From: Brenneria sp. hezel4-2-4
GTDB taxonomy: Bacteria; Pseudomonadota; Gammaproteobacteria; Enterobacterales; Enterobacteriaceae
DNA: 64,000 bases
NCBI RefSeq assembly: GCF_013155275.1
Contig: NZ_JABJXS010000011.1
Location: forward strand, 1 to 64,000
Direction: 5' to 3'
In this document: positions 1 to 64,000 of the stretch, piece after piece
How positions within the stretch are numbered: the stretch's first letter is position 1
Layout: each line of letters starts with the position of its first letter
Program-made: the position numbers and the translations under genes
Notes under the pieces: model-generated
What the model saw: only the letters and a program-made list of their open reading frames with translations
Databases searched by the model: none
Told to the model about the DNA's origin: nothing

Positions 1-1082
1 CGGGGCTGATGCCGGGCAGCACGTTTCAGATGACGGAGCACCCGAACCCGGCGCTGAATATCGCCTGGCAGATAGTGGGGGTGACGCACAGCGGGCAACA
101 GCCGCAGGCGCTGGAAGAGGAGAGCGGGGGCGAGCCGACGACGCTGAGCAACGGTTTCAGGGTGGTGAAAGGCAAAACCACCTGGCGGAGCGAGATGCCG
201 TACAAGCCGAAGGTGGACGGCCCGCAGATAGCGACGGTGACAGGCCCGGCGGGGGAAGAGATTTATTGCGACCAGTATGGTCGGGTGAAAGTGCAGTTTC
301 CGTGGGACAGGTACGGCGCCAACAATGACCAGAGCTCGTGCTGGGTACGGGTGAGTCAGGGCTGGGCGGGCGGCCAGTACGGGATGGTGGCGATACCGCG
401 CATCGGACATGAGGTAATCGTGAGTTTTCTGGAGGGCGACCCGGACCAGCCGATAGTGACCGGGCGGACGTATCATGCCACCAATCTGTCGCCGTACCCG
501 CTGCCGGCGCATAAGACCCGCACCACCCTGCGTTCCAAAACCCATAAGGGAAAAGGCTTTAACGAACTCAGTTTTGAGGATGCGACCGATAACGAAGAGA
601 TTTTCATCCACGCGCAGAAGAATATGGCCGTGCGGGTGCTCAATTCCAAAGACGAGCGTGTGGACTATAACCGCACCACCAGTATCGGCCATGATGAAGA
701 GATCGTGATCGCCAACGATCGCAAGGTCACGGTGGAAGGCAATCAGGATCACAAGATCACCGGCAACAGCCTGTCGCTGACGGAAGGGGATCGGGGAATA
801 CAGGTAAAGGGCGATCTGGCGCAGAAAATCAGCGGCGCCTTCAGCGTGGACAGCAACGGCGATTTGACGTTGCAAAGCGGCAGCAAACTGACATTGCGGG
901 TTGGCGGCAGCTTTGTCGTGTTACACGCAGGCGGCGTGGATATCAAAGGGCCGGTTATTAACCTGAACTCCGGGGGCAGCCCGGGCGATCTGGCGTTGCC
1001 GGCGGATCCGGCGATTTTGAAGGCGGCCGCGGCTCAGGGGACGATGTTCGTGGCTCATTGTCCGAAGGAAGAAAAAGCATGA
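1..1082 (+). CDS. vgrG: VgrG (TssI) type VI secretion spike protein, C-terminal part
   Basis: Partial gene; the reading frame is open back to the window edge, so the N-terminal gp27-like part lies outside. What is visible matches the VgrG/Rhs-Vgr family: the OB-fold (gp5-like) segment with [20 protein letters not shown] and [11 protein letters not shown], the [24 protein letters not shown] region, then the beta-helical needle around [12 protein letters not shown] followed by degenerate repeats. VgrG trimers cap the Hcp tube and carry effectors out of the cell. The last residues (AHCPKEEKA) run directly into the next gene through an ATGA overlap. It is GC-rich, unlike the three AT-rich genes that follow, which fits a conserved spike with an exchangeable cargo module. 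No toxic C-terminal extension is present. Confidence 0.93.
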
Positions 1083-1978
1083 GTGGATCGGTGCAATATG
1101 CCGTTATCGACGGAGCCGTTGAAGAGGGGCTACTGGATTTTCTGGCTGAACACAATCCGCCGCATTGTTGCTTATATGCAGAGCCGCTACAGCACGAATT
1201 AGCCCCTCTGGCACCTTATCTGGTCGAAGTAACCAGTGAAGTGTCATCATGGCTGATTAATAAAACCACGCCGTGGGGCATTTACTTGTTTACCTCGGCA
1301 GTAATGAAAGATTTACGACACCATTTGCGCAAGTATTTGCAGATTATTATTCCCTCGGAAGAGAAACCGGTATTTTTTCGCTTTTATGATCCACGGAATA
1401 TTTGGGGTTTTTGCCAAGTCCTGACAGCATGGGAACTACACTGTTTTATGGGGCCAATTGAAAAAATGGTGACTGCCTACGATGGAATAATATGGGAGGA
1501 GCACTTTCAATCAGTTCGCGAACCGTTTCCAAAAATAGTTCAGAACAGAATGAAGCTCTTCAAAATTAATCAGTTCCAACTTAACGCAATTAATCAATGC
1601 GCTGAAGAAAGGTATATCGATGGGCTTATTTCTCAAATCAGATCGCAATACGCAGAAATAATACAACCTGTCTTAACTGATGAACGTCAATGGAAAATAA
1701 ATCAGGAACATTATTTTTATAAAGAGTCATCAGATAATAACCCTGCCGATTTCTCGGCTGAAAGTATTGTCAAAGATTGTTATTATTTCTGTAAAATGAA
1801 GGGTATTGAAGATGACCGTTCCATTCGTGGATTACTTCATTTATTGATAGAAAAAAATATTTATTCATTTAAAAAAATCCCAGAATTATGGCGAAAAACA
1901 TTAAGTAATGAAAGTCTGCCTGGTTATTTTCGTGTTGAATGTTTGCTCAAAGAAACCCTGGGATATATTCCCCGCTAA
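1079..1978 (+). CDS. DUF4123 domain protein, T6SS effector adaptor/chaperone
   Basis: A 299-residue protein starting at the ATG that overlaps the vgrG stop (ATGA), with AGGAAG just upstream. The N-terminal half ([69 protein letters not shown]) has the pattern of DUF4123, known as Tap/TEC adaptors. These bind a particular effector and load it onto its cognate VgrG. Its place between vgrG and an unknown large protein is the usual one for this family. Composition turns AT-rich within this gene, especially after about position 1290, marking the start of a likely acquired cargo cassette. The family call is firm; the partner is inferred from adjacency. Confidence 0.85.
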
Positions 1979-1989
1979 AGGAAACACCT

Positions 1990-3501
1990 ATGTCTGAAGG
2001 AAAAATCTCACTCACAGCAGGAAGTGCCTGCGCGAAATGCAATAATCCAGATCCATGCCTGCATCAGATAACACTGGACGCATTCGATGATAAAACGCAC
2101 ATCTGGCCTGTTGAACAGAAAATTAATTTGAAAGTGTTGGATGACGGAACAGGATGTAAGGGAACCATTACGGTAGAAGGGAAATGCGATAAACCAACCT
2201 GCCCACAGGCTGCACTGGAAAGTGAGAATGAGAAAATAGCGATAAATAATGGAATAGCGGATCCTGTTACGCTGTATTATAAAAAGCAGTCGGATAAAAC
2301 CAACACTGACTTTCAGATGAAATCAATATGGGCACATCTTAATAGTCTCATTTTACCCTCTGATGCAATTAATGCGCCTCATCGTTATCAACTGGTCACT
2401 CAAGGCTGTATGGGCAAAGCCGTTTATGCGCAAATTGACGTCTATCCCACGGTCGAATTACGGGCGGTAATCGGTTTCAGCTATGACCTGAAAGGGAAAG
2501 AGCGTTCTTGGAAAGAGCGGCGCAATGAACAGATTGCCGCAAGAAAAAAGATGGAGGATACCCAGCCTAAAAACGGCAATAAGTTGCGCAACGGCTGGAC
2601 GTTCCAGACAGACCGGTTTCAAATCACGCAAGAGCAGGCGCTGAATATTGAGTATGGTCTTAAAATCTGTGATACCGAATATTCGAGCCAGTTTGCTGAG
2701 GTTACCCGTAAAGTCAGAACGGTCAAAACGCTGGAGCAGATCGGTAACGTTGAGCGTTTTGTGGCGAATATCAATAAATATCTCCTGCCTGATCCGGATA
2801 AAAAAGGATCGACCCGTCAATACCGCGTATTTGATTACTCCGTTGAACCGATTAATATGGGAATATCATACGCCTATCAGTGTCTGGACGGTGTTGATGA
2901 GACAACGCATTTTATGGGGCTTTATGCTGCTCCGTTCCTGAGCATGAAGATGAAAATTGACCTGATACAACTGCTGGCTGCGTATTGTAAAATTGAGCGC
3001 ATAGCCGCTAAGTGCCGGGAGTATATCGCCAAAGGCGGTGATTCCATCGAATGCTATATACAATTAACGACGGCACTGCATTTGTCCATCGGCGCCGCCT
3101 ATAAACAAGAAGTGTGGACATTCAGCGCAGGCGAAGACAATAAGCTGGGTTTCACGCTGGAGGGGGTGGTCAGCGTAGCATTTAAAACAGAAGTATTATT
3201 TGTTGAAGTCTCGTTGGAAGCGTCGGGAAGCATGAAAACTAAAGCGGGCTTTAAACTTGATCAGCATGATGATGGTATAGATTTGGTCGGGTATCATGAT
3301 GGGATTGTGGCTGATGTGGCAGTGGTGGCTGATGCCCAGTGGGAGAAAAAAAAAGGTGGGGCTAAAGATTTAAACCATCAATACCAATACCAATCAACTA
3401 CAGAACTGGCTGCACCATTAAAATCGGATAAATCAGCAATGAGGATTAATTTATTCGGTAAAGAGAGAGTCATCACTAAGCCAAAAATGATACCTGCGTA
3501 G
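1990..3501 (+). CDS. Candidate T6SS cargo effector, unrecognised family
   Basis: A 503-residue protein whose start (MSEGKISLTAGSACAKC) is preceded by AAAGGAAA; an in-frame start further upstream would run into the preceding gene and lacks a ribosome site. The N-terminus contains a cysteine cluster (CAKCNNPDPC, then CKGTITVEGKCDKPTC), followed by a charged middle region (KGKERSWKERRNEQIAARKKMED) and a C-terminal part rich in alternating hydrophobic residues (LGFTLEGVVSVAFKTEVLFVEVSLEASGS). I see no catalytic motif, signal peptide or clear transmembrane helix. The call as secreted toxin rests on order: vgrG, DUF4123 adaptor, this gene, then an exported protein of immunity type. It could instead be an accessory carrier. 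The gene is AT-rich, suggesting horizontal exchange. Confidence 0.55.
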   Translation: MSEGKISLTAGSACAKCNNPDPCLHQITLDAFDDKTHIWPVEQKINLKVLDDGTGCKGTITVEGKCDKPTCPQAALESENEKIAINNGIADPVTLYYKKQSDKTNTDFQMKSIWAHLNSLILPSDAINAPHRYQLVTQGCMGKAVYAQIDVYPTVELRAVIGFSYDLKGKERSWKERRNEQIAARKKMEDTQPKNGNKLRNGWTFQTDRFQITQEQALNIEYGLKICDTEYSSQFAEVTRKVRTVKTLEQIGNVERFVANINKYLLPDPDKKGSTRQYRVFDYSVEPINMGISYAYQCLDGVDETTHFMGLYAAPFLSMKMKIDLIQLLAAYCKIERIAAKCREYIAKGGDSIECYIQLTTALHLSIGAAYKQEVWTFSAGEDNKLGFTLEGVVSVAFKTEVLFVEVSLEASGSMKTKAGFKLDQHDDGIDLVGYHDGIVADVAVVADAQWEKKKGGAKDLNHQYQYQSTTELAAPLKSDKSAMRINLFGKERVITKPKMIPA

Positions 3502-3551
3502 CCCTGGGCGATTGGTTACAACACGCAACATTGATAATCCAAGGAAAGTCT

Positions 3552-4574
3552 ATGATTGGTAAACTTGTTAAATGGAAATATGTGATCCTTTCAGGAGCAA
3601 TAATGATGTCTACAGCAAATGCCGCTAATGATCCGTTAAAAATTCGTAGCATATTTGACATTCACTCCGCATTTTGCGCCATTAAGACTAACGGCGTTAT
3701 CGGTATGGATAACCGTGATTCGGCGGTGGCTGGAAGAGGATTTGGCTCATCCAGCACCAACGCGTTGCTTTTTCTAGCAAATGGCGAAAATAGTATTACT
3801 GTTGAAATAGGGGCTCTAGGGTGGTTCTCACAGGAAAAAATCAGCGATGAAGCGAGAAAGACCTTTAAACCGGATGCGAGCTGTAAAGTTTCCTTAACCG
3901 CATTTAAAGGCAAACAGTCGAAAGTGTTGAGTCAGATGACTATTGGTATCGGTAAAGACGGTATTCCCTTTGCGCAATTTGTCGGAGAAGCTGGCTCTAC
4001 TCAAGTTGAAAAGGTGATGCCACAGAAAATAACTGCACCGCAGGTTGAAAAGGGGCATATTCCTGATAATTATTTTTCTGATAATTATTTCCCAGTTGGT
4101 ATGGAACTCTATCAGTTTACGCAAAAAGTCTATCTTAAAGGGCTTCCCGAGTGGAAATGGAGAAATGCCGTTCCTTTCTCTGGCAAACCGCAACAGATCC
4201 AAGCGCTACAGCTAGCCTATCTTGATCTCTGGCAACTTTTCGCAGAAAGAAACAATGCGGCCATAAAATCTTATCTTAGTGAGTCATTACAAGCGTGGGC
4301 AATTACTACCGGAGAGAGTACTGATAATATATATAGCAATACAAATTTTTCTGCAGATCTTAAAGATCCTTCATTCAAGATGATCCCCATTAACTGGAGC
4401 GATTATGAAATTAAGGTAATGAATAACCAAAGAATGCTTCGTCTTGTCAATAAATCCGACCCTACCTTTTCTCCCATTTCTTATTTTACAGATGATGAAA
4501 GCGGAGAGAAACTAATTGGAACTTTTTCTCCCATATTCTCTTTTATCGATGGTAGGTTTATCCCTGTCATCTAA
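3552..4574 (+). CDS. Exported protein, candidate immunity protein for the upstream T6SS effector
   Basis: A 340-residue protein; the ATG at 3552 has AAGGAAAG at good spacing. The N-terminus (MIGKLVKWKYVILSGAIMMS, then TANA-ANDP) is a Sec signal peptide with a probable cleavage after ANA. The rest has no family I recognise; it includes two cysteines (FCAIKTNG and ASCKVSL) that could form a periplasmic disulfide. It lies 50 bp after the effector candidate, shares its AT-rich composition and ends just before the PAAR gene. The usual order puts immunity directly after toxin. A periplasmic immunity protein would imply that the toxin acts on the wall, on membrane lipids or by pore formation. Function is inferred from context only. 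Confidence 0.5.
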   Translation: MIGKLVKWKYVILSGAIMMSTANAANDPLKIRSIFDIHSAFCAIKTNGVIGMDNRDSAVAGRGFGSSSTNALLFLANGENSITVEIGALGWFSQEKISDEARKTFKPDASCKVSLTAFKGKQSKVLSQMTIGIGKDGIPFAQFVGEAGSTQVEKVMPQKITAPQVEKGHIPDNYFSDNYFPVGMELYQFTQKVYLKGLPEWKWRNAVPFSGKPQQIQALQLAYLDLWQLFAERNNAAIKSYLSESLQAWAITTGESTDNIYSNTNFSADLKDPSFKMIPINWSDYEIKVMNNQRMLRLVNKSDPTFSPISYFTDDESGEKLIGTFSPIFSFIDGRFIPVI

Positions 4575-4778
4575 ACATAAATAAAGGATAAGTTATAAGG
4601 GAAAGATATAATAAATGGAAATGCATGGATTTCTTTGGGTTAAGCATAATGTCTGCGGCCACTGACGCCGATGAACGGTTTGATTTTCTTAGATTAGTAT
4701 GGTGATTATTAATGATGACAATCTTATAATTCATTTATCACAATACGTAAACGCACAAAGTAGAAAGAGACTAAAAAT
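4575..4778. other. AT-rich gap with short ORF fragments between immunity candidate and PAAR gene
   Basis: About 200 bp without a convincing gene. It has two very short open frames (ATG at 4614, 16 codons; ATG at 4650, 18 codons ending LRLVW), neither with a strong ribosome site. It may be the decayed end of another cargo or immunity gene, plus the leader of the PAAR gene. Confidence 0.35.
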
Positions 4779-5045
4779 ATGGGTAATGCCGTTAAATTAG
4801 GGAATTCCGATACCGGCCACGGCAGTCATCCGCCTACGTCGGTCATTGCCGGCTCTCCAACCGTTAACGTGGATGGTCTGCCGCTCGCCCGGCAAGGCGA
4901 TCCTCTGGCTCCTCATGGTCATAGCCGAAGCATCAGCGGCGGCTCATCCAGCGTGTTCATTGATGGTAAACCGGCGGCGCGTAGCGGTGATGCCGTTAGC
5001 TGCGGTGGGGTGTTGATCGGCGGCGGCAGCGTAAATATAGGATGA
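4779..5045 (+). CDS. PAAR-domain protein, T6SS spike tip
   Basis: An 88-residue protein that is essentially a lone PAAR domain: GHGSHPPTSVIAGSPTVNVDG, then PLARQGDPLAPHGHS and PAARSGDAVSCGGVLIGGG, with the conserved His and Cys residues that hold a zinc ion. PAAR proteins cap the VgrG trimer with a sharp cone. GAAAGAG lies upstream of the ATG. The gene is GC-rich like vgrG and unlike the three genes between them. With vgrG, adaptor, effector and immunity candidates it completes an orphan VgrG module; no structural T6SS genes are in the window. Confidence 0.93.
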   Translation: MGNAVKLGNSDTGHGSHPPTSVIAGSPTVNVDGLPLARQGDPLAPHGHSRSISGGSSSVFIDGKPAARSGDAVSCGGVLIGGGSVNIG

Positions 5046-5151
5046 GGTTTTAAGCCATCCGGAGCTACGCTTTGGGGCGATAACCGACATGGAAGGCGTT
5101 GCCTGGTTGCTGCTGCTCGACATCCTGATAGCGCGCCGGCACAGTGGCCTT

Positions 5152-5550
5152 TTATAGCGGGATCAGATTCAACCGTCCGTGCCGTACGCCCGTTTGCGCC
5201 ATGACGGATTCGGCGAAATGCTCAACCTGTGACGCCGTACCGCGCAAAATAATCGTTTCCACACACTCTTCATGGCTCAAATGCGTGTGCATGGTGGAAA
5301 CCGTTAGATCATGATGGTCGTGTTGCATTTCCGCCAGCCTGCTGGAGAGCTGACGTTCGTGATGATCGTAGACGTAGCTCAGCACCGCCACGCATGCCCC
5401 ATTTTTATCCGTTTCAAGCGTCATTTCGCCCAGTTCACGGCGCAGCATATCGCGGAAGGCTTCAGAACGGTTGGCATAACCCTTACGCCGCATCAGTTCA
5501 TCAAAGTCCTGCGCCAGTCGATCATCCATTGAAATCGTCAGTCTTTGCAT
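5152..5550 (-). CDS. nikR: NikR, nickel-responsive transcriptional repressor
   Basis: A 132-residue protein. The ribbon-helix-helix DNA-binding part is MQRLTISMDDRLAQDFDELM to about residue 48; the C-terminal ACT-like nickel-binding part follows. The nickel ligands of the E. coli protein are conserved as His77, His88, His90 and Cys96 (motifs MQHDHHDL and MHTHLSHEEC). I start at the ATG at 5550, which matches the E. coli N-terminus; a TTG one codon upstream is also possible. With nickel bound, NikR represses nickel uptake genes. No nikABCDE transporter is visible here, so its targets lie elsewhere. It sits downstream of asd on the same strand. Confidence 0.95.
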   Translation of the reverse strand: MQRLTISMDDRLAQDFDELMRRKGYANRSEAFRDMLRRELGEMTLETDKNGACVAVLSYVYDHHERQLSSRLAEMQHDHHDLTVSTMHTHLSHEECVETIILRGTASQVEHFAESVMAQTGVRHGRLNLIPL

Positions 5551-5616
5551 CAAAAGCCTCGTGGAAAATGGCAGGGGTCATGGCGTCGACAGGAAAATAC
5601 CAGCGGTAAAACCATG

Positions 5617-5646
5617 CTGGCGCGCCCCATAAAGGAATGGCGCCAG
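5617..5646 (-). terminator. Possible weak terminator after asd
   Basis: Inverted repeat CTGGCGC/GCGCCAG with a 16-nt loop, followed on the minus strand by CATGG and four T. It lies between the asd stop and nikR. The short U-run makes it weak or only partly effective. Confidence 0.35.
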
Positions 5647-5656
5647 CGCGGCAAGG

Positions 5657-6760
5657 TTACAGTAGGATACGCAACATACGGCGCAGCGGTTCAGCGGCCC
5701 CCCACAACAGTTGATCGCCTACCGTAAAGGCGGACAGATATTCCGGCCCCATATTCAGTTTACGCAGACGGCCAACCGGCGTGGACAGCGTACCGGTTAC
5801 CGCGGCCGGCGTCAGTTCGCGCATCGTGACGTCACGATCGTTGGGCACGACTTTTACCCAGTCGTTATGGGTTGCCAGCATTTGTTCAATTTCCGGCAAC
5901 GCCACATCTTTTTTCAACTTGATGGTAAATGCCTGACTATGGCAGCGCAGCGCGCCCACGCGCACGCACAGACCGTCAACCGGGATCACACGGCTACCGC
6001 CGAGGATCTTGTTGGTTTCCGCCTGCCCTTTCCACTCTTCGCGGCTCTGGCCGTTATCCAACTGCTTGTCGATCCACGGGATCAGGCTGCCAGCCAACGG
6101 CACGCCGAAATTATCGGTCGGCAACGTGCCGCTGCGGGTCAGCGCGGTCACTTTACGTTCGATATCCAGGATGGCTGAAGCCGGATCCTGAAGTTCTTTC
6201 GCCACGTCGCCATGCAACATACCCATCTGCACCAGCAGTTCGCGCATATGCCGCGCGCCGCCGCCGGAAGCCGCCTGATAAGTGGCGACGGACACCCAGT
6301 CCACCAGATCGTTGGCGAACAGACCGCCCAGCGACATCAACATCAGGCTGACGGTACAGTTGCCGCCGACAAACGTCTTAACGCCATTGTCCAGCCCCTG
6401 CTTAATCACCGCATGGTTGACCGGATCCAGAATAATAATCGCCTCATCCTGCATGCGCAGCGAGGAGGCGGCGTCGATCCAAAAACCCTGCCAGCCGCTT
6501 GCACGCAGCTTAGGATAGACTTCAGTCGTATAATCGCCACCCTGACAAGTGATAATGATATCCAGCGCGCGCAACGCGTCCAGATTGTAGGCGTCCTGCA
6601 ACACGCCTTGCTGACCGCCCAACGCCGGCGCCGGTTCACCGTGCTGAGAAGTGGAAAAGAATACCGGGCGGATCATATCGAAATCGCGTTCTTCCACCAT
6701 GCGCTGCATGAGAACCGAACCGACCATACCGCGCCAGCCAATAAAACCAACATTTTTCAT
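5657..6760 (-). CDS. asd: Aspartate-semialdehyde dehydrogenase
   Basis: A 367-residue protein of full length. It reduces aspartyl phosphate to aspartate semialdehyde with NADPH, the branch point to lysine/diaminopimelate, threonine and methionine. The N-terminal NADP fold is [17 protein letters not shown]. The catalytic cysteine is Cys135 in [12 protein letters not shown] and the substrate-binding histidine is His274 in [12 protein letters not shown] lies 8 bp before the ATG. In E. coli asd is followed by glgB; here nikR follows. yhgN upstream is divergent, as in E. coli. Confidence 0.98.
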
Positions 6761-6815
6761 GGTAACTGTCCTGCCTTGGGGGTGACAAAAAGAATTCTGA
6801 CTACTGTCTTTTACT

Positions 6816-6938
6816 CGTCATACTTCAAGTTGCATGTGCGTTGGCTGGTCAAATTCGTTCCAAACGAATTTGACCTTCGTTTGCCGCCTTCCTGCAACTC
6901 GAATTATTTAGAGTATCTATACCCAATAGATTTCAAGC
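6816..6938. repeat. Dispersed palindromic intergenic repeat with replaced core
   Basis: The segment begins CGTCATACTTCAAGTTGCA and ends with CTGCAACTCGAATT...CTATACCCAATAGATTTCAAG. These are inverted-repeat ends typical of a short palindromic repeat I know from intergenic regions of soft-rot and related enterobacteria. The centre (6848-6874) is a perfect 12-bp hairpin, GTCAAATTCGTT and its complement with a 3-nt loop. A second, more diverged copy lies at 19969-20082. The rest of the 375-bp asd/yhgN gap (6761-7135) holds the two divergent promoters; I see no lysine riboswitch there. Confidence 0.6.
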
Positions 6939-7135
6939 TCGTGGGTATTGCGTGATAAACAAGTCTTTCCACCATACAAAATGTACACAAAGTCGCAAGT
7001 GAATTTATTCGATGCCGCCGCGCTTTTTAACAGTCATTCTAATATCATCACCCTGATATAGAATGACGCACGACATCTATTTGTTTAATTACCCGTCGAT
7101 TTCAGGAAATTGGGTTTCAGGAGCTAACGACCACC

Positions 7136-7729
7136 ATGACAGAAATGATCTCGGCAACCGTGCTGTTGCTGTTAATTATGGATCCTCTCGGCAACCTGCC
7201 TATTTTTATGTCGGTGCTGAAACACCTCGATCCCAAACGCCGACGCGTGGTGCTGGTCCGTGAGATGCTTATCGCGTTGGGTCTGATGCTGATCTTTCTG
7301 TTTGCCGGCGAGCGGATCCTGGCCTTTCTTAATCTACGCACCGAAACGGTATCGATTTCCGGCGGCATCATCCTTTTCCTGATCGCTATCCGCATGATCT
7401 TTCCCTCACGGGAAGGCAACAGTACCGGCCTGCCCGCCGGGGAAGAACCGTTTCTGGTGCCGCTGGCCATTCCGCTGGTCGCCGGTCCGTCGATTCTGGC
7501 AGCGCTGATGCTGCTGTCGCATCAATATCCCAATCAACTGTCGTCCCTGACGCTGGCCTTATTTATTGCCTGGGCGATCTCGTTCATCATCCTGTTAATG
7601 TCGGATCTGTTTTTACGACTGCTGGGGGAGAAAGGCGTCAGCGCGCTGGAAAAACTGATGGGGTTGATTCTGGTTATGCTGTCGACGCAGATGTTTCTGG
7701 ACGGCATTCGGGCATATATGTCGCTGTAA
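7136..7729 (+). CDS. yhgN: YhgN, MarC-family integral membrane protein
   Basis: A 197-residue inner-membrane protein of the MarC/UPF0056 family with about six hydrophobic segments and the family motif LLLLIMDPLGNLPIF near the N-terminus. MarC was named for its position near marRAB, but antibiotic export has not been supported, so the transported substrate is unknown. CAGGAG precedes the ATG at suitable spacing. Its place between asd and the gluconate genes is the same as in E. coli. It is convergent with the gluconate permease across a shared terminator. Confidence 0.93.
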   Translation: MTEMISATVLLLLIMDPLGNLPIFMSVLKHLDPKRRRVVLVREMLIALGLMLIFLFAGERILAFLNLRTETVSISGGIILFLIAIRMIFPSREGNSTGLPAGEEPFLVPLAIPLVAGPSILAALMLLSHQYPNQLSSLTLALFIAWAISFIILLMSDLFLRLLGEKGVSALEKLMGLILVMLSTQMFLDGIRAYMSL

Positions 7730-7736
7730 AAAAACA

Positions 7737-7764
7737 GGGGTTCGCCGCATCGCGGCCAAACCCC
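7737..7764. terminator. Bidirectional terminator between yhgN and gluconate permease
   Basis: Hairpin GGGGTT-CGCCGC / GCGGCC-AAACCCC flanked on the left by a run of A (T on the minus strand) and on the right by GTCTTATCATT. It sits between two convergent genes. Confidence 0.7.
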
Positions 7765-7776
7765 GTCTTATCATTA

Positions 7777-9153
7777 TTAGAGAAACACGCTGCCTATGGC
7801 GGCGATCAGGAACGCAATGGTGCCGATCAGCGTTTCCATTACCGTCCAGGTTTTCAGCGTGGTTTTCTCGTCCATTTCAAGGAAACGCCCGACCAGCCAG
7901 AAGCCGGAGTCGTTCACGTGCGACAGCACCGTCGCGCCGCCGGCGATGGCGATCACAATAAAGCACAGATCGAACTGACTCAATCCGGTGGTCGCCGCCA
8001 CGGCTGGCGCCATCAATGCCGCAGTGGTGGTCAACGCCACGGTGGCCGACCCCTGAGCGATACGCAATGCGGCGGAGACGACAAACGCGGCGACAATCAC
8101 CGGCATACCGGTATCAGACAACATATCGGCCAACGCCGTACCGATGCCGCTGGCGCGTAATACGCCGCCAAACATACCGCCGGCCCCGGTGACCAGAATA
8201 ATGGAACACACCGGCCCCAGCGCCCCTTCACAGGCTTTATCAAGATGGCGGCGGCTGTGTTGCCCGCTGAACATGATCAGAGAAAACAGGACGGTGATCA
8301 GCAGAGCCACCGGGGTTTTCCCCAGCATTCTCAGGAATTGCACCACGCCGCTGTCGCCGTTGATCACCCCCATGACGGTCAGCGTATTCAGTCCGGTATC
8401 AAGAAAGATCAACACCAGCGGCAGCAACAGTACGCTCAACACCACTAAAAACGACGGCGGCGTATGTTGGGGATCGGCTTTTACTTCTTCCAGGAAGGTC
8501 GAAGGCAGCGGTAGATGGAATTTCTTACCCGCCCACAGGCCAAACAGATAACTGCCCAAATACCAGGTCGGAAAAGCAATAATCAGACCGACAATCACCA
8601 GCAGACCAATATTGGCGCCGAGCAGTTCACTCGCGGCAACCGGCCCCGGATGAGGCGGCAATAGCGCATGCATGACCGCAAATGCCCCGGCGGCGGGCAG
8701 CGCATAGGTCAGGGTTGAACCGCCAAAACGCTTCGCCACGCTGAAAATGATCGGCAGCATAACGATCAAGCCCGCGTCAAAAAAGATCGGGAAACCAAAC
8801 AGCAGCGATGCGATACCTAACGCGAACGGCGCATGGCGTTTGCCAAATTTAATGATCAACGTGTCGGCCAATACGTTGGCGCCACCGGTGATCTCCAGCA
8901 AACGCCCGATCATCGCCCCCAGGCCGACCAGCAACGCGACCGAGGCCAGCGTACTGCCAAAACCACTCAGTAACGTCGGTACGATATTTTCATAAGGCGT
9001 TTTTGTTACGAGCGCGGTTACCAAACTGACTAATACAAGCGCCAGAAAAGCGTGGATTTTAAAACGCATGATCAGCACGAGCAACAGTGCTACCGCGCCT
9101 ACGGCGATGAGTAGTAGCACACTGGCACTATAAGCGGATGATATTTCTGTCAT
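7777..9153 (-). CDS. GntP-family gluconate permease
   Basis: A 458-residue membrane protein with about 12-14 hydrophobic segments. GntP-family landmarks are HAFLALVLVSLV, LVGLGAMIGRLLEITGG, PIFFDAGLIVMLPI, ALLPPHPGPVAASE, VTGAGGMFGGVL, RIAQGSATVALTT and LSHVNDSGFWLVG. The family takes up gluconate or related sugar acids with protons. It sits where E. coli has gntU, but the sequence looks equally close to GntP/GntT members, so I give no symbol. It is divergent from gntK; the shared upstream region carries a CRP site and two GntR operators, so catabolite activation and gluconate induction are likely. Confidence 0.9.
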   Translation of the reverse strand: MTEISSAYSASVLLLIAVGAVALLLVLIMRFKIHAFLALVLVSLVTALVTKTPYENIVPTLLSGFGSTLASVALLVGLGAMIGRLLEITGGANVLADTLIIKFGKRHAPFALGIASLLFGFPIFFDAGLIVMLPIIFSVAKRFGGSTLTYALPAAGAFAVMHALLPPHPGPVAASELLGANIGLLVIVGLIIAFPTWYLGSYLFGLWAGKKFHLPLPSTFLEEVKADPQHTPPSFLVVLSVLLLPLVLIFLDTGLNTLTVMGVINGDSGVVQFLRMLGKTPVALLITVLFSLIMFSGQHSRRHLDKACEGALGPVCSIILVTGAGGMFGGVLRASGIGTALADMLSDTGMPVIVAAFVVSAALRIAQGSATVALTTTAALMAPAVAATTGLSQFDLCFIVIAIAGGATVLSHVNDSGFWLVGRFLEMDEKTTLKTWTVMETLIGTIAFLIAAIGSVFL

Positions 9154-9199
9154 AGTCGTAATCTCGTTTCAGTCACCTGATGTGGACTGGTTAATTGTT

Positions 9200-9215
9200 T
9201 GTGAGATACATCACA
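9200..9215. promoter_or_regulatory. CRP-binding site
   Basis: TGTGA-GATACA-TCACA, a perfect match to the CRP half-sites. It lies 47 bp before the permease start and about 97 bp before gntK, so it could activate either. Confidence 0.8.
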
Positions 9216-9223
9216 TCATCATT

Positions 9224-9254
9224 TGATACCGGTAACATGATACGGGTAACATGT
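9224..9254. promoter_or_regulatory. Two tandem GntR operators
   Basis: TGATACCGGTAACATG directly followed by TGATACGGGTAACATGTT, both close to the E. coli GntR operator ATGTTACCGGTAACAT. The overlapping pair sits in the gntK promoter and just upstream of the divergent permease, so GntR probably controls both. Confidence 0.85.
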
Positions 9255-9311
9255 TAAAGTTAGGAACTAGTAAGTTTCATTTAATTTACATTTTGGGATG
9301 GAGATCAAATT

Positions 9312-9830
9312 ATGCCGGGTCAAAGCGTTATTCTTATGGGCGTGTCGGGTAGCGGGAAATCGTCGGTAGGGGCCGCGCTTGCCCGGGCGATCCATGCAAA
9401 ATTCATTGACGGCGACGATCTGCATCCGCGTGCCAACATCCAGAAAATGGCCGGCGGCACGCCGCTGAATGACGAAGATCGCGCGCCCTGGCTGGATCGT
9501 CTGAACGACGCGGCCTACAGCCTGTATCACAAAAACGAAACCGGCATCATCGTCTGCTCGGCATTAAAGAAACGCTATCGCGACCGCTTACGCCGCGACA
9601 ATGAAGGGATGACCTTTCTCTATCTGAAAGGCAGTTTTGATCTCATTCTGGCGCGCCATAAAGCCCGGGCCGGACATTTCATGCCGACGGAACTGTTAAA
9701 AAGCCAGTTTGACGCTCTGGAAGAGCCAGGCAGCGATGAACCGGACGTACTGACCGTCGACATCGACGGCAGTATGGAAGAGGTGGTTAGCCGCTGCGTT
9801 GAGGCGTTGCGCCGCTCCCGCCAAGCGTGA
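9312..9830 (+). CDS. gntK: Gluconokinase
   Basis: A 172-residue thermoresistant-type gluconokinase that phosphorylates gluconate to 6-phosphogluconate for the Entner-Doudoroff and pentose phosphate pathways. The P-loop is GVSGSGKS (residues 10-17), followed by FIDGDDLHPRANIQKMAGG and PLNDEDRAPWL, diagnostic for the family. GGATGGAGAT precedes the ATG. Unlike E. coli, where gntR-gntK-gntU run in one direction, gntK here faces gntR and points away from the permease. Control by the two GntR operators and the CRP site upstream is likely. Confidence 0.96.
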   Translation: MPGQSVILMGVSGSGKSSVGAALARAIHAKFIDGDDLHPRANIQKMAGGTPLNDEDRAPWLDRLNDAAYSLYHKNETGIIVCSALKKRYRDRLRRDNEGMTFLYLKGSFDLILARHKARAGHFMPTELLKSQFDALEEPGSDEPDVLTVDIDGSMEEVVSRCVEALRRSRQA

Positions 9831-9869
9831 CGTAGTGCCGGTAGGGCGGCGATGGCAACACATAATCGG

Positions 9870-10865
9870 CTAAAGGCTATTGCCGTCCAGCAAGGTAAAG
9901 CCCACATCGATCATCGCCGGCTTCACTGGCTCACCTCGCAAACGCGCCAGCAAGAATTCCGCGCCAATCTGCCCCATGCGCTCGCGTGGGGTAAGAACGC
10001 TGGCCAGCTTCGGCACCATCGCCTGACCGATATCGTGACCATGAAAACCAGCGATCCCCATGTCTTTCGGCACCTGTAATCCCTGACGCTGACACTCAAA
10101 CATCGCGCCAACCGCCAGGTCGTCGTTAGTACAGAAAATACTGTCGATTTGCGGGTGCTCGGCCTGTGCCTGTCGCAATAGCTCGCCCCCCAGAGAATAG
10201 GAGGAAGCGTGTTCACTCATCACGCAGTAGCTCGTCAGCCCATTATCCCGCATGGCCTGTTCATAGCCGCGACACTTTATGATCGTCCGTTCATCCTGCC
10301 GCGCGCCGAGATAAACAACATGGCGGCGCCCCAGTGAAATCATATGCTGGGTCATCTGCCGGGCCGCCTCAAAATTATCGAATCCCACGGCCATATCCAG
10401 ACAAGGAGACACCGAATCCATCAGTTCGACAACGGGAATGCCCGCGACGTCAATCATCTGACGGGTGCGATCCGTATGCGAACGCTCAGCCAGAATTAAG
10501 CCATCGATGTTATAGGCCAGCAACGACATCAGCCGCTGCTCTTCCTTTTCGGGGTGATAGCCATAATGCGCCAACATGGTCTGATAACCCTGCGCTTCCG
10601 TGACTCGTTCAATACCGCGCAGCACTTCGGCAAACACCTGATTGGTCAACGACGGCAACAGAACGCCGATCGCCCGGCTGGTGGCGCTGGCAAGCATATT
10701 GGGAGCATGATTGGGGATATAGCCCAGTTCATCGAGCGCGATAGCGATCTTTTCCTGCAATGCCGCAGAAACCTGGGCCGGGTTGCGTAAATAACGGCTC
10801 ACCGTCATTTTCGTCACGCCAACCCGATCGGCAACATTCTGGAGAACCGGTCTTTTTTTCTTCAT
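9870..10865 (-). CDS. gntR: GntR, LacI-family gluconate repressor
   Basis: A 331-residue LacI-family regulator. The start is MKKKRPVLQNVADRVGVTKM, which matches the E. coli GntR N-terminus; an open frame runs 48 codons further upstream but that part is not protein-like. The helix-turn-helix is residues 7-26, and the hinge and sugar-binding core follow (AIGVLLPSLTNQVFAEVLRGIE, GIPVVELMDSVSPCLD, FCTNDDLAVGAMFECQR, GFHGHDIGQAM). It releases its operators on binding gluconate. It is convergent with gntK and lies 189 bp downstream of yhhW. Confidence 0.96.
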   Translation of the reverse strand: MKKKRPVLQNVADRVGVTKMTVSRYLRNPAQVSAALQEKIAIALDELGYIPNHAPNMLASATSRAIGVLLPSLTNQVFAEVLRGIERVTEAQGYQTMLAHYGYHPEKEEQRLMSLLAYNIDGLILAERSHTDRTRQMIDVAGIPVVELMDSVSPCLDMAVGFDNFEAARQMTQHMISLGRRHVVYLGARQDERTIIKCRGYEQAMRDNGLTSYCVMSEHASSYSLGGELLRQAQAEHPQIDSIFCTNDDLAVGAMFECQRQGLQVPKDMGIAGFHGHDIGQAMVPKLASVLTPRERMGQIGAEFLLARLRGEPVKPAMIDVGFTLLDGNSL

Positions 10866-10965
10866 CATCCACGGAGAGCGCCTGAAAATATTGAGCGGAA
10901 GTCTAACAAAAAAAGCGCGCAAGGAATATGCAGAGTCAGCGTTTTGACATCGGAACAAGGTATAA

Positions 10966-10991
10966 AGAAAAAACCGTGAACACATCCACGG
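10966..10991 (-). terminator. Terminator after yhhW
   Basis: On the minus strand a CCGTG/CACGG stem with an 8-nt loop is followed by TTTTTTCTTT. It separates yhhW from gntR, which therefore probably has its own promoter in the 189-bp gap. Confidence 0.5.
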
Positions 10992-11054
10992 ATTACCGGC
11001 AGAAATCAACGCGATTAACAGATAATCGCGGCGGTTGGCGTTACCGAATCACGC

Positions 11055-11750
11055 TTATACCGGAGGCAAATCAAACAACAGGATCTCACTCTCTTTGCTG
11101 GCGTGCACCGACAGCGTTTCTTCATCCCAAATGGCGAAAGCATCGCCGGTTTGTGCCGGATAGCCGTTGATTTCCACGCTGCCGCGCACAACCTGGATCC
11201 AGATCCGGCGCGCCGCCTGTACCTGATAGATCGACTGCTCCTGCGCTTTCAGCGCCCAGCGCCACAACGTCATATCCTGAAAAATCTTCAGCGAACCGTC
11301 ACGAGCATCCGGCGACAGCACCAACTGGCGTCCCTGCGGGATATCAAAGCGCTTTTGTTCGTAGCGCGGCGTCAGCCCGTTTTTTTCCGGGATAATCCAA
11401 ATCTGATACAGGTGAAGTAAATCATCGCTACTGGCGTTGTATTCCGAGTGACGGATCCCGGTGCCGGCGCTCATGATCTGAAACTCGCCGGTCTGGATTT
11501 GCGCTTTATTTCCCATGCTGTCCTGATGTTCCACCGTACCGTCCAGCACATAGGTCAGGATTTCCATATCTTTATGCGGGTGCGTACCGAACCCTCGCCC
11601 GCCTTCAATCCGGTCTTCATTGATAACACGCAGCGCCGAGAAACCCATGAATTCCGGTTCGTAATAATCCGCAAATGAGAAAGTATGCCAGCTATCAAGC
11701 CAGCCGTGATTTGCATGTCCGCGCTGTTGCGCTTGACGTAAATAGATCAT
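11055..11750 (-). CDS. yhhW: YhhW, pirin-family quercetin 2,3-dioxygenase
   Basis: A 231-residue bicupin very similar to E. coli YhhW, which has quercetinase activity in vitro. The metal ligands are conserved: His57 and His59 in GTHPHKDME, His101 and Glu103 in IRHSEYN. The E. coli C-terminus (ILLFDLPPV) is also kept. The physiological substrate is unknown; flavonoid breakdown would be sensible in a plant-associated bacterium but is not shown. ryhB lies immediately upstream, as in the E. coli neighbourhood. Confidence 0.95.
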   Translation of the reverse strand: MIYLRQAQQRGHANHGWLDSWHTFSFADYYEPEFMGFSALRVINEDRIEGGRGFGTHPHKDMEILTYVLDGTVEHQDSMGNKAQIQTGEFQIMSAGTGIRHSEYNASSDDLLHLYQIWIIPEKNGLTPRYEQKRFDIPQGRQLVLSPDARDGSLKIFQDMTLWRWALKAQEQSIYQVQAARRIWIQVVRGSVEINGYPAQTGDAFAIWDEETLSVHASKESEILLFDLPPV

Positions 11751-11893
11751 GTCAGTTTCTCCCGCGTTTTCGATGAATAAAGTCTAACGGGTCGCTAAGA
11801 ATAAGATAGCGCAAAAAACTTAACGCGCTGTTCAAAAAATCAGAACGGAGACGTAGGCGGATACCCGCAAAAATGGAGGTTAAATCATGGACA

Positions 11894-11914
11894 AAAAACG
11901 CCCGGAGCGTTTTT
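11894..11914. terminator. Perfect hairpin between ryhB and yhhW
   Basis: AAAAACGC-CCGGA-GCGTTTTT is a perfect 8-bp stem with T-runs at the 3' end on either strand. It could back up the ryhB terminator or act as a bidirectional terminator. A near-identical hairpin occurs at 20135-20154. Confidence 0.5.
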
Positions 11915-11967
11915 CAGCGTTGCGGAGCAACGGCTTTAAGGGGGCGGCAAGGATAGGTGGCGGGCAT

Positions 11968-12102
11968 AAAAAAAAAAGCCAGCACCCGAGCTGGCTAAAA
12001 AAATACTGGAAGCAATGTGAGCAATGTCGTGCCTTCGCGGTAAAACCGTCATGGTTATGTGAATCTTACCCACATGAACACGAGTCGGTCTCCCCGGAAC
12101 GC
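11968..12102 (-). ncRNA. ryhB: RyhB small RNA
   Basis: The minus strand carries the conserved RyhB core CACGACATTGCTCACATTGC followed by TTCCAGTA (12004-12031), then a terminator hairpin AGCCAGC-tcgggt-GCTGGCT and ten T. This is almost identical to the 3' half of E. coli RyhB. The gene lies near yhhW, as in E. coli. RyhB pairs with mRNAs of iron-using proteins with the help of Hfq and lowers their expression under iron shortage. The 5' end is placed by the predicted promoter. The RNA would be about 130 nt, longer than the roughly 90 nt of E. coli, with an extra 5' stem region. Confidence 0.93.
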
Positions 12103-12108
12103 ATGACA

Positions 12109-12138
12109 ATAATAATCATTATCATTCTCGTCTGTAAA
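12109..12138 (-). promoter_or_regulatory. ryhB promoter with overlapping Fur box
   Basis: On the minus strand: -35 TTTACA (12133-12138), an 18-bp spacer, -10 TATTAT (12109-12114). The Fur-type sequence TGATAATGATTATTA (12110-12124) matches the 7-1-7 inverted repeat at 14 of 15 positions and covers the -10 element. Iron-loaded Fur would block transcription. Confidence 0.85.
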
Positions 12139-12159
12139 GTATTTTTTTCGGTTGTCCGT

Positions 12160-13368
12160 TTAATCCTGAATCAGCGCCCGGGCCAGCAGGGTTATCGGGT
12201 GTTCGCACGGCTTGCTGGTGGACATTTCGATTTGCCATTTGCAGGTCTCGCAGTCAGTTATCACCAGATCGGCCCCGCTTTCCTCTATCTGGCGAAACAG
12301 CGATGCGCCAATCCCCTGCGAGGTCGGGTAATTTTCCTTTTTGAAACCGTAGGTTCCGGCAATCCCGCAGCACTGCGAATCCAGCACGATCAGCTCAAGC
12401 CCGGGAATGCGTTGCAGCAGCGACAGGGTATAAGCGGTCCACCCCATTTTTTCCAGATGACAGGGCGTGTGATACGCTACCCGCAGCGGCAGGGGACGTA
12501 ACGGCAATGTGCGCCCTTCTTCTTCCAGCAACCGGTACAATTGGCGGGTCGCCAGTTCAATGCCGTCGCGCACATGATCCGTATCGACGCCAAGCACATG
12601 CGGATACTCATCGCGCAGCATGAAAGTACAGCTGGAGGATGTCGCCACCACCGGCATGGAACGGCTGTTGATGGCCTCATCCAGCGATTTGATATTGACT
12701 CGCGCCTGCTTTCTTGCCCGATCGTGAAAACCATTGGCGACCAGCGGCACGCCGCAACACTTCTCCTTGCTCAACAGTTGCACGCCGATATCCATCGCGT
12801 TGAACACCCGGATAAGATCTTTCCCCAACTGAGGATGGTTATAGTTAACGTAACAACCATGAAAGTAGGCGACCTGGTCGCGGTAACGCAGTTGCTCTTG
12901 CGCCTGCTGGCGATACCAGCGGCGAAACGTGCCGAAAGAATATTTCGGCAACTGGCGGCGATGGTCGATTTTTAATGCCTTATCCAGTAGCTGACGCACC
13001 GGTTTCAGCCCGGTTGCGGTATTCACCAGCGGAGCGAATGGGGTGGCAATGGCGCCCATCAGATCGGTATGACTGAGAATGGCATCGCGCAACGTGGGCT
13101 TATGGGCGCTGTAGCTGGCTTTCGCCCGTTGGATAATATCGCCGATTTTGACGTCGGACGGACAGGCGACTTCGCAACGTTTACAGTTGGTACAATATTT
13201 CAGCGCCTCATCATACAAGGCAGGATCTTTACGCCGCAAACGTTCGCCATCCGGCCCGGCCTGTTTCGGCCCCGGATACAGAGGATTAACCCGCGATACC
13301 GGGCAATAGGTGGTGCAAACCGTACATTTGATACAGTCTTCAAAGCTGTTATCGGTTAGCAGGCTCAT
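12160..13368 (-). CDS. glpC: Anaerobic glycerol-3-phosphate dehydrogenase subunit C
   Basis: A 402-residue iron-sulfur subunit that anchors the GlpAB dimer to the inner membrane and passes electrons to menaquinone. Two ferredoxin motifs, CIKCTVCTTYCP and CTNCKRCEVACP, lie in the first 100 residues, and two CCG domains follow (KEKCCGVPLVANGFH and SQCCGIAGTYGFKK). The start MSLLTDNSFEDCIKC overlaps the glpB stop by ATGA; a longer frame upstream lies inside glpB. It is the last gene of glpABC, and transcription probably ends before ryhB. Confidence 0.96.
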   Translation of the reverse strand: MSLLTDNSFEDCIKCTVCTTYCPVSRVNPLYPGPKQAGPDGERLRRKDPALYDEALKYCTNCKRCEVACPSDVKIGDIIQRAKASYSAHKPTLRDAILSHTDLMGAIATPFAPLVNTATGLKPVRQLLDKALKIDHRRQLPKYSFGTFRRWYRQQAQEQLRYRDQVAYFHGCYVNYNHPQLGKDLIRVFNAMDIGVQLLSKEKCCGVPLVANGFHDRARKQARVNIKSLDEAINSRSMPVVATSSSCTFMLRDEYPHVLGVDTDHVRDGIELATRQLYRLLEEEGRTLPLRPLPLRVAYHTPCHLEKMGWTAYTLSLLQRIPGLELIVLDSQCCGIAGTYGFKKENYPTSQGIGASLFRQIEESGADLVITDCETCKWQIEMSTSKPCEHPITLLARALIQD

Positions 13369-14627
13369 TGATTGCCCTCCTTCAGGATCTGCTCGGCGAC
13401 ATACAGCGCGCTGAGCATCGATACGCCCGCTCCGCACCCCTGGGCAATGGGATCGAACCCGGCCAGGACGGCGCCGATGGCATACAGGTTATCCGCCGTT
13501 TCGCCCCCGATAGCGGGACGCAGCGTCTCATCGGTTATCACGCCGAATTGCATATAGGGTTGGGCGGCGAACGCGTCCTGACGACTCCACGCGTCCCGCT
13601 GCGGCGCAAAGCGTACATCCAGCCCGAAGACGGGTTCAGTCACCCGATCAAATTGCGCAATCAGACCATTACTGAAGAAACTGCCGCTGGCCAGCACAAC
13701 CTGATTCGCCCGCAGCGGAATATCGTGGTGATTACGGGTGTAGAGCGCCGTCTCCTGCGGTTCCAGTATGGCGCGCTCCACCCTGTCGCCCGGCATGACG
13801 ATGCCCCCCTGCTGACGAAAACGGCGCAATAATGCCTGATGCAAACGCAGACCCGGCACTGAGGGCGGCAATGTCGGCAACAGCAATACCGGCTTGCCAA
13901 GCGCCTCGCGCAGCCCGGTCAGCGCCGAAGCCGCTTCCAGCCCCAGACAGGCGGGCATGATCACCGCATCATTACCACTGGCTAATAACCTCAGCTCTTC
14001 CGTCAGCTCCGCCAGATTCTCCGGCAGGTCGAGCACACGGGAGATATTCACCGCGCGGAATTCGCTGGGATTACGACGCAGCCGGTCCAGCACCGGCAGT
14101 TTCAAATCATCACTGCGGGCGGCGATCCCCTGCGCCTGAAGCGTTCCAGCCACAATACGGGACTGAAAGTCCAGAAAACCTTCAATACCGGCAATCAGCG
14201 GATTTTCCCAACGATCGGCGACCGCCAGACCACGGGTAACGCTGTCCGGCTGACTAAGCCAGCAGGGGCGGAATTTACCTAACGGCGTCATGCGCAGATG
14301 ATTTTGCCGATAGTCGCCCAGCATAGACATATCGCAACGCGTCAGCAGCGCCTGAATCTGCGGCAACAACGCCGAGATCCGCTCGGCGCCCATCAGCGAA
14401 TAGGGATGATGGGGCGCCTGTCGGGCCAACTCATCCAGCGCGCTTAACGGCTGGTCGATCGGCCGGCCATCCGGCAGACAGGCGAGCAGATCCAGCGCCC
14501 CGGAGGAAAAGTGCAAGGCGCTTTGCCCGGCGCTGACGATAGCGCAACGTTTTCCCTGTTCCGCCAGCCGAATGCCGCAGGTTAACCCCGCCAGCCCGCC
14601 GCCGATAATCACCACGTCATAGCGCAT
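13365..14627 (-). CDS. glpB: Anaerobic glycerol-3-phosphate dehydrogenase subunit B
   Basis: A 420-residue flavoprotein subunit. The N-terminal FAD dinucleotide fold is MRYDVVIIGGGLAGLTCGIR, followed by the conserved QSALHFSSGALDLLACLPDG. The chosen ATG matches E. coli GlpB; it overlaps the glpA coding end by 11 bp, so the three glp genes are translationally coupled. Together with GlpA it oxidises glycerol 3-phosphate to dihydroxyacetone phosphate during anaerobic growth with fumarate or nitrate. Confidence 0.96.
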   Translation of the reverse strand: MRYDVVIIGGGLAGLTCGIRLAEQGKRCAIVSAGQSALHFSSGALDLLACLPDGRPIDQPLSALDELARQAPHHPYSLMGAERISALLPQIQALLTRCDMSMLGDYRQNHLRMTPLGKFRPCWLSQPDSVTRGLAVADRWENPLIAGIEGFLDFQSRIVAGTLQAQGIAARSDDLKLPVLDRLRRNPSEFRAVNISRVLDLPENLAELTEELRLLASGNDAVIMPACLGLEAASALTGLREALGKPVLLLPTLPPSVPGLRLHQALLRRFRQQGGIVMPGDRVERAILEPQETALYTRNHHDIPLRANQVVLASGSFFSNGLIAQFDRVTEPVFGLDVRFAPQRDAWSRQDAFAAQPYMQFGVITDETLRPAIGGETADNLYAIGAVLAGFDPIAQGCGAGVSMLSALYVAEQILKEGNQ

Positions 14628-16284
14628 GCTGTTCCTCCCGAACGTCATCGGCCGTCAAGCCGCATAAGCCCTGATATACCCAACTGGTAAACTCGCTTTC
14701 GCGCAGGGTATTGCCCCAGGCCACCGGGCGAATGCCTTTCCAGCGTTCATTCAGAAACTGGCTTAGCTGGGTAATCGACTGCTTCGGCGTCGACTGTCCG
14801 AACCGGCACAGTAACCCCGCGGCCCGGCAGGCGCACAGTTCACCCTGACAGGTGCCCATTCCGACGCGGGTACGCCGACGCAAATCAATCAGGTTATTCA
14901 CCTGTAGCGATTCCACCGCATAACGCACTTCACCGGCGGTGACGGCTTCGCACTCGCATACCAGGCTGCTATCGAGACGCTCGCCGGATAACAGGCGTCC
15001 GGCGCGATCGCCATGTCGATAAATAGCCGAGCCGCGCAATGGCGCGGACAGCGGCTTGTCATCAGGGCGTTTTACCGTGAAGTGAGCCGATGAGTTTCGC
15101 TCTGCGGTTGCCTCGGAACCCGGCAACGCTCTCTGGGCAGTGGTACAGGCCACGTTGTGCCCCAGCTTTTCACAAATTTTATCCGTCACCCATTCCGCCA
15201 TCAGCCGGTAGGTCATCAGTTTACCGCCGGTGATGGTGATAAAGCCTTCCAGACCATCGCGGCTGGCATGGTCGAGCAGCACAATGCCGCGGCTGACGCT
15301 GCGCCCGCTTGGGTCGCTGTCATTCGCCACCAGCGGACGGACGCCGGCATAAGCACGTAGAATGCGCGTAGCCGCCAGCTGCGGCGCCAATTTGCTGCCT
15401 TCACGCATCAGCGTTTCCACTTCGGCGGGGGTGACCGTCATATTATCTATCTGATCGTAATCGATATGGGTTGAGGTGGTGCCAATCAACGAGATGGTGT
15501 CGCCCGGCACCAGAATGTCGGCATCGGCCGGTTTACGGCAGCGATTAATCACCATGTTGTTAATGCGATGCCCCAAAATCAGCAGCGCCCCTTTTGCCGG
15601 GAACATGCGTACGCGCAGATCGGCGTACTCGGCAATATGCTGCCCCCAGATCCCTGCGGCATTCACCACCACCTGCGCGTAGATTTCGCCTTCAATGGCA
15701 TGTTTATGATCGAAAACGCGTACCCCGGTGATGCGATCGCCCTGACGGATCAAGCCGATGACCTCATGGTAGGTCAATACCTCGGCGCCATGCTCCTCAG
15801 CATCGATCATATTGGCCGAAGTCAAACGGAAAGGATCGATGGTGCCGTCCGGCACCCGCACCGCGCCGATCAACGTCGGATTCGCCGCAGGCTCCAGACG
15901 CAGCGCCTCCTGCGGATCAATCGCCCGCGCATCGATACCCGCCTGTTGACAGGCGGCGATAAACTGGGACTGATAGGCGAGATCATCTTCCGGCAGCGTC
16001 AGAAACAGTCCGTCGGTTGGTTCGACGCAATGACGGGCGATACGTTTGAGAATCTGGTTTTCTTCAATACACTCACGTGCCGATTCGCCGTCCGTCACCG
16101 CATAACGCGATCCGCTATGCAGCAAACCATGGTTGCGCCCGGTGGCGCCGGTAGCCATGTCATGACGTTCGAGCAACAGGCAGCGTAACCCACGCAGCGC
16201 ACAATCCCGCGCGGTTCCCGCGCCCGTCGCGCCGCCGCCAATCACAATGACATCGGTTTCCCGGTATGACCCGTTATTTTGCAT
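14617..16284 (-). CDS. glpA: Anaerobic glycerol-3-phosphate dehydrogenase subunit A
   Basis: A 555-residue catalytic FAD subunit. The FAD fold is DVIVIGGGATGAGTARDCAL, and family signatures include RNHGLLHSGSRYAVTD and VNAAGIWGQHIAEYADL. The C-terminal third is a BFD-like [2Fe-2S] domain with CECEAVTAGEV and GMGTCQGELCACR. I start at MQNNGSYRETD, with GAGGG upstream; an ATG five codons earlier has no ribosome site. It heads glpABC and is divergent from glpT across a 311-bp region with GlpR and CRP sites. Confidence 0.97.
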   Translation of the reverse strand: MQNNGSYRETDVIVIGGGATGAGTARDCALRGLRCLLLERHDMATGATGRNHGLLHSGSRYAVTDGESARECIEENQILKRIARHCVEPTDGLFLTLPEDDLAYQSQFIAACQQAGIDARAIDPQEALRLEPAANPTLIGAVRVPDGTIDPFRLTSANMIDAEEHGAEVLTYHEVIGLIRQGDRITGVRVFDHKHAIEGEIYAQVVVNAAGIWGQHIAEYADLRVRMFPAKGALLILGHRINNMVINRCRKPADADILVPGDTISLIGTTSTHIDYDQIDNMTVTPAEVETLMREGSKLAPQLAATRILRAYAGVRPLVANDSDPSGRSVSRGIVLLDHASRDGLEGFITITGGKLMTYRLMAEWVTDKICEKLGHNVACTTAQRALPGSEATAERNSSAHFTVKRPDDKPLSAPLRGSAIYRHGDRAGRLLSGERLDSSLVCECEAVTAGEVRYAVESLQVNNLIDLRRRTRVGMGTCQGELCACRAAGLLCRFGQSTPKQSITQLSQFLNERWKGIRPVAWGNTLRESEFTSWVYQGLCGLTADDVREEQHAL

Positions 16285-16342
16285 ATGCCCTCGCCCCAAC
16301 CGGATCGTTATAAGGGGCTATTGGGACACAAACAATAGGGAT

Positions 16343-16362
16343 AATGTTTGATAAAGAACAAA
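16343..16362. promoter_or_regulatory. GlpR operator near glpA
   Basis: AATGTTTGATAAAGAACAAA matches the GlpR operator consensus TATGTTCGATAACGAACATA at about 16 of 20 positions, 59 bp before glpA. Confidence 0.7.
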
Positions 16363-16406
16363 AACGAGCATAAAACGAAAATAATTCGGTAATTAAAAGT
16401 TATAAA

Positions 16407-16422
16407 TGTGATAAGAGTCACT
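16407..16422. promoter_or_regulatory. CRP-binding site in the glpA/glpT intergenic region
   Basis: TGTGA-TAAGAG-TCACT, one mismatch from the CRP consensus, roughly central between the divergent glpA and glpT genes, so it may serve both. Confidence 0.7.
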
Positions 16423-16542
16423 AAACTTAATCATGGAGTTAAACTCATTCTGTTAACATGAGCGCAAAGAATGTCACAGCGTTATAAAAACATAACATTT
16501 GGGTGATGAATCACAGTTAATTATTCGCCTATTCCCTACAAT

Positions 16543-16562
16543 CACGTTCGTAATAGAACAAT
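16543..16562. promoter_or_regulatory. GlpR operator near glpT
   Basis: CACGTTCGTAATAGAACAAT keeps the TTCG and GAACA half-sites of the GlpR operator and ends 33 bp before the glpT start, a position suited to repression. Confidence 0.65.
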
Positions 16563-16595
16563 AAATTGTCGTTTTCTTTCGCATTGGAGATATCT

Positions 16596-17945
16596 ATGCT
16601 GAGTATTTTTAAACCTGCAGCTCATCAGCCGCGAATAGCAAAAGATCAAATCGATCCTGTCTATCGCCGCTTGCGCTGGCAGATTTTCATGGGGATATTT
16701 TTTGGCTACGCCGCTTACTATCTGGTACGTAAAAACTTCACGCTGGCAATGCCTTATCTGATCGAACAAGGCTTTTCCCGCGGCGACCTCGGTTTCGCGC
16801 TATCCGGTATTTCAATCGCCTACGGTTTTTCCAAGTTCATCATGGGCTCGGTATCCGACCGTTCCAATCCGCGCGTGTTCCTGGCTGCCGGTTTGATCCT
16901 ATCGGCCGCCGTCATGCTGTTCATGGGCTTCGTTCCCTGGGCGACGTCAAGTATTGCGGTAATGTTCGTACTGCTGTTCTTATGCGGCTGGTTTCAGGGA
17001 ATGGGTTGGCCTCCGTGCGGGCGCACCATGGTTCACTGGTGGTCCCAGAAAGAGCGCGGCGGTATCGTTTCTATCTGGAACTGCGCGCACAACGTCGGGG
17101 GCGGTCTGCCGCCGCTGTTGTTCCTGCTGGGCATGGCCTGGTTTAACGATTGGAAAGCCGCGTTATACATGCCGGCGTTTGCCGCCATTCTGGTTGCGCT
17201 GATCGCCTTTGCGCTGATGCGCGATACGCCTCAATCCTGCGGCCTGCCGCCGATTGAAGAGTATAAAGACGACTACCCGGTTGATTACAGTGAAAAAGCG
17301 GAACAAGAGCTCACCGCCAAGCAAATCTTCATGCAATACGTGTTCCCCAACAAACTGCTGTGGTACATCGCTATTGCCAACGTCTTCGTCTACCTGCTGC
17401 GTTACGGTATTCTTGACTGGTCGCCAACCTATTTGAAAGAAGTGAAACATTTCGCACTGGATAAATCATCCTGGGCGTACTTCCTCTACGAATATGCGGG
17501 TATCCCCGGCACGCTGCTGTGCGGCTGGATGTCGGACAAGGTATTCAGAGGCAACCGCGGCGCGACGGGCGTGTTCTTTATGACGTTAGTCACCATCGCC
17601 ACGGTCGTGTACTGGATGAACCCGGCGGGTAATCCCCACGTCGACATGGCCTGTATGATTATCATCGGCTTCCTGATTTACGGCCCGGTCATGCTCATCG
17701 GTCTGCACGCACTGGAGTTGGCGCCGAAGAAAGCCGCAGGTACGGCGGCGGGCTTTACCGGTCTGTTCGGCTATCTTGGCGGTTCCGTTGCGGCGAGCGC
17801 CATCGTCGGTTATACCGTTGACTTCTTCGGCTGGGACGGCGGCTTCATGGTGATGATCGGCGGTAGTATCATATCGGTGATATTGCTGATTGTGGTCATG
17901 TTCAGCGAGAAAAAACATAAAGCCGAATTAGCAGCACGGTCATAA
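16596..17945 (+). CDS. glpT: Glycerol-3-phosphate:phosphate antiporter
   Basis: A 449-residue MFS transporter of the organophosphate:phosphate antiporter group, about 12 transmembrane helices. GlpT landmarks: [19 protein letters not shown] (with the substrate-binding Arg in YYLVRKNF), [36 protein letters not shown], and [16 protein letters not shown] with the second conserved Arg. TTGGAG precedes the ATG at 16596. It imports glycerol 3-phosphate in exchange for phosphate. In E. coli glpQ follows; here the gene is followed directly by a terminator. Confidence 0.97.
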
Positions 17946-17971
17946 TTCCGGTATATAACTCGCATCCCTCT

Positions 17972-17998
17972 GGCGGCGTCTATTCGACGCCGCCTTTC
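17972..17998 (+). terminator. Terminator after glpT
   Basis: Perfect 9-bp stem GGCGGCGTC-TATTC-GACGCCGCC followed by TTTCT, 27 bp after the glpT stop. Confidence 0.8.
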
Positions 17999-18070
17999 TA
18001 TCAACAGAAAGAGGTTTGACGGCATGAACGCTCAGTGTCAGAGATCCTCACGCCAACCCGCCCGCCGCCG

Positions 18071-18871
18071 TTACTTCAGAAACAGATCCCGCAGGTAGTT
18101 CGGCACCGCATTTTCCACGTTGCTGCCGATCACCTCCAGTTCAGGCAACAAATTCTTTAAACGCTGATGGGCATTTTGCATGATGCAGCCTTTACCGGCC
18201 ATCGACAGCATTTCGTAATCGTTCATGCCGTCGCCAAAGGCAATACACTCTTTCAGTGAGAATCCGATGATTTTCGCCACCTGCTCCAGCGCATGCCCTT
18301 TGGACACGCCTCCGGCCATCACTTCCAGGCAGGTCAGCGTCGAAAAGCTTACGTTAACGCGATCGCCCCAGCGCGCGTTGATCGCCTCTTCCAACGGCAG
18401 CAGTTGCTCATGAGAATCACAGGTGAAAAAGATCTTGCTGACGCCGTCGGTTTCCAGCAAGGCGGGTTCGAACAGTTTATATTTAAACACCGACTCTTTA
18501 AAAAACCGCTCTTCTTCCGGCCGCTGACGGTTCATAAACCACTCATCATTACGATATACATGCGTCAGCATATCCGGGTTATTGTGCACCACGCTGTAAA
18601 GATCGCGGGCAATGTCCGGATCCAGATTATGGCTGAAGATCAGATCGCCTTGCGTATTGTGCACCCGTGCGCCGTTGGAGGTGATCATAAACGCGCTGAT
18701 GCCAAGACCGTCACGGATTTGCGCGACGTCCATATGGTGCCGTCCGGTGGCGAAGACAAAATGAATTCCCTTTTCGGTCAGCGACCGGAGGATCTCTTTC
18801 GCATACGGGGATAAGGTATGGTCGGCTGATAATAGGGTGCCATCTAAATCGGAAGCTACGACATGGTACAT
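18071..18871 (-). CDS. yigL: YigL, HAD-superfamily sugar/pyridoxal phosphatase
   Basis: A 266-residue Cof-type HAD hydrolase. Motif I is VASDLDGTLLSADHTLSP, motif II includes FVFATGRHHMDVAQI, and the acidic motif IV is AFGDGMNDYEMLSMAG. The start MYHVVASDLDG matches E. coli YigL. The E. coli enzyme dephosphorylates pyridoxal phosphate and some sugar phosphates, and helps detoxify phosphosugars under SgrS control. It lies downstream of pldB on the same strand, as in E. coli. Confidence 0.94.
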   Translation of the reverse strand: MYHVVASDLDGTLLSADHTLSPYAKEILRSLTEKGIHFVFATGRHHMDVAQIRDGLGISAFMITSNGARVHNTQGDLIFSHNLDPDIARDLYSVVHNNPDMLTHVYRNDEWFMNRQRPEEERFFKESVFKYKLFEPALLETDGVSKIFFTCDSHEQLLPLEEAINARWGDRVNVSFSTLTCLEVMAGGVSKGHALEQVAKIIGFSLKECIAFGDGMNDYEMLSMAGKGCIMQNAHQRLKNLLPELEVIGSNVENAVPNYLRDLFLK

Positions 18872-18922
18872 CACGGTGAGATCTAACCTCTGGTGGTGTT
18901 GTGGCGGCACTCGCCGCAAAAT

Positions 18923-19915
18923 TTAATGATAATGAGCAAAATGCTCCAGGATCAGCGCCAATGCCTGAGCGCGAATTTTATCTTTCTCAAACAGAATTTC
19001 ATGCCGCGCCCCTTTAATAACCTGAGGCCCGCCGCCCGCACAGGGATGGCCATGCCGCGCCAACGCCTGACAAAATGCATCCTGGCTGCGGTTATCCACC
19101 ACCCGATCTTCTTCAGCCTGCAACAACAGGATAGGCGTGGTGATATCAGCGGCCTGCGCCAGCAATTGCTTACCCACGATTATGGCTTCGCGCACCCAAT
19201 GATAGGTCGGCCCGCCAACACGCAAATCCGGGGAATCGGCATAAAATCTCACGCTGCGCTGATAACGCTCGCGGCTGTGGGTCAGCATGTTGACCATGTA
19301 AGGCAGCGGCCGCCATTGCCCGGTGCCAATCGCATAATAATCACGCACCGACGGATGCCGTTCCGCCCAGTCAACAATACGCCAGGCCAGCCAGCCAGGC
19401 ATCGGCAGATGGATGCCGCACATCGGCGCGCAGAGCGCCGCCGCATCAAAGGTATCCGGCTGACGGGCCAGAAACTGCGCCAAAATGGCGCCGCCCATAG
19501 AGTGAGCCAACGCAAACCGGCGAGCATAGGCGTAAGGGGCAAGCTGCTGTTGCCACAACAGCTCGACATCGTCCACATAATCGCTAAAACGCAATACGTG
19601 CCCGCGATGACCATCTTCGAGCAACCGGCCGGATCGCCCCTGTCCCCGGTGATCCATCATCAACACATCATAGCCATTACTGAACAGATCGTAAGCGACT
19701 TCGCCGTATTTTACATAGCTCTCGATACGACCGGAAAAGACCACGACGATTTTATCGTGCTGAGGCGACGTAAAACGCACAAAGCGGATCGGCACGTTAT
19801 CCACGCCGATAAACTCCCCCTCTTCGCGCTTACGCCAAAAGTCCAACAGTTCTCCGGTAGCAAACGCAGAAAACTGCGCTTCTCGCGTTAACAGGCTATC
19901 GTGATACGAAGTCAT
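18923..19915 (-). CDS. pldB: PldB, lysophospholipase L2
   Basis: A 330-residue alpha/beta hydrolase. The nucleophile is the serine in FALAHSMGGAILAQF; the acid and histidine probably lie in LLLQAEEDRVVDNRSQ and VIKGARHEILFEKD. Conserved PldB segments include GRIESYVKYGEVAYDL, MMDHRGQGRSGRLLED and LRVGGPTYHWVREA. It cleaves lysophospholipids and can transfer acyl groups to phosphatidylglycerol at the inner membrane. The start MTSYHDSLLTREAQF gives the usual family length. The next 52 bp lead into yigL, so the two are probably cotranscribed. Confidence 0.95.
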   Translation of the reverse strand: MTSYHDSLLTREAQFSAFATGELLDFWRKREEGEFIGVDNVPIRFVRFTSPQHDKIVVVFSGRIESYVKYGEVAYDLFSNGYDVLMMDHRGQGRSGRLLEDGHRGHVLRFSDYVDDVELLWQQQLAPYAYARRFALAHSMGGAILAQFLARQPDTFDAAALCAPMCGIHLPMPGWLAWRIVDWAERHPSVRDYYAIGTGQWRPLPYMVNMLTHSRERYQRSVRFYADSPDLRVGGPTYHWVREAIIVGKQLLAQAADITTPILLLQAEEDRVVDNRSQDAFCQALARHGHPCAGGGPQVIKGARHEILFEKDKIRAQALALILEHFAHYH

Positions 19916-19968
19916 CACACATCTCCGGTGCAGGCCCGTAAAGCTATCGGAACAATTTTGCGAGCGTT

Positions 19969-20082
19969 TACCCAATAAATTTCAACGTTGCGGCAGACGG
20001 CAACCGAAAGATCCCCTGAGCCTGGATAACCCTGCGACCGGAACGCGGCCACCGCGGTAACCTGAAAGATGGCGGGCATATA
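19969..20082. repeat. Diverged copy of the dispersed palindromic repeat
   Basis: Begins TACCCAATAAATTTCAACGT and ends AACCTGAAAGATGGCGGGCAT. These are the degenerate inverted ends of the same element found at 6816-6938. It occupies part of the 351-bp gap between pldB and rhtB (19916-20266). Confidence 0.5.
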
Positions 20083-20134
20083 GTACAAAGAAAACAACCG
20101 GTGTATTGTGACATAAAAAATTTCCGGGAGAAAT

Positions 20135-20154
20135 AAACGCCGGGAGCGTTTTTT
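20135..20154 (+). terminator. Hairpin with T-run upstream of rhtB
   Basis: AAACGC-CGGGA-GCGTTT followed by a run of T, resembling a rho-independent terminator on the plus strand. No complete plus-strand gene ends here, so it may attenuate the rhtB leader or be a stray copy of the hairpin at 11894-11914. Confidence 0.4.
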
Positions 20155-20266
20155 GACCATGTCAGGCATGGGTTCGTCAGGGTGGAAGCAGGCCGCCTTG
20201 CATGAGTTTTTAACGTCGCGGGCGTCCTGTCCGCCATAACAAACCGTATTCAGGGAACATTCATCG

Positions 20267-20887
20267 ATGACCTTAAACTGGTGGCTAACCTATCTACTCA
20301 CCACGCTGATACTCAGCCTTTCCCCCGGTTCAGGCGCGATAAACACCATGAGCACCGGCATCAGCCACGGATACCGCGGCGCCGTCGCCTCGATCGGCGG
20401 CTTGCAGGTTGGCTTAACGATACATATCGTGTTGGTCGGCATTGGGCTGGGTACGTTGCTGTCACAATCCCTGCTGGCCTTCGAAATCCTCAAATGGCTG
20501 GGAGCGGCTTACCTGATTTGGCTGGGTATCCAACAATGGCGCGCGGCCGGCGCCTTGGATCTGCAAGCGTTGGCAAGCGCCATGCCGCGGCGCAGGCTAT
20601 TTAAACGCGCCATTCTGGTTAACCTCACCAACCCGAAAAGCATCGTATTTTTAGCCGCGCTGTTTCCGCAATTCATCATCCCCCATCAGCCTCAGGCGGC
20701 GCAATATCTGGTGCTGGGCGTCACCACCGTGGCGGTCGATATTATGGTGATGATTGGCTACGCCACGCTGGCGACACACATTGCCGGTTGGTTGAAAGGG
20801 CCGCGACAGATGCAAACGCTAAACCGGATTTTCGGTTCGCTGTTTGTATTGGTCGGCGCGCTGCTCGCCACCGCCAGAAAAGTCTAG
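20267..20887 (+). CDS. rhtB: RhtB, homoserine/homoserine lactone exporter
   Basis: A 206-residue LysE-superfamily membrane protein with six hydrophobic segments, nearly colinear with E. coli RhtB. Conserved segments are [45 protein letters not shown] and [18 protein letters not shown]. It exports homoserine and homoserine lactones by proton motive force. It is convergent with rhtC across a GC-rich hairpin. Confidence 0.95.
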
Positions 20888-20907
20888 CCACGGAGTGAGC
20901 TTGCGGG

Positions 20908-20943
20908 CTCCCCCACCGGCGGCAAGCGCAATCGGCGGGGGAG
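20908..20943. terminator. Hairpin between convergent rhtB and rhtC
   Basis: CTCCCCC and GGGGGAG arms enclose a 22-nt GC-rich internal segment. There is no clear T-run, so it could be a factor-assisted or bidirectional terminator. Confidence 0.45.
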
Positions 20944-20964
20944 AACGACCGGCGTCATTAACCG

Positions 20965-21588
20965 TTAGCGGGAAAAAATCAGATGCAGACCGAAAGCGGT
21001 AAACAGCACGCCCGCAACGCCATCCACCCACTTGGCCAACCGCTGATAGCCACGGCGCATGGCGGGTAACGCAAACACCAGTACGACCAGGCTGAACCAC
21101 AGCAGGGTTTCCACCGCAATCAACACGAACAGCCCCCAGCGCGCGCCGCTGCCGACGCTGTCGCCGACAAATAGCGAAAACACGCTGCCGAAATACACCA
21201 GCGCTTTTGGGTTCGCCAGGTTGGTCAGCAGGCCGCGCATAAAGGTTTTACCCCGCCGAGGCAGCGTAATCGCCGCCTCCTGCGTAGTTTCCAACTGCGC
21301 TTTACTGCGCGCCGAGCGCAGCATCTGCCAGCCCATCCAGCACAGGTAAGCGCCGCCGGCGAGCGTAATCGCGCGGTGTAACCAGGCCATCTGCTGCAAT
21401 AACAGGTGTAACCCCAACAGCGCAATGGCCGCCCAGATGACCACCCCCAGCGAAATACCCAGCACGCCCATCATCGCTTCGCGGCGGGAACGGCTGGCCG
21501 CCGTTTGGGAAACGAAAAAGAAGTCGGGGCCGGGACTCATCAGCGCGATGAAATGAACCAGCGCAACCGTCAGAAACAGCATTAACAT
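20965..21588 (-). CDS. rhtC: RhtC, threonine exporter
   Basis: A 207-residue LysE-superfamily exporter similar to E. coli RhtC throughout: MLMLFLTVALVHFIALMSPG, SQTAASRSRREAMMGVLGIS, GGAYLCWMGWQMLRSA, LLTNLANPKALVYFGSVFSLF and RRGYQRLAKWVDG. It exports L-threonine. It lies 51 bp downstream of recQ on the same strand, as in E. coli. Confidence 0.95.
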   Translation of the reverse strand: MLMLFLTVALVHFIALMSPGPDFFFVSQTAASRSRREAMMGVLGISLGVVIWAAIALLGLHLLLQQMAWLHRAITLAGGAYLCWMGWQMLRSARSKAQLETTQEAAITLPRRGKTFMRGLLTNLANPKALVYFGSVFSLFVGDSVGSGARWGLFVLIAVETLLWFSLVVLVFALPAMRRGYQRLAKWVDGVAGVLFTAFGLHLIFSR

Positions 21589-21639
21589 GATTATTTTCCT
21601 ATCGCTTGAACAAACGTCGGCGCTGAAGATGAATGGCGA

Positions 21640-23466
21640 TCATTCGTCGTCGTCATCAACATGATCGCGAATCATGGTCATAAAAGGAGAGCCGAAACGT
21701 TCAAGTTTGCGCTGCCCCACGCCATTAATATTCAACAACTCCGCGGCGGTAATCGGCATCAGTTCGGCCATCTCCAGCAGCGTCGCATCGCTGAACACCA
21801 CATAGGGCGGAATATTCGCCTCATCGGCAATGGATTTGCGCAGCTTGCGCAGCTTGGCGAACAGTTTGCGATCATAATTGCCGCCGTAAGATTTCTGGCT
21901 GGCGCGCGGCTTCAGATTAATCACGCGCGGTACGGCGAGCTGCAACGGCACCTCGCCGCGCAGCACCGGGCGCGCCGACTCGGTGAGCTGTAGCGCGGAA
22001 TGCATGGCGATATTCTGATTCAGCAGACCCAGGTGGATCAGTTGGCGCAGCACGCTCACCCAATGCTCTTGCGATTTATCCCGACCGATGCCATACACCG
22101 GCAGCTTATCGTGACCGAATTCGCGGATACGCTGGTTGTTCGCGCCGCGCAGCACTTCAACGACATAGCCCATGCCAAAGCGCTGCCCCACGCGATAGAC
22201 GCAGGAAAGCGCTTTTTGCGCCTCTACCAGAGCGTCATAACGCTTGGGCGGATCGAGACAAATATCGCAGTTGCCGCACGACTGCTGGCGACCTTCGCCA
22301 AAATAGTTGAGCAATACCAGACGGCGGCAGGTTTGCGCTTCGGCAAACGCGCCCATGGCATTCAGCTTATGGCGTTCAATATCCAACTGTTGTCCGGCGG
22401 GTTTCTCTTCCAGACAGCGCCGCAGCCACGCCATATCCGCCGGATCGTAAAACAATGCGGCCTCTGCCGCCAAACCGTCCCGTCCGGCGCGTCCCGTTTC
22501 CTGATAGTAGGATTCAATATTGCGTGGAATATCGAAATGCACCACAAACCGGACGTTAGGTTTGTTAATCCCCATGCCAAAGGCGACGGTCGCGACCACC
22601 ACCTGAAGGTCGTCGCGCTGGAAGGCTTCCTGTACCTGCGCCCGACGCTGGTTATCCAGCCCGGCGTGGTAGGCCGCCACGCTCAGCCCGCGGCTTTGCA
22701 GCCGAGCGCTGATATCTTCCACCTTCGCCCGGCTGTTACAGTAAATGATACCGCTTTTGCCGCGCTGGCCCTGCACAAACATCCACAGTTGATCGAGCGG
22801 TTTGAATTTTTCAACCAGCGTATAGCGGATATTCGGCCGGTCAAAACTGCTGACCTGAATCAGCGGAGCGCGCAGATCAAGCAGACGAACGATATCCTGT
22901 CGGGTGGTTTCATCGGCGGTGGCGGTCAACGCAATTACCGGCAAGCCGGGAAAGTGCTGTTTGATCTGCCCCAGCGCCCGGTACTCGGGACGAAAATCAT
23001 GGCCCCACTGGGAAATACAGTGCGCCTCGTCCACCGCGATCAGTGACGGTCGCCATTGGATAAGATGGTCGAGGAAGCTGTCGGTGGTCAGACGCTCAGG
23101 CGCGATGTACAGCAGTTTGATCTGCCCGCTGCGGCAGCCGGCCATCACCTCAAGCTGTTGCTCGCGCGTTTGGGTCGAATTGAGGCATGCCGCCGAGACG
23201 CCGGAAGCCTGTAGTTGATCGACCTGATCCTTCATCAGCGAAATAAGCGGGGAAACCACCAGCGTCAGGCCGTCCATCACCAGCGCAGGGATCTGATAGC
23301 ACAAGGATTTCCCGCCGCCGGTCGGCATGATCACCAGACAGTCCTGCCCGCCGATGGTCGCGTTGATGATTTCCTGCTGACCCGGTCGGAATTGCTGGTA
23401 GCCGAACGTATCGCGTAATACCTGAACCGCCAGCGCTTCCTTATTTAATACTTCCGCCGTAGACAC
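21640..23466 (-). CDS. recQ: RecQ ATP-dependent DNA helicase
   Basis: A 608-residue superfamily 2 helicase. Walker A is [13 protein letters not shown], the DEAH box is [16 protein letters not shown], and motif VI is [10 protein letters not shown]. The zinc site has [24 protein letters not shown] (in two parts). A winged-helix region and a C-terminal HRDC domain ([20 protein letters not shown]) follow. It unwinds DNA in RecF-pathway repair. I use the GTG at 23466 ([13 protein letters not shown]) because the protein then matches the usual family length; the ribosome site is poorly placed, so the start is uncertain. Confidence 0.96.
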
Positions 23467-23658
23467 GCCTTCCCCAATCCGATGAAATCCAACAGACGCT
23501 ATTTTCAGCGCCGAACGGTAAAACTGCAATGTTTTAAATCGCGACGCGCCACGTTATCGCCATACTTGCGAACATCGCCGAAAAAATTTTTCGGTTGCCG
23601 TCGGTTTGCATCGGAACGCGCGAGCGGACAACGCGTCCCGGCGCCATTCCGACTAGAA

Positions 23659-24525
23659 CTAGAACATATCGTTCAACGTCACCCCAATCCCGAAACGGGT
23701 CTGGCGGTGATTATAGTCAATCAGCGACTCACCATAGCCGCTGAATACTTTGGTATAAAAGCGTACATGGTCGGTAAGCGGATAGCTCCAGCCAAGTTCG
23801 CCGCCGCCGTAACCGCTGTTCCAGTTATAACGCCCTTCGGCGCTGAATATGCTGTCGCCCCAGACGTAGCCGACGCGCAGGCGGTAGTGCCCCATATATT
23901 TGGTGATATCCGGGTTATCGTCCTGACTATCGGATAAACGAATCCACGGCTTGAGGTCTAATTGCCAGTTGCCGTTTTGCGCCATCAGACGAACATAGGC
24001 GCGATCCCAACTGCGTGATGTCGGTTCGGAACGCCCGTTCGACTGATGATTGAACCCGACTTCAACATCCCGCAGCGTCCAACCGGCGAACGTGTAATCG
24101 GTCGCCCAGCCGAGAAAAACCTGCGGCTCGTAATCCGTTTCACGGAAGGGGGAAGATTCGCTTTTATTGGATAACTGCCACCAGGAACGCTGCGTATACG
24201 ATGCGCCCAGCAACGAACTGTCGCCGAAAATACCGCGCCAAATCGGGAAACCGAGGCTGAGCTGGAAATTGACCTCATCCTTGCGTGCTTCGTCCGCCCA
24301 GTTATAGCTCTGTATCGCAGTTTTATTTATATTACTGGTGTAGGTATACAGCAGATAATTGCTCTCATACGGATAGAGAATAAACGGACTATCATGTTTC
24401 TGTAACAGACTGGCGATAATACTGCCGCGCACCGCAGGTTTGTCATGCACTGGCTCTATTTTTGCTTCTTCCGCCTGCACTTGTGTCGCCAGCAGCATAA
24501 CCAACATGCCAACTATTTTACGCAT
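23659..24525 (-). CDS. pldA: PldA, outer-membrane phospholipase A1
   Basis: A 288-residue protein with a Sec signal peptide (MRKIVGMLVMLLATQVQA-EE) and a 12-strand barrel pattern ending in the outer-membrane C-terminal Phe. The catalytic His and Ser lie in VGFNHQSNGRSEPTSRSWDR, with the Asn of the triad shortly after the serine region. It is calcium dependent, becomes active as a dimer when outer-membrane asymmetry is lost, and cleaves misplaced phospholipids. The position between recQ and yigI is as in E. coli. Confidence 0.96.
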   Translation of the reverse strand: MRKIVGMLVMLLATQVQAEEAKIEPVHDKPAVRGSIIASLLQKHDSPFILYPYESNYLLYTYTSNINKTAIQSYNWADEARKDEVNFQLSLGFPIWRGIFGDSSLLGASYTQRSWWQLSNKSESSPFRETDYEPQVFLGWATDYTFAGWTLRDVEVGFNHQSNGRSEPTSRSWDRAYVRLMAQNGNWQLDLKPWIRLSDSQDDNPDITKYMGHYRLRVGYVWGDSIFSAEGRYNWNSGYGGGELGWSYPLTDHVRFYTKVFSGYGESLIDYNHRQTRFGIGVTLNDMF

Positions 24526-24733
24526 TCACTTTCTCTCCTGAGCGATCATAATCACTACCTCAACCTAAGCCCGCCATTTTACACAGTTCGACGGCATTTG
24601 AATCAACGTTCGATGGTTTCTCAGTCTTTTCTGGAAAGAAACAAAATCAACGCATAAAATAAACAATTAATTAACACTTGGAGCAGCATTTAGCTCCGTC
24701 TGCTTCCGGCATTCACTCCATAGGAAGGCAACT

Positions 24734-25222
24734 ATGCCTAACACGTCATTAACCCAAGGCGCGGTGTTGACCCGGGACACCGTTCGACAACTGGTTGCCG
24801 ATATCTTTATCTATAAAATGCCGTTCAATAGTGAATTGGGCCTGGAGCTACAGCATTTTGACACCGATCGGGCAACGTTGACTTTCACGCGGCAGGACAA
24901 GCTGATCGGTAACGCCTTACAGAAAATCCTGCATGGCGGGGTGATTGCCGCAGGGTTGGATGTGGCGGCGGGTTTAGTTTGCGTGGGTAATACGCTGCTG
25001 CGTCATGAAACCATCAGCGAGCAAGAATTCCGCCAGCGTCTTTCCCGCATGGGCACCATTGATATGCGGGTCGACTACCTGCGGCCGGGACACGGGGAAT
25101 ATTTCACCATCACCAGTCAACTGCTGCGCGGCGGCAATAAAATCGCCGTCGCACGGGCTGAATTGCACAATCAACAGGGATCACATATCGCCAGCGCAAC
25201 GGCGACTTACATTGTTGGCTAA
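24734..25222 (+). CDS. yigI: YigI, hotdog-fold acyl-CoA thioesterase
   Basis: A 162-residue PaaI-type thioesterase. The hotdog helix motif is [20 protein letters not shown], followed by [24 protein letters not shown] and [15 protein letters not shown]. coli YigI hydrolyses medium- and long-chain acyl-CoA. GGAAGG lies a few bases before the ATG. The gene is divergent from pldA and 70 bp upstream of rarD. Confidence 0.9.
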
Positions 25223-25292
25223 TAGTAAGGGTGAAAGCGAACGCCGTTTTGGGTAAACTTCCCTTTTCCCGCCGTTTTTTATCGAGTCATCA

Positions 25293-26231
25293 ATGGATGC
25301 ACAACAAACTCGTCAGGGTATTGTCTTCGCCCTGGGCGCCTATTTCATTTGGGGCATAGCGCCGGTGTACTTTAAGCTGCTAGAGCATGTACCGCCGAAT
25401 GAAATACTGACGCATCGTATTATCTGGTCGTTTTTCTTTATGCTGATCCTGCTGACGCTCAGCCGGAAATGGCGCCAGGTGCGTTATGCCTGCCGCAATG
25501 TCAAACACCTGTTATTGCTGGCGTTGACGGCGGTACTCATCGGCGGCAACTGGTTATTGTATATCTGGGCGGTAAATAATCACCACATGCTGGAGGCCAG
25601 CCTCGGTTACTTTATTAACCCGCTGGTGAACGTCATGCTGGGGATGCTGTTTCTGGGCGAGCGCTTTCGCCGCCTGCAATGGTTCGCCGTTTTACTGGCC
25701 GTCGTCGGGGTGCTGGTACAGCTATGGACCTTTGGCTCACTGCCTGTCATCGCGCTCGGGCTGGCATTCAGCTTTGCCTTGTATGGTTTGCTGCGCAAGA
25801 AAATCGGTATTGACGGTCAGACCGGCATGATGATTGAAACGCTGTGGATGTTACCGATGGCGGTTATCTATCTGTTTTTTATTGCCGATACCCCGAGCAG
25901 CCATATGACGGAAAACGCCTGGTCGTTAAACCTGCTGTTGATCTTCGCCGGCATTATCACCACCGTACCGCTACTGCTTTTCACCGCCGCGGCCCTGCGC
26001 CTGCGCCTTTCCACCTTAGGTTTTTTCCAGTACCTCGGCCCCACCATGGTGTTTCTGCTGGCGGTTACCTTTTATGACGAAACCTTTGGTGACGATAAGT
26101 TGATTACGTTTGCCTTTATCTGGAGTGCGCTGGCGCTGTTTATTCTCGATGCGCTGTATACCCAGCGTAAACTACGGCGCGCTCGGATTACGAACCCTGA
26201 GGGCAACGCGGCCAACACACGGGCAACGTGA
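25293..26231 (+). CDS. rarD: RarD, EamA-family transporter
   Basis: A 312-residue drug/metabolite superfamily protein with ten predicted helices. The N-terminus RQGIVFALGAYFIWGIAPVY is characteristic of RarD, and LGYFINPLVNVMLGMLFLGERF and TLGFFQYLGPTMVFLLAV follow the EamA repeat pattern. The E. coli gene is linked to chloramphenicol resistance by name only; the substrate is unknown. It follows yigI and faces corA. Confidence 0.92.
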   Translation: MDAQQTRQGIVFALGAYFIWGIAPVYFKLLEHVPPNEILTHRIIWSFFFMLILLTLSRKWRQVRYACRNVKHLLLLALTAVLIGGNWLLYIWAVNNHHMLEASLGYFINPLVNVMLGMLFLGERFRRLQWFAVLLAVVGVLVQLWTFGSLPVIALGLAFSFALYGLLRKKIGIDGQTGMMIETLWMLPMAVIYLFFIADTPSSHMTENAWSLNLLLIFAGIITTVPLLLFTAAALRLRLSTLGFFQYLGPTMVFLLAVTFYDETFGDDKLITFAFIWSALALFILDALYTQRKLRRARITNPEGNAANTRAT

Positions 26232-26289
26232 AGTATGACGGGGATAAACCGAGTCGTCGGATAATCTAATAGGGAAATGAATAACGTCC

Positions 26290-26314
26290 CGCGCGCCCAT
26301 TTTCACGGCGCGCG
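26290..26314. terminator. Hairpin between convergent rarD and corA
   Basis: Perfect 8-bp stem CGCGCGCC/GGCGCGCG with a 9-nt loop, but no T-run on either side. A plausible but unproven bidirectional terminator. Confidence 0.35.
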
Positions 26315-26322
26315 GCGCGCTT

Positions 26323-27273
26323 TCAGAGCCAGTTTTTGCGTTTGAAATACAGATAAGGGGCCAGCCCGGCCAGAATCATCAATACAATCGCGCCCGGATA
26401 ACCGAAAGACCATTTCAGTTCAGGCATAAATTCAAAGTTCATCCCGTAGCTGGACGCCACCAGCGTCGGCGGCAGGAATACCACCGAGACCACCGAGAAG
26501 ATCTTGATGATCCGGCTCTGCTCGATATTGATGAAACCCATCGCCGCCTGCATCAGGAAGTTGACCTTCTGGAACAGCGATTCGTTGTGCGGCAACAGGG
26601 ATTCGATATCGCGCAGGATTTCGCGCGCCTGTTCCAACTGGCCGGAAGGCAAGCGGGCTTTACGCACCAAAAAATTCAACGCCCGCTGGGTATCCATCAA
26701 GCACAGACGAACCTTCCAGCCCACATCCTCCAGTTCCGCCAGCGTGGAAAGCGCATCATCGTATTCGTCTCCCTGACGCCCTTCCATAATGATGCGGCTC
26801 AGCGATTCCAGATCGCTGTAGATATTTTCGATTTCATCGGCCAACTGTTCGATTTTGGTTTCAAATAGATCGAGCAGCAGTTCATAGGCATTGCCATCAA
26901 CCAGCGTCTGACTGCGGGCGCGCATGCGGTAAAGGCGAAACGCGGGCAGCTCGCGCTCACGCAGCGTATACAGACGACCATCGCGAATGGTAAATGCCAC
27001 CGTGGCATTGCCGGCATGATCTTCAGCGTCTTCAAAAAAGAAGAAGGAGTGAATGTGCAGCCCGTCTTCATCTTCAAAGAAACGCGCGGATGCCTCAATG
27101 TCTTCCAGTTCCGGCCGGGTCGCCAGACTCTGTCCCAGCTCCTGTTGTACTTTTTCGCGCTCGCCGTCTTCCGGCTCGATTAAATCGACCCAGACAGACG
27201 AGGTCAGATCGTCGGCATCATCCAGTTCCAGACGGGATAGACGACAATTGTCCAGTTTAAATGCACTCAGCAT
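26323..27273 (-). CDS. corA: CorA, magnesium/cobalt channel
   Basis: A 316-residue pentameric channel subunit. The large N-terminal cytoplasmic domain starts [19 protein letters not shown], a long charged helix follows, and the two C-terminal membrane helices are joined by the signature [10 protein letters not shown]. The end [10 protein letters not shown] is typical. The start matches E. coli; the 17 upstream in-frame codons have no ribosome site. It is the main constitutive magnesium uptake route. The leader of about 225-400 nt contains a short peptide gene and hairpins like those that control corA in Salmonella. Confidence 0.97.
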
Positions 27274-27383
27274 AGGCCATAGCTCCCTTTTCAGTAGCAG
27301 AGATGGACAACGCGATAGAAGCACAGAAACAGAGGTGAAAACGTCACCGGCAGGTTTCAGTCCGTTCGACGGATCTGACTCGT

Positions 27384-27443
27384 AGCGATATGAATAGCAT
27401 CGCTGACAACCACGAAGGCTATCAGCAGTGGAGAGATAGCCTT
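27384..27443 (-). promoter_or_regulatory. corA leader hairpins
   Basis: Two stem-loops lie between the leader peptide and corA: AAGGCTATC/GATAGCCTT (27415-27443), a perfect 9-bp stem starting at the corL stop codon, and AGCGAT/ATCGCT (27384-27404). In Salmonella the corA leader switches between alternative hairpins depending on corL translation, exposing or hiding Rho access. The layout here fits that mechanism, which is inferred. Confidence 0.6.
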
Positions 27444-27498
27444 AGAAGTTGTACCTAATGAGCAGGTTATTGAGCCAGTATCGACTGGGTGCGTCCAA
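27442..27498 (-). CDS. corL: CorL, corA leader peptide
   Basis: An 18-codon open frame reading MDAPSRYWLNNLLIRYNF, with TTG as start codon. It has a strong GGAGG ribosome site 9 nt upstream, and its TAA stop lies inside a stable hairpin. Salmonella enterica has a leader peptide of this size, called CorL, in the same position. Efficient translation of it there favours Rho-dependent termination before corA. Most annotation pipelines miss it because of its length and TTG start. The quality of the ribosome site and the coupling to hairpins support it. Confidence 0.75.
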   Translation of the reverse strand: MDAPSRYWLNNLLIRYNF

Positions 27499-27669
27499 GG
27501 CGTAGGCCCTCCGGGAATAATGATGCGCGCATGTTACGCCGAGATGAAAAAGGCTGTCAACTTTAAAACCCATTGCAACGCGCTGTCGTCAATTGAATAA
27601 ATGGCCGGTCTTTTGTAACAGAGCCTGTGCAATTTGATCCGGCGTCATTTTTCTCTCGTATTTTATGTT

Positions 27670-29832
27670 TCACACGGTTTCCAGCCGGGCATAGGCGGCC
27701 ACCAGCCATTTAATGCCCTGCCCCTGAAACGCCACCTGAATGCGGCAATGGTCGCCGCTGCCTTCCAGATTGACGATGGTGCCGTCGCCGAATTTGGCAT
27801 GGCGAACCCGCTGACCCAGACGATAGCCGCTGTCGTTCTGAGCGATCGGGGTGCCGAGACGCTGATGATTGACCGGACGGGTAACGCTGGCGCGCAACCT
27901 CACCTCTTCAACACATTCCGCCGGCAGCTCGCCCACAAAACGCGAAGGACGGTGATACGCCTCTTTACCGTATAACCGCCGGGTTTCCGCATACGTCAGC
28001 GTCAGCTTCCGCATGGCGCGCGTCACACCCACATAAGCCAGACGGCGTTCCTCTTCCAGCCGCCCGCCTTCGTCGAGCGACATCTGGCTGGGGAACATCC
28101 CCTCTTCCATCCCGACGATAAACACTTGCGGAAACTCCAGGCCTTTGGCCGAGTGCAGCGTCATCAGTTGCACCGCGTCCTGATAGGCATCCGCCTGCCC
28201 TTCGCCCGCCTCCAGCGCCGCATGCGACAAAAACGCCTGAAGCGGCATCAGATCCTGATCTTCATCCTGATAGCTGTACTGCCGCGTCGCGGTGACCAGT
28301 TCTTCCAGGTTTTCTATCCGCGCCTGGCCCTTCTCGCCTTTTTCCTGCTCGTACATGCTCCACAGGCCCGAATCTTTGATCACCCGGTCGGTTTGCACAT
28401 GCAGCGGCAGTTCGGCGGTTTCATACGCCAACGCATCCACCAGTTCCACAAAACGTTGCAGCGCGGAGGCTGCGCGCCCCGCCAGCGCTTTTTCCTGCAA
28501 CAGCACACGGGTGGACTGCCACAGCGTCAACTGCCGGTCACGGGCCGTCTGACGCACCACATCAAGCGTTCTGTCGCCAATGCCGCGCGTCGGTGTATTG
28601 ACCACGCGTTCAAACGCGGCATCGTCATTGCGGTTGGCAATCAACCGCAGGTAAGACAGCGCGTCTTTGATTTCCTGCCGTTCGAAAAATCGCATGCCGC
28701 CATAAATGCGGTACGGCATATTCTGTTGCAGCAGCGCCTCTTCCAGCACGCGCGACTGGGCATTGCTGCGGTATAAAATGGCGTTATCATTCAGCGCGCC
28801 GCCATTTTCCTGCCAGACTTTAATCCGGTTGACCACAAACCGCGCCTCGTCCAGCTCGTTAAACGCGCAGTACAGTGAAATCGGCTCGCCCTCCGCGCCG
28901 TCCGTCCACAAATTTTTGCCTAATCGCCCGCCGTTATGGGCGATCAGGGCGTTGGCGGCATTCAGGATATTGCTGGTGGAACGGTAATTCTGCTCCAGCC
29001 GGATGGTCTGCGCGCCGGCGAAATCGTGCAGAAACAGCTGAATATTTTCCACCTGCGCGCCGCGCCAGCCGTAAATGGACTGATCGTCATCGCCGACGAT
29101 CATCACATTGGCGCTGTCGCCCGCCAGCATGCGGATCCAGGCGTATTGAATCCGGTTGGTATCCTGAAACTCATCCACCAGAAGATTGGTGAAGCGCTCA
29201 CGATAATGGTTCAGGATCTGCGGCTTATTCAGCCACAACTCATGCGCCCGCAGCAGCAATTCGGCGAAATCCACCAGCCCGGCGCGATCGCAGGCCTCCT
29301 GATAGGCCTGATAAACCCGCTGCCAGGTCTGTTCTATCGGATTGCCATAGCTTTCAATATGCTGAGGACGCAGCCCCTCATCTTTTTTGCCGTTGATGTA
29401 CCACATCGCCTGACGCGGCGGCCACTGCTTCTCATCCAGATTCAACGCCCGTATCAGGCGTTTGAGCAGACGCAACTGATCTTCGCTGTCCAGAATCTGG
29501 AAATCCTGCGGCAATCCGGCATCCAGATGGTGAGCGCGCAGCAGGCGATGGGCCAATCCATGAAACGTGCCGATCCACATCCCGCCCTGACTGGTGCCGA
29601 TCAGATGATCGATACGGTGGCGCATTTCCGCCGCCGCTTTGTTGGTGAACGTCACCGCCATAATGGAATACGGCGAACAGTTTTCGACAGACAGCAGCCA
29701 GGCAATACGATGCACCAGCACCCGCGTCTTGCCGCTGCCGGCCCCGGCCAACACCAATACATTGCCGCGTGGCGCGGCTACCGCATCACGTTGTTTGTCG
29801 TTGAGGCCATCAAGCAGATCAGAAACGTCCAT
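27670..29832 (-). CDS. uvrD: UvrD, DNA helicase II
   Basis: A 720-residue superfamily 1 helicase of full length. Walker A is LAGAGSGKTRVLVHR, motif Ia AVTFTNKAAAEMRHR, Walker B VDEFQDTN, motif III IVGDDDQSIYGWRGA, motif IV EQNYRSTSNIL and motif VI YVGVTRAMRKLTLTYA. The C-terminal tail carries the RNA polymerase/UvrB interaction region (RVRHAKFGDGTIVNLEG). It acts in mismatch repair and in nucleotide excision repair. A LexA box upstream suggests SOS induction. Confidence 0.98.
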   Translation of the reverse strand: MDVSDLLDGLNDKQRDAVAAPRGNVLVLAGAGSGKTRVLVHRIAWLLSVENCSPYSIMAVTFTNKAAAEMRHRIDHLIGTSQGGMWIGTFHGLAHRLLRAHHLDAGLPQDFQILDSEDQLRLLKRLIRALNLDEKQWPPRQAMWYINGKKDEGLRPQHIESYGNPIEQTWQRVYQAYQEACDRAGLVDFAELLLRAHELWLNKPQILNHYRERFTNLLVDEFQDTNRIQYAWIRMLAGDSANVMIVGDDDQSIYGWRGAQVENIQLFLHDFAGAQTIRLEQNYRSTSNILNAANALIAHNGGRLGKNLWTDGAEGEPISLYCAFNELDEARFVVNRIKVWQENGGALNDNAILYRSNAQSRVLEEALLQQNMPYRIYGGMRFFERQEIKDALSYLRLIANRNDDAAFERVVNTPTRGIGDRTLDVVRQTARDRQLTLWQSTRVLLQEKALAGRAASALQRFVELVDALAYETAELPLHVQTDRVIKDSGLWSMYEQEKGEKGQARIENLEELVTATRQYSYQDEDQDLMPLQAFLSHAALEAGEGQADAYQDAVQLMTLHSAKGLEFPQVFIVGMEEGMFPSQMSLDEGGRLEEERRLAYVGVTRAMRKLTLTYAETRRLYGKEAYHRPSRFVGELPAECVEEVRLRASVTRPVNHQRLGTPIAQNDSGYRLGQRVRHAKFGDGTIVNLEGSGDHCRIQVAFQGQGIKWLVAAYARLETV

Positions 29833-29889
29833 AGATACCGGTTTTCCGTTAGCGGGAAACGGCGTCGTCGCCAGGGAGACGCCTTTCCA

Positions 29890-29905
29890 CTGAGTATTTA
29901 TCCAG
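29890..29905. promoter_or_regulatory. LexA box upstream of uvrD
   Basis: On the minus strand CTGGATAAATACTCAG fits CTG-N10-CAG with an AT-rich centre, 58 bp before the uvrD start. E. coli uvrD also has a LexA site. Confidence 0.75.
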
Positions 29906-29909
29906 GTAA

Positions 29910-30626
29910 TTATAACAACGCTGTCAGCGATGCCAACCGGGAAATTTCAATATGCGGCAGCAAGCGGGTGTCATCGATGCGCAATAGGTTGCCTTCACGC
30001 AGGTTAATCCAGCAAGACTGCATACCGCAACGAATCGCCCCGGCGACGTCGGCGGTGAGATCGTCGCCCACATGTAAAATCCGCCGCGGCGGCAGACCGA
30101 GTTTTTCCGCGGCCAGACGATACATGTCGGCGAACGGCTTGGCGCGGCCATGCGGACCGGCACGCAGAATAAACGCAAAGTAGCGATCCAGACCAAACAG
30201 ATGCGGTTGCGCGTTGCCGTTGGTGATCGCCGCCAACGGCATACGTTCGGCCAGCGTCGCCAGCGTACGGTGCGTCTCTTCCGACACGTTGATTTGGCTG
30301 CGCCAGTGGGCGAAATTGTCCATCGCTTCCCGAGCGCCCCGGGCCGCGTCGTCGGCGCTCAGGCCAATGTTAATCATCGCCTGTTCCACCGCGCGGCGTC
30401 GCCATTCGGTCACATCATGATAGATTTCCGGCTCCCGAACCCGAAGTTCAGCGCGCAGGCGCTGGAAATCCGCCGACTGAAAATCCCGCAAACCCGGATG
30501 GTATTGTTGCAGAAAGCTTACCGACTCCCGTTCGGTGCGCCGTATCACCTCATGGTTATCGTACAGCGTGTCATCCAGATCGAAGGTAAGCGCGCTGACA
30601 GTGCCCAATGGTCGGTAAAAATGCAT
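29910..30626 (-). CDS. yigB: YigB, HAD-family FMN/5-amino-6-(5-phosphoribitylamino)uracil phosphatase
   Basis: A 238-residue HAD hydrolase close to E. coli YigB. Motif I is [12 protein letters not shown], motif [20 protein letters not shown], the conserved lysine is in [13 protein letters not shown], and motif IV is [18 protein letters not shown]. It dephosphorylates FMN and the riboflavin-pathway phosphate intermediate. The ATG overlaps the xerC stop by one base (TGATG), so translation is coupled in the dapF-yigA-xerC-yigB series. Confidence 0.95.
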
Positions 30627-31555
30627 CAGGCTTTTCCCCGTTTGGCGCGTGGATGCGCGGCATCGTACACAGACGCTAAATGTTGAAAATCCAGATGGGT
30701 ATAAATCTGCGTGGTGGAAAGGTTGGCGTGACCGAGTAACTCCTGCACCGCCCGCAAATCGCCGCTGGATTCCAGCATATGGGTGGCGAACGAGTGGCGC
30801 AGTTTATGCGGGTGAACGTGGCTGTTTACCCCCTGCTTCACCCCCCATTCGGCAAAGCGCTTCTGCACATTGCGCATCGAAATACGTCGCCCCTGATTGG
30901 AAACAAAAACCGCATCGTCTTCCGGCCCGAACAGTTCACGCAGCCCCAGCCAATGCTCAAGCCAGATTACCGCCGTTTTTCCAATAGGCAACCTGCGCTC
31001 TTTGCTGCCTTTCCCCACCACCCAGACTTCGCCGCTCGCCAGATCGACGTGCCGGCAATCCATCCCCACCAGTTCAGCCAGACGCAAACCCGCGCCATAC
31101 ATCACTTCCAGCATGGCGCGATCGCGCACCGCCAGCGGATCGTCGAGATCGATATCCAGCAGGCGGTTCATCTCATCCACGTCCATATTCTTGGGCAAAT
31201 GGCGTCCGGCCCGTGGCGTAGACACCCCTTTCGCCGGGTTAGCGCTCAGCGCGCCCCGCGAGACCATCCAGTCCAGAAAACTGCGCAGAGCGGACAAACG
31301 CAACGCCAGACTGGCCGCGTGCAGTCCATCCCGCTTACTGCGGGAAGCCACCGCGCGGACGCCGGCCGCATCCAGCATTTGCCAATCACTCAGTCCCGCG
31401 GCCGACGCTATCGCAATAATCGCCGCCAACTGACGGGCATAGCTGATTTGCGTCAGTGGGCTGAGTTGACGTTCAACCTTCAGGTAACGCAAAAATTCAT
31501 CAACCTGATGTTGCAGGGATGCGATACCCGGTGCCGGTGCGGCGGGCTGGCTCAT
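30626..31555 (-). CDS. xerC: XerC, site-specific tyrosine recombinase
   Basis: A 309-residue tyrosine recombinase. The catalytic residues can be placed: Arg158 (GAGLRLAEL), Lys182 ([10 protein letters not shown]), His250 and Arg253 (HPHKLRHSF), His276 (GHANLSTTQ) and Tyr285 (TQIYTHL). The SAM-like core-binding domain fills residues 14-110. With XerD it resolves chromosome dimers at dif. Its start overlaps the yigA stop by ATGA. Confidence 0.98.
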
Positions 31556-32259
31556 ATCCGCTCAACCCAGCGCTCCAGCATGGCGGGCAGCATGGTCGTC
31601 GCCAGCTGTTGCAATAGCACGGTACCCATACCATCCTGATAGTGGTGACTGTCACGGCTGGTGAAGATAAGCAACCCCAGGTCGTGTTTTTCACCCATCA
31701 TCGATAAGGCGACCGAGCCGACCTGCTTCGCCTGCGGCAACAGCAACAGCAGTTCAGGGCCATTCAGGCTGCCGAGATAATGGTTGGCCTGACCAAGACG
31801 CTGAATGCGTAAAGGTTCAAACAAGGAGCGATTCAGAGAGAGATGGGTAAAATCGGAGGGCGCGCCGATGCGCCATTTGTCGCTGAACAGACGAACCGAC
31901 GCCCCCGCCAGCCCCAGCTTGCGCGCCCAGCGCTGAAGCCGGTCCAGCATATCCAGCAGGCTATCCGCCGAAGCCAGTTCCGTTTGCAGCTTCAGTAGCC
32001 GGTTAAACAGCAATTCGTTAGCCCCGGCCTGTTCCATCAACAGCGTGATTTCTTCCTCCAGTTGGGTGATGTGGTTACGCTGGCGCGCCAGTTGCCACTC
32101 CACCAGCGAGACCGTGCCCCTGACGGGATGCGGTATCCGCATCTGCTCGATTTGCCGAGCATTGCGGATAAAAAAATCGGCATTCTGTTGCAGGAACTGC
32201 AAAACCATATCGTCACTGAGTGCGATCTGGCGCTCGGCCTGCTCCTCGACATTCTTCAT
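31552..32259 (-). CDS. yigA: YigA, DUF484 family protein
   Basis: A 235-residue GAF-like protein of the DUF484 family. The N-terminal helical part contains [19 protein letters not shown] and [21 protein letters not shown], then a coiled-coil stretch to about residue 100, then a GAF-like half ([26 protein letters not shown], in two parts). The function is unknown, and the gene is always found between dapF and xerC. It overlaps both neighbours by ATGA. Confidence 0.92.
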
Positions 32260-33080
32260 AAATGAATAAATCCATCGTAAACATGCGTAGCAGGACCGGT
32301 CATAAATAACGGATGCCCCGGCCCATCCCAGTGGATATCCAACTCTCCGCCCGGCAGCGACACCCGGACCTGTGCAGACAACAGCGCCTGTTGAATACCT
32401 ACGGCCACGGCGGCACAGGCGCCGCTACCGCAGGCCTGAGTTTCGCCCGCGCCGCGTTCGTAAACACGCAGGGCGATCGTATTGCGATCGATGACTTGCA
32501 TAAAACCGATATTAGCACGTTCGGGAAAACGTTCATGGCTTTCCAGCAACGGCCCCAGCGACTCGACGTTGGCGGTCGCCACATCCTCGACCTGAATAAC
32601 ACAGTGAGGATTGCCCATTGATACCACGCCGCACAATACCGTGTGCTCTTCGGCGCGCATAATGTAGGTTTTTTCCGCTTTTATGGCGCGAAAAGGGATC
32701 TGCTGCGGATCAAAATTAGGTTCCCCCATGTTCACCCGAACCAGATCATCGTCGGTGACGCTGAGAACCATCCTCCCCGTTTGGGTACTGACCGCGATAT
32801 CGCGTTTGCTGGTTAATCCTTTCAGACGCACAAAACGGGCGAAGCAGCGCGCGCCATTGCCGCATTGGGCTACTTCGCTGCCATCGGCATTGAAAATACG
32901 GTAATGGAAATCCAGTTCAGGATCGTACGGCGGTTCCACCACCAGAAGTTGATCGAAGCCGACGCCGCAATGCCGATCCGACAAACGGCGGATCAGCTCG
33001 GGTGAAAAATAAACATTCTGCGTTACGGCATCAACAACCATGAAATCATTGCCTAATCCGTGCATTTTAGCGAACTGCAT
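32256..33080 (-). CDS. dapF: Diaminopimelate epimerase
   Basis: A 274-residue PLP-independent epimerase that converts LL- to meso-diaminopimelate for cell wall and lysine synthesis. The two catalytic cysteines are Cys73 (AQCGNGARC) and Cys217 ([10 protein letters not shown]). The N-terminus [17 protein letters not shown] is canonical. It starts a tightly overlapping series dapF-yigA-xerC-yigB and follows lptM on the same strand. Confidence 0.98.
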
Positions 33081-33154
33081 TATCCTGACTCCGCTGGCTT
33101 AACCGGGCGCGGTAAAAACGCTATCGTGACCTGTTATAAAAATATTATCGCCAT

Positions 33155-33322
33155 CTACTGCTGCGCAGACGATGGTTGTTGTGCGCGATCCGTATCCTGT
33201 TGCTGAGCGGTTGGCGCGGCTGATTGCGGCTCCGGCGGAAAGTAAAGCGGCCCTTTTAAGCCGCATCCGAACAGACTAAGCAACGATAACGCCAGAAAAA
33301 ACTGACGAAATACCTTTTTCAT
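33155..33322 (-). CDS. lptM: LptM (YifL), small LPS-transport lipoprotein
   Basis: A 55-residue lipoprotein gene. The signal sequence is MKKVFRQFFLALSLLSLFGC, with lipobox LFGC and lipidated Cys20, followed directly by the family signature GLKGPLYFPPE. The rest is a Gln/Pro/Ala-rich tail. E. coli YifL, renamed LptM, binds the LptDE translocon and helps LptD fold with correct disulfides. It lies upstream of dapF, as in E. coli, and is divergent from cyaY. Confidence 0.93.
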   Translation of the reverse strand: MKKVFRQFFLALSLLSLFGCGLKGPLYFPPEPQSAAPTAQQQDTDRAQQPSSAQQ

Positions 33323-33399
33323 AACATTAAAACCTGTAATTCATACATGTATGCTCTCTATAATCGCAGGTGGATCATGAAAATCAATAGGAATCGAAA

Positions 33400-33720
33400 A
33401 TGAACGATAGCGAGTTCCATCAATTAGCCGACAAATTGATGCTTCAGTTGGAAGAAACGTTGGATAATTTTGACGGTGATGCCGATATCGATTACGAAAC
33501 CAACGGCGGCGTGATGACGCTAAGCTTCGAAAACGGCAGCAAAATTGTGATTAACCGTCAGGAGCCGCTGCACCAAATCTGGCTGGCGACCAAAGCCGGC
33601 GGTTATCATTTTAATTATCAGGACAACCGCTGGATATGCGATCGCGGCGGCGATGATTTTATGGCGCTGCTGTCCGGCGCCTGCTCAACGCAGGCCGGAG
33701 AAACGATTCACTTCAGTTGA
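33400..33720 (+). CDS. cyaY: CyaY, bacterial frataxin
   Basis: A 106-residue frataxin homologue. The acidic first helix is [20 protein letters not shown] followed by DGDADIDYE, then the beta-sheet [20 protein letters not shown] and [16 protein letters not shown]. It binds iron and modulates IscS during iron-sulfur cluster assembly. In E. coli it faces cyaA directly; here an MFS gene lies between them. Confidence 0.97.
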
Positions 33721-33736
33721 CTTGCGTTCCCGCCAT

Positions 33737-33756
33737 ACGCCGGAACTTACCGGCGT
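33737..33756. terminator. Hairpin at the cyaY/MFS convergent junction
   Basis: ACGCCGG-AACTTA-CCGGCGT, a perfect 7-bp stem overlapping the 3' end of the MFS gene. It has no clear T-run, so its role is uncertain. Confidence 0.35.
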
Positions 33757-34919
33757 CTGATGAGTACCATCATCAATACCGTTGCCAGCAGGATCGCCAC
33801 GCTCAGCATATTCAGCAGCGGCCAGCCGCGGCCGAATGCCATCATGCTGCCCGCCGAAAGCGAAGCCAGCGCGTTGGGCAGGCTGATAACCAGCGAGTTG
33901 ATTCCCTGTAGCCGGGCTTTATGCACCGAATGGGAAAACGCGTTCAACATAAACGTACCGCCGTTGAACATGAAGGCCCAGCCAACGCCGAACATGATGA
34001 GCGCGGAAAGGAAGTGCCAAAAGGTCAGGCCGCTTAGCGCCAGCGCGATCCCGATCAGGTTACAGATAATCCCCGTCACCACCACCGCCGTGGCGCTCAA
34101 TCTTTTTGCCAACACCACCAGCAACAGCGCCGGAGCATACATGGCGACAAAATGCCACTGCAACACCGTCGCGCTGTGGCTGACGGAAAAATGGTGCTGA
34201 TGCATCGCCAGCGGGGCGGCGTTCATCAATAGCGTCATCACCACAAAACCAACGGTACAACTGGCGGTGCCGAGCACAAACGCCCGGCTTTTGAGAATGG
34301 AAGGCAGCGGCTCATCATGCTGCCCGGCCTGAACGCCGGCCGCCGCCGGCGGCAAATTCAGGCCAAGCAACAGTAAAGCCGTCACCATGCAGATCAGCGC
34401 CGCGGCAAGAAAACTGCCGAGAAACGGATACACCGGCCAGAGATCGGAAGATTGGCTGGCGGCAAAAGGCCCGAGAAAACCACCGAGGATCCCGCCGCTG
34501 ATCACCCAGGCGATGGCGCTGTTCTTCTGCTGGTTGTCACTGAACACCTCGGCGGCGGCGAAACGGTAATACTGATTAAAAGCGCAGGACATGCCCAGCA
34601 CAAACGTCGAGAACACAAACAGAGGGAAACTTTTCTGCACAATCGCCGCGGCCGCCAGCAGCGATCCCGCGATGCCCAGCAGGGTTCCGATAATAAAGGC
34701 GTTTTTTCTGCCGTATTTCGCCATCAGCGACGAGACGGAGTAAATCATCAGCGTGGCGCCGCATACGGTGGCGGTAATCGGCAGCGTGGCCAGTAACGGG
34801 ATCGGCGCCATCAGGATACCCACCAGGGTGGACGATAAGGTCATCAGCGAAATAATACTGCCCGTCAAACCTTGTCCCAGCGCCAGTAACACCAGATTTC
34901 TACGTTGCAACGCGTCCAT
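33747..34919 (-). CDS. MFS transporter of unknown substrate
   Basis: A 390-residue major facilitator protein with about 12 hydrophobic helices. The N-terminal half has the loop SLMAKYGRKNAFIIG after the second helix, a degenerate MFS signature, and FNQYYRFAAAEVF later. AAAGGGA lies at proper spacing before the ATG. I do not recognise a substrate group. It is not part of the E. coli cyaY-cyaA arrangement and so is probably an insertion specific to this lineage. It is downstream of cyaA on the same strand with a 36-bp gap, so it may be cotranscribed with cyaA. Confidence 0.8.
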   Translation of the reverse strand: MDALQRRNLVLLALGQGLTGSIISLMTLSSTLVGILMAPIPLLATLPITATVCGATLMIYSVSSLMAKYGRKNAFIIGTLLGIAGSLLAAAAIVQKSFPLFVFSTFVLGMSCAFNQYYRFAAAEVFSDNQQKNSAIAWVISGGILGGFLGPFAASQSSDLWPVYPFLGSFLAAALICMVTALLLLGLNLPPAAAGVQAGQHDEPLPSILKSRAFVLGTASCTVGFVVMTLLMNAAPLAMHQHHFSVSHSATVLQWHFVAMYAPALLLVVLAKRLSATAVVVTGIICNLIGIALALSGLTFWHFLSALIMFGVGWAFMFNGGTFMLNAFSHSVHKARLQGINSLVISLPNALASLSAGSMMAFGRGWPLLNMLSVAILLATVLMMVLIRRR

Positions 34920-34955
34920 AGCAAGTCCCTTTCTAAAGGCGCCGAAAAGAAAAAA

Positions 34956-37505
34956 TCAGAATATTTGTAAACGCTGCGGCATGGCTCTTGAGGCATCGCC
35001 AGCCACGGGGGTGATACACAGGTGGGAAAGCGCGCTACTGCGGAATGGGATCACCTGGGTACGACCATCCAGTTGAACGATCTGATAGAACTGCGGCAGG
35101 TTGAAATTGATAAAGCTGGAGCCATAGGTAAAGCGGTCGTGAGACGACGAGTAGAAACGGCTGACGTCACGCACCAGTTCCTCTTTGCTGCCCTCGCAGT
35201 GTTGATACACTTCAACCCGGTTGGACTCATCCAGAATATAAATATTAAACCCTTGATTGTCATCCACATCTTCAAAGAAGAACTGGATAATGCCTTCACT
35301 GGCGACGCCGTCAATAACCGGGGGCAAGTGGATATGGTTGGTTTCAACCTGCACCCCTTGCAGCTTGTTATTGGAAATCGCGCCATAGAATTCTACGGCA
35401 TTTTCCAGCTTCTGCACCGAAACGCTCAGCCGCTCAAAAAACAGTCCCCAGGTTTGCCCGGCCACTTTCACCGCTTTAAAACGCCCCGGCTCCTGACGCG
35501 TGCTGGTCAGCCGTGACTCAATGCATTCAGAGACCAGTTGCTGCACGCGGGTGCGAATAAGCCCGCGCAAATGCTGGCTGTAGCAGAACACTTCCAGCGA
35601 CTCCGGCAACGCGGCATCCTGATGCATTTTGCCCAGAATGGTTTTCAGGGCTTCCAGCACCGCCTGCTCGCCGCTGAAATGCAGCGTACGCACCTCATTC
35701 CAGGAGTTGCGGTACAGCAAATCAATGCTGCCCACCAGACATTGCTGCTGCTGTCCAAAGCTGAAAACGTCCATCTGCCGGAAATCAAAATGCACGATCT
35801 GATTGCGGAAAGCGGCGGTCGGATCGTGCTCCAGATTGACAATGATCGCTAAATGACGAATCTCACACGGGCTGTACAACGCTTTCGGCGTCGGCGCGGA
35901 CAGACGCAGCGGGAAATGGCTCGAGACATCGGCCACCAGTTCCTGTAGACGGGTGATATCGCACAGCTCGTTGCCTTTAATGTGCAGATGCGTACTCGGC
36001 GTCAGCAGGCCGTTAAAATAGGCCCAGGCGACCAGCTTATTCAGGTAGCGGTTATATTCCAGCGGCTGATGGCTGATGATGGCGTCCATCGAGGGCGCCT
36101 GATTGTACAAATACCAGCCGGTACGATTGGCGCGCCCCGCCGGAACATAAATAAAGGTTAAATTCGGCTCCGACAAATCGGGGGAAATCTGCGGATTGAG
36201 CAGCGTTACCTTGCCCGGCAGCGCTTCGAACGCGGCATACAGCTTACGGGTCAATACGCCGATATCCTGCGGACTGGCGCTGACGCTCAGATTATTACGG
36301 CGGGCGAAACGGATCAGGTTACGATAGGTTTGCATCATCGCATCCAGCAGTTCGTTATGCGCTTCACGTACCCGTTCGATTTTCCAGTTTGCCCGATTGT
36401 CCAACATCGCCAGATGCTCGTCGCTCCAGCCCCATTCCTTCACCAGTTGCCTCAAAATCTGATTCCGCCAGCCTACGCAGGCATGCTCGCGCGAAAGTTT
36501 TTCACAGACTTTTAAATAGAAACATCGGCGCACCAGATCCAGACGAGTCAGATCGTTTATCTGCGTCAGATAATTCGTCACCCGCTCCAGCATCATGCAA
36601 TAAGGATCCAGACCGAAAGAGACGATCTCGCCTTTATGCAGGCGTTTTTTGATATCCATCGACAACAGTTGCGTATCGGGATACTCCCAGGAATAGGTTT
36701 CCAGCAGCAGCGTTTTCAATACGGCTTTGTAAGGGGAGTCGATGCTTTTATAGAGCTGCCACAGGCTGGCGCCGAAATACTCTTCCGCCGAAAGCGTGCT
36801 CAGCCCGCCCAGATCCAGCCACTCGTTCGGCGCCAGCACCCCCTGCGCATACAGCGACAGGACATACTCATCGTAATGCGGCTCTTCTTCCACCGGCACC
36901 ATGTTCCACAGAATACGTTTGCCCGCCATGCGGACAGCCGTGCGGTAGAATTCATCAAGCAACAGAATATGCTGAGTAGAACCGCAGTCTTCACCGCCCA
37001 GACTGCCGCTCTCATTGTGGCGGAAACGGTTTTCATCCATCAGGAAGAAGCTGACGTCCACGCCCTGCGAGGCCGCCCACTGCTCCAGCAGGGTACATTT
37101 TTTCTGTAACCGCTGACGCTCTTCGTTATCCAGCCAGGATTGATGGCACACCCAGATATCCAGATCGGAGCTACAGCTTTGGCCGATGGATGAGGTGCTG
37201 CCCATGGAATAGACGCCGGTAATCGGCAACTCGCCTTGTTCGTGCGAATCGGCAAACGAGCCCCATTTCAGTTCGATGTTATCCAGATAGTGTTGTTGCT
37301 TTTCATCAGGCGCGTAGAAGCAAATGCCGTGAGGAACCTTGCCCTCGACGTAGCCCGGCATGAGTGGATGATGATGATGTAATAAAATCGGCACAAGACT
37401 GTAAACCTGCTGAAAAGCGGGTTTCATTGCTGCCAGAGCACGATCAACACGCAGTTGATTGATCGCATCCAGTCTTTGCTTCAAAGTCTCGATATAGAAG
37501 TACAA
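34956..37505 (-). CDS. cyaA: Class I adenylate cyclase
   Basis: An 849-residue class I cyclase. The catalytic N-terminal half has the nucleotidyltransferase-like motif [20 protein letters not shown] and [20 protein letters not shown]. The C-terminal half is the glucose-PTS (EIIA-Glc) responsive regulatory domain. The start codon is TTG, as in E. coli ([18 protein letters not shown] follows); this rare start keeps translation low. The last 20 residues differ from the E. coli end. It makes cAMP for CRP, whose sites recur in this window (gnt, glp and cyaA itself). Confidence 0.98.
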
Positions 37506-37604
37506 GACGTTTCGCCTGATTGTCCCAGTGCTTAGAAGAACCCCATATTCCCAGCTCGCCAGAAGTAAAATTTAGAGGAATGACTGGCAAAACAGTGCTG
37601 GAAA

Positions 37605-37620
37605 CGTGATCAATTTAACA
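37605..37620. promoter_or_regulatory. CRP site in the cyaA promoter region
   Basis: On the minus strand TGTTA-AATTGA-TCACG, within GGTGTTAAATTGATCACG, essentially the E. coli cyaA autoregulatory CRP site, about 100 bp before the TTG start. The rest of the 333-bp cyaA/hemC gap should hold the two divergent promoters. Confidence 0.75.
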
Positions 37621-37838
37621 CCTTGCTGATTAAGCGTAAAGAAAGTAAAGAAAGTTAGACTTATCCTCCTTGCTTTCATTACGTTTTTAGTTACTGCTCG
37701 GCCAATCTAATTTGTTGCCTCTCTTTTCGATACCCTTTTCCCCCTTGGTTTAAAAACCAGTGCCAATGTCCGCAACCTGACACCGGCGCACCATCAGTGA
37801 TACGATGGCGAAAGAAAATGATAAAAACGGTATCAAGC

Positions 37839-38780
37839 ATGTTAGACAATATTATTAGAATTGCCACCCGGCAAAGTCCGCTTGCGCTGTGGCAAGCACG
37901 ATATGTTCAGCAGCAGTTGAACCGTTACCATCCGGGACTTCAGGTCGAACTGATACCCATGGTGACCCGCGGTGATATTATTCTCGATACCCCATTGGCT
38001 AAAGTCGGCGGTAAAGGATTGTTTGTTAAGGAACTGGAATTAGCGCTGCTGGAAGGCCGCGCCGATATCGCCGTTCACTCGATGAAAGATGTGCCCGCTG
38101 AATTCCCTGAAAGACTTGGTCTGGCGATCGTCTGCGAACGCGACGACCCCCGCGACGCCTTTGTTTCCAACCGCTATGCCAACCTTGAGCAGCTTCCGGC
38201 CGGCGGTTGCGTAGGCACTTCCAGCCTGCGTCGTCAGTGCCAATTGCGCGCCCGGCGTCCCGATCTCATCATCCGTGATTTGCGAGGCAACGTAGGGACG
38301 CGGTTAGCCAAGCTGGACGCCGGCGAATATGACGCGATCATTCTGGCGGCGGCGGGGTTAAAACGTCTGCAACTGGAAGAGCGTATTCGTTGCCCGTTAA
38401 GTCCGGAAGAATCGCTGCCCGCAGTCGGACAAGGCGCGATCGGCATTGAATGCCGGTTGGACGATCAACGCACCCGCCAGCTTCTTGCCCCGCTGAATCA
38501 TGCCGATACCGCCTCTCGCGTACTGGCTGAACGGGCCATGAACCTGCGCCTTGAAGGAGGATGCCAGGTTCCTATCGGCAGCTATGCCGAACTGGATGGC
38601 GATACGCTGTGGTTACGCGCCCTGGTTGGCTCGCCCGATGGCAAGCAAATCATTACCGCGGAGCGTAAAGGCAATACGTCGGATGCGGAGCGGATTGGCA
38701 TTGCGCTGGCGGAAGAGCTGTTGGCAAAAGGCGCCCGGGAAATTCTTCAGGCGGTTTATCAGGAAATCCCTTCATCATGA
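37839..38780 (+). CDS. hemC: Porphobilinogen deaminase (hydroxymethylbilane synthase)
   Basis: A 313-residue enzyme that polymerises four porphobilinogens to hydroxymethylbilane. The dipyrromethane cofactor attaches to Cys242 in [16 protein letters not shown]. The conserved segments [18 protein letters not shown] and [10 protein letters not shown] carry substrate-binding Arg residues. I start at [19 protein letters not shown], as in E. coli; ATG codons 7 and 14 codons earlier are possible. It overlaps hemD by ATGA and is divergent from cyaA. Confidence 0.97.
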
Positions 38781-39517
38781 CAATTCTGGTTACCCGTCCG
38801 TCACCGGCTGGTGAGCAACTGGTGACCCGTTTGAGAAAGCGTGGCTATAGCGCTTATCACAGCCCGCTAATTGAATTTTCGCCGGGCGATGAGCTGGCGC
38901 AATTGCCCGCTCGGCTGGCGGCCTTACGCCCCGGCGATCTGATTTTCGCCCTTTCGCAACATGCCATAGACTATGCGGATCCCCTGCTGGCGCGAACCGG
39001 CGCAGGCTGGCCGCAAACGCCGGCCTATTACGCCATTGGCCGCGCCACCGCCCTGGCGCTGCATAAAGTCAGCGCCAGGCATGTCGCCTACCCTGAGGGT
39101 CGTGAAACCAGCGAAACTTTACTGCAATTACCCGAACTCCAGCATATTAATGGCAAACAGGCACTATTATTACGGGGTAACGGCGGACGGGAATTACTGG
39201 GCGCGATACTGGCGGAACGCGGAGCGCAAGTCAGCTACTGCGAATGCTATCGACGCAGCCCCGTTTATTATGACGGACTGGAACAAAGCCGCCACTGGCA
39301 GCAGGCGGGGATCGACAGGCTGGTGATCACCAGCGGAGAAATGCTACAACAGATCTATACTTTAGTTCCTGATTACTATCGGGCTTCCTGGTTACTGGGT
39401 TGCCAGTTGATAGTGGTGAGCGAACGTCTGGCTGCCCAGGCTCGCCAGTTAGGCTGGCATAACATTCGGGTAGCCGATAATGCCGACAACGATGCGCTCA
39501 TGCGCGCACTACAATAA
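38777..39517 (+). CDS. hemD: Uroporphyrinogen-III synthase
   Basis: A 246-residue two-domain enzyme that closes and inverts ring D to give uroporphyrinogen III. The family is weakly conserved, but [20 protein letters not shown] at the N-terminus and [13 protein letters not shown] in the second domain are typical. The hemC overlap and following hemX and hemY confirm it. Confidence 0.96.
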
Positions 39518-39540
39518 ACCTGATCATGGGATGTACCATT

Positions 39541-40668
39541 ATGACGGAACACAATACCCCCACAACCCCATCCGAAGAGGTTGCAGAACGGGTTGAACCC
39601 GCGCATCAGCAGCAGGAACCCACATCGCAGCCAGCCAAACGCAGCGGTACGGTGCTGGGGGTTATCGCGATTGTGATTGCACTGGTGCTGAGCGGCGGAC
39701 TTTATTACTACACGCATCAACAGGCCCAGCATGAATCTGTCGCGATTGCGGGTCTGGCGTCTCAGTTAGATACGCTGCAACAACAATACAAGCAGGAACA
39801 ACAGCAGTGGCGGGACACACAGCAACAGCACGCCAAAGCACAGGATGCCGCCGAGCAGCGCCTTAATGCGCTGACCCGCCAGTCTGATGAAATGCGCGAA
39901 AAGCTGGCCGCCTTGTCCGATAACGACACCAGCACCTGGTTGCTGGCGCAGGCGGATTTTCTGGTGAAACTGGCGGGCCGCAAGTTGTGGAGCGATAAAG
40001 ACGTCACCACGGCGGGCGCATTGCTGAAAAGCGCTGACGCCAGTCTGGCGCAAATGAACGATCCCAGTCTGATTGAAATCCGTCGCGCGCTCACCAGCGA
40101 CATCAGCGCGCTGGCAGGCGTCAGCCAGATAGATTTTGACGGCATCATCCTGAAAGTGAACCAACTGACCGATCAGGTGGATAACCTGCGTCTGGCCGAC
40201 AATGATACCGATGAAGCGCCAATGGATGAAAACAGCACCGAGCTATCCGCCTCGCTCAGCGAATGGCGGCAAAACCTCAGCAAAAGCTGGCATAACTTTC
40301 TGGCGGAGTTCATCTCCATCCGCCGCCGCGATAGCGCCGCCGAACCGTTGTTAGCGCCCAATCAGGACGTTTATCTGCGCGAGAACATCCGCTCGCGTCT
40401 GCTGGTTGCCGCACAGGCCATTCCGCGTCATCAGAATGAAACCTATAAACAATCGCTGGAAACCGCCTCTACCTGGGTCAGAGCTTACTTCGACACCAGC
40501 GATCCCAACACCCAGGCATTTCTGGATCAGCTTGATGAATTGAGTCAGCAATCCGTGTCGATGGATGTCCCCAGCGAACTGCAAAGTCAGCCATTACTGG
40601 AAAAACTGATGCAGACACGGGTGCGTAACTTACTGGCGCAGACGCCAGCGACTCAACAGGAGGGCTGA
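39541..40668 (+). CDS. hemX: HemX, membrane-anchored protein of the hem operon
   Basis: A 375-residue protein with a polar N-terminus, one transmembrane helix (VLGVIAIVIALVLSGGLYYY), then a long Gln-rich coiled coil (residues about 70-130) and a globular region with WLLAQADFLVKLAGRKLW and ENIRSRLLVAAQAIPRHQ. It is often annotated as uroporphyrinogen-III methyltransferase, but catalytic evidence is lacking. The start MTEHNTPTTP matches E. coli HemX; an ATG five codons upstream is less likely. Confidence 0.93.
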   Translation: MTEHNTPTTPSEEVAERVEPAHQQQEPTSQPAKRSGTVLGVIAIVIALVLSGGLYYYTHQQAQHESVAIAGLASQLDTLQQQYKQEQQQWRDTQQQHAKAQDAAEQRLNALTRQSDEMREKLAALSDNDTSTWLLAQADFLVKLAGRKLWSDKDVTTAGALLKSADASLAQMNDPSLIEIRRALTSDISALAGVSQIDFDGIILKVNQLTDQVDNLRLADNDTDEAPMDENSTELSASLSEWRQNLSKSWHNFLAEFISIRRRDSAAEPLLAPNQDVYLRENIRSRLLVAAQAIPRHQNETYKQSLETASTWVRAYFDTSDPNTQAFLDQLDELSQQSVSMDVPSELQSQPLLEKLMQTRVRNLLAQTPATQQEG

Positions 40669-40670
40669 GC

Positions 40671-41882
40671 ATGCTAAGGATCTTGTTGCTGTTTCTTATC
40701 CTGATCGCCGGCGTGGTGGTTGGCCCGATGGTGGCCGGTCATCAGGGATACGTGCTGATTCAAACGGACAACTACAATATTGAAACCAGCGTCACCGGTC
40801 TGGCGATCATGCTGGTGCTGCTGTTTCTCGCTCTGCTGATCGTTGAATGGGCGATCCGCCGTATTTTCCGTACCGGCGCCCGAACCCGCGGCTGGTTCCT
40901 GGGCCGCAAACGCAGCCGCGCCAGAAAACAGACCAAGGCGGCGCTGCTCAAGCTGGCGGAAGGCGATTATCGCCAGGTGGAAAAGCTGATGACCCGCAAT
41001 GCCGATCATGCCGAGCAGCCCGTGGTTAACTATCTGCTGGCGGCCGAAGCGGCGCAACAACGCGGGGATGATTTTCGAACCAAACAATATCTGGAGCGCG
41101 CCGCGGAAATTGCCGATACCGACCAACTGCCGGTCGATATTACCCGGGTACGTATCCAACTGGCTCGTCATGAAGATCACGCGGCCCGTCACGGCGTCGA
41201 CCGCTTGTTAGAGGTCGCGCCCCGCCATCCGGAAGTGCTGCGTCTGGCCGAGCAGGCTTTTTTGCGCACCAGCGCCTACAGCGCGCTGCTGGATATTCTT
41301 CCCGCGATGCGCAAAACGCATTTGCATGATGAAGAACGCTTGCTGGAACTGCAACAGCAGGCTTATATCGGCCTGATGAATCAGGCGATGGCGGACGGCG
41401 GCAGTGAAGGACTGAAACAATGGTGGAGCAATCAGAGTCGTAAAGTGCGTCATGAAGTGCCGTTGCAGGTCGCCATGGCCGAGCACCTTATCGAATGCGA
41501 CGATCACGATACCGCCCAGCAAATCATTGTTGATGGACTCAAGCGCCAGTATGACGATCGCCTGATTCTATTAATGCCGCGCCTTAAGGCAGGCGATCCC
41601 GATCGGCTGGAGAAAATGTTGCACCAGCAGATCAAGCAGCAGGGCGCGACGCCCTTACTCAACAGCACCCTGGGTCAATTGTTGATGAAGCATGGCGAGT
41701 GGCAGCAAGCCAGCGATGCCTTTCAGGCGGCGCTGGATCAGCGCCCTGACGCGTACGACTATGCCTGGCGGGCCGATGCCCTCGATCGCCTTCATCTGCC
41801 TGACGAAGCGGCGCAAATGCGGCAAAAAGGCCTTATGCTCACCCTGCAACCGGCTGTCGAGCCTCCCAAACAAGACACCTGA
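40671..41882 (+). CDS. hemY: HemY, TPR-containing inner-membrane protein
   Basis: A 403-residue protein with two N-terminal transmembrane helices (LRILLLFLILIAGVVVG and TGLAIMLVLLFLALLIVEW) and a cytoplasmic or periplasmic region of TPR-like helices. The role in heme synthesis is inferred from the operon; it is not the protoporphyrinogen oxidase that shares the name in Bacillus. It starts 3 bp after the hemX stop. It is convergent with glmZ. Confidence 0.94.
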   Translation: MLRILLLFLILIAGVVVGPMVAGHQGYVLIQTDNYNIETSVTGLAIMLVLLFLALLIVEWAIRRIFRTGARTRGWFLGRKRSRARKQTKAALLKLAEGDYRQVEKLMTRNADHAEQPVVNYLLAAEAAQQRGDDFRTKQYLERAAEIADTDQLPVDITRVRIQLARHEDHAARHGVDRLLEVAPRHPEVLRLAEQAFLRTSAYSALLDILPAMRKTHLHDEERLLELQQQAYIGLMNQAMADGGSEGLKQWWSNQSRKVRHEVPLQVAMAEHLIECDDHDTAQQIIVDGLKRQYDDRLILLMPRLKAGDPDRLEKMLHQQIKQQGATPLLNSTLGQLLMKHGEWQQASDAFQAALDQRPDAYDYAWRADALDRLHLPDEAAQMRQKGLMLTLQPAVEPPKQDT

Positions 41883-41898
41883 CCGGCGTCTTCAAGCC

Positions 41899-42111
41899 AA
41901 AAAAAACGCTTACCGGTTAAACCGGTAAGCGTTGAAAAAATCAGGTCTGTAAGACAACAGTGTGGTGCCTCACTCAACGTTATGTCCGAAAAATCCGATG
42001 GAGATGCAACATCTTCATCTGGAGTTGGACCATAGGCACCTTAAATTGGCTCTGCGTCATTCCCAGGATTATGAAGCCGAAGCAAACATAGAAGGTGGAA
42101 TGAGCATCTAC
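41899..42111 (-). ncRNA. glmZ: GlmZ small RNA
   Basis: The minus strand starts GTAGATGCTCATTCCA and continues through GGAATGACGCAGAGCC and ACGTTGAGTGAGGCACC to ACAGACCTGATTTTTT. These blocks match E. coli GlmZ in order. A 14-bp perfect hairpin with T-run (41905-41933) closes it. GlmZ, with Hfq, base-pairs with the glmS leader and activates glucosamine-6-phosphate synthase; RapZ directs its cleavage by RNase E. The gene lies directly after hemY, as in E. coli. Length is about 213 nt, near the E. coli value. Confidence 0.95.
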
Positions 42112-42123
42112 GCTTAATATTAT

Positions 42124-42137
42124 GCATTTTTCACGCC
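42124..42137 (-). promoter_or_regulatory. sigma54-type promoter of glmZ
   Basis: On the minus strand TGGCGTGAAAAATGCA has GG and GC elements separated by 10 bp at about -26/-25 and -14/-13 relative to the GlmZ 5' end. An overlapping sigma70-like -10 (CATAAT or TAATAT) lies downstream. Enterobacterial glmY/glmZ genes are known to use such promoters. Confidence 0.75.
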
Positions 42138-42266
42138 ATATTTTCAACACCGGCACAAAATAGACAAAGAAAACTGATTACCCACTGAAAAATAATATAA
42201 TTATTTTTTATAGGTACGCTATCCAACTTGACGACGGTCGCAAGAATCAGACCTGGCTCACACTAT

Positions 42267-42284
42267 TGTCGCCATTCAGAGACG
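42267..42284. promoter_or_regulatory. GlrR-type enhancer site 1 for glmZ
   Basis: TGTC-N10-GACG, one mismatch from the TGTC-N10-GACA motif bound by GlrR (QseF), about 155 bp upstream of GlmZ +1. Confidence 0.55.
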
Positions 42285-42314
42285 GATTAAACCGGAAAAT
42301 AATCTATTATTATT

Positions 42315-42327
42315 TATCAATAGGTTA
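42315..42327. promoter_or_regulatory. IHF-binding site
   Basis: TATCAATAGGTTA fits WATCAANNNNTTR perfectly and lies by the upstream enhancer of glmZ. IHF would bend DNA so that the activator reaches the sigma54 polymerase. Confidence 0.6.
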
Positions 42328-42329
42328 AA

Positions 42330-42347
42330 TGTCTCCATTTTGAGACA
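42330..42347. promoter_or_regulatory. GlrR-type enhancer site 2 for glmZ
   Basis: TGTCTC-CATTTT-GAGACA, a perfect 6-bp inverted repeat and exact TGTC-N10-GACA match, 63 bp upstream of site 1. It is also 64 bp from the end of the GntR gene, but the motif fits the glmZ activator better. Confidence 0.7.
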
Positions 42348-42410
42348 CTCAGCACCTCTTCTGTCGTCAAATACCAACACCCGCCGCAGCCAGGGCGAAT
42401 ACGTTATCCG

Positions 42411-43064
42411 TTAAAAATCCCGCTGGCTCAGTATCGCCAAACGGGCGCGATAGCCATTTCTGATATGCTGACAGGCCGATTCCTGCGCGGCTTCCCGATC
42501 GCGCCGCACCAGAGCATCAACAATCATCTGATGCTCTTTTTTGGCTTCGGCGCACCGCTCAGACAAGTCATAGGTGGTTCCGCGCAGCAGCGACAGATGA
42601 ATGCGTAAATTATCCAGCATCTCATTCAGATAGGGATTGTGGGTGGCGCGATAAATCTGGCGATGGAACAAACGATTGTGATCGTGCAACTGCTTACCAT
42701 CGACGATGTTCTCTTCCACGTTGACCATATTCTGCAACAGAGCGATCTCTTCGTCTGACGCCGACGCGACGGCAAGCTCCATCGCCAGCCGCTCCAATCC
42801 CTCACGTACGGCAAATAGCTGGCGCAGACGTTCATAGCTGATTTGCGCGATCATCAGACCGCGCTGCGGCCCCGGCTCGACCAGTCCCAACGTTTCCAGC
42901 CGGTGCAACGCTTCACGGATCGGCGTGCGGCTCAGCCCGAATTGCTTTGCCAGCCGGGCTTCCTGTAAACGTTCCCCAGGCAATAGCTCACCCCTTTCAA
43001 TAGCGGCTATCAGGGTATCAAACGGCGATAAAGCCGCCTCACGATCGGTTAGTTTTAGATTCAT
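42411..43064 (-). CDS. GntR-family (FCD domain) transcriptional regulator
   Basis: A 217-residue regulator. The winged helix is residues 20-75, with LQEARLAKQFGLSRTPIREA and LHRLETLGLVEPGPQRGLMI. The C-terminal FCD helical ligand domain has FAVREGLERLAMELA and the metal-binding pattern around DHNRLFHRQIYRATHN. FCD regulators usually respond to organic or amino acids. It is divergent from the first PrpD gene; a 21-bp sequence repeated upstream of that gene and of the ABC transporter is the best operator candidate. The 345-bp intergenic region upstream (43065-43409) contains the promoters and that site. Confidence 0.88.
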   Translation of the reverse strand: MNLKLTDREAALSPFDTLIAAIERGELLPGERLQEARLAKQFGLSRTPIREALHRLETLGLVEPGPQRGLMIAQISYERLRQLFAVREGLERLAMELAVASASDEEIALLQNMVNVEENIVDGKQLHDHNRLFHRQIYRATHNPYLNEMLDNLRIHLSLLRGTTYDLSERCAEAKKEHQMIVDALVRRDREAAQESACQHIRNGYRARLAILSQRDF

Positions 43065-43301
43065 AATCCATCAATTAGTGATTTAACAATAAAACAGGCC
43101 ACCGGCATGGACAGGAAAACCGCCTCTCTGGTGCCTGTGCGGATCGCCCACTGGAGGGTGAGCGCCAGTTAAGTTGAAAACTTTTCAATGTTTGCCCGCC
43201 GCAATACGGTTAGCAATATCTTGTATTGCTTATTTTGTTCTTAACTTAGCTAAAAAGCATCTTTGCAGCGATTAACCCTATTGCTATCCTGTTCAGCCAC
43301 A

Positions 43302-43322
43302 ATGGTATACAAATGAATGCAG
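43302..43322. promoter_or_regulatory. Candidate GntR-family operator upstream of the PrpD pair
   Basis: ATGGTATACAAATGAATGCA plus G. It differs at only two of 21 positions from a site at 47227-47247 and contains a GTATAC centre, as many FCD-type GntR operators do. It is 87 bp before the first PrpD gene and in the region shared with the regulator gene. Confidence 0.65.
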
Positions 43323-43409
43323 AAAAATAAATACCTAATCCGCCTGCCCTCAGGCACCAGACCACCTTCATCGTTAACATCATAGCATTGCGCTTAAGGA
43401 GTCACCGCG

Positions 43410-44768
43410 ATGACCACTACTCCCGCGATCCCTCGCGGAGAACAGCTTAGCCAGTTTATCAGCCATGCGCCTCGGCTTCCGATCCCTGCGGCTGTCCTGC
43501 ACGAAGCCAAACGCGCGCTGATCGATTACCTTGCCGTCGCGCTGGGCGCCGTCAACGATCATGCCGTGCAGAGCGTGCGCCAGGTGGTTAAACGCTGGAA
43601 TTCCCAGGGCGATGCGCAAATCTTTCTCGGCGGCAAAACCACGCCCGCGCTGGCGGCTCTGATTAACGGCACCATGGCGCATGCCGCCGATTACGATGAT
43701 ACCCATCCGGCTGGCGCCGGACATCCAAGCGCCCCTTGCTGGTCCACCGCGCTGGCGATGGCGCAAGCCTATCAGGCCAATGAACAAGCCGCCTTGATCG
43801 CCTTTATTACCGGTTTTGAAGTCATGGCCAAACTGGGCGGCGGCTGGGTGCCTGGCGTGGGCCGCAATCTGCAACGCCGCGGATTCCATCCCACGTCAAT
43901 CGTCGGCCGGGCGGGCGCCGCCGCCACTGCCGCCTCGATTCTGCAACTGAATCCGCAGCAAATCGCCAACGCGCTTGGTGCGGCGGCCACCATGATGGGC
44001 GGGCTTCAGAAATCCTCCGGCACGCACGGCAAACCGTTCCATGCGGGCAAAGCCGCGATGGACGGCATCATGGCCGCGGAACTGGCGGCGGAAGGGTTCA
44101 CCGCCGCGCATCACTTCTATGAAACCGACGGTTGGGTGAAAATATTTATTCAGGATGGCAGCGCGGAAATTCCTGCGTTGGATTTCGGCCACAGTTGGGA
44201 ACTGCTCGGCAACGGCTACAAACTGTATGCCAGTTGCCGGGGCACCCACGCCTCAATCGAAGCCGCGCGGTCGCTATATCCGCAGCTTAACGGCCGAAAA
44301 ATTACGCGCATCCACGCCAAAGTCCACCCGATGGGCATGGTTAACGCCGGGATTGCCAATCCGAAAACGCCGCTGGAAAGCAAATTCAGCATCCCCCACT
44401 GCATTACGCTGGCGCTAAGCGGCTACGCATTGACCGATACCGATTTCACGCAGCAAACCGTTGACGATCCGCGTCCCCGCCAGTTGCTGCCGTCGCTGGA
44501 TATCGAGGCCGTTGACGGTCAGTCCGCCAGCGCCGCCTTTATCGATATCTGGTTGGAAGATGGCGAGCGGCTGCACGGTGAAACCCAGGTCTATCGCGGT
44601 CATCCGCAAAACCCGCTCTCCGAGGCGGAACTCCGGGCGAAGTTCGATACCCTGACCGTACCGGTCTTGGGCACGGCTAACAGCGGCAGACTGTATCAGG
44701 CGGCGATCAATTTTGAACAGCCCGGCTCCCTTGCCGTCATCACCGAGATTCTGGCCGGACGTCCATAG
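43410..44768 (+). CDS. MmgE/PrpD-family protein 1
   Basis: A 452-residue protein of the family that includes 2-methylcitrate dehydratase, cis-aconitate decarboxylase and iminodisuccinate epimerase. Landmarks are ALINGTMAHAADYDDTHP, KLGGGWVPGVGRNLQRRGFH, THGKPFHAGKAAMDGIMAAE with the conserved lysine, and YASCRGTHASIEAARSL. No prpB or prpC is near, so a methylcitrate role is unlikely. AAGGAG lies before the ATG. It probably forms an operon with a second PrpD gene and a TauE-type exporter. I infer an epimerase or dehydratase acting on a succinyl-type dicarboxylate, but the substrate is unknown. Confidence 0.85.
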   Translation: MTTTPAIPRGEQLSQFISHAPRLPIPAAVLHEAKRALIDYLAVALGAVNDHAVQSVRQVVKRWNSQGDAQIFLGGKTTPALAALINGTMAHAADYDDTHPAGAGHPSAPCWSTALAMAQAYQANEQAALIAFITGFEVMAKLGGGWVPGVGRNLQRRGFHPTSIVGRAGAAATAASILQLNPQQIANALGAAATMMGGLQKSSGTHGKPFHAGKAAMDGIMAAELAAEGFTAAHHFYETDGWVKIFIQDGSAEIPALDFGHSWELLGNGYKLYASCRGTHASIEAARSLYPQLNGRKITRIHAKVHPMGMVNAGIANPKTPLESKFSIPHCITLALSGYALTDTDFTQQTVDDPRPRQLLPSLDIEAVDGQSASAAFIDIWLEDGERLHGETQVYRGHPQNPLSEAELRAKFDTLTVPVLGTANSGRLYQAAINFEQPGSLAVITEILAGRP

Positions 44769-44861
44769 CGTCTGCGGCGTCAACCATAACCATGTCGTCC
44801 CAATTGGCCGCGATCCCGCCGCTTTTCGGGACTTATCGCAAGATTTGTACAGGAATGTTTT

Positions 44862-46187
44862 ATGACCATTGCCCGCCAGTTTGCCCACAACCTGCTGGAA
44901 TTTTCCCGCCAGATCTTTCCCGCCGAGGCACTGGCTCACGCCAGAACCGCCATTATTGATACGCTTGGCGTGACGCTGGCCGGCGGTATTCAGGATGGCG
45001 CGGAAAAGCTCCGCGCGGTAATCACGCCGTCGGCGGCGGCAGGCCGGAGTCGCGTGTTCGGCACCCAGTTGCGTCTCAACGCGCTGGACGCCGCCTTGCT
45101 GAATGGCACGTCCGCCCATTTACTGGATTTTGATGATTCCAACTCCTGGCTACACGGCCACATTTCGGTCGTGGTGCTCCCGGCCCTGCTGGCGCTGGCG
45201 GATGAACATCAATCCAGCGGCGCGCAGATATTACGCGCCTACCTGTCCGGTTACGAAGCCGCGGTACGGATGGGAAAGACCGTTAGCCCGTTTCAGTATC
45301 GCCACGGCTGGCACCCCACTACCTCGGTTGGCGTCTTTGCCGGTGTGGCGGCCAGTGCCGTCCTGCTCGATCTCACCGAAGAAGAAACCGCGACCGCACT
45401 GTCGATTACCGCCTCGCTGGCTTCCGGCATCAAATCCAACTTTGGCAGTCAGACCAAATCGCTGGCGGTAGGCCAAGCCAACCGCAACGCGGTGATGGCC
45501 GTGTTGCTCGCGCGTCAGGGATATAGCACCGGACAAACCGCTTTTGAACACCACCACGGCTACTTCAACGTCTACAATCAAGGGCCGGAAAACTATGACT
45601 CCACGCCGCTCACCGAAACATGGGATGCGCCCTCTCATATCCTCGATCCGGTAAAAGGCAATACCTTCAAGGCATTTCCCTGCTGCTACGCCATCCTGTC
45701 GCCGCTGGATGCCCTGCTGACGCTACGCGAAGAAACGGCGCTGCCAGCCGACCAGATCGCACGGATTCAGGTCGCCATTCATCCGATCCGTTTCCCGCAC
45801 ATCAATACGCCAAAACCGGAAACGCCGCTGGCGGGGAAATTCAGCCTGCATTACTGTCTTGCCCGCGCCTGGGTCAGTGGTCAGTTGACGCTGGACGACT
45901 TTATTGATGAAGCCGCCTTTAGCGATCCCCTCACCAATGATCTGATGGGAAAAGTGGAACTAAGCTGTCACGATGAAAGCACCACGCACAGCGCCCGGGT
46001 AACCCTGATTAGCCGGGACGGCCAGCATTTCACCCGCCATGTGGCGGGAGCGCCTGGCTCAAGCGCAGACAATCCGTTGCCGAAAAACCTGATAGAGCAG
46101 AAGTTCCTCGAGTGCGCCAGTAAGGTGATGACGCGCGAGGACGCTCAGGCGTGGTATCAGCGTCTGCTTCAGGATGACTTTGACTAA
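44862..46187 (+). CDS. MmgE/PrpD-family protein 2
   Basis: A 441-residue paralogue, quite different in sequence from the first. Landmarks: LLNGTSAHLLDFDDSNSWLH, QYRHGWHPTTSVGVFAGVAA, GSQTKSLAVGQANRNAVMA and FPCCYAILSPLDALL. The lysine of TKSLAVGQA corresponds to that of the first protein. It follows 93 bp later, so the two are probably cotranscribed. Two diverged copies suggest two substrates, two stereochemical steps or a hetero-oligomer. YxeQ of Bacillus, in the S-(2-succino)cysteine cluster, belongs to the same family. Confidence 0.85.
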   Translation: MTIARQFAHNLLEFSRQIFPAEALAHARTAIIDTLGVTLAGGIQDGAEKLRAVITPSAAAGRSRVFGTQLRLNALDAALLNGTSAHLLDFDDSNSWLHGHISVVVLPALLALADEHQSSGAQILRAYLSGYEAAVRMGKTVSPFQYRHGWHPTTSVGVFAGVAASAVLLDLTEEETATALSITASLASGIKSNFGSQTKSLAVGQANRNAVMAVLLARQGYSTGQTAFEHHHGYFNVYNQGPENYDSTPLTETWDAPSHILDPVKGNTFKAFPCCYAILSPLDALLTLREETALPADQIARIQVAIHPIRFPHINTPKPETPLAGKFSLHYCLARAWVSGQLTLDDFIDEAAFSDPLTNDLMGKVELSCHDESTTHSARVTLISRDGQHFTRHVAGAPGSSADNPLPKNLIEQKFLECASKVMTREDAQAWYQRLLQDDFD

Positions 46188-46289
46188 ACGGCCCGATCGG
46201 TCGTCAATAACCGCCGCTCCCGCCGGCAAACGTTGTACGAGTCGGGGGGAACTGGCCGCTTCTCATCGCGTTACCACGGGATCGTTATT

Positions 46290-47045
46290 ATGCTTGAACT
46301 GATTCCGCCAGAGATATCGCCGCTGTTTGCCGGCATTCTGGTGTTTTGCAGTTTTCTCACTTCGGCCCTTACCGCCGCGCTGGGACTGGGAGGCGGCGTA
46401 ACGCTGCTGGCGATAATGGGATTAGGTATGCCCGTCAGCAGCCTGTTGCCGGTACACGGCATCGTCCAGCTTGGCTCAAACATGAGCCGTACCCTGATTC
46501 AGCGTAGGCATGTGGTATGGCCGCTGGTGCTATGGTTTTTTATCGGCAGCGTCGCGGGCATCACGCTTGGCGCGCCGGTCGCGGTATGGATACCGGACAG
46601 CATCGCCAAAATCGCCCTGGCGCTGTTTATCCTGTGGTCGGTGTTTCATCAGCGCACGCCGCCCAAAAAGGTGAACCGGCTGTATTTTATTCTCGGCGGG
46701 GCGATAACCAGCCTCGGGACCATGATTGTCGGCGCAACCGGACCGTTGGTCGCCGGACTGATCGGCTCGCAAGGGCTGACCAAACAACCGCTGATCGCCA
46801 CCCACGCCACCTGTATGGTGCTGCAACATGGTCTGAAAATCCTGGCTTTCGGCCTGTTGGGTTTTGCCTACGCCAGTTGGATGCCAATGCTGATCGCCAT
46901 GATTGCCAGCGGCGTGCTGGGCACCTGGCTCGGCACCCGACTGCTGGATAACCTGCCCGAAAGACTGTTTCGCACCGCGTTTCGTCTGACCATGTTTATC
47001 CTCAGCACCCAGCTTATCTGGCAGGGTATAAAAGGATGGCTGTAA
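46290..47045 (+). CDS. TauE/SafE-family membrane exporter
   Basis: A 251-residue membrane protein with eight hydrophobic segments. The family signature is TSALTAALGLGGGVTLLAIM, repeated in weaker form as ITSLGTMIVGATGPLVAGLIG. Members export or take up sulfite, sulfoacetate and other small organic anions. The ATG at 46290 is preferred because an upstream TTG frame adds an unlikely polar stretch. It follows the PrpD pair by 102 bp and probably ends that operon. A link to sulfur compounds is suggestive but not shown by sequence. Confidence 0.82.
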   Translation: MLELIPPEISPLFAGILVFCSFLTSALTAALGLGGGVTLLAIMGLGMPVSSLLPVHGIVQLGSNMSRTLIQRRHVVWPLVLWFFIGSVAGITLGAPVAVWIPDSIAKIALALFILWSVFHQRTPPKKVNRLYFILGGAITSLGTMIVGATGPLVAGLIGSQGLTKQPLIATHATCMVLQHGLKILAFGLLGFAYASWMPMLIAMIASGVLGTWLGTRLLDNLPERLFRTAFRLTMFILSTQLIWQGIKGWL

Positions 47046-47226
47046 TTCGGGAAGAAAATAACCAAAAAATAGATGGGATATAAATAAAAAATCTATTTTT
47101 TATCGAGTTATCTTCATTGAAGTCAGTTAAAAACACATGCCTCCGCAAGGGCTTTTTCCTTTATCCAATATTCTTCTTTATATATTGAAATTTGCTATTT
47201 GCCATTTAGATTCCAGCTTGAGAACA

Positions 47227-47247
47227 TTGGTATACAAAAGAATGCAG
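47227..47247. promoter_or_regulatory. Candidate GntR-family operator upstream of the AapJ-type gene
   Basis: TTGGTATACAAAAGAATGCA plus G, 19 of 21 identical to the site at 43302-43322 and 62 bp before the solute-binding protein start. Together they suggest common control of both operons. The surrounding gap (47046-47309) is AT-rich and otherwise holds only promoter-like sequence. Confidence 0.65.
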
Positions 47248-47309
47248 TTGATAACTTTTATATAATTTACAACAACTTAACCATATTATTGCTTATCTCA
47301 AGGGTTCTT

Positions 47310-48359
47310 ATGTTGAATAAAATATTCGCTTTTACGGCAGTAATGCTGCTAACACTGGGGAATTCACTGCTACCGGCCCACGCGCAAACCGCCGCGACGG
47401 GTCATGGTGAAACGTTAAAAAAAATCAAGGCCCGAGGGGAGCTGGTGTGCGGCGTGCATCCCGCCCGACATGGTTTTTCCTCTATCGACAGCAAAGGACA
47501 GTGGACCGGTCTGGATATCGACTATTGCCGCGCGCTGGCGGCGGCCATTTTCGGCGATGCCGGTAAAGTTCGCTTTTCCGCCTTGTCTACCGCACAACGC
47601 TTTCCGGCCATTCAATCCGGCGAAGTGGATGTGTTATCCCGCAACATCACCGCTTCGTTATCCCGCGACTCTTCACTGGGACTTAACTTCGCCCCGCCAA
47701 CCTTCTATACCGGCACCGGTTTCATGGTTCGTGCGGATGCCGGCGTGAAGAAAATCGAGGATCTGGATGGCGCAACGATATGTATCACACCGGGCAGCAG
47801 CACTGAACATAACGTAGCCCAAATTTTTGCCTCACGTAACCTGCGCTATACGCCGGTGGTGATCGAAAACAACAAAGAGTATGTCGCCGCCTATCTGTCC
47901 GGCCGTTGTGATGTGCTGGCCCGCGATAAAGTCGCGCTGCCGGGCGTGCGTGCTTTTGATGCGGAAAATGCCGCCGATCATGTGATTTTACCGAGCATTT
48001 ACTCCAAAGAACCGTTGGCGATGGCCGTACGTCAGGGCGACGATCAGTGGTACGACATTGTTAAATGGGTGGTTTACACCACGTTTAACGCCGAGGAAAT
48101 GGATATCACTCAGCAGAATGTGGACAGTAAATTGCAGTCCATCGATCCCGACGTGCAGGCGTTACTGGGCCTGACCGGCGACTACGGTCAAAAACTGGGG
48201 CTGGACAATAAGTGGGCCTATAACATCGTCAAGCAGGTCGGTAACTACGGTGATATCTATAACCGCTACTTCGGCCCGGACACACCGGCGCCGCTGGATC
48301 GCGATCTGAACAATCTGTGGAACAAGGGTGGCTTGCTGTACGGTTTACCCAACCGTTAA
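47310..48359 (+). CDS. AapJ/BztA-type amino-acid ABC transporter solute-binding protein
   Basis: A 349-residue periplasmic protein with a Sec signal peptide (MLNKIFAFTAVMLLTLGNSL, LPAHA-QT). Conserved parts of the general L-amino acid binding family are VCGVHPARHGFSSIDSKGQW, GLDIDYCRALAAAIFGD, VDVLSRNITASLSRDSSLGL and GDYGQKLGLDNKWAYNIVKQ with VGNYGDIYNRYFGP. Rhizobial AapJ and E. coli YhdW are relatives. AAGGG precedes the ATG. The ligand is probably an amino acid or an acidic derivative. It is the first gene of a four-gene transporter operon. Confidence 0.88.
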   Translation: MLNKIFAFTAVMLLTLGNSLLPAHAQTAATGHGETLKKIKARGELVCGVHPARHGFSSIDSKGQWTGLDIDYCRALAAAIFGDAGKVRFSALSTAQRFPAIQSGEVDVLSRNITASLSRDSSLGLNFAPPTFYTGTGFMVRADAGVKKIEDLDGATICITPGSSTEHNVAQIFASRNLRYTPVVIENNKEYVAAYLSGRCDVLARDKVALPGVRAFDAENAADHVILPSIYSKEPLAMAVRQGDDQWYDIVKWVVYTTFNAEEMDITQQNVDSKLQSIDPDVQALLGLTGDYGQKLGLDNKWAYNIVKQVGNYGDIYNRYFGPDTPAPLDRDLNNLWNKGGLLYGLPNR

Positions 48360-48474
48360 TCCCGTTCGTCGCGGCGTAAACGAAGGCCGGGCCTTCGTTT
48401 ACGCCGCGATATTAAGCAGGGAAAGTCAGGTAATTAAGAGGATGGTTTTTTTGACCGAAATAAAAGAAACACCG

Positions 48475-49701
48475 ATGATGAAGCAGCCAAAAAAGAGCAT
48501 TAAACCATCCGCTTTTCCGTTATTTTCGGAAAAGTTTTTTGTCTATAAAAATATCGCTATCATCGTGAGTAATAAATCATTCCGCGCATGGTTTTATCAA
48601 ATCCTGCTTGGCGTACTGATTATTTTATTCAGCTACTGGCTGTATAGCAACGTGGTGGGTAATTTACGATCGCAGAATATTGCGACCGGCTTTGGCTTTC
48701 TGCACCATACCGCGCAATTTGAAATTGGCGAAAAACTCATCAGTTACACGGCGCGCGACAGCTATACCCGCGCGCTGGCGGTCGGGCTGTTGAATACGCT
48801 GTATGTCTCGCTATGGGGGATCGTACTGGCCACCGTACTGGGCTTTTCCATCGGGATTGCCCGGGTATCAAAAAACTGGCTGTTGGCACGCATTGCCGGG
48901 TGTTACGTTGAGTTGCTGCGCAATGTGCCGGTGATTTTACAGGTGATTTTCTGGTCGGTGGTGATCCGCAATCTACCCAGCCCGCGCGCCGCCATTGAAC
49001 TCGGTAGTCTGGGCTTTCTCACCAATCGCGGCCTCGCCTTCGCCCTGCCCGCGGCCCATTCCGGCTGGCTGTGGTGCGCTATCGCCCTGTTCACGGCATT
49101 GATTATCAGCGCCGTATTGAAACGAGTGGGGCGTCGCCTGCGTGAACATCATGGCCGCATCCTGCCGGTCGGACGGATTGCGCTGGCGCTGATTATCGGC
49201 CTGCCGCTGCTGGCATGGTGGCTATCCGGCAGCCCGCATCAGCTCAATCGCCCGGTGTTGAGCGGGTTTAACTTTCGCGGCGGCTTCACCATCAGCCCGG
49301 AGTTTACCGCGCTGCTGCTGGGGATTTCCCTCTACGCTTCCGCGTTTATCGCTGAAATTGTCCGGGCGGGCATTCAGTCGATTCCGAAAGGGCAACTGGA
49401 AGCCGCGCGTTCGCTGTCTCTATCTCCCTGGCAGATAATGCGCAACATCATTATCCCGCAGGCCATGCGGGTCATCGTCCCGCCGCTGACCAGCCAATTT
49501 GTCAGCCTGTCCAAAAACAGCTCTATTGCCGTCGTCGTCGGCTATCCCGAGTTGGCCAATATCGGCAATACCCTGATGAACCAAACCGGCCAGGCGCTGG
49601 AAGTGATCGCGATTATGATGGTGGTCTACCTGACGATCAGCAGCGTGACGTCGCTGTTGATGAATATTTTTAACCGCACCGTTGCCATCAAAGAACGCTG
49701 A
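48475..49701 (+). CDS. AapQ-type amino-acid ABC transporter permease
   Basis: A 408-residue permease with the split architecture of AapQ/YhdX: an N-terminal helix pair, a long periplasmic insertion around residues 50-110, then the permease core with EAARSLSLSPWQIMRNIIIP as the EAA loop contacting the ATPase. The start is uncertain: ATG at 48475 or 48478, a TTG at 48451 and an ATG at 48442 are alternatives; AAGAGG at 48436 would suit the TTG. It works with the next gene as a heteromeric channel. Confidence 0.87.
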   Translation: MMKQPKKSIKPSAFPLFSEKFFVYKNIAIIVSNKSFRAWFYQILLGVLIILFSYWLYSNVVGNLRSQNIATGFGFLHHTAQFEIGEKLISYTARDSYTRALAVGLLNTLYVSLWGIVLATVLGFSIGIARVSKNWLLARIAGCYVELLRNVPVILQVIFWSVVIRNLPSPRAAIELGSLGFLTNRGLAFALPAAHSGWLWCAIALFTALIISAVLKRVGRRLREHHGRILPVGRIALALIIGLPLLAWWLSGSPHQLNRPVLSGFNFRGGFTISPEFTALLLGISLYASAFIAEIVRAGIQSIPKGQLEAARSLSLSPWQIMRNIIIPQAMRVIVPPLTSQFVSLSKNSSIAVVVGYPELANIGNTLMNQTGQALEVIAIMMVVYLTISSVTSLLMNIFNRTVAIKER

Positions 49702-49711
49702 GGAGAGCATC

Positions 49712-50833
49712 ATGTCGTTCCCTGCTTTTTCACTCCCCGCGGCGGCACCCCGGTGGTTCACCGTCTGGCGCTGGATGAAACGTAATCTGTTCAGCAGTCT
49801 ACCGCAGACTATCCTGACGCTGCTGTTGGCCGCGTTGTTACTGACCATCGGCGACAAACTGCTGCGCTGGGGCATCATTGACGCCGTCTGGCGCACCACC
49901 GATCCAGAAGTGTGCCGGGTTGCCGCCGGCGCCTGCTGGGCGGTGATTAGTGAAAAACATCGGCCGATCTTGTTTGGTCTCTATCCTTACGACCAGCACT
50001 GGAGACTGGTCATTGCCATGCTGATCTGGTTTTTGACCCTCGGTCTGTCGCTGATGCCGCGTTTCTGGCATTCGCGCATTTTGCTGCCGTTATGGGTCGT
50101 ATCAGTCGCTATCATGGCGGTTCTGATGAGCGGCGGTGTATTGGGGCTGCCCCGCGTTCCCTCATCCGAATGGGGCGGGCTGCCGCTCACCATCCTGCTG
50201 TTTAGCGGCACCGTCGTCATCGGCATGCCGTTTTCGGTGCTGCTGGCGCTTGGCCGCCGCTCGCCGCTGCCTTTCCTGCGCGGCCTGTCGGTGATCTTTA
50301 TCGAGAGCCTGCGCGGCGTACCGTTGATTACTATCCTGTTTGTCGCCGTTAATGTCTTTCCGCTGTTTCTGCCTGCCGGGATGGAAGTGAACAAATTGCT
50401 GCGCATTATCGTCGGCATCGCGTTGTTTTTTGCCTGCTATCAGGCGGAAGTGATCCGCGGCGGTTTGCAATCCGTGCCGCGCGGGCAGTATGAAGCCGCC
50501 GCCGCGCTCAATCTGGGGTACTGGCACACCACCACCAAAATTATTCTGCCGCAGGCGCTGCGTATTTGTTTGCCTGCCATGACCAATCACATTATCGCCG
50601 CGATGAAGAACACCTCGTTCGTCATCATTATCGGGCTGTTCGATATTCTCACCGCCACCAGTTCGGTTATGCAGGATCCACTCTGGCGCCGCTATTACCT
50701 TGAGACCTATCTTTTTATTTCGGCCATCTATCTGCTGTTTGGCTTTTTGCTTTCGCGCTATGCGCTGTGGGTGGAAAAACGCATCGATGCCAGCCGTAAC
50801 CCTGAAACATTTAACCACGGAGCTTTGTCATGA
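49712..50833 (+). CDS. AapM-type amino-acid ABC transporter permease
   Basis: A 373-residue permease. The N-terminal helices and WGIIDAVWRTTDPEVCRVAA with GACWAVISEKHRPILFGLYP are typical of AapM/YhdY. The EAA loop is QYEAAAALNLGYWHTTTKII. A GAGGAG ribosome site precedes the ATG 10 bp after the previous stop. It overlaps the ATPase gene by ATGA, so translation of the two is coupled. Confidence 0.89.
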   Translation: MSFPAFSLPAAAPRWFTVWRWMKRNLFSSLPQTILTLLLAALLLTIGDKLLRWGIIDAVWRTTDPEVCRVAAGACWAVISEKHRPILFGLYPYDQHWRLVIAMLIWFLTLGLSLMPRFWHSRILLPLWVVSVAIMAVLMSGGVLGLPRVPSSEWGGLPLTILLFSGTVVIGMPFSVLLALGRRSPLPFLRGLSVIFIESLRGVPLITILFVAVNVFPLFLPAGMEVNKLLRIIVGIALFFACYQAEVIRGGLQSVPRGQYEAAAALNLGYWHTTTKIILPQALRICLPAMTNHIIAAMKNTSFVIIIGLFDILTATSSVMQDPLWRRYYLETYLFISAIYLLFGFLLSRYALWVEKRIDASRNPETFNHGALS

Positions 50834-51585
50834 GTAGTTCACTTTCCACTGAGCCGGTGATTGAAATCAAATCCGTCAGCAAATGGTACGGCGAGTTTCA
50901 GGCGCTGAACAATGTCACGCTGAACGTGGCGAAAGGGGAACGCGTGGTGATCTGCGGCCCCTCCGGTTCGGGCAAATCCACGCTGATCCGCTGCATTAAC
51001 CGGCTGGAAGAACATCATCAGGGACAGATCCTGGTCAATGGCATCGAAATGAACGACAACATCAGGAATATCAACCGCATCCGCCTGAGCATCGGCATGC
51101 TGTTCCAGCAGTTCAACCTGTTTCCGCACCTGAGCGTACTGGATAACCTGATTATCGGCCCGACGCTGGTCAGGCAGATGAAAAAGCAACAGGCGATCGA
51201 ACTGGCGATGCGTTATCTGGAAAAAGTGCATATTGCCAACCAGGCGCACAAATTTCCGCTTCAGCTATCCGGTGGGCAACAGCAGCGCGTAGCGATTGCA
51301 CGCGCGCTATGTATGCAGCCGGAAATTATGCTGTTCGACGAACCGACATCGGCGCTGGATCCGGAGATGATTAAAGAAGTGCTGGACGTGATGCTCGATC
51401 TGGCTGAAAGCGGCATGACCATGATCGTGGTCACTCATGAAATGGGCTTTGCCAAAACGGTGGCGGACAAGGTGATCCTGATGGCTGATGGCGGCGTGAT
51501 CGAATCCGCGCCGCCACAAACCTTTTTCAACGCCCCGTCGCACCCGCGTACGCGCCAGTTCCTGGACCAGATACTCAGCCATTAA
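50830..51585 (+). CDS. AapP-type amino-acid ABC transporter ATP-binding protein
   Basis: A 251-residue ATPase. Walker A is CGPSGSGKSTLIRCINRLEE, the Q-loop MLFQQFNLFPHLSV, the signature LSGGQQQRVAIARALCMQP, Walker B MLFDEPTSALDPEM and the switch histidine VVTHEMGFA. These match the polar amino-acid importer class (AapP, YhdZ, GlnQ). It completes the J-Q-M-P operon. Downstream is a heptanucleotide tandem repeat and then the convergent M20 gene. Confidence 0.93.
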   Translation: MSSSLSTEPVIEIKSVSKWYGEFQALNNVTLNVAKGERVVICGPSGSGKSTLIRCINRLEEHHQGQILVNGIEMNDNIRNINRIRLSIGMLFQQFNLFPHLSVLDNLIIGPTLVRQMKKQQAIELAMRYLEKVHIANQAHKFPLQLSGGQQQRVAIARALCMQPEIMLFDEPTSALDPEMIKEVLDVMLDLAESGMTMIVVTHEMGFAKTVADKVILMADGGVIESAPPQTFFNAPSHPRTRQFLDQILSH

Positions 51586-51596
51586 CGGCGCTACGG

Positions 51597-51645
51597 CCTG
51601 TCGCCTGTCGCCTGTCGCCTGTCGCCTGTCGCCTGTCGCCTGTCG
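51597..51645. repeat. Heptanucleotide tandem repeat, seven perfect copies
   Basis: CCTGTCG repeated seven times without mismatch, beginning 11 bp after the ATPase stop. Such arrays change copy number by slippage. It is intergenic and lies between convergent genes, so a phase-variable reading frame is not evident. Confidence 0.97.
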
Positions 51646-51724
51646 GAGACAAAATCAGGATAGAGGGATTAATTTATTGTATATCAATAAAAAAGATGTC
51701 TCTGTCTCACGACAGAATAGCAAT

Positions 51725-51749
51725 CAATGCCGGCCGAATACCGGCATTG
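51725..51749. terminator. Hairpin between convergent ABC ATPase and M20 genes
   Basis: CAATGCCGG-CCGAATA-CCGGCATTG, a perfect 9-bp stem. T-runs on either side are poor, so termination is possible but weakly supported. Confidence 0.4.
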
Positions 51750-51758
51750 CTTGTCAAC

Positions 51759-52916
51759 TCAACGGGACGCCAGCTGTTCCAGACTTTGCTTCGCTATCTG
51801 GTACAGGTAGTGCGCAGTTGGGAACAGCGCCCGATCGTCCACCCGGAATTTGGGATGATGCAGCGCATAAGGGCCGCCAGAACCCACCATCATAAAAGTG
51901 CCCGGCAGCTTCTGCTGATAAAAGGCGAAATCTTCGCCGATAGGGCTGGCTTCAATGCGCCGCGCTTCAAATCCTTCTTCCGCCGCCACGTTCAGCGCAA
52001 AGTCGACCCACTCTGCCGTATTCACCACCGAGGGCGGCCCGGCGTGCCAGAGAAACTCGATTTCAGCGCCAAAGGTGCCGGCGATACCGGCGACGATTTG
52101 GCGGAAACGCTGTTCAATCAGCTCGCGCACCTCCTGACTGAAGGTTCTTACCGTTCCTTCTACATAGGCGGTATCGGGGATCACGTTCCAGGTACTGCCG
52201 CTGTGCACCTGAGTAATCGACACCACGGCGTTGTTATCAGACGGCACGGTACGGCTGATAATGGTTTGAACCGCAGAAATCAGCTGGCCGAGAATAATAA
52301 TCGGATCATTTCCTTCATGCGGTTTCGCCGCATGGCAGCCTTTTGCCGCGATTTTGATTTCAAAGCGATCGACCCCCGCCGTCAGCGCGCCCTCTTTGCC
52401 GCCGATCACGCCAACCGGCAGCGTCGGATCGTTATGAATGCCAAAGATCGCCGCCGCGTTGTCCAGCGCCCCGGTGGCGATGACTTCCGGCGCGCCCAGC
52501 CCGGTCTCTTCCGCCGCCTGAAACAGAATACGCACCGTACCTTTTAGTTCCGGTTCAATCTTCTTCAGCAAAATAGCCGCGCCCAGAGCGGCGGAGGAAT
52601 GGAAATCGTGCCCACAGGCATGCATGACGCCTTTACTGCTTGAGGTGAATTCAACCCCGGACTCTTCTTCAATCGGCAGGGCATCGATATCCGATCGCAC
52701 CACCACCAGCGGCCCGTCCTGTTGCCCGCCGACTTCGGCCACCAGACCGGTTTTCAGCGGCAAATCGAGTACGCGGATCCCTTCCTTTTCCAATACTTCC
52801 CTGATTTTCCTGGTGGTTTCAAATTCCTGATTCGATAACTCAGGATGCCGGTGCAGATCGTGCCGGAATGCCTGGATAAACTGCGCCAGAGGCGCATGCT
52901 GAGGTGCTATTTTCAT
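51759..52916 (-). CDS. M20 amidohydrolase, YxeP-type N-acetyl-thiol deacetylase candidate
   Basis: A 385-residue peptidase M20D-family protein. The metal site begins MHACGHDFHSSAALGAAIL with Cys101 and His103; the catalytic and metal glutamates are Glu136-Glu137 in FQAAEETGLGAPEV. The lid domain lies in roughly residues 185-300 and ends before PPSVVNT. Relatives cleave N-acyl amino acids, including N-acetylcysteine. GGAG lies before the ATG at 52916. As the last gene of the lyase-GNAT-ABC cluster it corresponds to YxeP, which frees cysteine from N-acetylcysteine. The family is certain; the substrate is inferred from gene order. Confidence 0.85.
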   Translation of the reverse strand: MKIAPQHAPLAQFIQAFRHDLHRHPELSNQEFETTRKIREVLEKEGIRVLDLPLKTGLVAEVGGQQDGPLVVVRSDIDALPIEEESGVEFTSSSKGVMHACGHDFHSSAALGAAILLKKIEPELKGTVRILFQAAEETGLGAPEVIATGALDNAAAIFGIHNDPTLPVGVIGGKEGALTAGVDRFEIKIAAKGCHAAKPHEGNDPIIILGQLISAVQTIISRTVPSDNNAVVSITQVHSGSTWNVIPDTAYVEGTVRTFSQEVRELIEQRFRQIVAGIAGTFGAEIEFLWHAGPPSVVNTAEWVDFALNVAAEEGFEARRIEASPIGEDFAFYQQKLPGTFMMVGSGGPYALHHPKFRVDDRALFPTAHYLYQIAKQSLEQLASR

Positions 52917-52996
52917 TAATGCTGACTCCACATTATCCGCCCTGATGAACAGAGCTGCCCATTTAACGGGCGTGCAGGTATTTTTTATTTTCCCGG

Positions 52997-53758
52997 TCAA
53001 ATATCGTATTCAACCGGCTCGGGTATCTTGGTAAGCTGCCGCAAGAAGCGCTGCGTTTGCGGGTTGTCGGAAAAACTGATCACTTTTTCCGCCGGCCCTT
53101 CTTCAACAATGTGACCGTCCGCCATGAAGATCACCCGATCCGCCACTTCCTGAGCGAATTGCATCTCATGCGTGACGATCACCATGGTGGTGTGGTTCTT
53201 CGCCAGCTTCTGGATCACCTGTAGCACTTCATGCACGCGTTCCGGATCCAGCGCCGACGTCGGCTCATCGAACAGAATGGCTTTCGGATCCACCGCCAGC
53301 GCCCGGGCAATGCTCACGCGCTGCTGCTGCCCGCCCGATAGCGTTACCGGATATTGCGCCGCTTGAGGCAACAGGCCAACCTGCTCCAATAGCGCAAGTC
53401 CAATCTCATTGGCCTGTTTTTTCGGCATTTTCTTCACCACAATCAGCGCTTCGGTGATATTTTCCAACGCCGTCTTATTCTTGAACAGGTTGTAGTTCTG
53501 AAACACCATGGCGGTCTGCCGACGCAGCGCATACGCTTCTTTACTCGAATAATGGCGCGTGTCCAGCAACTGCTCGCCGATCTCAATCGTCCCGGCCTCC
53601 GGCGTTTCCAACAGGTTCAGACAACGCAGCAAGGTCGATTTTCCTGAGCCAGACGGCCCGATAATCGCGACGACTTCGCCTTTGGCGATATCCAGACTGA
53701 TATCATTCAATACCACCTGATTACCAAAGCTTTTGGTGAGATTCTTTACACTGATCAT
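52997..53758 (-). CDS. Cystine-type ABC transporter ATP-binding protein (YxeO-like)
   Basis: A 253-residue ATPase. Walker A is IIGPSGSGKSTLLRCLNLLE, Q-loop MVFQNYNLFKNKTALENI, signature LSGGQQQRVSIARALAVDP and Walker B LFDEPTSALDPERV. It is of the polar amino-acid class but distinct from the ATPase at 50830. It lies 9 bp after the permease gene and 80 bp before the M20 gene, matching the yxeMNOP order. Confidence 0.9.
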   Translation of the reverse strand: MISVKNLTKSFGNQVVLNDISLDIAKGEVVAIIGPSGSGKSTLLRCLNLLETPEAGTIEIGEQLLDTRHYSSKEAYALRRQTAMVFQNYNLFKNKTALENITEALIVVKKMPKKQANEIGLALLEQVGLLPQAAQYPVTLSGGQQQRVSIARALAVDPKAILFDEPTSALDPERVHEVLQVIQKLAKNHTTMVIVTHEMQFAQEVADRVIFMADGHIVEEGPAEKVISFSDNPQTQRFLRQLTKIPEPVEYDI

Positions 53759-53767
53759 TTCAGCCCC

Positions 53768-54439
53768 TTATCGCTGCAACGAGTGATTCAGTTTCTTTTC
53801 CAGTTGCTTCTGCAACCAGGCATAAACAATGATCACCAGCCAGTAAATCAGACCAACAACCAGGAAGGTCTCAAAGAAACGTAACGATTCTGCGGCAATC
53901 ATCTTGCCTTCCGCAAACAGTTCGGACACACCCAGCGCAAACGCGACCGAGGTATCTTTAATCAGCGAGATGAACGTGTTGCCCGTTGCCGGCAACGCAT
54001 TCAGCATGGCCTGAGGCAGCACAATCCGACGATAAATCTGCGCCTTGTTCATGCCAATCGATAAACCGGCTTCCGTTTGCCCGAAATCAACCGACGCCAG
54101 CGCCGCGCGGAATATTTCCGCCATGTAAGCCGAAGTTTTCAGACTGAAGCCAATAATCGCCGCCGACATGGCGCTGAGATCGGATAAGGCGGGGAAAAGC
54201 TGCGGCAACCCGAAATAGATGATAAACAGTTGCACCAGCGAAGGGATGCCGCGGAACAGCGAGATATACAGCTCGACCAGTTTGACGACCGGCGTGATCT
54301 TGCTTTCCCTGACCAACGCCAGCACCAGGCCGATAATCATGGCGAAAAACATAGAAACGATCGCCAGCAACAGCGTCATGGGCAAATAGAGCAATACCTG
54401 GGGAAAGACTTTCAACAGGTAGGCAAGATCGATATTCAT
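53768..54439 (-). CDS. Cystine-type ABC transporter permease (YxeN-like)
   Basis: A 223-residue permease with about five transmembrane helices. The EAA loop is QTEAGLSIGMNKAQIYRRIV followed by LPQAMLNALPATGNTFISLIKDTS, and the N-terminal part has LYISLFRGIPSLVQLFIIYF. The start is uncertain among three in-frame ATG codons; I use the one giving MNIDLAYLLKVFPQ, while that at 54451 has a better GGCGG site. It probably imports a cystine-like or succinylated cysteine substrate. Confidence 0.87.
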   Translation of the reverse strand: MNIDLAYLLKVFPQVLLYLPMTLLLAIVSMFFAMIIGLVLALVRESKITPVVKLVELYISLFRGIPSLVQLFIIYFGLPQLFPALSDLSAMSAAIIGFSLKTSAYMAEIFRAALASVDFGQTEAGLSIGMNKAQIYRRIVLPQAMLNALPATGNTFISLIKDTSVAFALGVSELFAEGKMIAAESLRFFETFLVVGLIYWLVIIVYAWLQKQLEKKLNHSLQR

Positions 54440-54517
54440 GATTAATACCATTGATACCGCCATCGGGCGCGGCACACCGCGCCGATGGCATTAAGATTGT
54501 CAGGAAGCGGTCACGTA

Positions 54518-55315
54518 TTAATGAACAGCCGGCGGCGTCGTGATATCCTCGCCAAAATATTTGATCGACAGTTCTTTCAGACGCCCGTCGTCGCGCATTT
54601 TGCTCAACTCTTCGTCAAACTGTTTACGCAATGCATCGCCCTGCTCATTCTTGTGGAACGGAAAGCTGACTTCCTCGATAACCAACGGATCGCCCACCAG
54701 CTTAAACGCCAGGTTGCGTTTGTTGATTTCGGCCAGCAGGATCGGACGCGAGTTCACGTAACCTTCAACACGTTTGGAAAGCGCATCGTTCATCGCCCCG
54801 TCACGCGTTTCATAAGTACGGATATTCACGCTGCCGTCAGCAAACGCCTGCTTCAGATTGTTGATGTGATTCGACCCCAACACACCCGCCACCGTTTTGC
54901 CTTTCAGATCGTCCAGCGTATTGATGTCGGCATTATCTTTGTGGGTCACGATCTGGCTGCCGTAATAGCTGTACGGCTGGGCGAAGTTGTACTTTTCCTG
55001 ACGGACGGGCGTAATAGCCACCACGTTGGCGACCGTATCCAGCTTGCCGGCTTCCAACTGCCCCATCAGGCCGCTAAAATCGGCGGTTACCCACTCGACC
55101 TTGTAGTTCAGATCCTTGGCGATAGTTTCCGTAACCTCAACATCGAAACCGACCAGCTTATTATCCTGCTTGAAGCCGCTCGGATAGCTCTGGCCGGTGG
55201 AACCCACTTTCAACACTTTCTGCCCCTGCGCGGCGTTATCCTGGGAATCGCAGCCGGCCACAAGAAAGGCAGTCGTCAACGCTAAAGCGGACAGGGTTAA
55301 TTTTTTCATTATCAT
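54518..55315 (-). CDS. Lipoprotein solute-binding protein (YxeM-like)
   Basis: A 265-residue family-3 solute-binding protein. The signal sequence ends in a lipobox, LVAGC with Cys22, which is unusual for Gram-negative amino-acid binding proteins. The body carries VGSTGQSYPSGFKQDNKLVG, FSGLMGQLEAGKLDTVANVV, VAGVLGSNHINNLKQ and YVNSRPILLAEINKRNLAFK. From memory these align closely with Bacillus YxeM, including the GQSYP and NSR motifs. AGAGG lies 7 nt before the ATG at 55315. Ligand inferred: S-(2-succino)cysteine or a similar thioether amino acid. Confidence 0.85.
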   Translation of the reverse strand: MIMKKLTLSALALTTAFLVAGCDSQDNAAQGQKVLKVGSTGQSYPSGFKQDNKLVGFDVEVTETIAKDLNYKVEWVTADFSGLMGQLEAGKLDTVANVVAITPVRQEKYNFAQPYSYYGSQIVTHKDNADINTLDDLKGKTVAGVLGSNHINNLKQAFADGSVNIRTYETRDGAMNDALSKRVEGYVNSRPILLAEINKRNLAFKLVGDPLVIEEVSFPFHKNEQGDALRKQFDEELSKMRDDGRLKELSIKYFGEDITTPPAVH

Positions 55316-55326
55316 TTTCGTGCCTC

Positions 55327-55854
55327 TCATTTTGAGTTTCTCTTTTTCCACTGGTTATATAATTGGGCATCAAGGATTTTTTCCATCCAAATCGTCAGGT
55401 GTCCTTTGCCCAAATCGGTTTGCCCGACTTCTCTAAAACCATAATGTTTATACATCTCAATCAGCCAGGGATGGTTCTGTGCCGTCCCTAACGACACCGC
55501 CGGCGCCTTGAGCTGGTCGATGAGAATAGTCTGCTCAAGCCAGGCCATCATTTGCTTACCCAGGCCTTGTTTTTTATGCTCAGGATGCGTGGCGAACCAC
55601 CCCAGGTGCGGCAAACCATACGGGCCAGGCTCTGGCCCCCAGGGGTAACGGATGGTGAAGGACGAGACCATTTTCCCTTCCTTTTCCATCACATACACGC
55701 CATGGGAAGCAATGTGGTTACGCACCATCTCAATGTCGGCGTGTGCCGCGGAGAAATTGATCCCCAACTGACGTATCGGCTCAAAAGCCGCCAACGCCAA
55801 AGCCAGAAACGCCTCGTCATCCTCCAGCGTAACCTGGCGAAATACCGTACTCAT
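55327..55854 (-). CDS. GNAT N-acetyltransferase (YxeL-like)
   Basis: A 175-residue GNAT protein. The acetyl-CoA binding motif A is LGWFATHPEHKKQGLGKQMM (Q96-G97-L98-G99-K100), and ALAAFEPIRQLGINF and YKHYGFREVG are other landmarks. In the yxe pathway the acetyltransferase modifies the amino group of S-(2-succino)cysteine before cleavage. It lies 13 bp after the lyase gene and 11 bp before the binding protein gene, so all three are cotranscribed. Substrate assignment is by context. Confidence 0.82.
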   Translation of the reverse strand: MSTVFRQVTLEDDEAFLALALAAFEPIRQLGINFSAAHADIEMVRNHIASHGVYVMEKEGKMVSSFTIRYPWGPEPGPYGLPHLGWFATHPEHKKQGLGKQMMAWLEQTILIDQLKAPAVSLGTAQNHPWLIEMYKHYGFREVGQTDLGKGHLTIWMEKILDAQLYNQWKKRNSK

Positions 55855-55867
55855 GATTCCACCTTAT

Positions 55868-57232
55868 TTACGCTGGCAACAGACCCGAGTTATCCGCATA
55901 GCGGATCACGTCATCCACTTTCTGTGGCGCGCTGCCCAGATAATTGGCCGGATTCAACCACCCATCCAGTTCGTCCGATGTTAACTGAGCAGACAGCACG
56001 GGGTGTTCCAGCAACACGGATTTAAACGACTGGTTGTTTTCGAATGCCTGCATCGAGCACTCATAAACCAGATGATGCGCAGTCTGTTTGCCCAAACGTT
56101 TGCCAATCTCAAACATCACTTTTTCGGACAATAACAAACCGTTTTGCAACTCCAGATTAGCCCGCATCTGTTTTTCATTCACCGACATGCCGCGTAAAAT
56201 ACCCAACGCATTCTGGAGCTGGGCGGACAGATAGATGTTTATTTCCGGTAAAGCGATCCATTCCGCGCGCCAGCTCATCGCATCACGCTCATGTTCCACC
56301 TTCATGGATTCATGGATCAGCGCCGCGCTTTTGAACACCGGCGAGGTCAGGCTTGCCAACCCCTCAAGCGCCGCCGGATTACGTTTGTGCGGCATCGTCG
56401 TCGAACCGATTTTACCTTCCGAGAACGGCTCCTCGATTTCGTTAATTTCAGTGCGCATCAGGTTGTACAATTCGTTGCCGATCTTGCCTAACGTACCACT
56501 GATCAGCACCACCACCGAGGCATATTCGGAAAAACGATCGCGGGCGGACTGCCAGCCGATATTCGGCGTGTTCAGGCCCAGCTTATCCAGCGTCAAACGC
56601 TCGATTGCCGGCCCTTGTTCGCCAAAGGAAGCATAGGTGCCGATGGCGCCGTTGATATTGCCAACCAGCACGCGCTGTTTGATTTCGCTCAGGCGCTCAA
56701 GATGGCGGACAAACTCATCCAGCCAGACCGCCAGCTTGAAGCCGAAAGTGGTGGGTAACGCCTGCATGCCGTGGGTACGGCCCGTCATCAGCGTATATTG
56801 ATATTTTTTCGACAGGCGTTTCAGCTCAACCGCCAACAGTTGGGTGTCCCTGATCACGATGTCAAATGACTGTTTTAATTGTAATACCGTGGCCGTATCG
56901 ACGATATCCTGCGTGGTCACGCCATAGTGGATAAACTCGCCGGCGGCGCCGCACTGTCTCTGAATCGCGGCTATCGTCGGCATCAGGGAATGCTTCATCC
57001 GGGCCGCATCCTTGGCGATCTCTTCCACATCCAGCGCGCCGGCGTCGGCTTTTTCAGCAATCGTTTTTGCCGCGTCCTGCGGGATGACGCCAAGCTCTCC
57101 TTCGGCCAGCGCCAGCGCCACTTCTACTTCAACTTGCTTGGTCAGGCGGTTATGTTCCGACCACACGCCGCGCATTTCGGGCGTGCCAAAATTATTCCCT
57201 ATAAGAAGAAAATCAATAAGATGTGATGCCAT
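55868..57232 (-). CDS. Fumarase/argininosuccinate-lyase superfamily enzyme, probable S-(2-succino) lyase
   Basis: A 454-residue lyase close to the adenylosuccinate lyase branch. The signature loop GSTTMPHKRNP spans residues 276-286 with catalytic Ser277. HYGVTTQDIVDTA (102-114) and TGRTHGMQALPTT (150-162) carry substrate-binding residues. A housekeeping purB role is unlikely because it sits with an acetyltransferase, a cystine-type transporter and an M20 deacetylase. A lyase of this superfamily, including one I recall from Dickeya dadantii, replaces YxeK in some yxe clusters and splits N-acetyl-S-(2-succino)cysteine into fumarate and N-acetylcysteine. That is the best functional match. Confidence 0.82.
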   Translation of the reverse strand: MASHLIDFLLIGNNFGTPEMRGVWSEHNRLTKQVEVEVALALAEGELGVIPQDAAKTIAEKADAGALDVEEIAKDAARMKHSLMPTIAAIQRQCGAAGEFIHYGVTTQDIVDTATVLQLKQSFDIVIRDTQLLAVELKRLSKKYQYTLMTGRTHGMQALPTTFGFKLAVWLDEFVRHLERLSEIKQRVLVGNINGAIGTYASFGEQGPAIERLTLDKLGLNTPNIGWQSARDRFSEYASVVVLISGTLGKIGNELYNLMRTEINEIEEPFSEGKIGSTTMPHKRNPAALEGLASLTSPVFKSAALIHESMKVEHERDAMSWRAEWIALPEINIYLSAQLQNALGILRGMSVNEKQMRANLELQNGLLLSEKVMFEIGKRLGKQTAHHLVYECSMQAFENNQSFKSVLLEHPVLSAQLTSDELDGWLNPANYLGSAPQKVDDVIRYADNSGLLPA

Positions 57233-57330
57233 AATTTACTCGTTAGTGTTGGATTTACAGGCGGGATTTATATCGTTATTTTAGTCTGCGAAAATATAAC
57301 ATGCGGTAATTAGGCGACTTATATCTTCGG

Positions 57331-57345
57331 GATCTATTATAGATC
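57331..57345. promoter_or_regulatory. Perfect palindrome, candidate operator of the lyase operon
   Basis: GATCTAT-T-ATAGATC, a perfect 7-1-7 inverted repeat in the AT-rich region 98 bp upstream of the lyase start. A dimeric regulator could bind it; none is identified in the window. Confidence 0.45.
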
Positions 57346-57401
57346 AGAAAGTTTGATCGGAGAGATTATGCCGACAAGCCGGCTCGACTTAAAACACAGG
57401 C

Positions 57402-57430
57402 AAAAAAAAAGCACACCTTTCGATGTGCTT
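57402..57430 (-). terminator. Terminator of the tRNA operon
   Basis: On the minus strand a 7-bp stem AAGCACA/TGTGCTT is followed by a run of nine T, just after the tRNA-Pro gene. Confidence 0.85.
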
Positions 57431-57442
57431 TTCTTTGAAAAA

Positions 57443-57519
57443 TGGTCGGCGAGAGAGGATTCGAACCTCCGACCCACTGGTCCCAAACCAGTTGCGCTAC
57501 CAAGCTGCGCTACTCGCCG
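57443..57519 (-). tRNA. proM: tRNA-Pro (anticodon TGG)
   Basis: 77 nt with encoded CCA. Acceptor CGGCGAG pairs with CTCGCCG; the anticodon stem ACTGG/CCAGT frames the loop TTTGGGA (anticodon TGG). The T-arm has GGTTCGAATCC. Last of four tRNAs in the order argX-hisR-leuT-proM, as in E. coli. Confidence 0.97.
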
Positions 57520-57565
57520 AATCTACTGCCGTATTACTTAAGCATCGTCAATGCTTTCGTCTGTG

Positions 57566-57652
57566 TGGTGCGAAGAGAGGGACTTGAACCCTCACGTCCG
57601 TTAAGACACTAACACCTGAAGCTAGCGCGTCTACCAATTCCGCCACCTTCGC
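57566..57652 (-). tRNA. leuT: tRNA-Leu (anticodon CAG)
   Basis: 87 nt with a long variable arm and encoded CCA. Acceptor GCGAAGG, anticodon CAG within GCTTCAGGTG, T-arm GGTTCAAGTCC. Nearly identical to E. coli tRNA-Leu1. Confidence 0.97.
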
Positions 57653-57674
57653 ATAACTCACAAACGTCTAAATC

Positions 57675-57751
57675 TGGGGTGGCTAATGGGACTCGAACCC
57701 ACGACAACTGGAATCACAATCCAGGGCTCTACCAACTGAGCTATAGCCACC
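57675..57751 (-). tRNA. hisR: tRNA-His (anticodon GTG)
   Basis: 77 nt including the encoded extra 5' G at -1 and CCA. Acceptor GTGGCTA, anticodon loop TTGTGAT (GTG), T-arm GGTTCGAGTCC. It is the only His tRNA seen here. Confidence 0.97.
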
Positions 57752-57843
57752 ATACACCACGCTTTACTGCTTTCTACTATTTGACGCGGTACTTCCTTTA
57801 CGGGGTAGTAAATGTACCACCGCAGCTCTTGCACACAACTTAG

Positions 57844-57920
<77 letters not shown>

Positions 57921-57941
57921 ATAGCGCCGTTGCGGGAGGGG

Positions 57942-57970
57942 ATACTACGGATTTAACGGGTGCCTGTCTA
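57942..57970 (-). promoter_or_regulatory. Promoter of the tRNA operon
   Basis: -35 TAGACA, exact 17-bp spacer, -10 TAGTAT, then a C-rich discriminator (CCCCTCCCGC) typical of stringently controlled stable-RNA promoters, just upstream of argX. Confidence 0.75.
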
Positions 57971-58059
57971 GTGCTTTTTTATTGAAATGGCGCGTTTGCT
58001 TATGCTTTGCTCATTTCACGTTAAATAACGTACAAATCCGCTCTCCCCTCCCTTAAGAG

Positions 58060-59451
58060 CTACGATTTAGCCCTTATCATCGGCTGTTTTTTACCCAATC
58101 CCAGCACAAAATAGCAAAGACTGACAAAAGCTAAAAACACCATACCGACGATAAGCGACATCCGCGTATCGACATTGATGTACATGCCCACCAAAACACA
58201 CAGTAAAAACGCCATTGTCAGATAATTCACCCACGGGAACAGCACCGATTTGAACGGATGCGCGGCCAGAGCGGCGCGATGATGTTCACGGAAACGCAGT
58301 TGGCTTATCAGCACCACAAACCACGGGATCATACCGGGCAATACGCTGGCGCTGTAGACATACACAAATACCTGCTCCGGATTGGGGATAATGTAGTTCA
58401 GCAGCGAACCCGCCATCAGGCAGAGAATCGAAATCGTGACGCCTGCCGCCGGAACGCCGCCGGCGGTCACTTTTCCCAGCCAGGCGGGAAGCTGACGGTT
58501 GTTCGCCAGTGAATAGAGCATACGCCCGCAGCTGTACATTCCGCTGTTGCAGCCGGATAGCGCCGCCGTCAGCACAACAAAGTTAATAATCCCCGCGGCG
58601 GCGGTAATGCCGATTTTCGCGAAGGTCAGCACAAACGGGCTGCCGGAGGTGCCGATTTCATTCCACGGAAAAATCGTCACGATAACGAATATCGCCCCCA
58701 CGTAAAAAATCAGAATACGCCACAAAATATTATTGATGGCGCGCTTCAGCGTTACCTGCGGGTTTTTCGCTTCTCCCGCGGTGATCCCGACCAACTCAAC
58801 GCCCTGATAAGACGCCACCACCAGACAGAGCGCGAACAGCAATCCTTTCCAGCCCCCGGCGAAAAAGCCGCCGTGCGCGGTCAGATTGGTAAAACCGGTG
58901 GCTTGACCGTGGTTGCCGAAGCCAAAGAAAATCACCCCCAGCCCGACCACGATCATCACAATAATGGTGGTGATTTTTATCATTGCGAACCAGAACTCGA
59001 TTTCACCGTACAGCCGCACCGCCGCCAGATTTGCCCCCGCGACGAGCGCCACCGCCGCGATGGCCGGGATCCATTGCGGCAAGTCGGGAAACCAGAACTG
59101 GACATAGACGCCGATCGCCGTAATTTCTGAAATCCCGACCGCCATCCACATAAACCAATACCCCCACGCGGTGAGGTAGCCAAAAAAGGGATTCATGTAT
59201 TTATGGGCATACACGGCAAAAGAACCGGCGACAGGCTCTAGAAACAGCATTTCTCCCATTGAACGCATAATAAAGAAAACGAATATTCCCGCGGTAATGT
59301 AGGCCAGCAGGACCGACGGGCCGGCCCACTTCAACGCGCTGGCCGCGCCCATAAACAACCCGACGCCAATGGTGCCGCCGAGCGCAATCAGCTCGATATG
59401 CCGGGCTTCTAAACCCCGGTGTAGCTTCTCCTGTTTTACATCTTCTGCCAT
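58060..59451 (-). CDS. thrP: ThrP (YifK), threonine/serine permease
   Basis: A 463-residue APC-family transporter with 12 helices. The N-terminus is [20 protein letters not shown] with [16 protein letters not shown]; further landmarks are [35 protein letters not shown] and [20 protein letters not shown]. It is close to E. coli YifK, a proton-coupled threonine permease. It lies between wecG and argX, as in E. coli. The leader has a CA-rich stretch that may be a GcvB target. Confidence 0.94.
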
Positions 59452-59469
59452 AAATCCTCTGTCTTCATC

Positions 59470-59479
59470 TGTTGTGTTT
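59470..59479 (-). promoter_or_regulatory. Putative GcvB target site in the thrP leader
   Basis: The mRNA reads AAACACAACA 19-28 nt before the ATG, complementary to the GU-rich R1 region of GcvB, which represses the E. coli homologue. The rest of the 278-bp wecG/thrP gap shows only a short inverted repeat (CCTAC/GTAGG) and no gene. Confidence 0.45.
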
Positions 59480-59729
59480 ATCCGGGCGGCAACCGGTTAT
59501 TGTTGTTATCAACCACCCACAGCATCCCTACTCGTAGTAGGCCTTTTAGTAAATTAGCGGTCGTGAAGATACCGCAATGCGCATTGGAATGCACACCGTT
59601 CGCTCTGACAAGGGGGGAATAAGGTTCAGCATTGATTAACAATTTGCGAATGGGTAATGAAATAACCCGCGAATCTGATTGGCTTGGAAAGGAAACAAGA
59701 GCGCGCGACAGGCGCTCCCGTGAAGAAAA

Positions 59730-60470
59730 CTACAGACGTCCGCTGTAATGATAAGCAACATACTTCAATAATTTTAGCTGGCGGAAAATACGACTCGGCT
59801 GCGACAGCAAACGATAGAGCCATTCCAGCCCCAGATTTTGCCAGGCCAGCGGCGCGCGCTTGACGTGTCCGGTAAAGACATCATAGGTTCCCCCCACGCC
59901 CATATATAAAGCATCAGGGTGGTGACTGCGGCAATCACGCATCAGAATTTCCTGCCGTGGCGATCCCATCGCCACGGTGACAATCTGCGCGCCGCTGGCG
60001 CGAATACGCTCAAACAGCGCATCGCGCTCCGCCGGCGCGAAATAGCCATCCTGGCTGCCGACGATATTGACGTTCCACTGCGCCCGTAGCTTGGCGGCCG
60101 TTTGTGCCAACACCTCCGGCTTACCGCCGATCAAAAAAACCGGCGTTCCCTCCTGACCGGCACGCAGCATCAGCGCTTCCCACAGGTCGGCGCCGGCGAT
60201 ACGGCTCACCTCGGCCTGCGGATATTTGCGGCGAATCGAGCGAACAATACTGATCCCGTCCGCATATTTGTATTCGGCCTTATCCAGCAATGTGCGCAAT
60301 GCCACATCTTTCTCCGCCGTTAATACTTTCTCGGCGTTAATTGCCACCAACGTTCCGGTGACGACCCGCGGTCCGGCGAAAAGATAATCGACAAACTGCG
60401 CCATGTGGCGAAAGCCGTGGATAGATAGACCACGAATCGAATATTGCGGGATAACTGCTTTTTCTTCCAT
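59730..60470 (-). CDS. wecG: WecG, UDP-ManNAcA transferase (ECA lipid II synthesis)
   Basis: A 246-residue GT26 (WecG/TagA/CpsF) transferase that adds N-acetylmannosaminuronic acid to lipid I of enterobacterial common antigen. Conserved parts: [66 protein letters not shown] and [18 protein letters not shown] start at the ATG at 60470, with AGGA at proper spacing; a TTG two codons upstream is less likely. It ends the ECA gene series. Confidence 0.96.
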
Positions 60471-60480
60471 TTTCAATCCT

Positions 60481-61866
60481 TTACAGCACGCTTCGCGTGG
60501 TCGGCGCCGGCGGCGCGATTGACGGCGCCGACGATGGCCGGGAACGCAGCAGACGCTGCCTGATCAATCCGGCGCTTTCCAGCAGCCAATACATCAATTT
60601 GGCGGCCAGCAAGCACAGACCAAACACCAGGCAGAAAAACACCACGCGGGAAACAAACGCATCAACGCCTTCACGCGCCAGTACAATGATGTTGAACACC
60701 GCCCCAAAACAGAATGCCTGCAAAACCGCCGCCTTGTATCGATTACCGTCGTTTTTGCCCAATTCATACACCCAGTCGAACCATTTGATAATCAATCCAA
60801 CGGCGATCGCCCCCAGCGGAATGAACAGCACCCCGCCCATCACCACCAGCGAACCTAATAACGTCGGAGAGATTGCCAGCCCGGAATGGTTATTCAACAC
60901 TTCCCAGGTAAAATAGTTGGCGCTGTTCAACACCAGATTCGGGCGGTCAGGCCACAGCCAGGAAGGAATAAAGACGTAGAAATCGCGCGCGATGGGCGCC
61001 AGCCCCTGAAAGTCGATTTTATCGTAGTTCTGCCACAGCAGCGCCAGATTCTCCCACGGCGAGAACGTGTCGCGGGTCAGATACAGAAAAGTATAGAACG
61101 CCTCATCGCCGCTGACATCCATGCCGTATCGCTTAAGCGCCAGCCAGAACATGCCCACCACGCCGAACACCCCGGCAGCCGCCAGCATCCACAGCGTTAT
61201 CCAGCCGCGCACAATGCCGATAAACAGAAACAGCGCGAAAGCGATGATCACATTCGCCCGCGTCCCGCCGACGATCACATAAGTCAGCATGCCAAACGCC
61301 ACCGTCCCGATAAGAAACAGCAGCCAGGCTCGCTGCGTCTGACGCAGGAAATACACCACCAGCATGGCCGGAATAAAGAAATAGAAAAAGCGCTTCAACG
61401 CCACGCCGGAGACTTCACTGGAAAAGATCTGGCTGTAAGAGCGTAATTTGAAGAGCAGAAAACCGTTGTTGAGGAAAAACATGCCAACCGTCGCTATCGC
61501 AATCAGCGCCAGCAATATCCATGTCAGATGGGCTTCGACCCGGCTCATGGTGAAAACCGGCGGACGGGCCGCGGCGGTCTTCCCGCGCAGGCGGGTTTTA
61601 TAGCTAACATAGTAAATGGCGTAAAACGCCGTGGCGGAAAGCAGCGCCTGTAGCAAATACGGCACCGGCACCACTTCAACGCCAAAACGGAAGGCCAAAA
61701 CGCAGGTAAACGGAAAACCGAAATAGAAGGTCAGTAGATAAAGCAGCGAAAACAGCACATTGAAGTTAAAACGAACACGACGGAACTCCTGCCAGGTTAG
61801 TGTCAGGATAAAAATGACCGAAATAAGGTAAACCACAAACAGCCCACCAAATTGCCCCAGCGTCAT
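60481..61866 (-). CDS. wzyE: WzyE, ECA polysaccharide polymerase
   Basis: A 461-residue inner-membrane protein with about 11-12 helices. It shares the WzyE pattern at the N-terminus ([20 protein letters not shown]), [15 protein letters not shown] with the essential Arg, and [20 protein letters not shown]. It polymerises ECA repeat units on undecaprenyl diphosphate at the periplasmic face. Start overlaps the wecF stop by ATGA. Confidence 0.95.
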
Positions 61867-62948
61867 GTTGGTTCTCCCGCTGCCAGCGCCAGAGCCTGCC
61901 GCCAGCCGTGCAGATAATTAGGGTTAAAGAACGCGATCTGATGCTTATCCACGGATGCCAACTGGCGCTGGGCTTCACGCACCAGCGCCTCATCCAGATT
62001 ATCGCCATAGAACAACACCGGAAGATGCTGTTCGGTAAGATCCTGCCAGAAAGGATTCTGTCGGCTGATAACAAAGGGAACGCCAAACTGAATCAATAGG
62101 CACAGCGTGCCGATGCCCTGCTGACGATCGAAAATAAAATAACCTAAATCACAGCTGCGCAACATATTCAGATAATCATCAAACGCCAGTTGCTCTTTCA
62201 GCAACTGAAAATTTTTAATTCCAAACAGCGCCAGCCCTTCTTTCTCTACCTGCTCGATATAATGCCGGTTATTGGCCGGGTAACCCATCGGCACAATCAC
62301 CCGCACATTGGCGCCGAACCGTTTATGGATGGCGCGCAACGCTTCCTGATGACGATTGGTGCGGTCGCCGGAGTTGCCGACCAGAATAGTCAACGGCCCC
62401 GCCAGCGGCTTATCCGCTTTAACGTCGGTTAACGCCGGATCCATCCGCGTCGGGAAGTAAAGCAACGACGTCGGCACCCGGGGATGCCGCGCTTGATACC
62501 AACTCAAATCGCCCCGCGTGGCGAACACATGCCCGACCCGATTTTGGGCGAGACGCCGTAACAGATAAAACAGACGATACTTCAGGCTGCTTGATTCTTC
62601 GTACAGATCCGCCCCCCAGATATGCCAGTAAACCTGCGCAGGCTTGATCTTACCGCTCAGCAATGCCAGCCATAACAGGGGATTAAACTGCCCGTGCAGA
62701 AAGAAGCGCGTACTGCGATCGGCGCAGGCCCGCGCAATCACCGCCTGCGCCAGCGTCTTTTTATCCGCATAGGTTTCAATGTGCAGCGCCGGAAAATCAG
62801 CCTGCGGCAACGGATCGCGCGCGGCCACCATAAAATGCCCGACCTGCCGCGCCGGCAATTCGGCCGCCAGCACATTATTAAAGAAACGCAAAACCGTCTG
62901 GTTATGGTGCGGGATATCAGATCCCAGGACATGGATCAGTGTCGTCAT
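61863..62948 (-). CDS. wecF: WecF, Fuc4NAc transferase (ECA lipid III synthesis)
   Basis: A 361-residue GT56 transferase that adds 4-acetamidofucose to complete the ECA trisaccharide. Conserved parts: [65 protein letters not shown] and [20 protein letters not shown]. It overlaps wzxE and wzyE by ATGA on both sides, so the three are translationally coupled. Confidence 0.96.
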
Positions 62949-64000
62949 GCTCGCCTACGGTAAATAATGAATACGCTACAACAAAGCAAAAAATAGACCA
63001 GATAGGTCGCCATATACGCCTGCGCCGCGCCTAATGCGCCATTAACCGGGATCAGCCAGTGCGCAAACCCGGTGAGAAGCAGAAACTGGCTGACTTCGGT
63101 GAGCAGATAAAAGCGCAGCGCGGCTTTGGCGATCACCAGATAACCAAATACGTAAGCGCCCACTTTCATCACATCGCCCACCAGTTGCCAGGCGAACAGG
63201 TCTCTCATTGCGGTAAACTGGCTGGAGAACAGCAGCCAGATAGCAAAATCGCGCAACAGCCAGACGCAAAAGCTGACGCCCGCCACCACCGGGAGGACAA
63301 ACGTTAATGACTGGACGATTTCCCGGGCCAGTGCGGTTTTATCCGTCAGGCGCGAGAGCGTCGGCAACAGATAAACCGTGAACGAGGCGGTAATGAATTG
63401 CAAATAGGCATCGGAAATCGTGCTGACGCCCTGCCAGATACCGACCTCGTCCCAGCTATAGTGCTCCGCCAACAGGTTACGCATCATGATATAGGCCACC
63501 GGCAGCGTGACGGCGGTCATCAGCGCCATCAGGGTGAACTTGCCGAGCTGTCCGGCGATAGCCCGATCCCAGGCGGGCTTTAACGCGCCCCACGATAACG
63601 GCGTTCTGCGCAACATAAGCCACCCGGCAGGCAGCGCCGCCAGCGCAGGCACCAGCGCCAGCCCGGCCAGCGCGCCGCGGTATCCGCCCAGAGTGAAGCA
63701 CAGCCAATAGGCGGCCAGCCCAATCAGGCTGCCGCTAATAACCGCCAGCGCATTTCCGACGGCATCACGATAGCCTTTCAGTATCGCCAGAAACAGATTG
63801 GCGTAGGCGATGCCCATCTGGATAAAAGCCAGCGCCCGCACGACATCCCGATACTCATCGTGCCCAAACAGCGCATTGGCGATGGGCGTCGCGGCGAACA
63901 GAAAGACCGCCGCCAGCAGCGTGGAAAATCCCAGCACCAGTGCGACGGCGGTGCCAAGCAAGGGCGTTAATCGCTCCGGCCGCTGCTGATATTCCGCAAC
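62945..64000 (-). CDS. wzxE: WzxE, ECA lipid III flippase, C-terminal part
   Basis: Partial; the frame is open to the window edge ([16 protein letters not shown] at the cut), so the N-terminal part lies outside. About nine transmembrane helices remain. Matches to E. coli WzxE include [60 protein letters not shown] and [16 protein letters not shown]. It moves the undecaprenyl-linked ECA trisaccharide across the inner membrane for WzyE. Confidence 0.96.

Follow-up and report, generated by a model that had tools for sequence, protein, structure and literature searches.

What does a six-gene operon of a Brenneria-like bacterium do when five of its genes match yxeLMNOP of Bacillus subtilis, and a fumarase-superfamily lyase stands where Bacilli have the monooxygenase YxeK? 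We conclude with high confidence that the window, i.e. the whole 64,000-nucleotide stretch of DNA analysed, holds a salvage operon (scm/yxe) for S-(2-succino)cysteine (2SC) of the S-(2-succino) lyase (2SL) type. Since both the pathway and this lyase variant have been published (PMC9706529), the operon adds another example and no new type, and it extends the reach of a documented route of cysteine repair to Brenneria-like bacteria; a by-product of the analysis, concerning YxeQ, matters more than the operon itself.

Organisation and setting of the operon

Open reading frames and Pfam domains bore out the preliminary description of six minus-strand genes (51759-57232) running lyase, GNAT, lipoprotein binding protein, permease, ATPase and M20 deacylase (Table 1). 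The likely true starts listed there are read from the sequence and leave these outer limits unchanged. Its equation of the last five with yxeL, M, N, O and P, in that order, held against Bacilli loci of the YxeK type, eight of which, chosen via yxeQ, were compared. Identities to these eight loci are 47-53% for the GNAT, 50-53% for the binding protein, 56-60% for the permease and 63-69% for the ATPase; the M20 protein is 52% identical to those of three of the loci (L132, L133, L135) and matches PDB 1ysj, 'protein yxeP' (E 8.5e-120). The binding protein is also 70% identical to that of Enterococcus italicus over residues 44-271 of its longest frame.

Table 1 Features of the operon and its flanks in the window.
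Feature	Position	Strand	Description
tRNA cluster Arg-His-Leu-Pro	57443..57920	-	directly upstream of operon; ARAGORN
S-(2-succino) lyase (2SL), predicted	55868..57232	-	454 aa; Lyase_1 + ADSL_C
GNAT acetyltransferase, yxeL/scmL kind	55327..55854	-	175 aa; Pfam Acetyltransf
Lipoprotein substrate-binding protein, yxeM kind	54518..55315	-	SBP_bac_3; lipobox LVAGC-D; likely true start ATG 55315 or 55309
ABC transporter permease, yxeN kind	53768..54439	-	BPD_transp_1; likely true start ATG 54439
ABC transporter ATPase, yxeO kind	52997..53758	-	253 aa; ABC_tran
M20 deacylase, yxeP/scmP kind	51759..52916	-	Peptidase_M20; longest frame 51759-53000; likely true start ATG 52916
Terminator-like hairpin	51725..51749	-	directly 3' of M20 gene; 10-pair stem, weak T tail; consensus match only

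The lyase gene is followed by the GNAT gene on the same strand in 53 of 57 loci collected by lyase; the four exceptions are two loci whose protein is not a 2SL (L062, L065) and two in which the lyase is broken or partial (L063, L064). The same five-gene tail stands behind a YxeK-like monooxygenase gene in three of the eight Bacilli loci (L132, L133, L135), the remaining five having no M20 gene in the operon. Together, the lyase-GNAT pairing and the shared tail argue that the gene order is not due to chance. A yxe/scm locus has been defined by the clustering of at least three of five components (PMC9706529), and the window cluster contains the YxeL, YxeMNO and YxeP kinds; YxeQ, one of the five but not required, is missing from it and has a homologue at G000:C29.

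The tRNA cluster is the operon's site in Pectobacteriaceae: every one of the 21 Pectobacteriaceae loci has it upstream, as against none of the 36 others collected by lyase (L057 without its upstream side). On the coding strand, a promoter scan of the interval separating the tRNA cluster from the start of the lyase gene found none. As a separate observation, a GldA-like dehydrogenase gene accompanied by a second binding protein adjoins the operon in 8 of the 21 Pectobacteriaceae loci; none is beside the window operon, and the closest GldA-like protein in the same genome (52% identical) is encoded elsewhere, and its match is reported to contain a stop.

Identity of the lyase

In the lyase tree, the window protein falls inside a 21-row 2SL clade (support 99/99) that contains the 2SL of E. 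italicus but not the PurB of that species; a constraint joining the window protein and four close relatives to three PurB-like rows was rejected (p-AU 0.013). A check put forward in the preliminary description, for grouping with adenylosuccinate lyase, therefore came out negative. The tree grouping with characterised 2SL also rules out PcaB. The lyase is 63% identical to the E. italicus 2SL and 87% to that of Dickeya undicola, which together with D. oryzae stood in for the characterised D. dadantii enzyme, and it carries the motif GSTTMPHKRNP as first described. Membership of the 2SL group is further marked by a yxe locus without yxeK, which is the form found here. The genome holds no close YxeK: its nearest protein to the YxeK-like one encoded in a Klebsiella 2SC locus shares only 37% identity, in agreement with a lyase in place of YxeK. 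The preliminary description's reference to a yxeK-lacking version in Dickeya and Enterococcus is correct (PMC9706529).

Both the D. dadantii and the E. italicus 2SL are reported to complement loss of yxeK in B. subtilis and to free fumarate from N-acetyl-2SC, which was the best substrate tested and was used ~60- and 320-fold more efficiently than 2SC (PMC9706529). As these enzymes are also active on other small thiols (PMC9706529), the operon might instead salvage another S-substituted cysteine or small-thiol adduct by the same logic, with 2SC as a side substrate. The yha and ytn clusters, which share the acetylate-break-deacetylate logic (PMC12757645), lean the same way, as does the second-best NCBIfam neighbour of the window lyase, XcbD, by its model name a synthase of cysteine adducts in the making of coenzyme M. 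Nevertheless, we regard this reading as improbable given the preference of both characterised relatives for N-acetyl-2SC and the XcbD model (NF052536, cut-off 600 bits), which gives the window lyase 451.6 bits and the XcbD-like protein L075 695. That score, with a position outside the XcbD-like branch, rules out XcbD itself. The XcbD-like branch is long and unsure in position, and because the long branches of XcbD-like L075 and L008 join each other, no sister relation between XcbD and 2SL is claimed.

A role as second adenylosuccinate lyase is highly improbable for this protein: although it passes the TIGR00928 purB cut-off (378 against 326 bits) and four plasmid-borne Pantoea relatives are publicly annotated purB, the E. 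italicus 2SL and a Dickeya 2SL pass as well (368 and 365 bits), the tree placement and rejected constraint rule PurB out, the operon company is a GNAT, a transporter and an M20 protein, and the genome already has its own E. coli-type PurB (L005, joined at 100/100 to a Dickeya homologue scoring 501 bits against purB). Because characterised-type 2SLs clear the same cut-off, the purB model cannot discriminate here, and it would misname the window lyase.

Proposed pathway

With the lyase placed among 2SLs, the operon very probably imports fumarate-damaged cysteine and restores cysteine. Gene families, gene order and lyase clade were seen directly, and the reactions are taken over from characterised orthologues. 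The binding protein, permease and ATPase would import 2SC, which the GNAT, a predicted 2SC N-acetyltransferase, would convert to N-acetyl-2SC; beta-elimination by the lyase would then yield fumarate and N-acetylcysteine, and the M20 protein, a predicted N-acetylcysteine deacetylase, would release cysteine. At equilibrium the lyase reaction lies on the side of the adduct, and so deacetylase and fumarate use must drive the reaction forward. Since the nearest NCBIfam models of all three transporter proteins are cystine transport proteins, each scoring below cut-off, the imported ligand may be cystine or other S-substituted cysteines.

A detached yxeQ and its possible function

The absence of yxeQ from the operon had gone unremarked in the preliminary description. 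Beyond the 21 loci of Pectobacteriaceae, 27 of 34 2SL loci contain the gene, and it also occurs within YxeK-type loci. All 21 Pectobacteriaceae genomes carry it away from the operon (two copies broken or short), and in the window's genome it lies at G000:C29:26605-27936. Two MmgE/PrpD genes in the window (43410-44768 and 44862-46187, 5.6-7.0 kb off the operon) were examined as candidates for the missing yxeQ and rejected as orthologues, though not as epimerases: their products are 29-30% identical to the detached YxeQ and form long branches apart from the YxeQ rows (midpoint root), and the catalytic Tyr is missing in the first and kept in the second.

The detached yxeQ adjoins genes for an AraC regulator, a TonB receptor and an esterase, and one genome (G030) has yxeQ and its regulator without a 2SL. 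The gene could on these grounds belong to adjoining iron-uptake genes and have nothing to do with 2SC, which we consider unlikely. Against it, a 22-row clade (100/100) mixes detached yxeQ with copies from inside 2SC loci of Klebsiella, Rahnella, Erwinia, Acerihabitans, Providencia and Thorsellia, and its presence tracks that of 2SL, being found in 8/8 near relatives with 2SL versus 1/51 without, although seven of the eight are from one genus. The detached yxeQ probably belongs to the 2SC pathway.

Spontaneous addition of cysteine to fumarate gives a mixture of 2SC diastereomers, and iminodisuccinate is degraded by an epimerase together with a fumarase-superfamily C-N lyase. The crystal structure labelled "B. 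subtilis IRG1" (7BRA) is of YxeQ (P54956) itself or of a close orthologue, and its active site matches that of iminodisuccinate epimerase (PMC7347537). The motifs bearing the catalytic His and Tyr of that epimerase (roles described in PMC7347537 and PMC12290011), RGHPS and HYxxGYH, are kept in a detached YxeQ (L117:9606-10937). We tentatively propose, at slightly less than an even chance, that YxeQ/'bsIRG1' is not a cis-aconitate decarboxylase but an epimerase of 2SC (or N-acetyl-2SC) that inverts the succinyl C2, and that in Pectobacteriaceae its gene moved out of the operon and acquired an AraC regulator of its own. Such epimerisation would open both diastereomers to splitting by 2SL or YxeK. 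No mention of 2SC diastereomers was found in two 2SC pathway papers and a succinated-thiol synthesis paper; a further paper uses the term for methionine sulfoxide. The function of YxeQ/'bsIRG1' is described as unknown or undetermined (PMC9706529, PMC12290011), and a review from 2026 reads bsIRG1 as a possible sign of itaconate production by some probiotics (PMC13307414). If true, the proposal would complete the pathway and answer the question of what 'bsIRG1' does.

Comparison with known systems

The 2SL-type loci of D. dadantii and E. italicus share all six families and their order with the window operon (PMC9706529), and the order is identical in E. italicus DSM 15952 (L054) and on a Niallia plasmid (L071). 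E. italicus differs in having yxeQ directly before the lyase (L054:8684-9997), where the window operon has none, and in lacking the tRNA neighbourhood of Pectobacteriaceae. After the lipid cysteine, its binding protein has Ser and that of the window Asp (Gram-negative rows of the lipobox survey were counted by eye). Bacilli yxeKLMNOPQ (scmKLMNOPQ) has equivalents of L, M, N, O and P in the same order, but has the FMN monooxygenase YxeK instead of a lyase and retains the yxeQ that is detached here. XcbD, the 3-sulfopropionylcysteine synthase of coenzyme M synthesis, likewise belongs to the fumarase superfamily and, by its NCBIfam name, handles a C-S bond to cysteine, whereas the window lyase stays under its cut-off and outside its branch. 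The iminodisuccinate pathway resembles 2SC salvage in its succinyl adduct, its fumarase-family lyase and its MmgE/PrpD partner with shared catalytic His/Tyr motifs (epimerase structures 2hp0 and 2hp3); the bond broken there is C-N, whereas the 2SC pathway breaks a C-S bond and includes an N-acetylation step.

Operon layout and lyase identity

The six genes at the operon are present and belong to the families named in the preliminary description, which had claimed a yxeLMNOP-like operon for salvage of S-(2-succino)cysteine (2SC) with a fumarase-superfamily lyase in place of the FMN monooxygenase YxeK. The genes are tightly packed, the GNAT stop overlapping an in-frame ATG of the binding protein gene, with exceptions of ~80 bases before the permease and M20 genes (if ATG starts are used); a terminator-like hairpin lies 3′ of the M20 gene. 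5′ of the operon, tRNA-Pro, -Leu, -His and -Arg lie on its strand, and beyond them comes the gene of an amino-acid permease. This tRNA cluster precedes the operon in 21/21 Pectobacteriaceae loci (Brenneria, Pectobacterium, Dickeya, Samsonia, Symbiopectobacterium) and in 0/36 of the remaining loci retrieved by the lyase (for L057, the sequence surveyed stops short of the upstream side); Acerihabitans, Pectobacteriaceae by tree label, was tallied among the others. In Samsonia and several Pectobacterium loci, too, the operon is adjoined by the amino-acid ABC transporter, the TauE/SafE exporter or both.

Coordinates of the operon, its surroundings and related features
Feature	Location	Strand	Content
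Probable 2SC salvage operon	window 51759-57232	minus	six genes
Gene group facing the operon	window 42411-51585		GntR regulator, two MmgE/PrpD genes, TauE/SafE exporter, general amino-acid ABC transporter
Short repeat	window 51596-51645		7 perfect copies of 7-base unit GCCTGTC, between convergent ends of two gene groups
Detached yxeQ	G000:C29:26605-27936 (window genome)		MmgE/PrpD gene outside the operon
GldA-like dehydrogenase	L010:7701-9820		beside a 2SC locus
GldA-like dehydrogenase	L015:6242-8382		beside a 2SC locus

Sequence models alone do not decide the identity of the lyase: it passes the NCBIfam purB cut-off (378 bits; cut-off 326), as do the S-(2-succino) lyase (2SL) of Enterococcus italicus (368 bits) and a Dickeya copy (365 bits); purB is also the annotation of four Pantoea plasmid copies. 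A maximum-likelihood tree of 45 rows placed the window lyase within a 21-row clade (99/99) with the 2SL from E. italicus DSM 15952, the E. italicus strain of PMC9706529 (matched by strain, not by gene accession), apart from the rows of E. italicus PurB, PcaB, XcbD-like proteins and E. coli-type PurB. A topology uniting the window lyase and four close relatives with three PurB-like rows was rejected (p-AU 0.013). The signature loop is GSTTMPHKRNP in the window lyase, GS[ST]TMP in 21/21 rows of the 2SL clade and GSSAMP in three PurB-like rows (L062, L065, L082); it is not diagnostic for 2SL, because E. coli-type PurB has Thr too. Among eight Lyase_1 genes in the window genome, one (L005) forms a group (100/100) with a Dickeya homologue scoring 501 bits as purB, and the housekeeping PurB is therefore separate from the operon lyase. 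The latter is 95% identical to lyases of Brenneria alni, B. izbisi and B. salicis, which makes the genome Brenneria-like.

A stinkbug symbiont (L063) and Serratia rubidaea NCTC12971 (L064) carry the lyase gene in broken or partial form. Lyases 41-47% identical to 2SL occur in Proteus, Variovorax and the relative G011 (L072, L073, L107), and fragments of one from this group lie beside an MmgE/PrpD gene on an E. coli plasmid (L074); these are possibly further lyase-plus-epimerase pairs.

Replacement of YxeK and the proposed pathway

For comparison, 9/398 genomes of the E. italicus class matched E. italicus yxeQ, E. italicus itself among them. The other eight loci read monooxygenase-GNAT-binding protein-permease-ATPase-(M20)-yxeQ, with M20 kept inside the operon in 3/8. 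Against these, the window proteins show identities of 47-53% (GNAT), 50-53% (binding protein), 56-60% (permease) and 63-69% (ATPase), and 52% to the three M20 proteins; the window M20 matches PDB 1ysj, 'protein yxeP', with E 8.5e-120. Identities to E. italicus are 63% (lyase), 65% (permease), 64% (ATPase), 55% (M20), 70% (binding protein, residues 44-271) and only 36% (GNAT). The four luciferase-family monooxygenases checked, of five in the window genome, include no close YxeK: two are SsuD-like, one MsnO8-like and one NtaA-family, the last sharing only 37% identity with the YxeK-like protein from a Klebsiella 2SC locus. This bears out the claim that the lyase stands in for YxeK.

Elsewhere, a 2SL-type locus and a YxeK-like monooxygenase occur together (L028, L029, L033, L036, L038, L049, L071, and L064 with its broken lyase). 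A GldA-like dehydrogenase lies beside 14/55 loci (L028 and L038 among them), many of which also carry a second lipoprotein binding protein, 55-64% identical to that of the operon; neither adjoins the operon in the window, and the two are possibly an extra pathway part.

Onto the observed families, gene order, lyase clade and absence of a close YxeK, a route can be mapped from PMC9706529 and PMC12757645, in which 2SC would be imported by the transporter, N-acetylated and reversibly cleaved to fumarate and N-acetylcysteine, the latter then being deacetylated. In this literature, the 2SL equilibrium lies toward the adduct (Kc 0.0046 and 0.0067 for the two enzymes), so that the deacetylase would have to pull the reaction forward.

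The binding protein is, by its lipobox, a predicted lipoprotein. Asp follows the lipid cysteine in 40/45 Gram-negative operon copies (Gly in 2, Asn in 2, unreadable in 1) and in 0/12 Gram-positive copies, a count that is not a test, as the rows are related to each other. In enterobacteria, Asp at this position signals inner-membrane retention; the binding protein therefore probably stays anchored next to its permease, as a Gram-positive design fitted to the Gram-negative envelope.

A detached yxeQ accompanies the operon

Excluding two 33% homologues (L062, L065), 55/57 fetched loci are 2SL loci. Of the 34 outside the 21 Pectobacteriaceae loci, 27 have an MmgE/PrpD gene (yxeQ) no more than 7 kb away; none of the 21 does. 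The detached yxeQ of the window genome served as query for a genome-wide search of 29/57 genomes: the 21 Pectobacteriaceae, the seven remaining genomes that lack a linked copy, and L049. All 21 Pectobacteriaceae carry a copy, at 64-85% identity; two of these copies, in Symbiopectobacterium (L024, L025), are broken or short, matching at 72-74% along only part of their length. Other matches were at 51-54% in Pantoea (3/3), 57% in L049, 40% with a stop in L056 and only 31% in L029; none was found in L063 or in L061 (Gilliamella, where the query is distant and the contig cut). The Pantoea site, a second place, also holds a YxeK-like monooxygenase (3/3) and a GldA-like gene (2/3).

The detached yxeQ adjoins an AraC regulator, a TonB receptor and an esterase, and could thus belong to neighbouring iron-uptake genes and be unrelated to 2SC. 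Also counting against a link are G030, a near genome retaining yxeQ without 2SL, and a Niallia plasmid locus (2SL plus YxeK-like gene) with no yxeQ in the stretch around it examined. We nevertheless consider this explanation rather unlikely. In a 38-row tree, detached and enterobacterial linked copies share one 22-row clade (100/100). Among 59 near genomes, detached yxeQ (at least 67%) is present in 8/8 with 2SL (at least 88%) versus 1/51 without (Fisher p 4e-9, which overstates independence, 7/8 being one genus); the weaker matches to the lyase in G011 (44%) and to yxeQ in G008 (35%) were not scored as present. In that genus, the two species without 2SL also lack yxeQ.

YxeQ as a candidate epimerase

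Spontaneous addition of cysteine to fumarate should yield two diastereomers. YxeQ is found with the YxeK route, which yields oxaloacetate, as well as with the 2SL route, which yields fumarate; its target is therefore more likely their shared substrate than either product. The YxeK-type loci were chosen by yxeQ and give no frequency of it among such loci. We tentatively propose, at somewhat short of an even balance, that YxeQ may be an epimerase of 2SC or N-acetyl-2SC, making both diastereomers degradable.

With the YxeQ of the L135 yxeKLMNOPQ operon as query, PDB 7bra, 'Bacillus subtilis IRG1' (bsIRG1), scores 662 bits, iminodisuccinate epimerase 210 and cis-aconitate decarboxylases of other organisms 85 or less; judged by the first match, bsIRG1 is YxeQ or its close orthologue. 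A passage of PMC7347537 describes the bsIRG1 active site as fully conserved with iminodisuccinate epimerase, both proposed bases included, the second being missing in mammalian IRG1. Passages of PMC12290011 report a related MmgE/PrpD enzyme isomerising (S)- to (R)-methylsuccinate, note a four-carbon dicarboxylate backbone common to known substrates of the group, and list the B. subtilis homologue's function as undetermined. Among 37 scanned proteins (27 linked copies from 2SL loci, 7/8 Bacilli, the detached copy and the window's two paralogues), GHP occurs in 36 and HYxxG[WYF]H in 33; the four lacking the latter are two YxeQ rows (L051, L058) that keep the Tyr and not the preceding His, and the window's distant paralogues. 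Among the literature matches listed, with most subscription papers outside the search, none proposes YxeQ as a 2SC epimerase. The reading of the operon is correct and largely already explained by the known pathway; its value lies in the separately located yxeQ and in an epimerase hypothesis open to testing.
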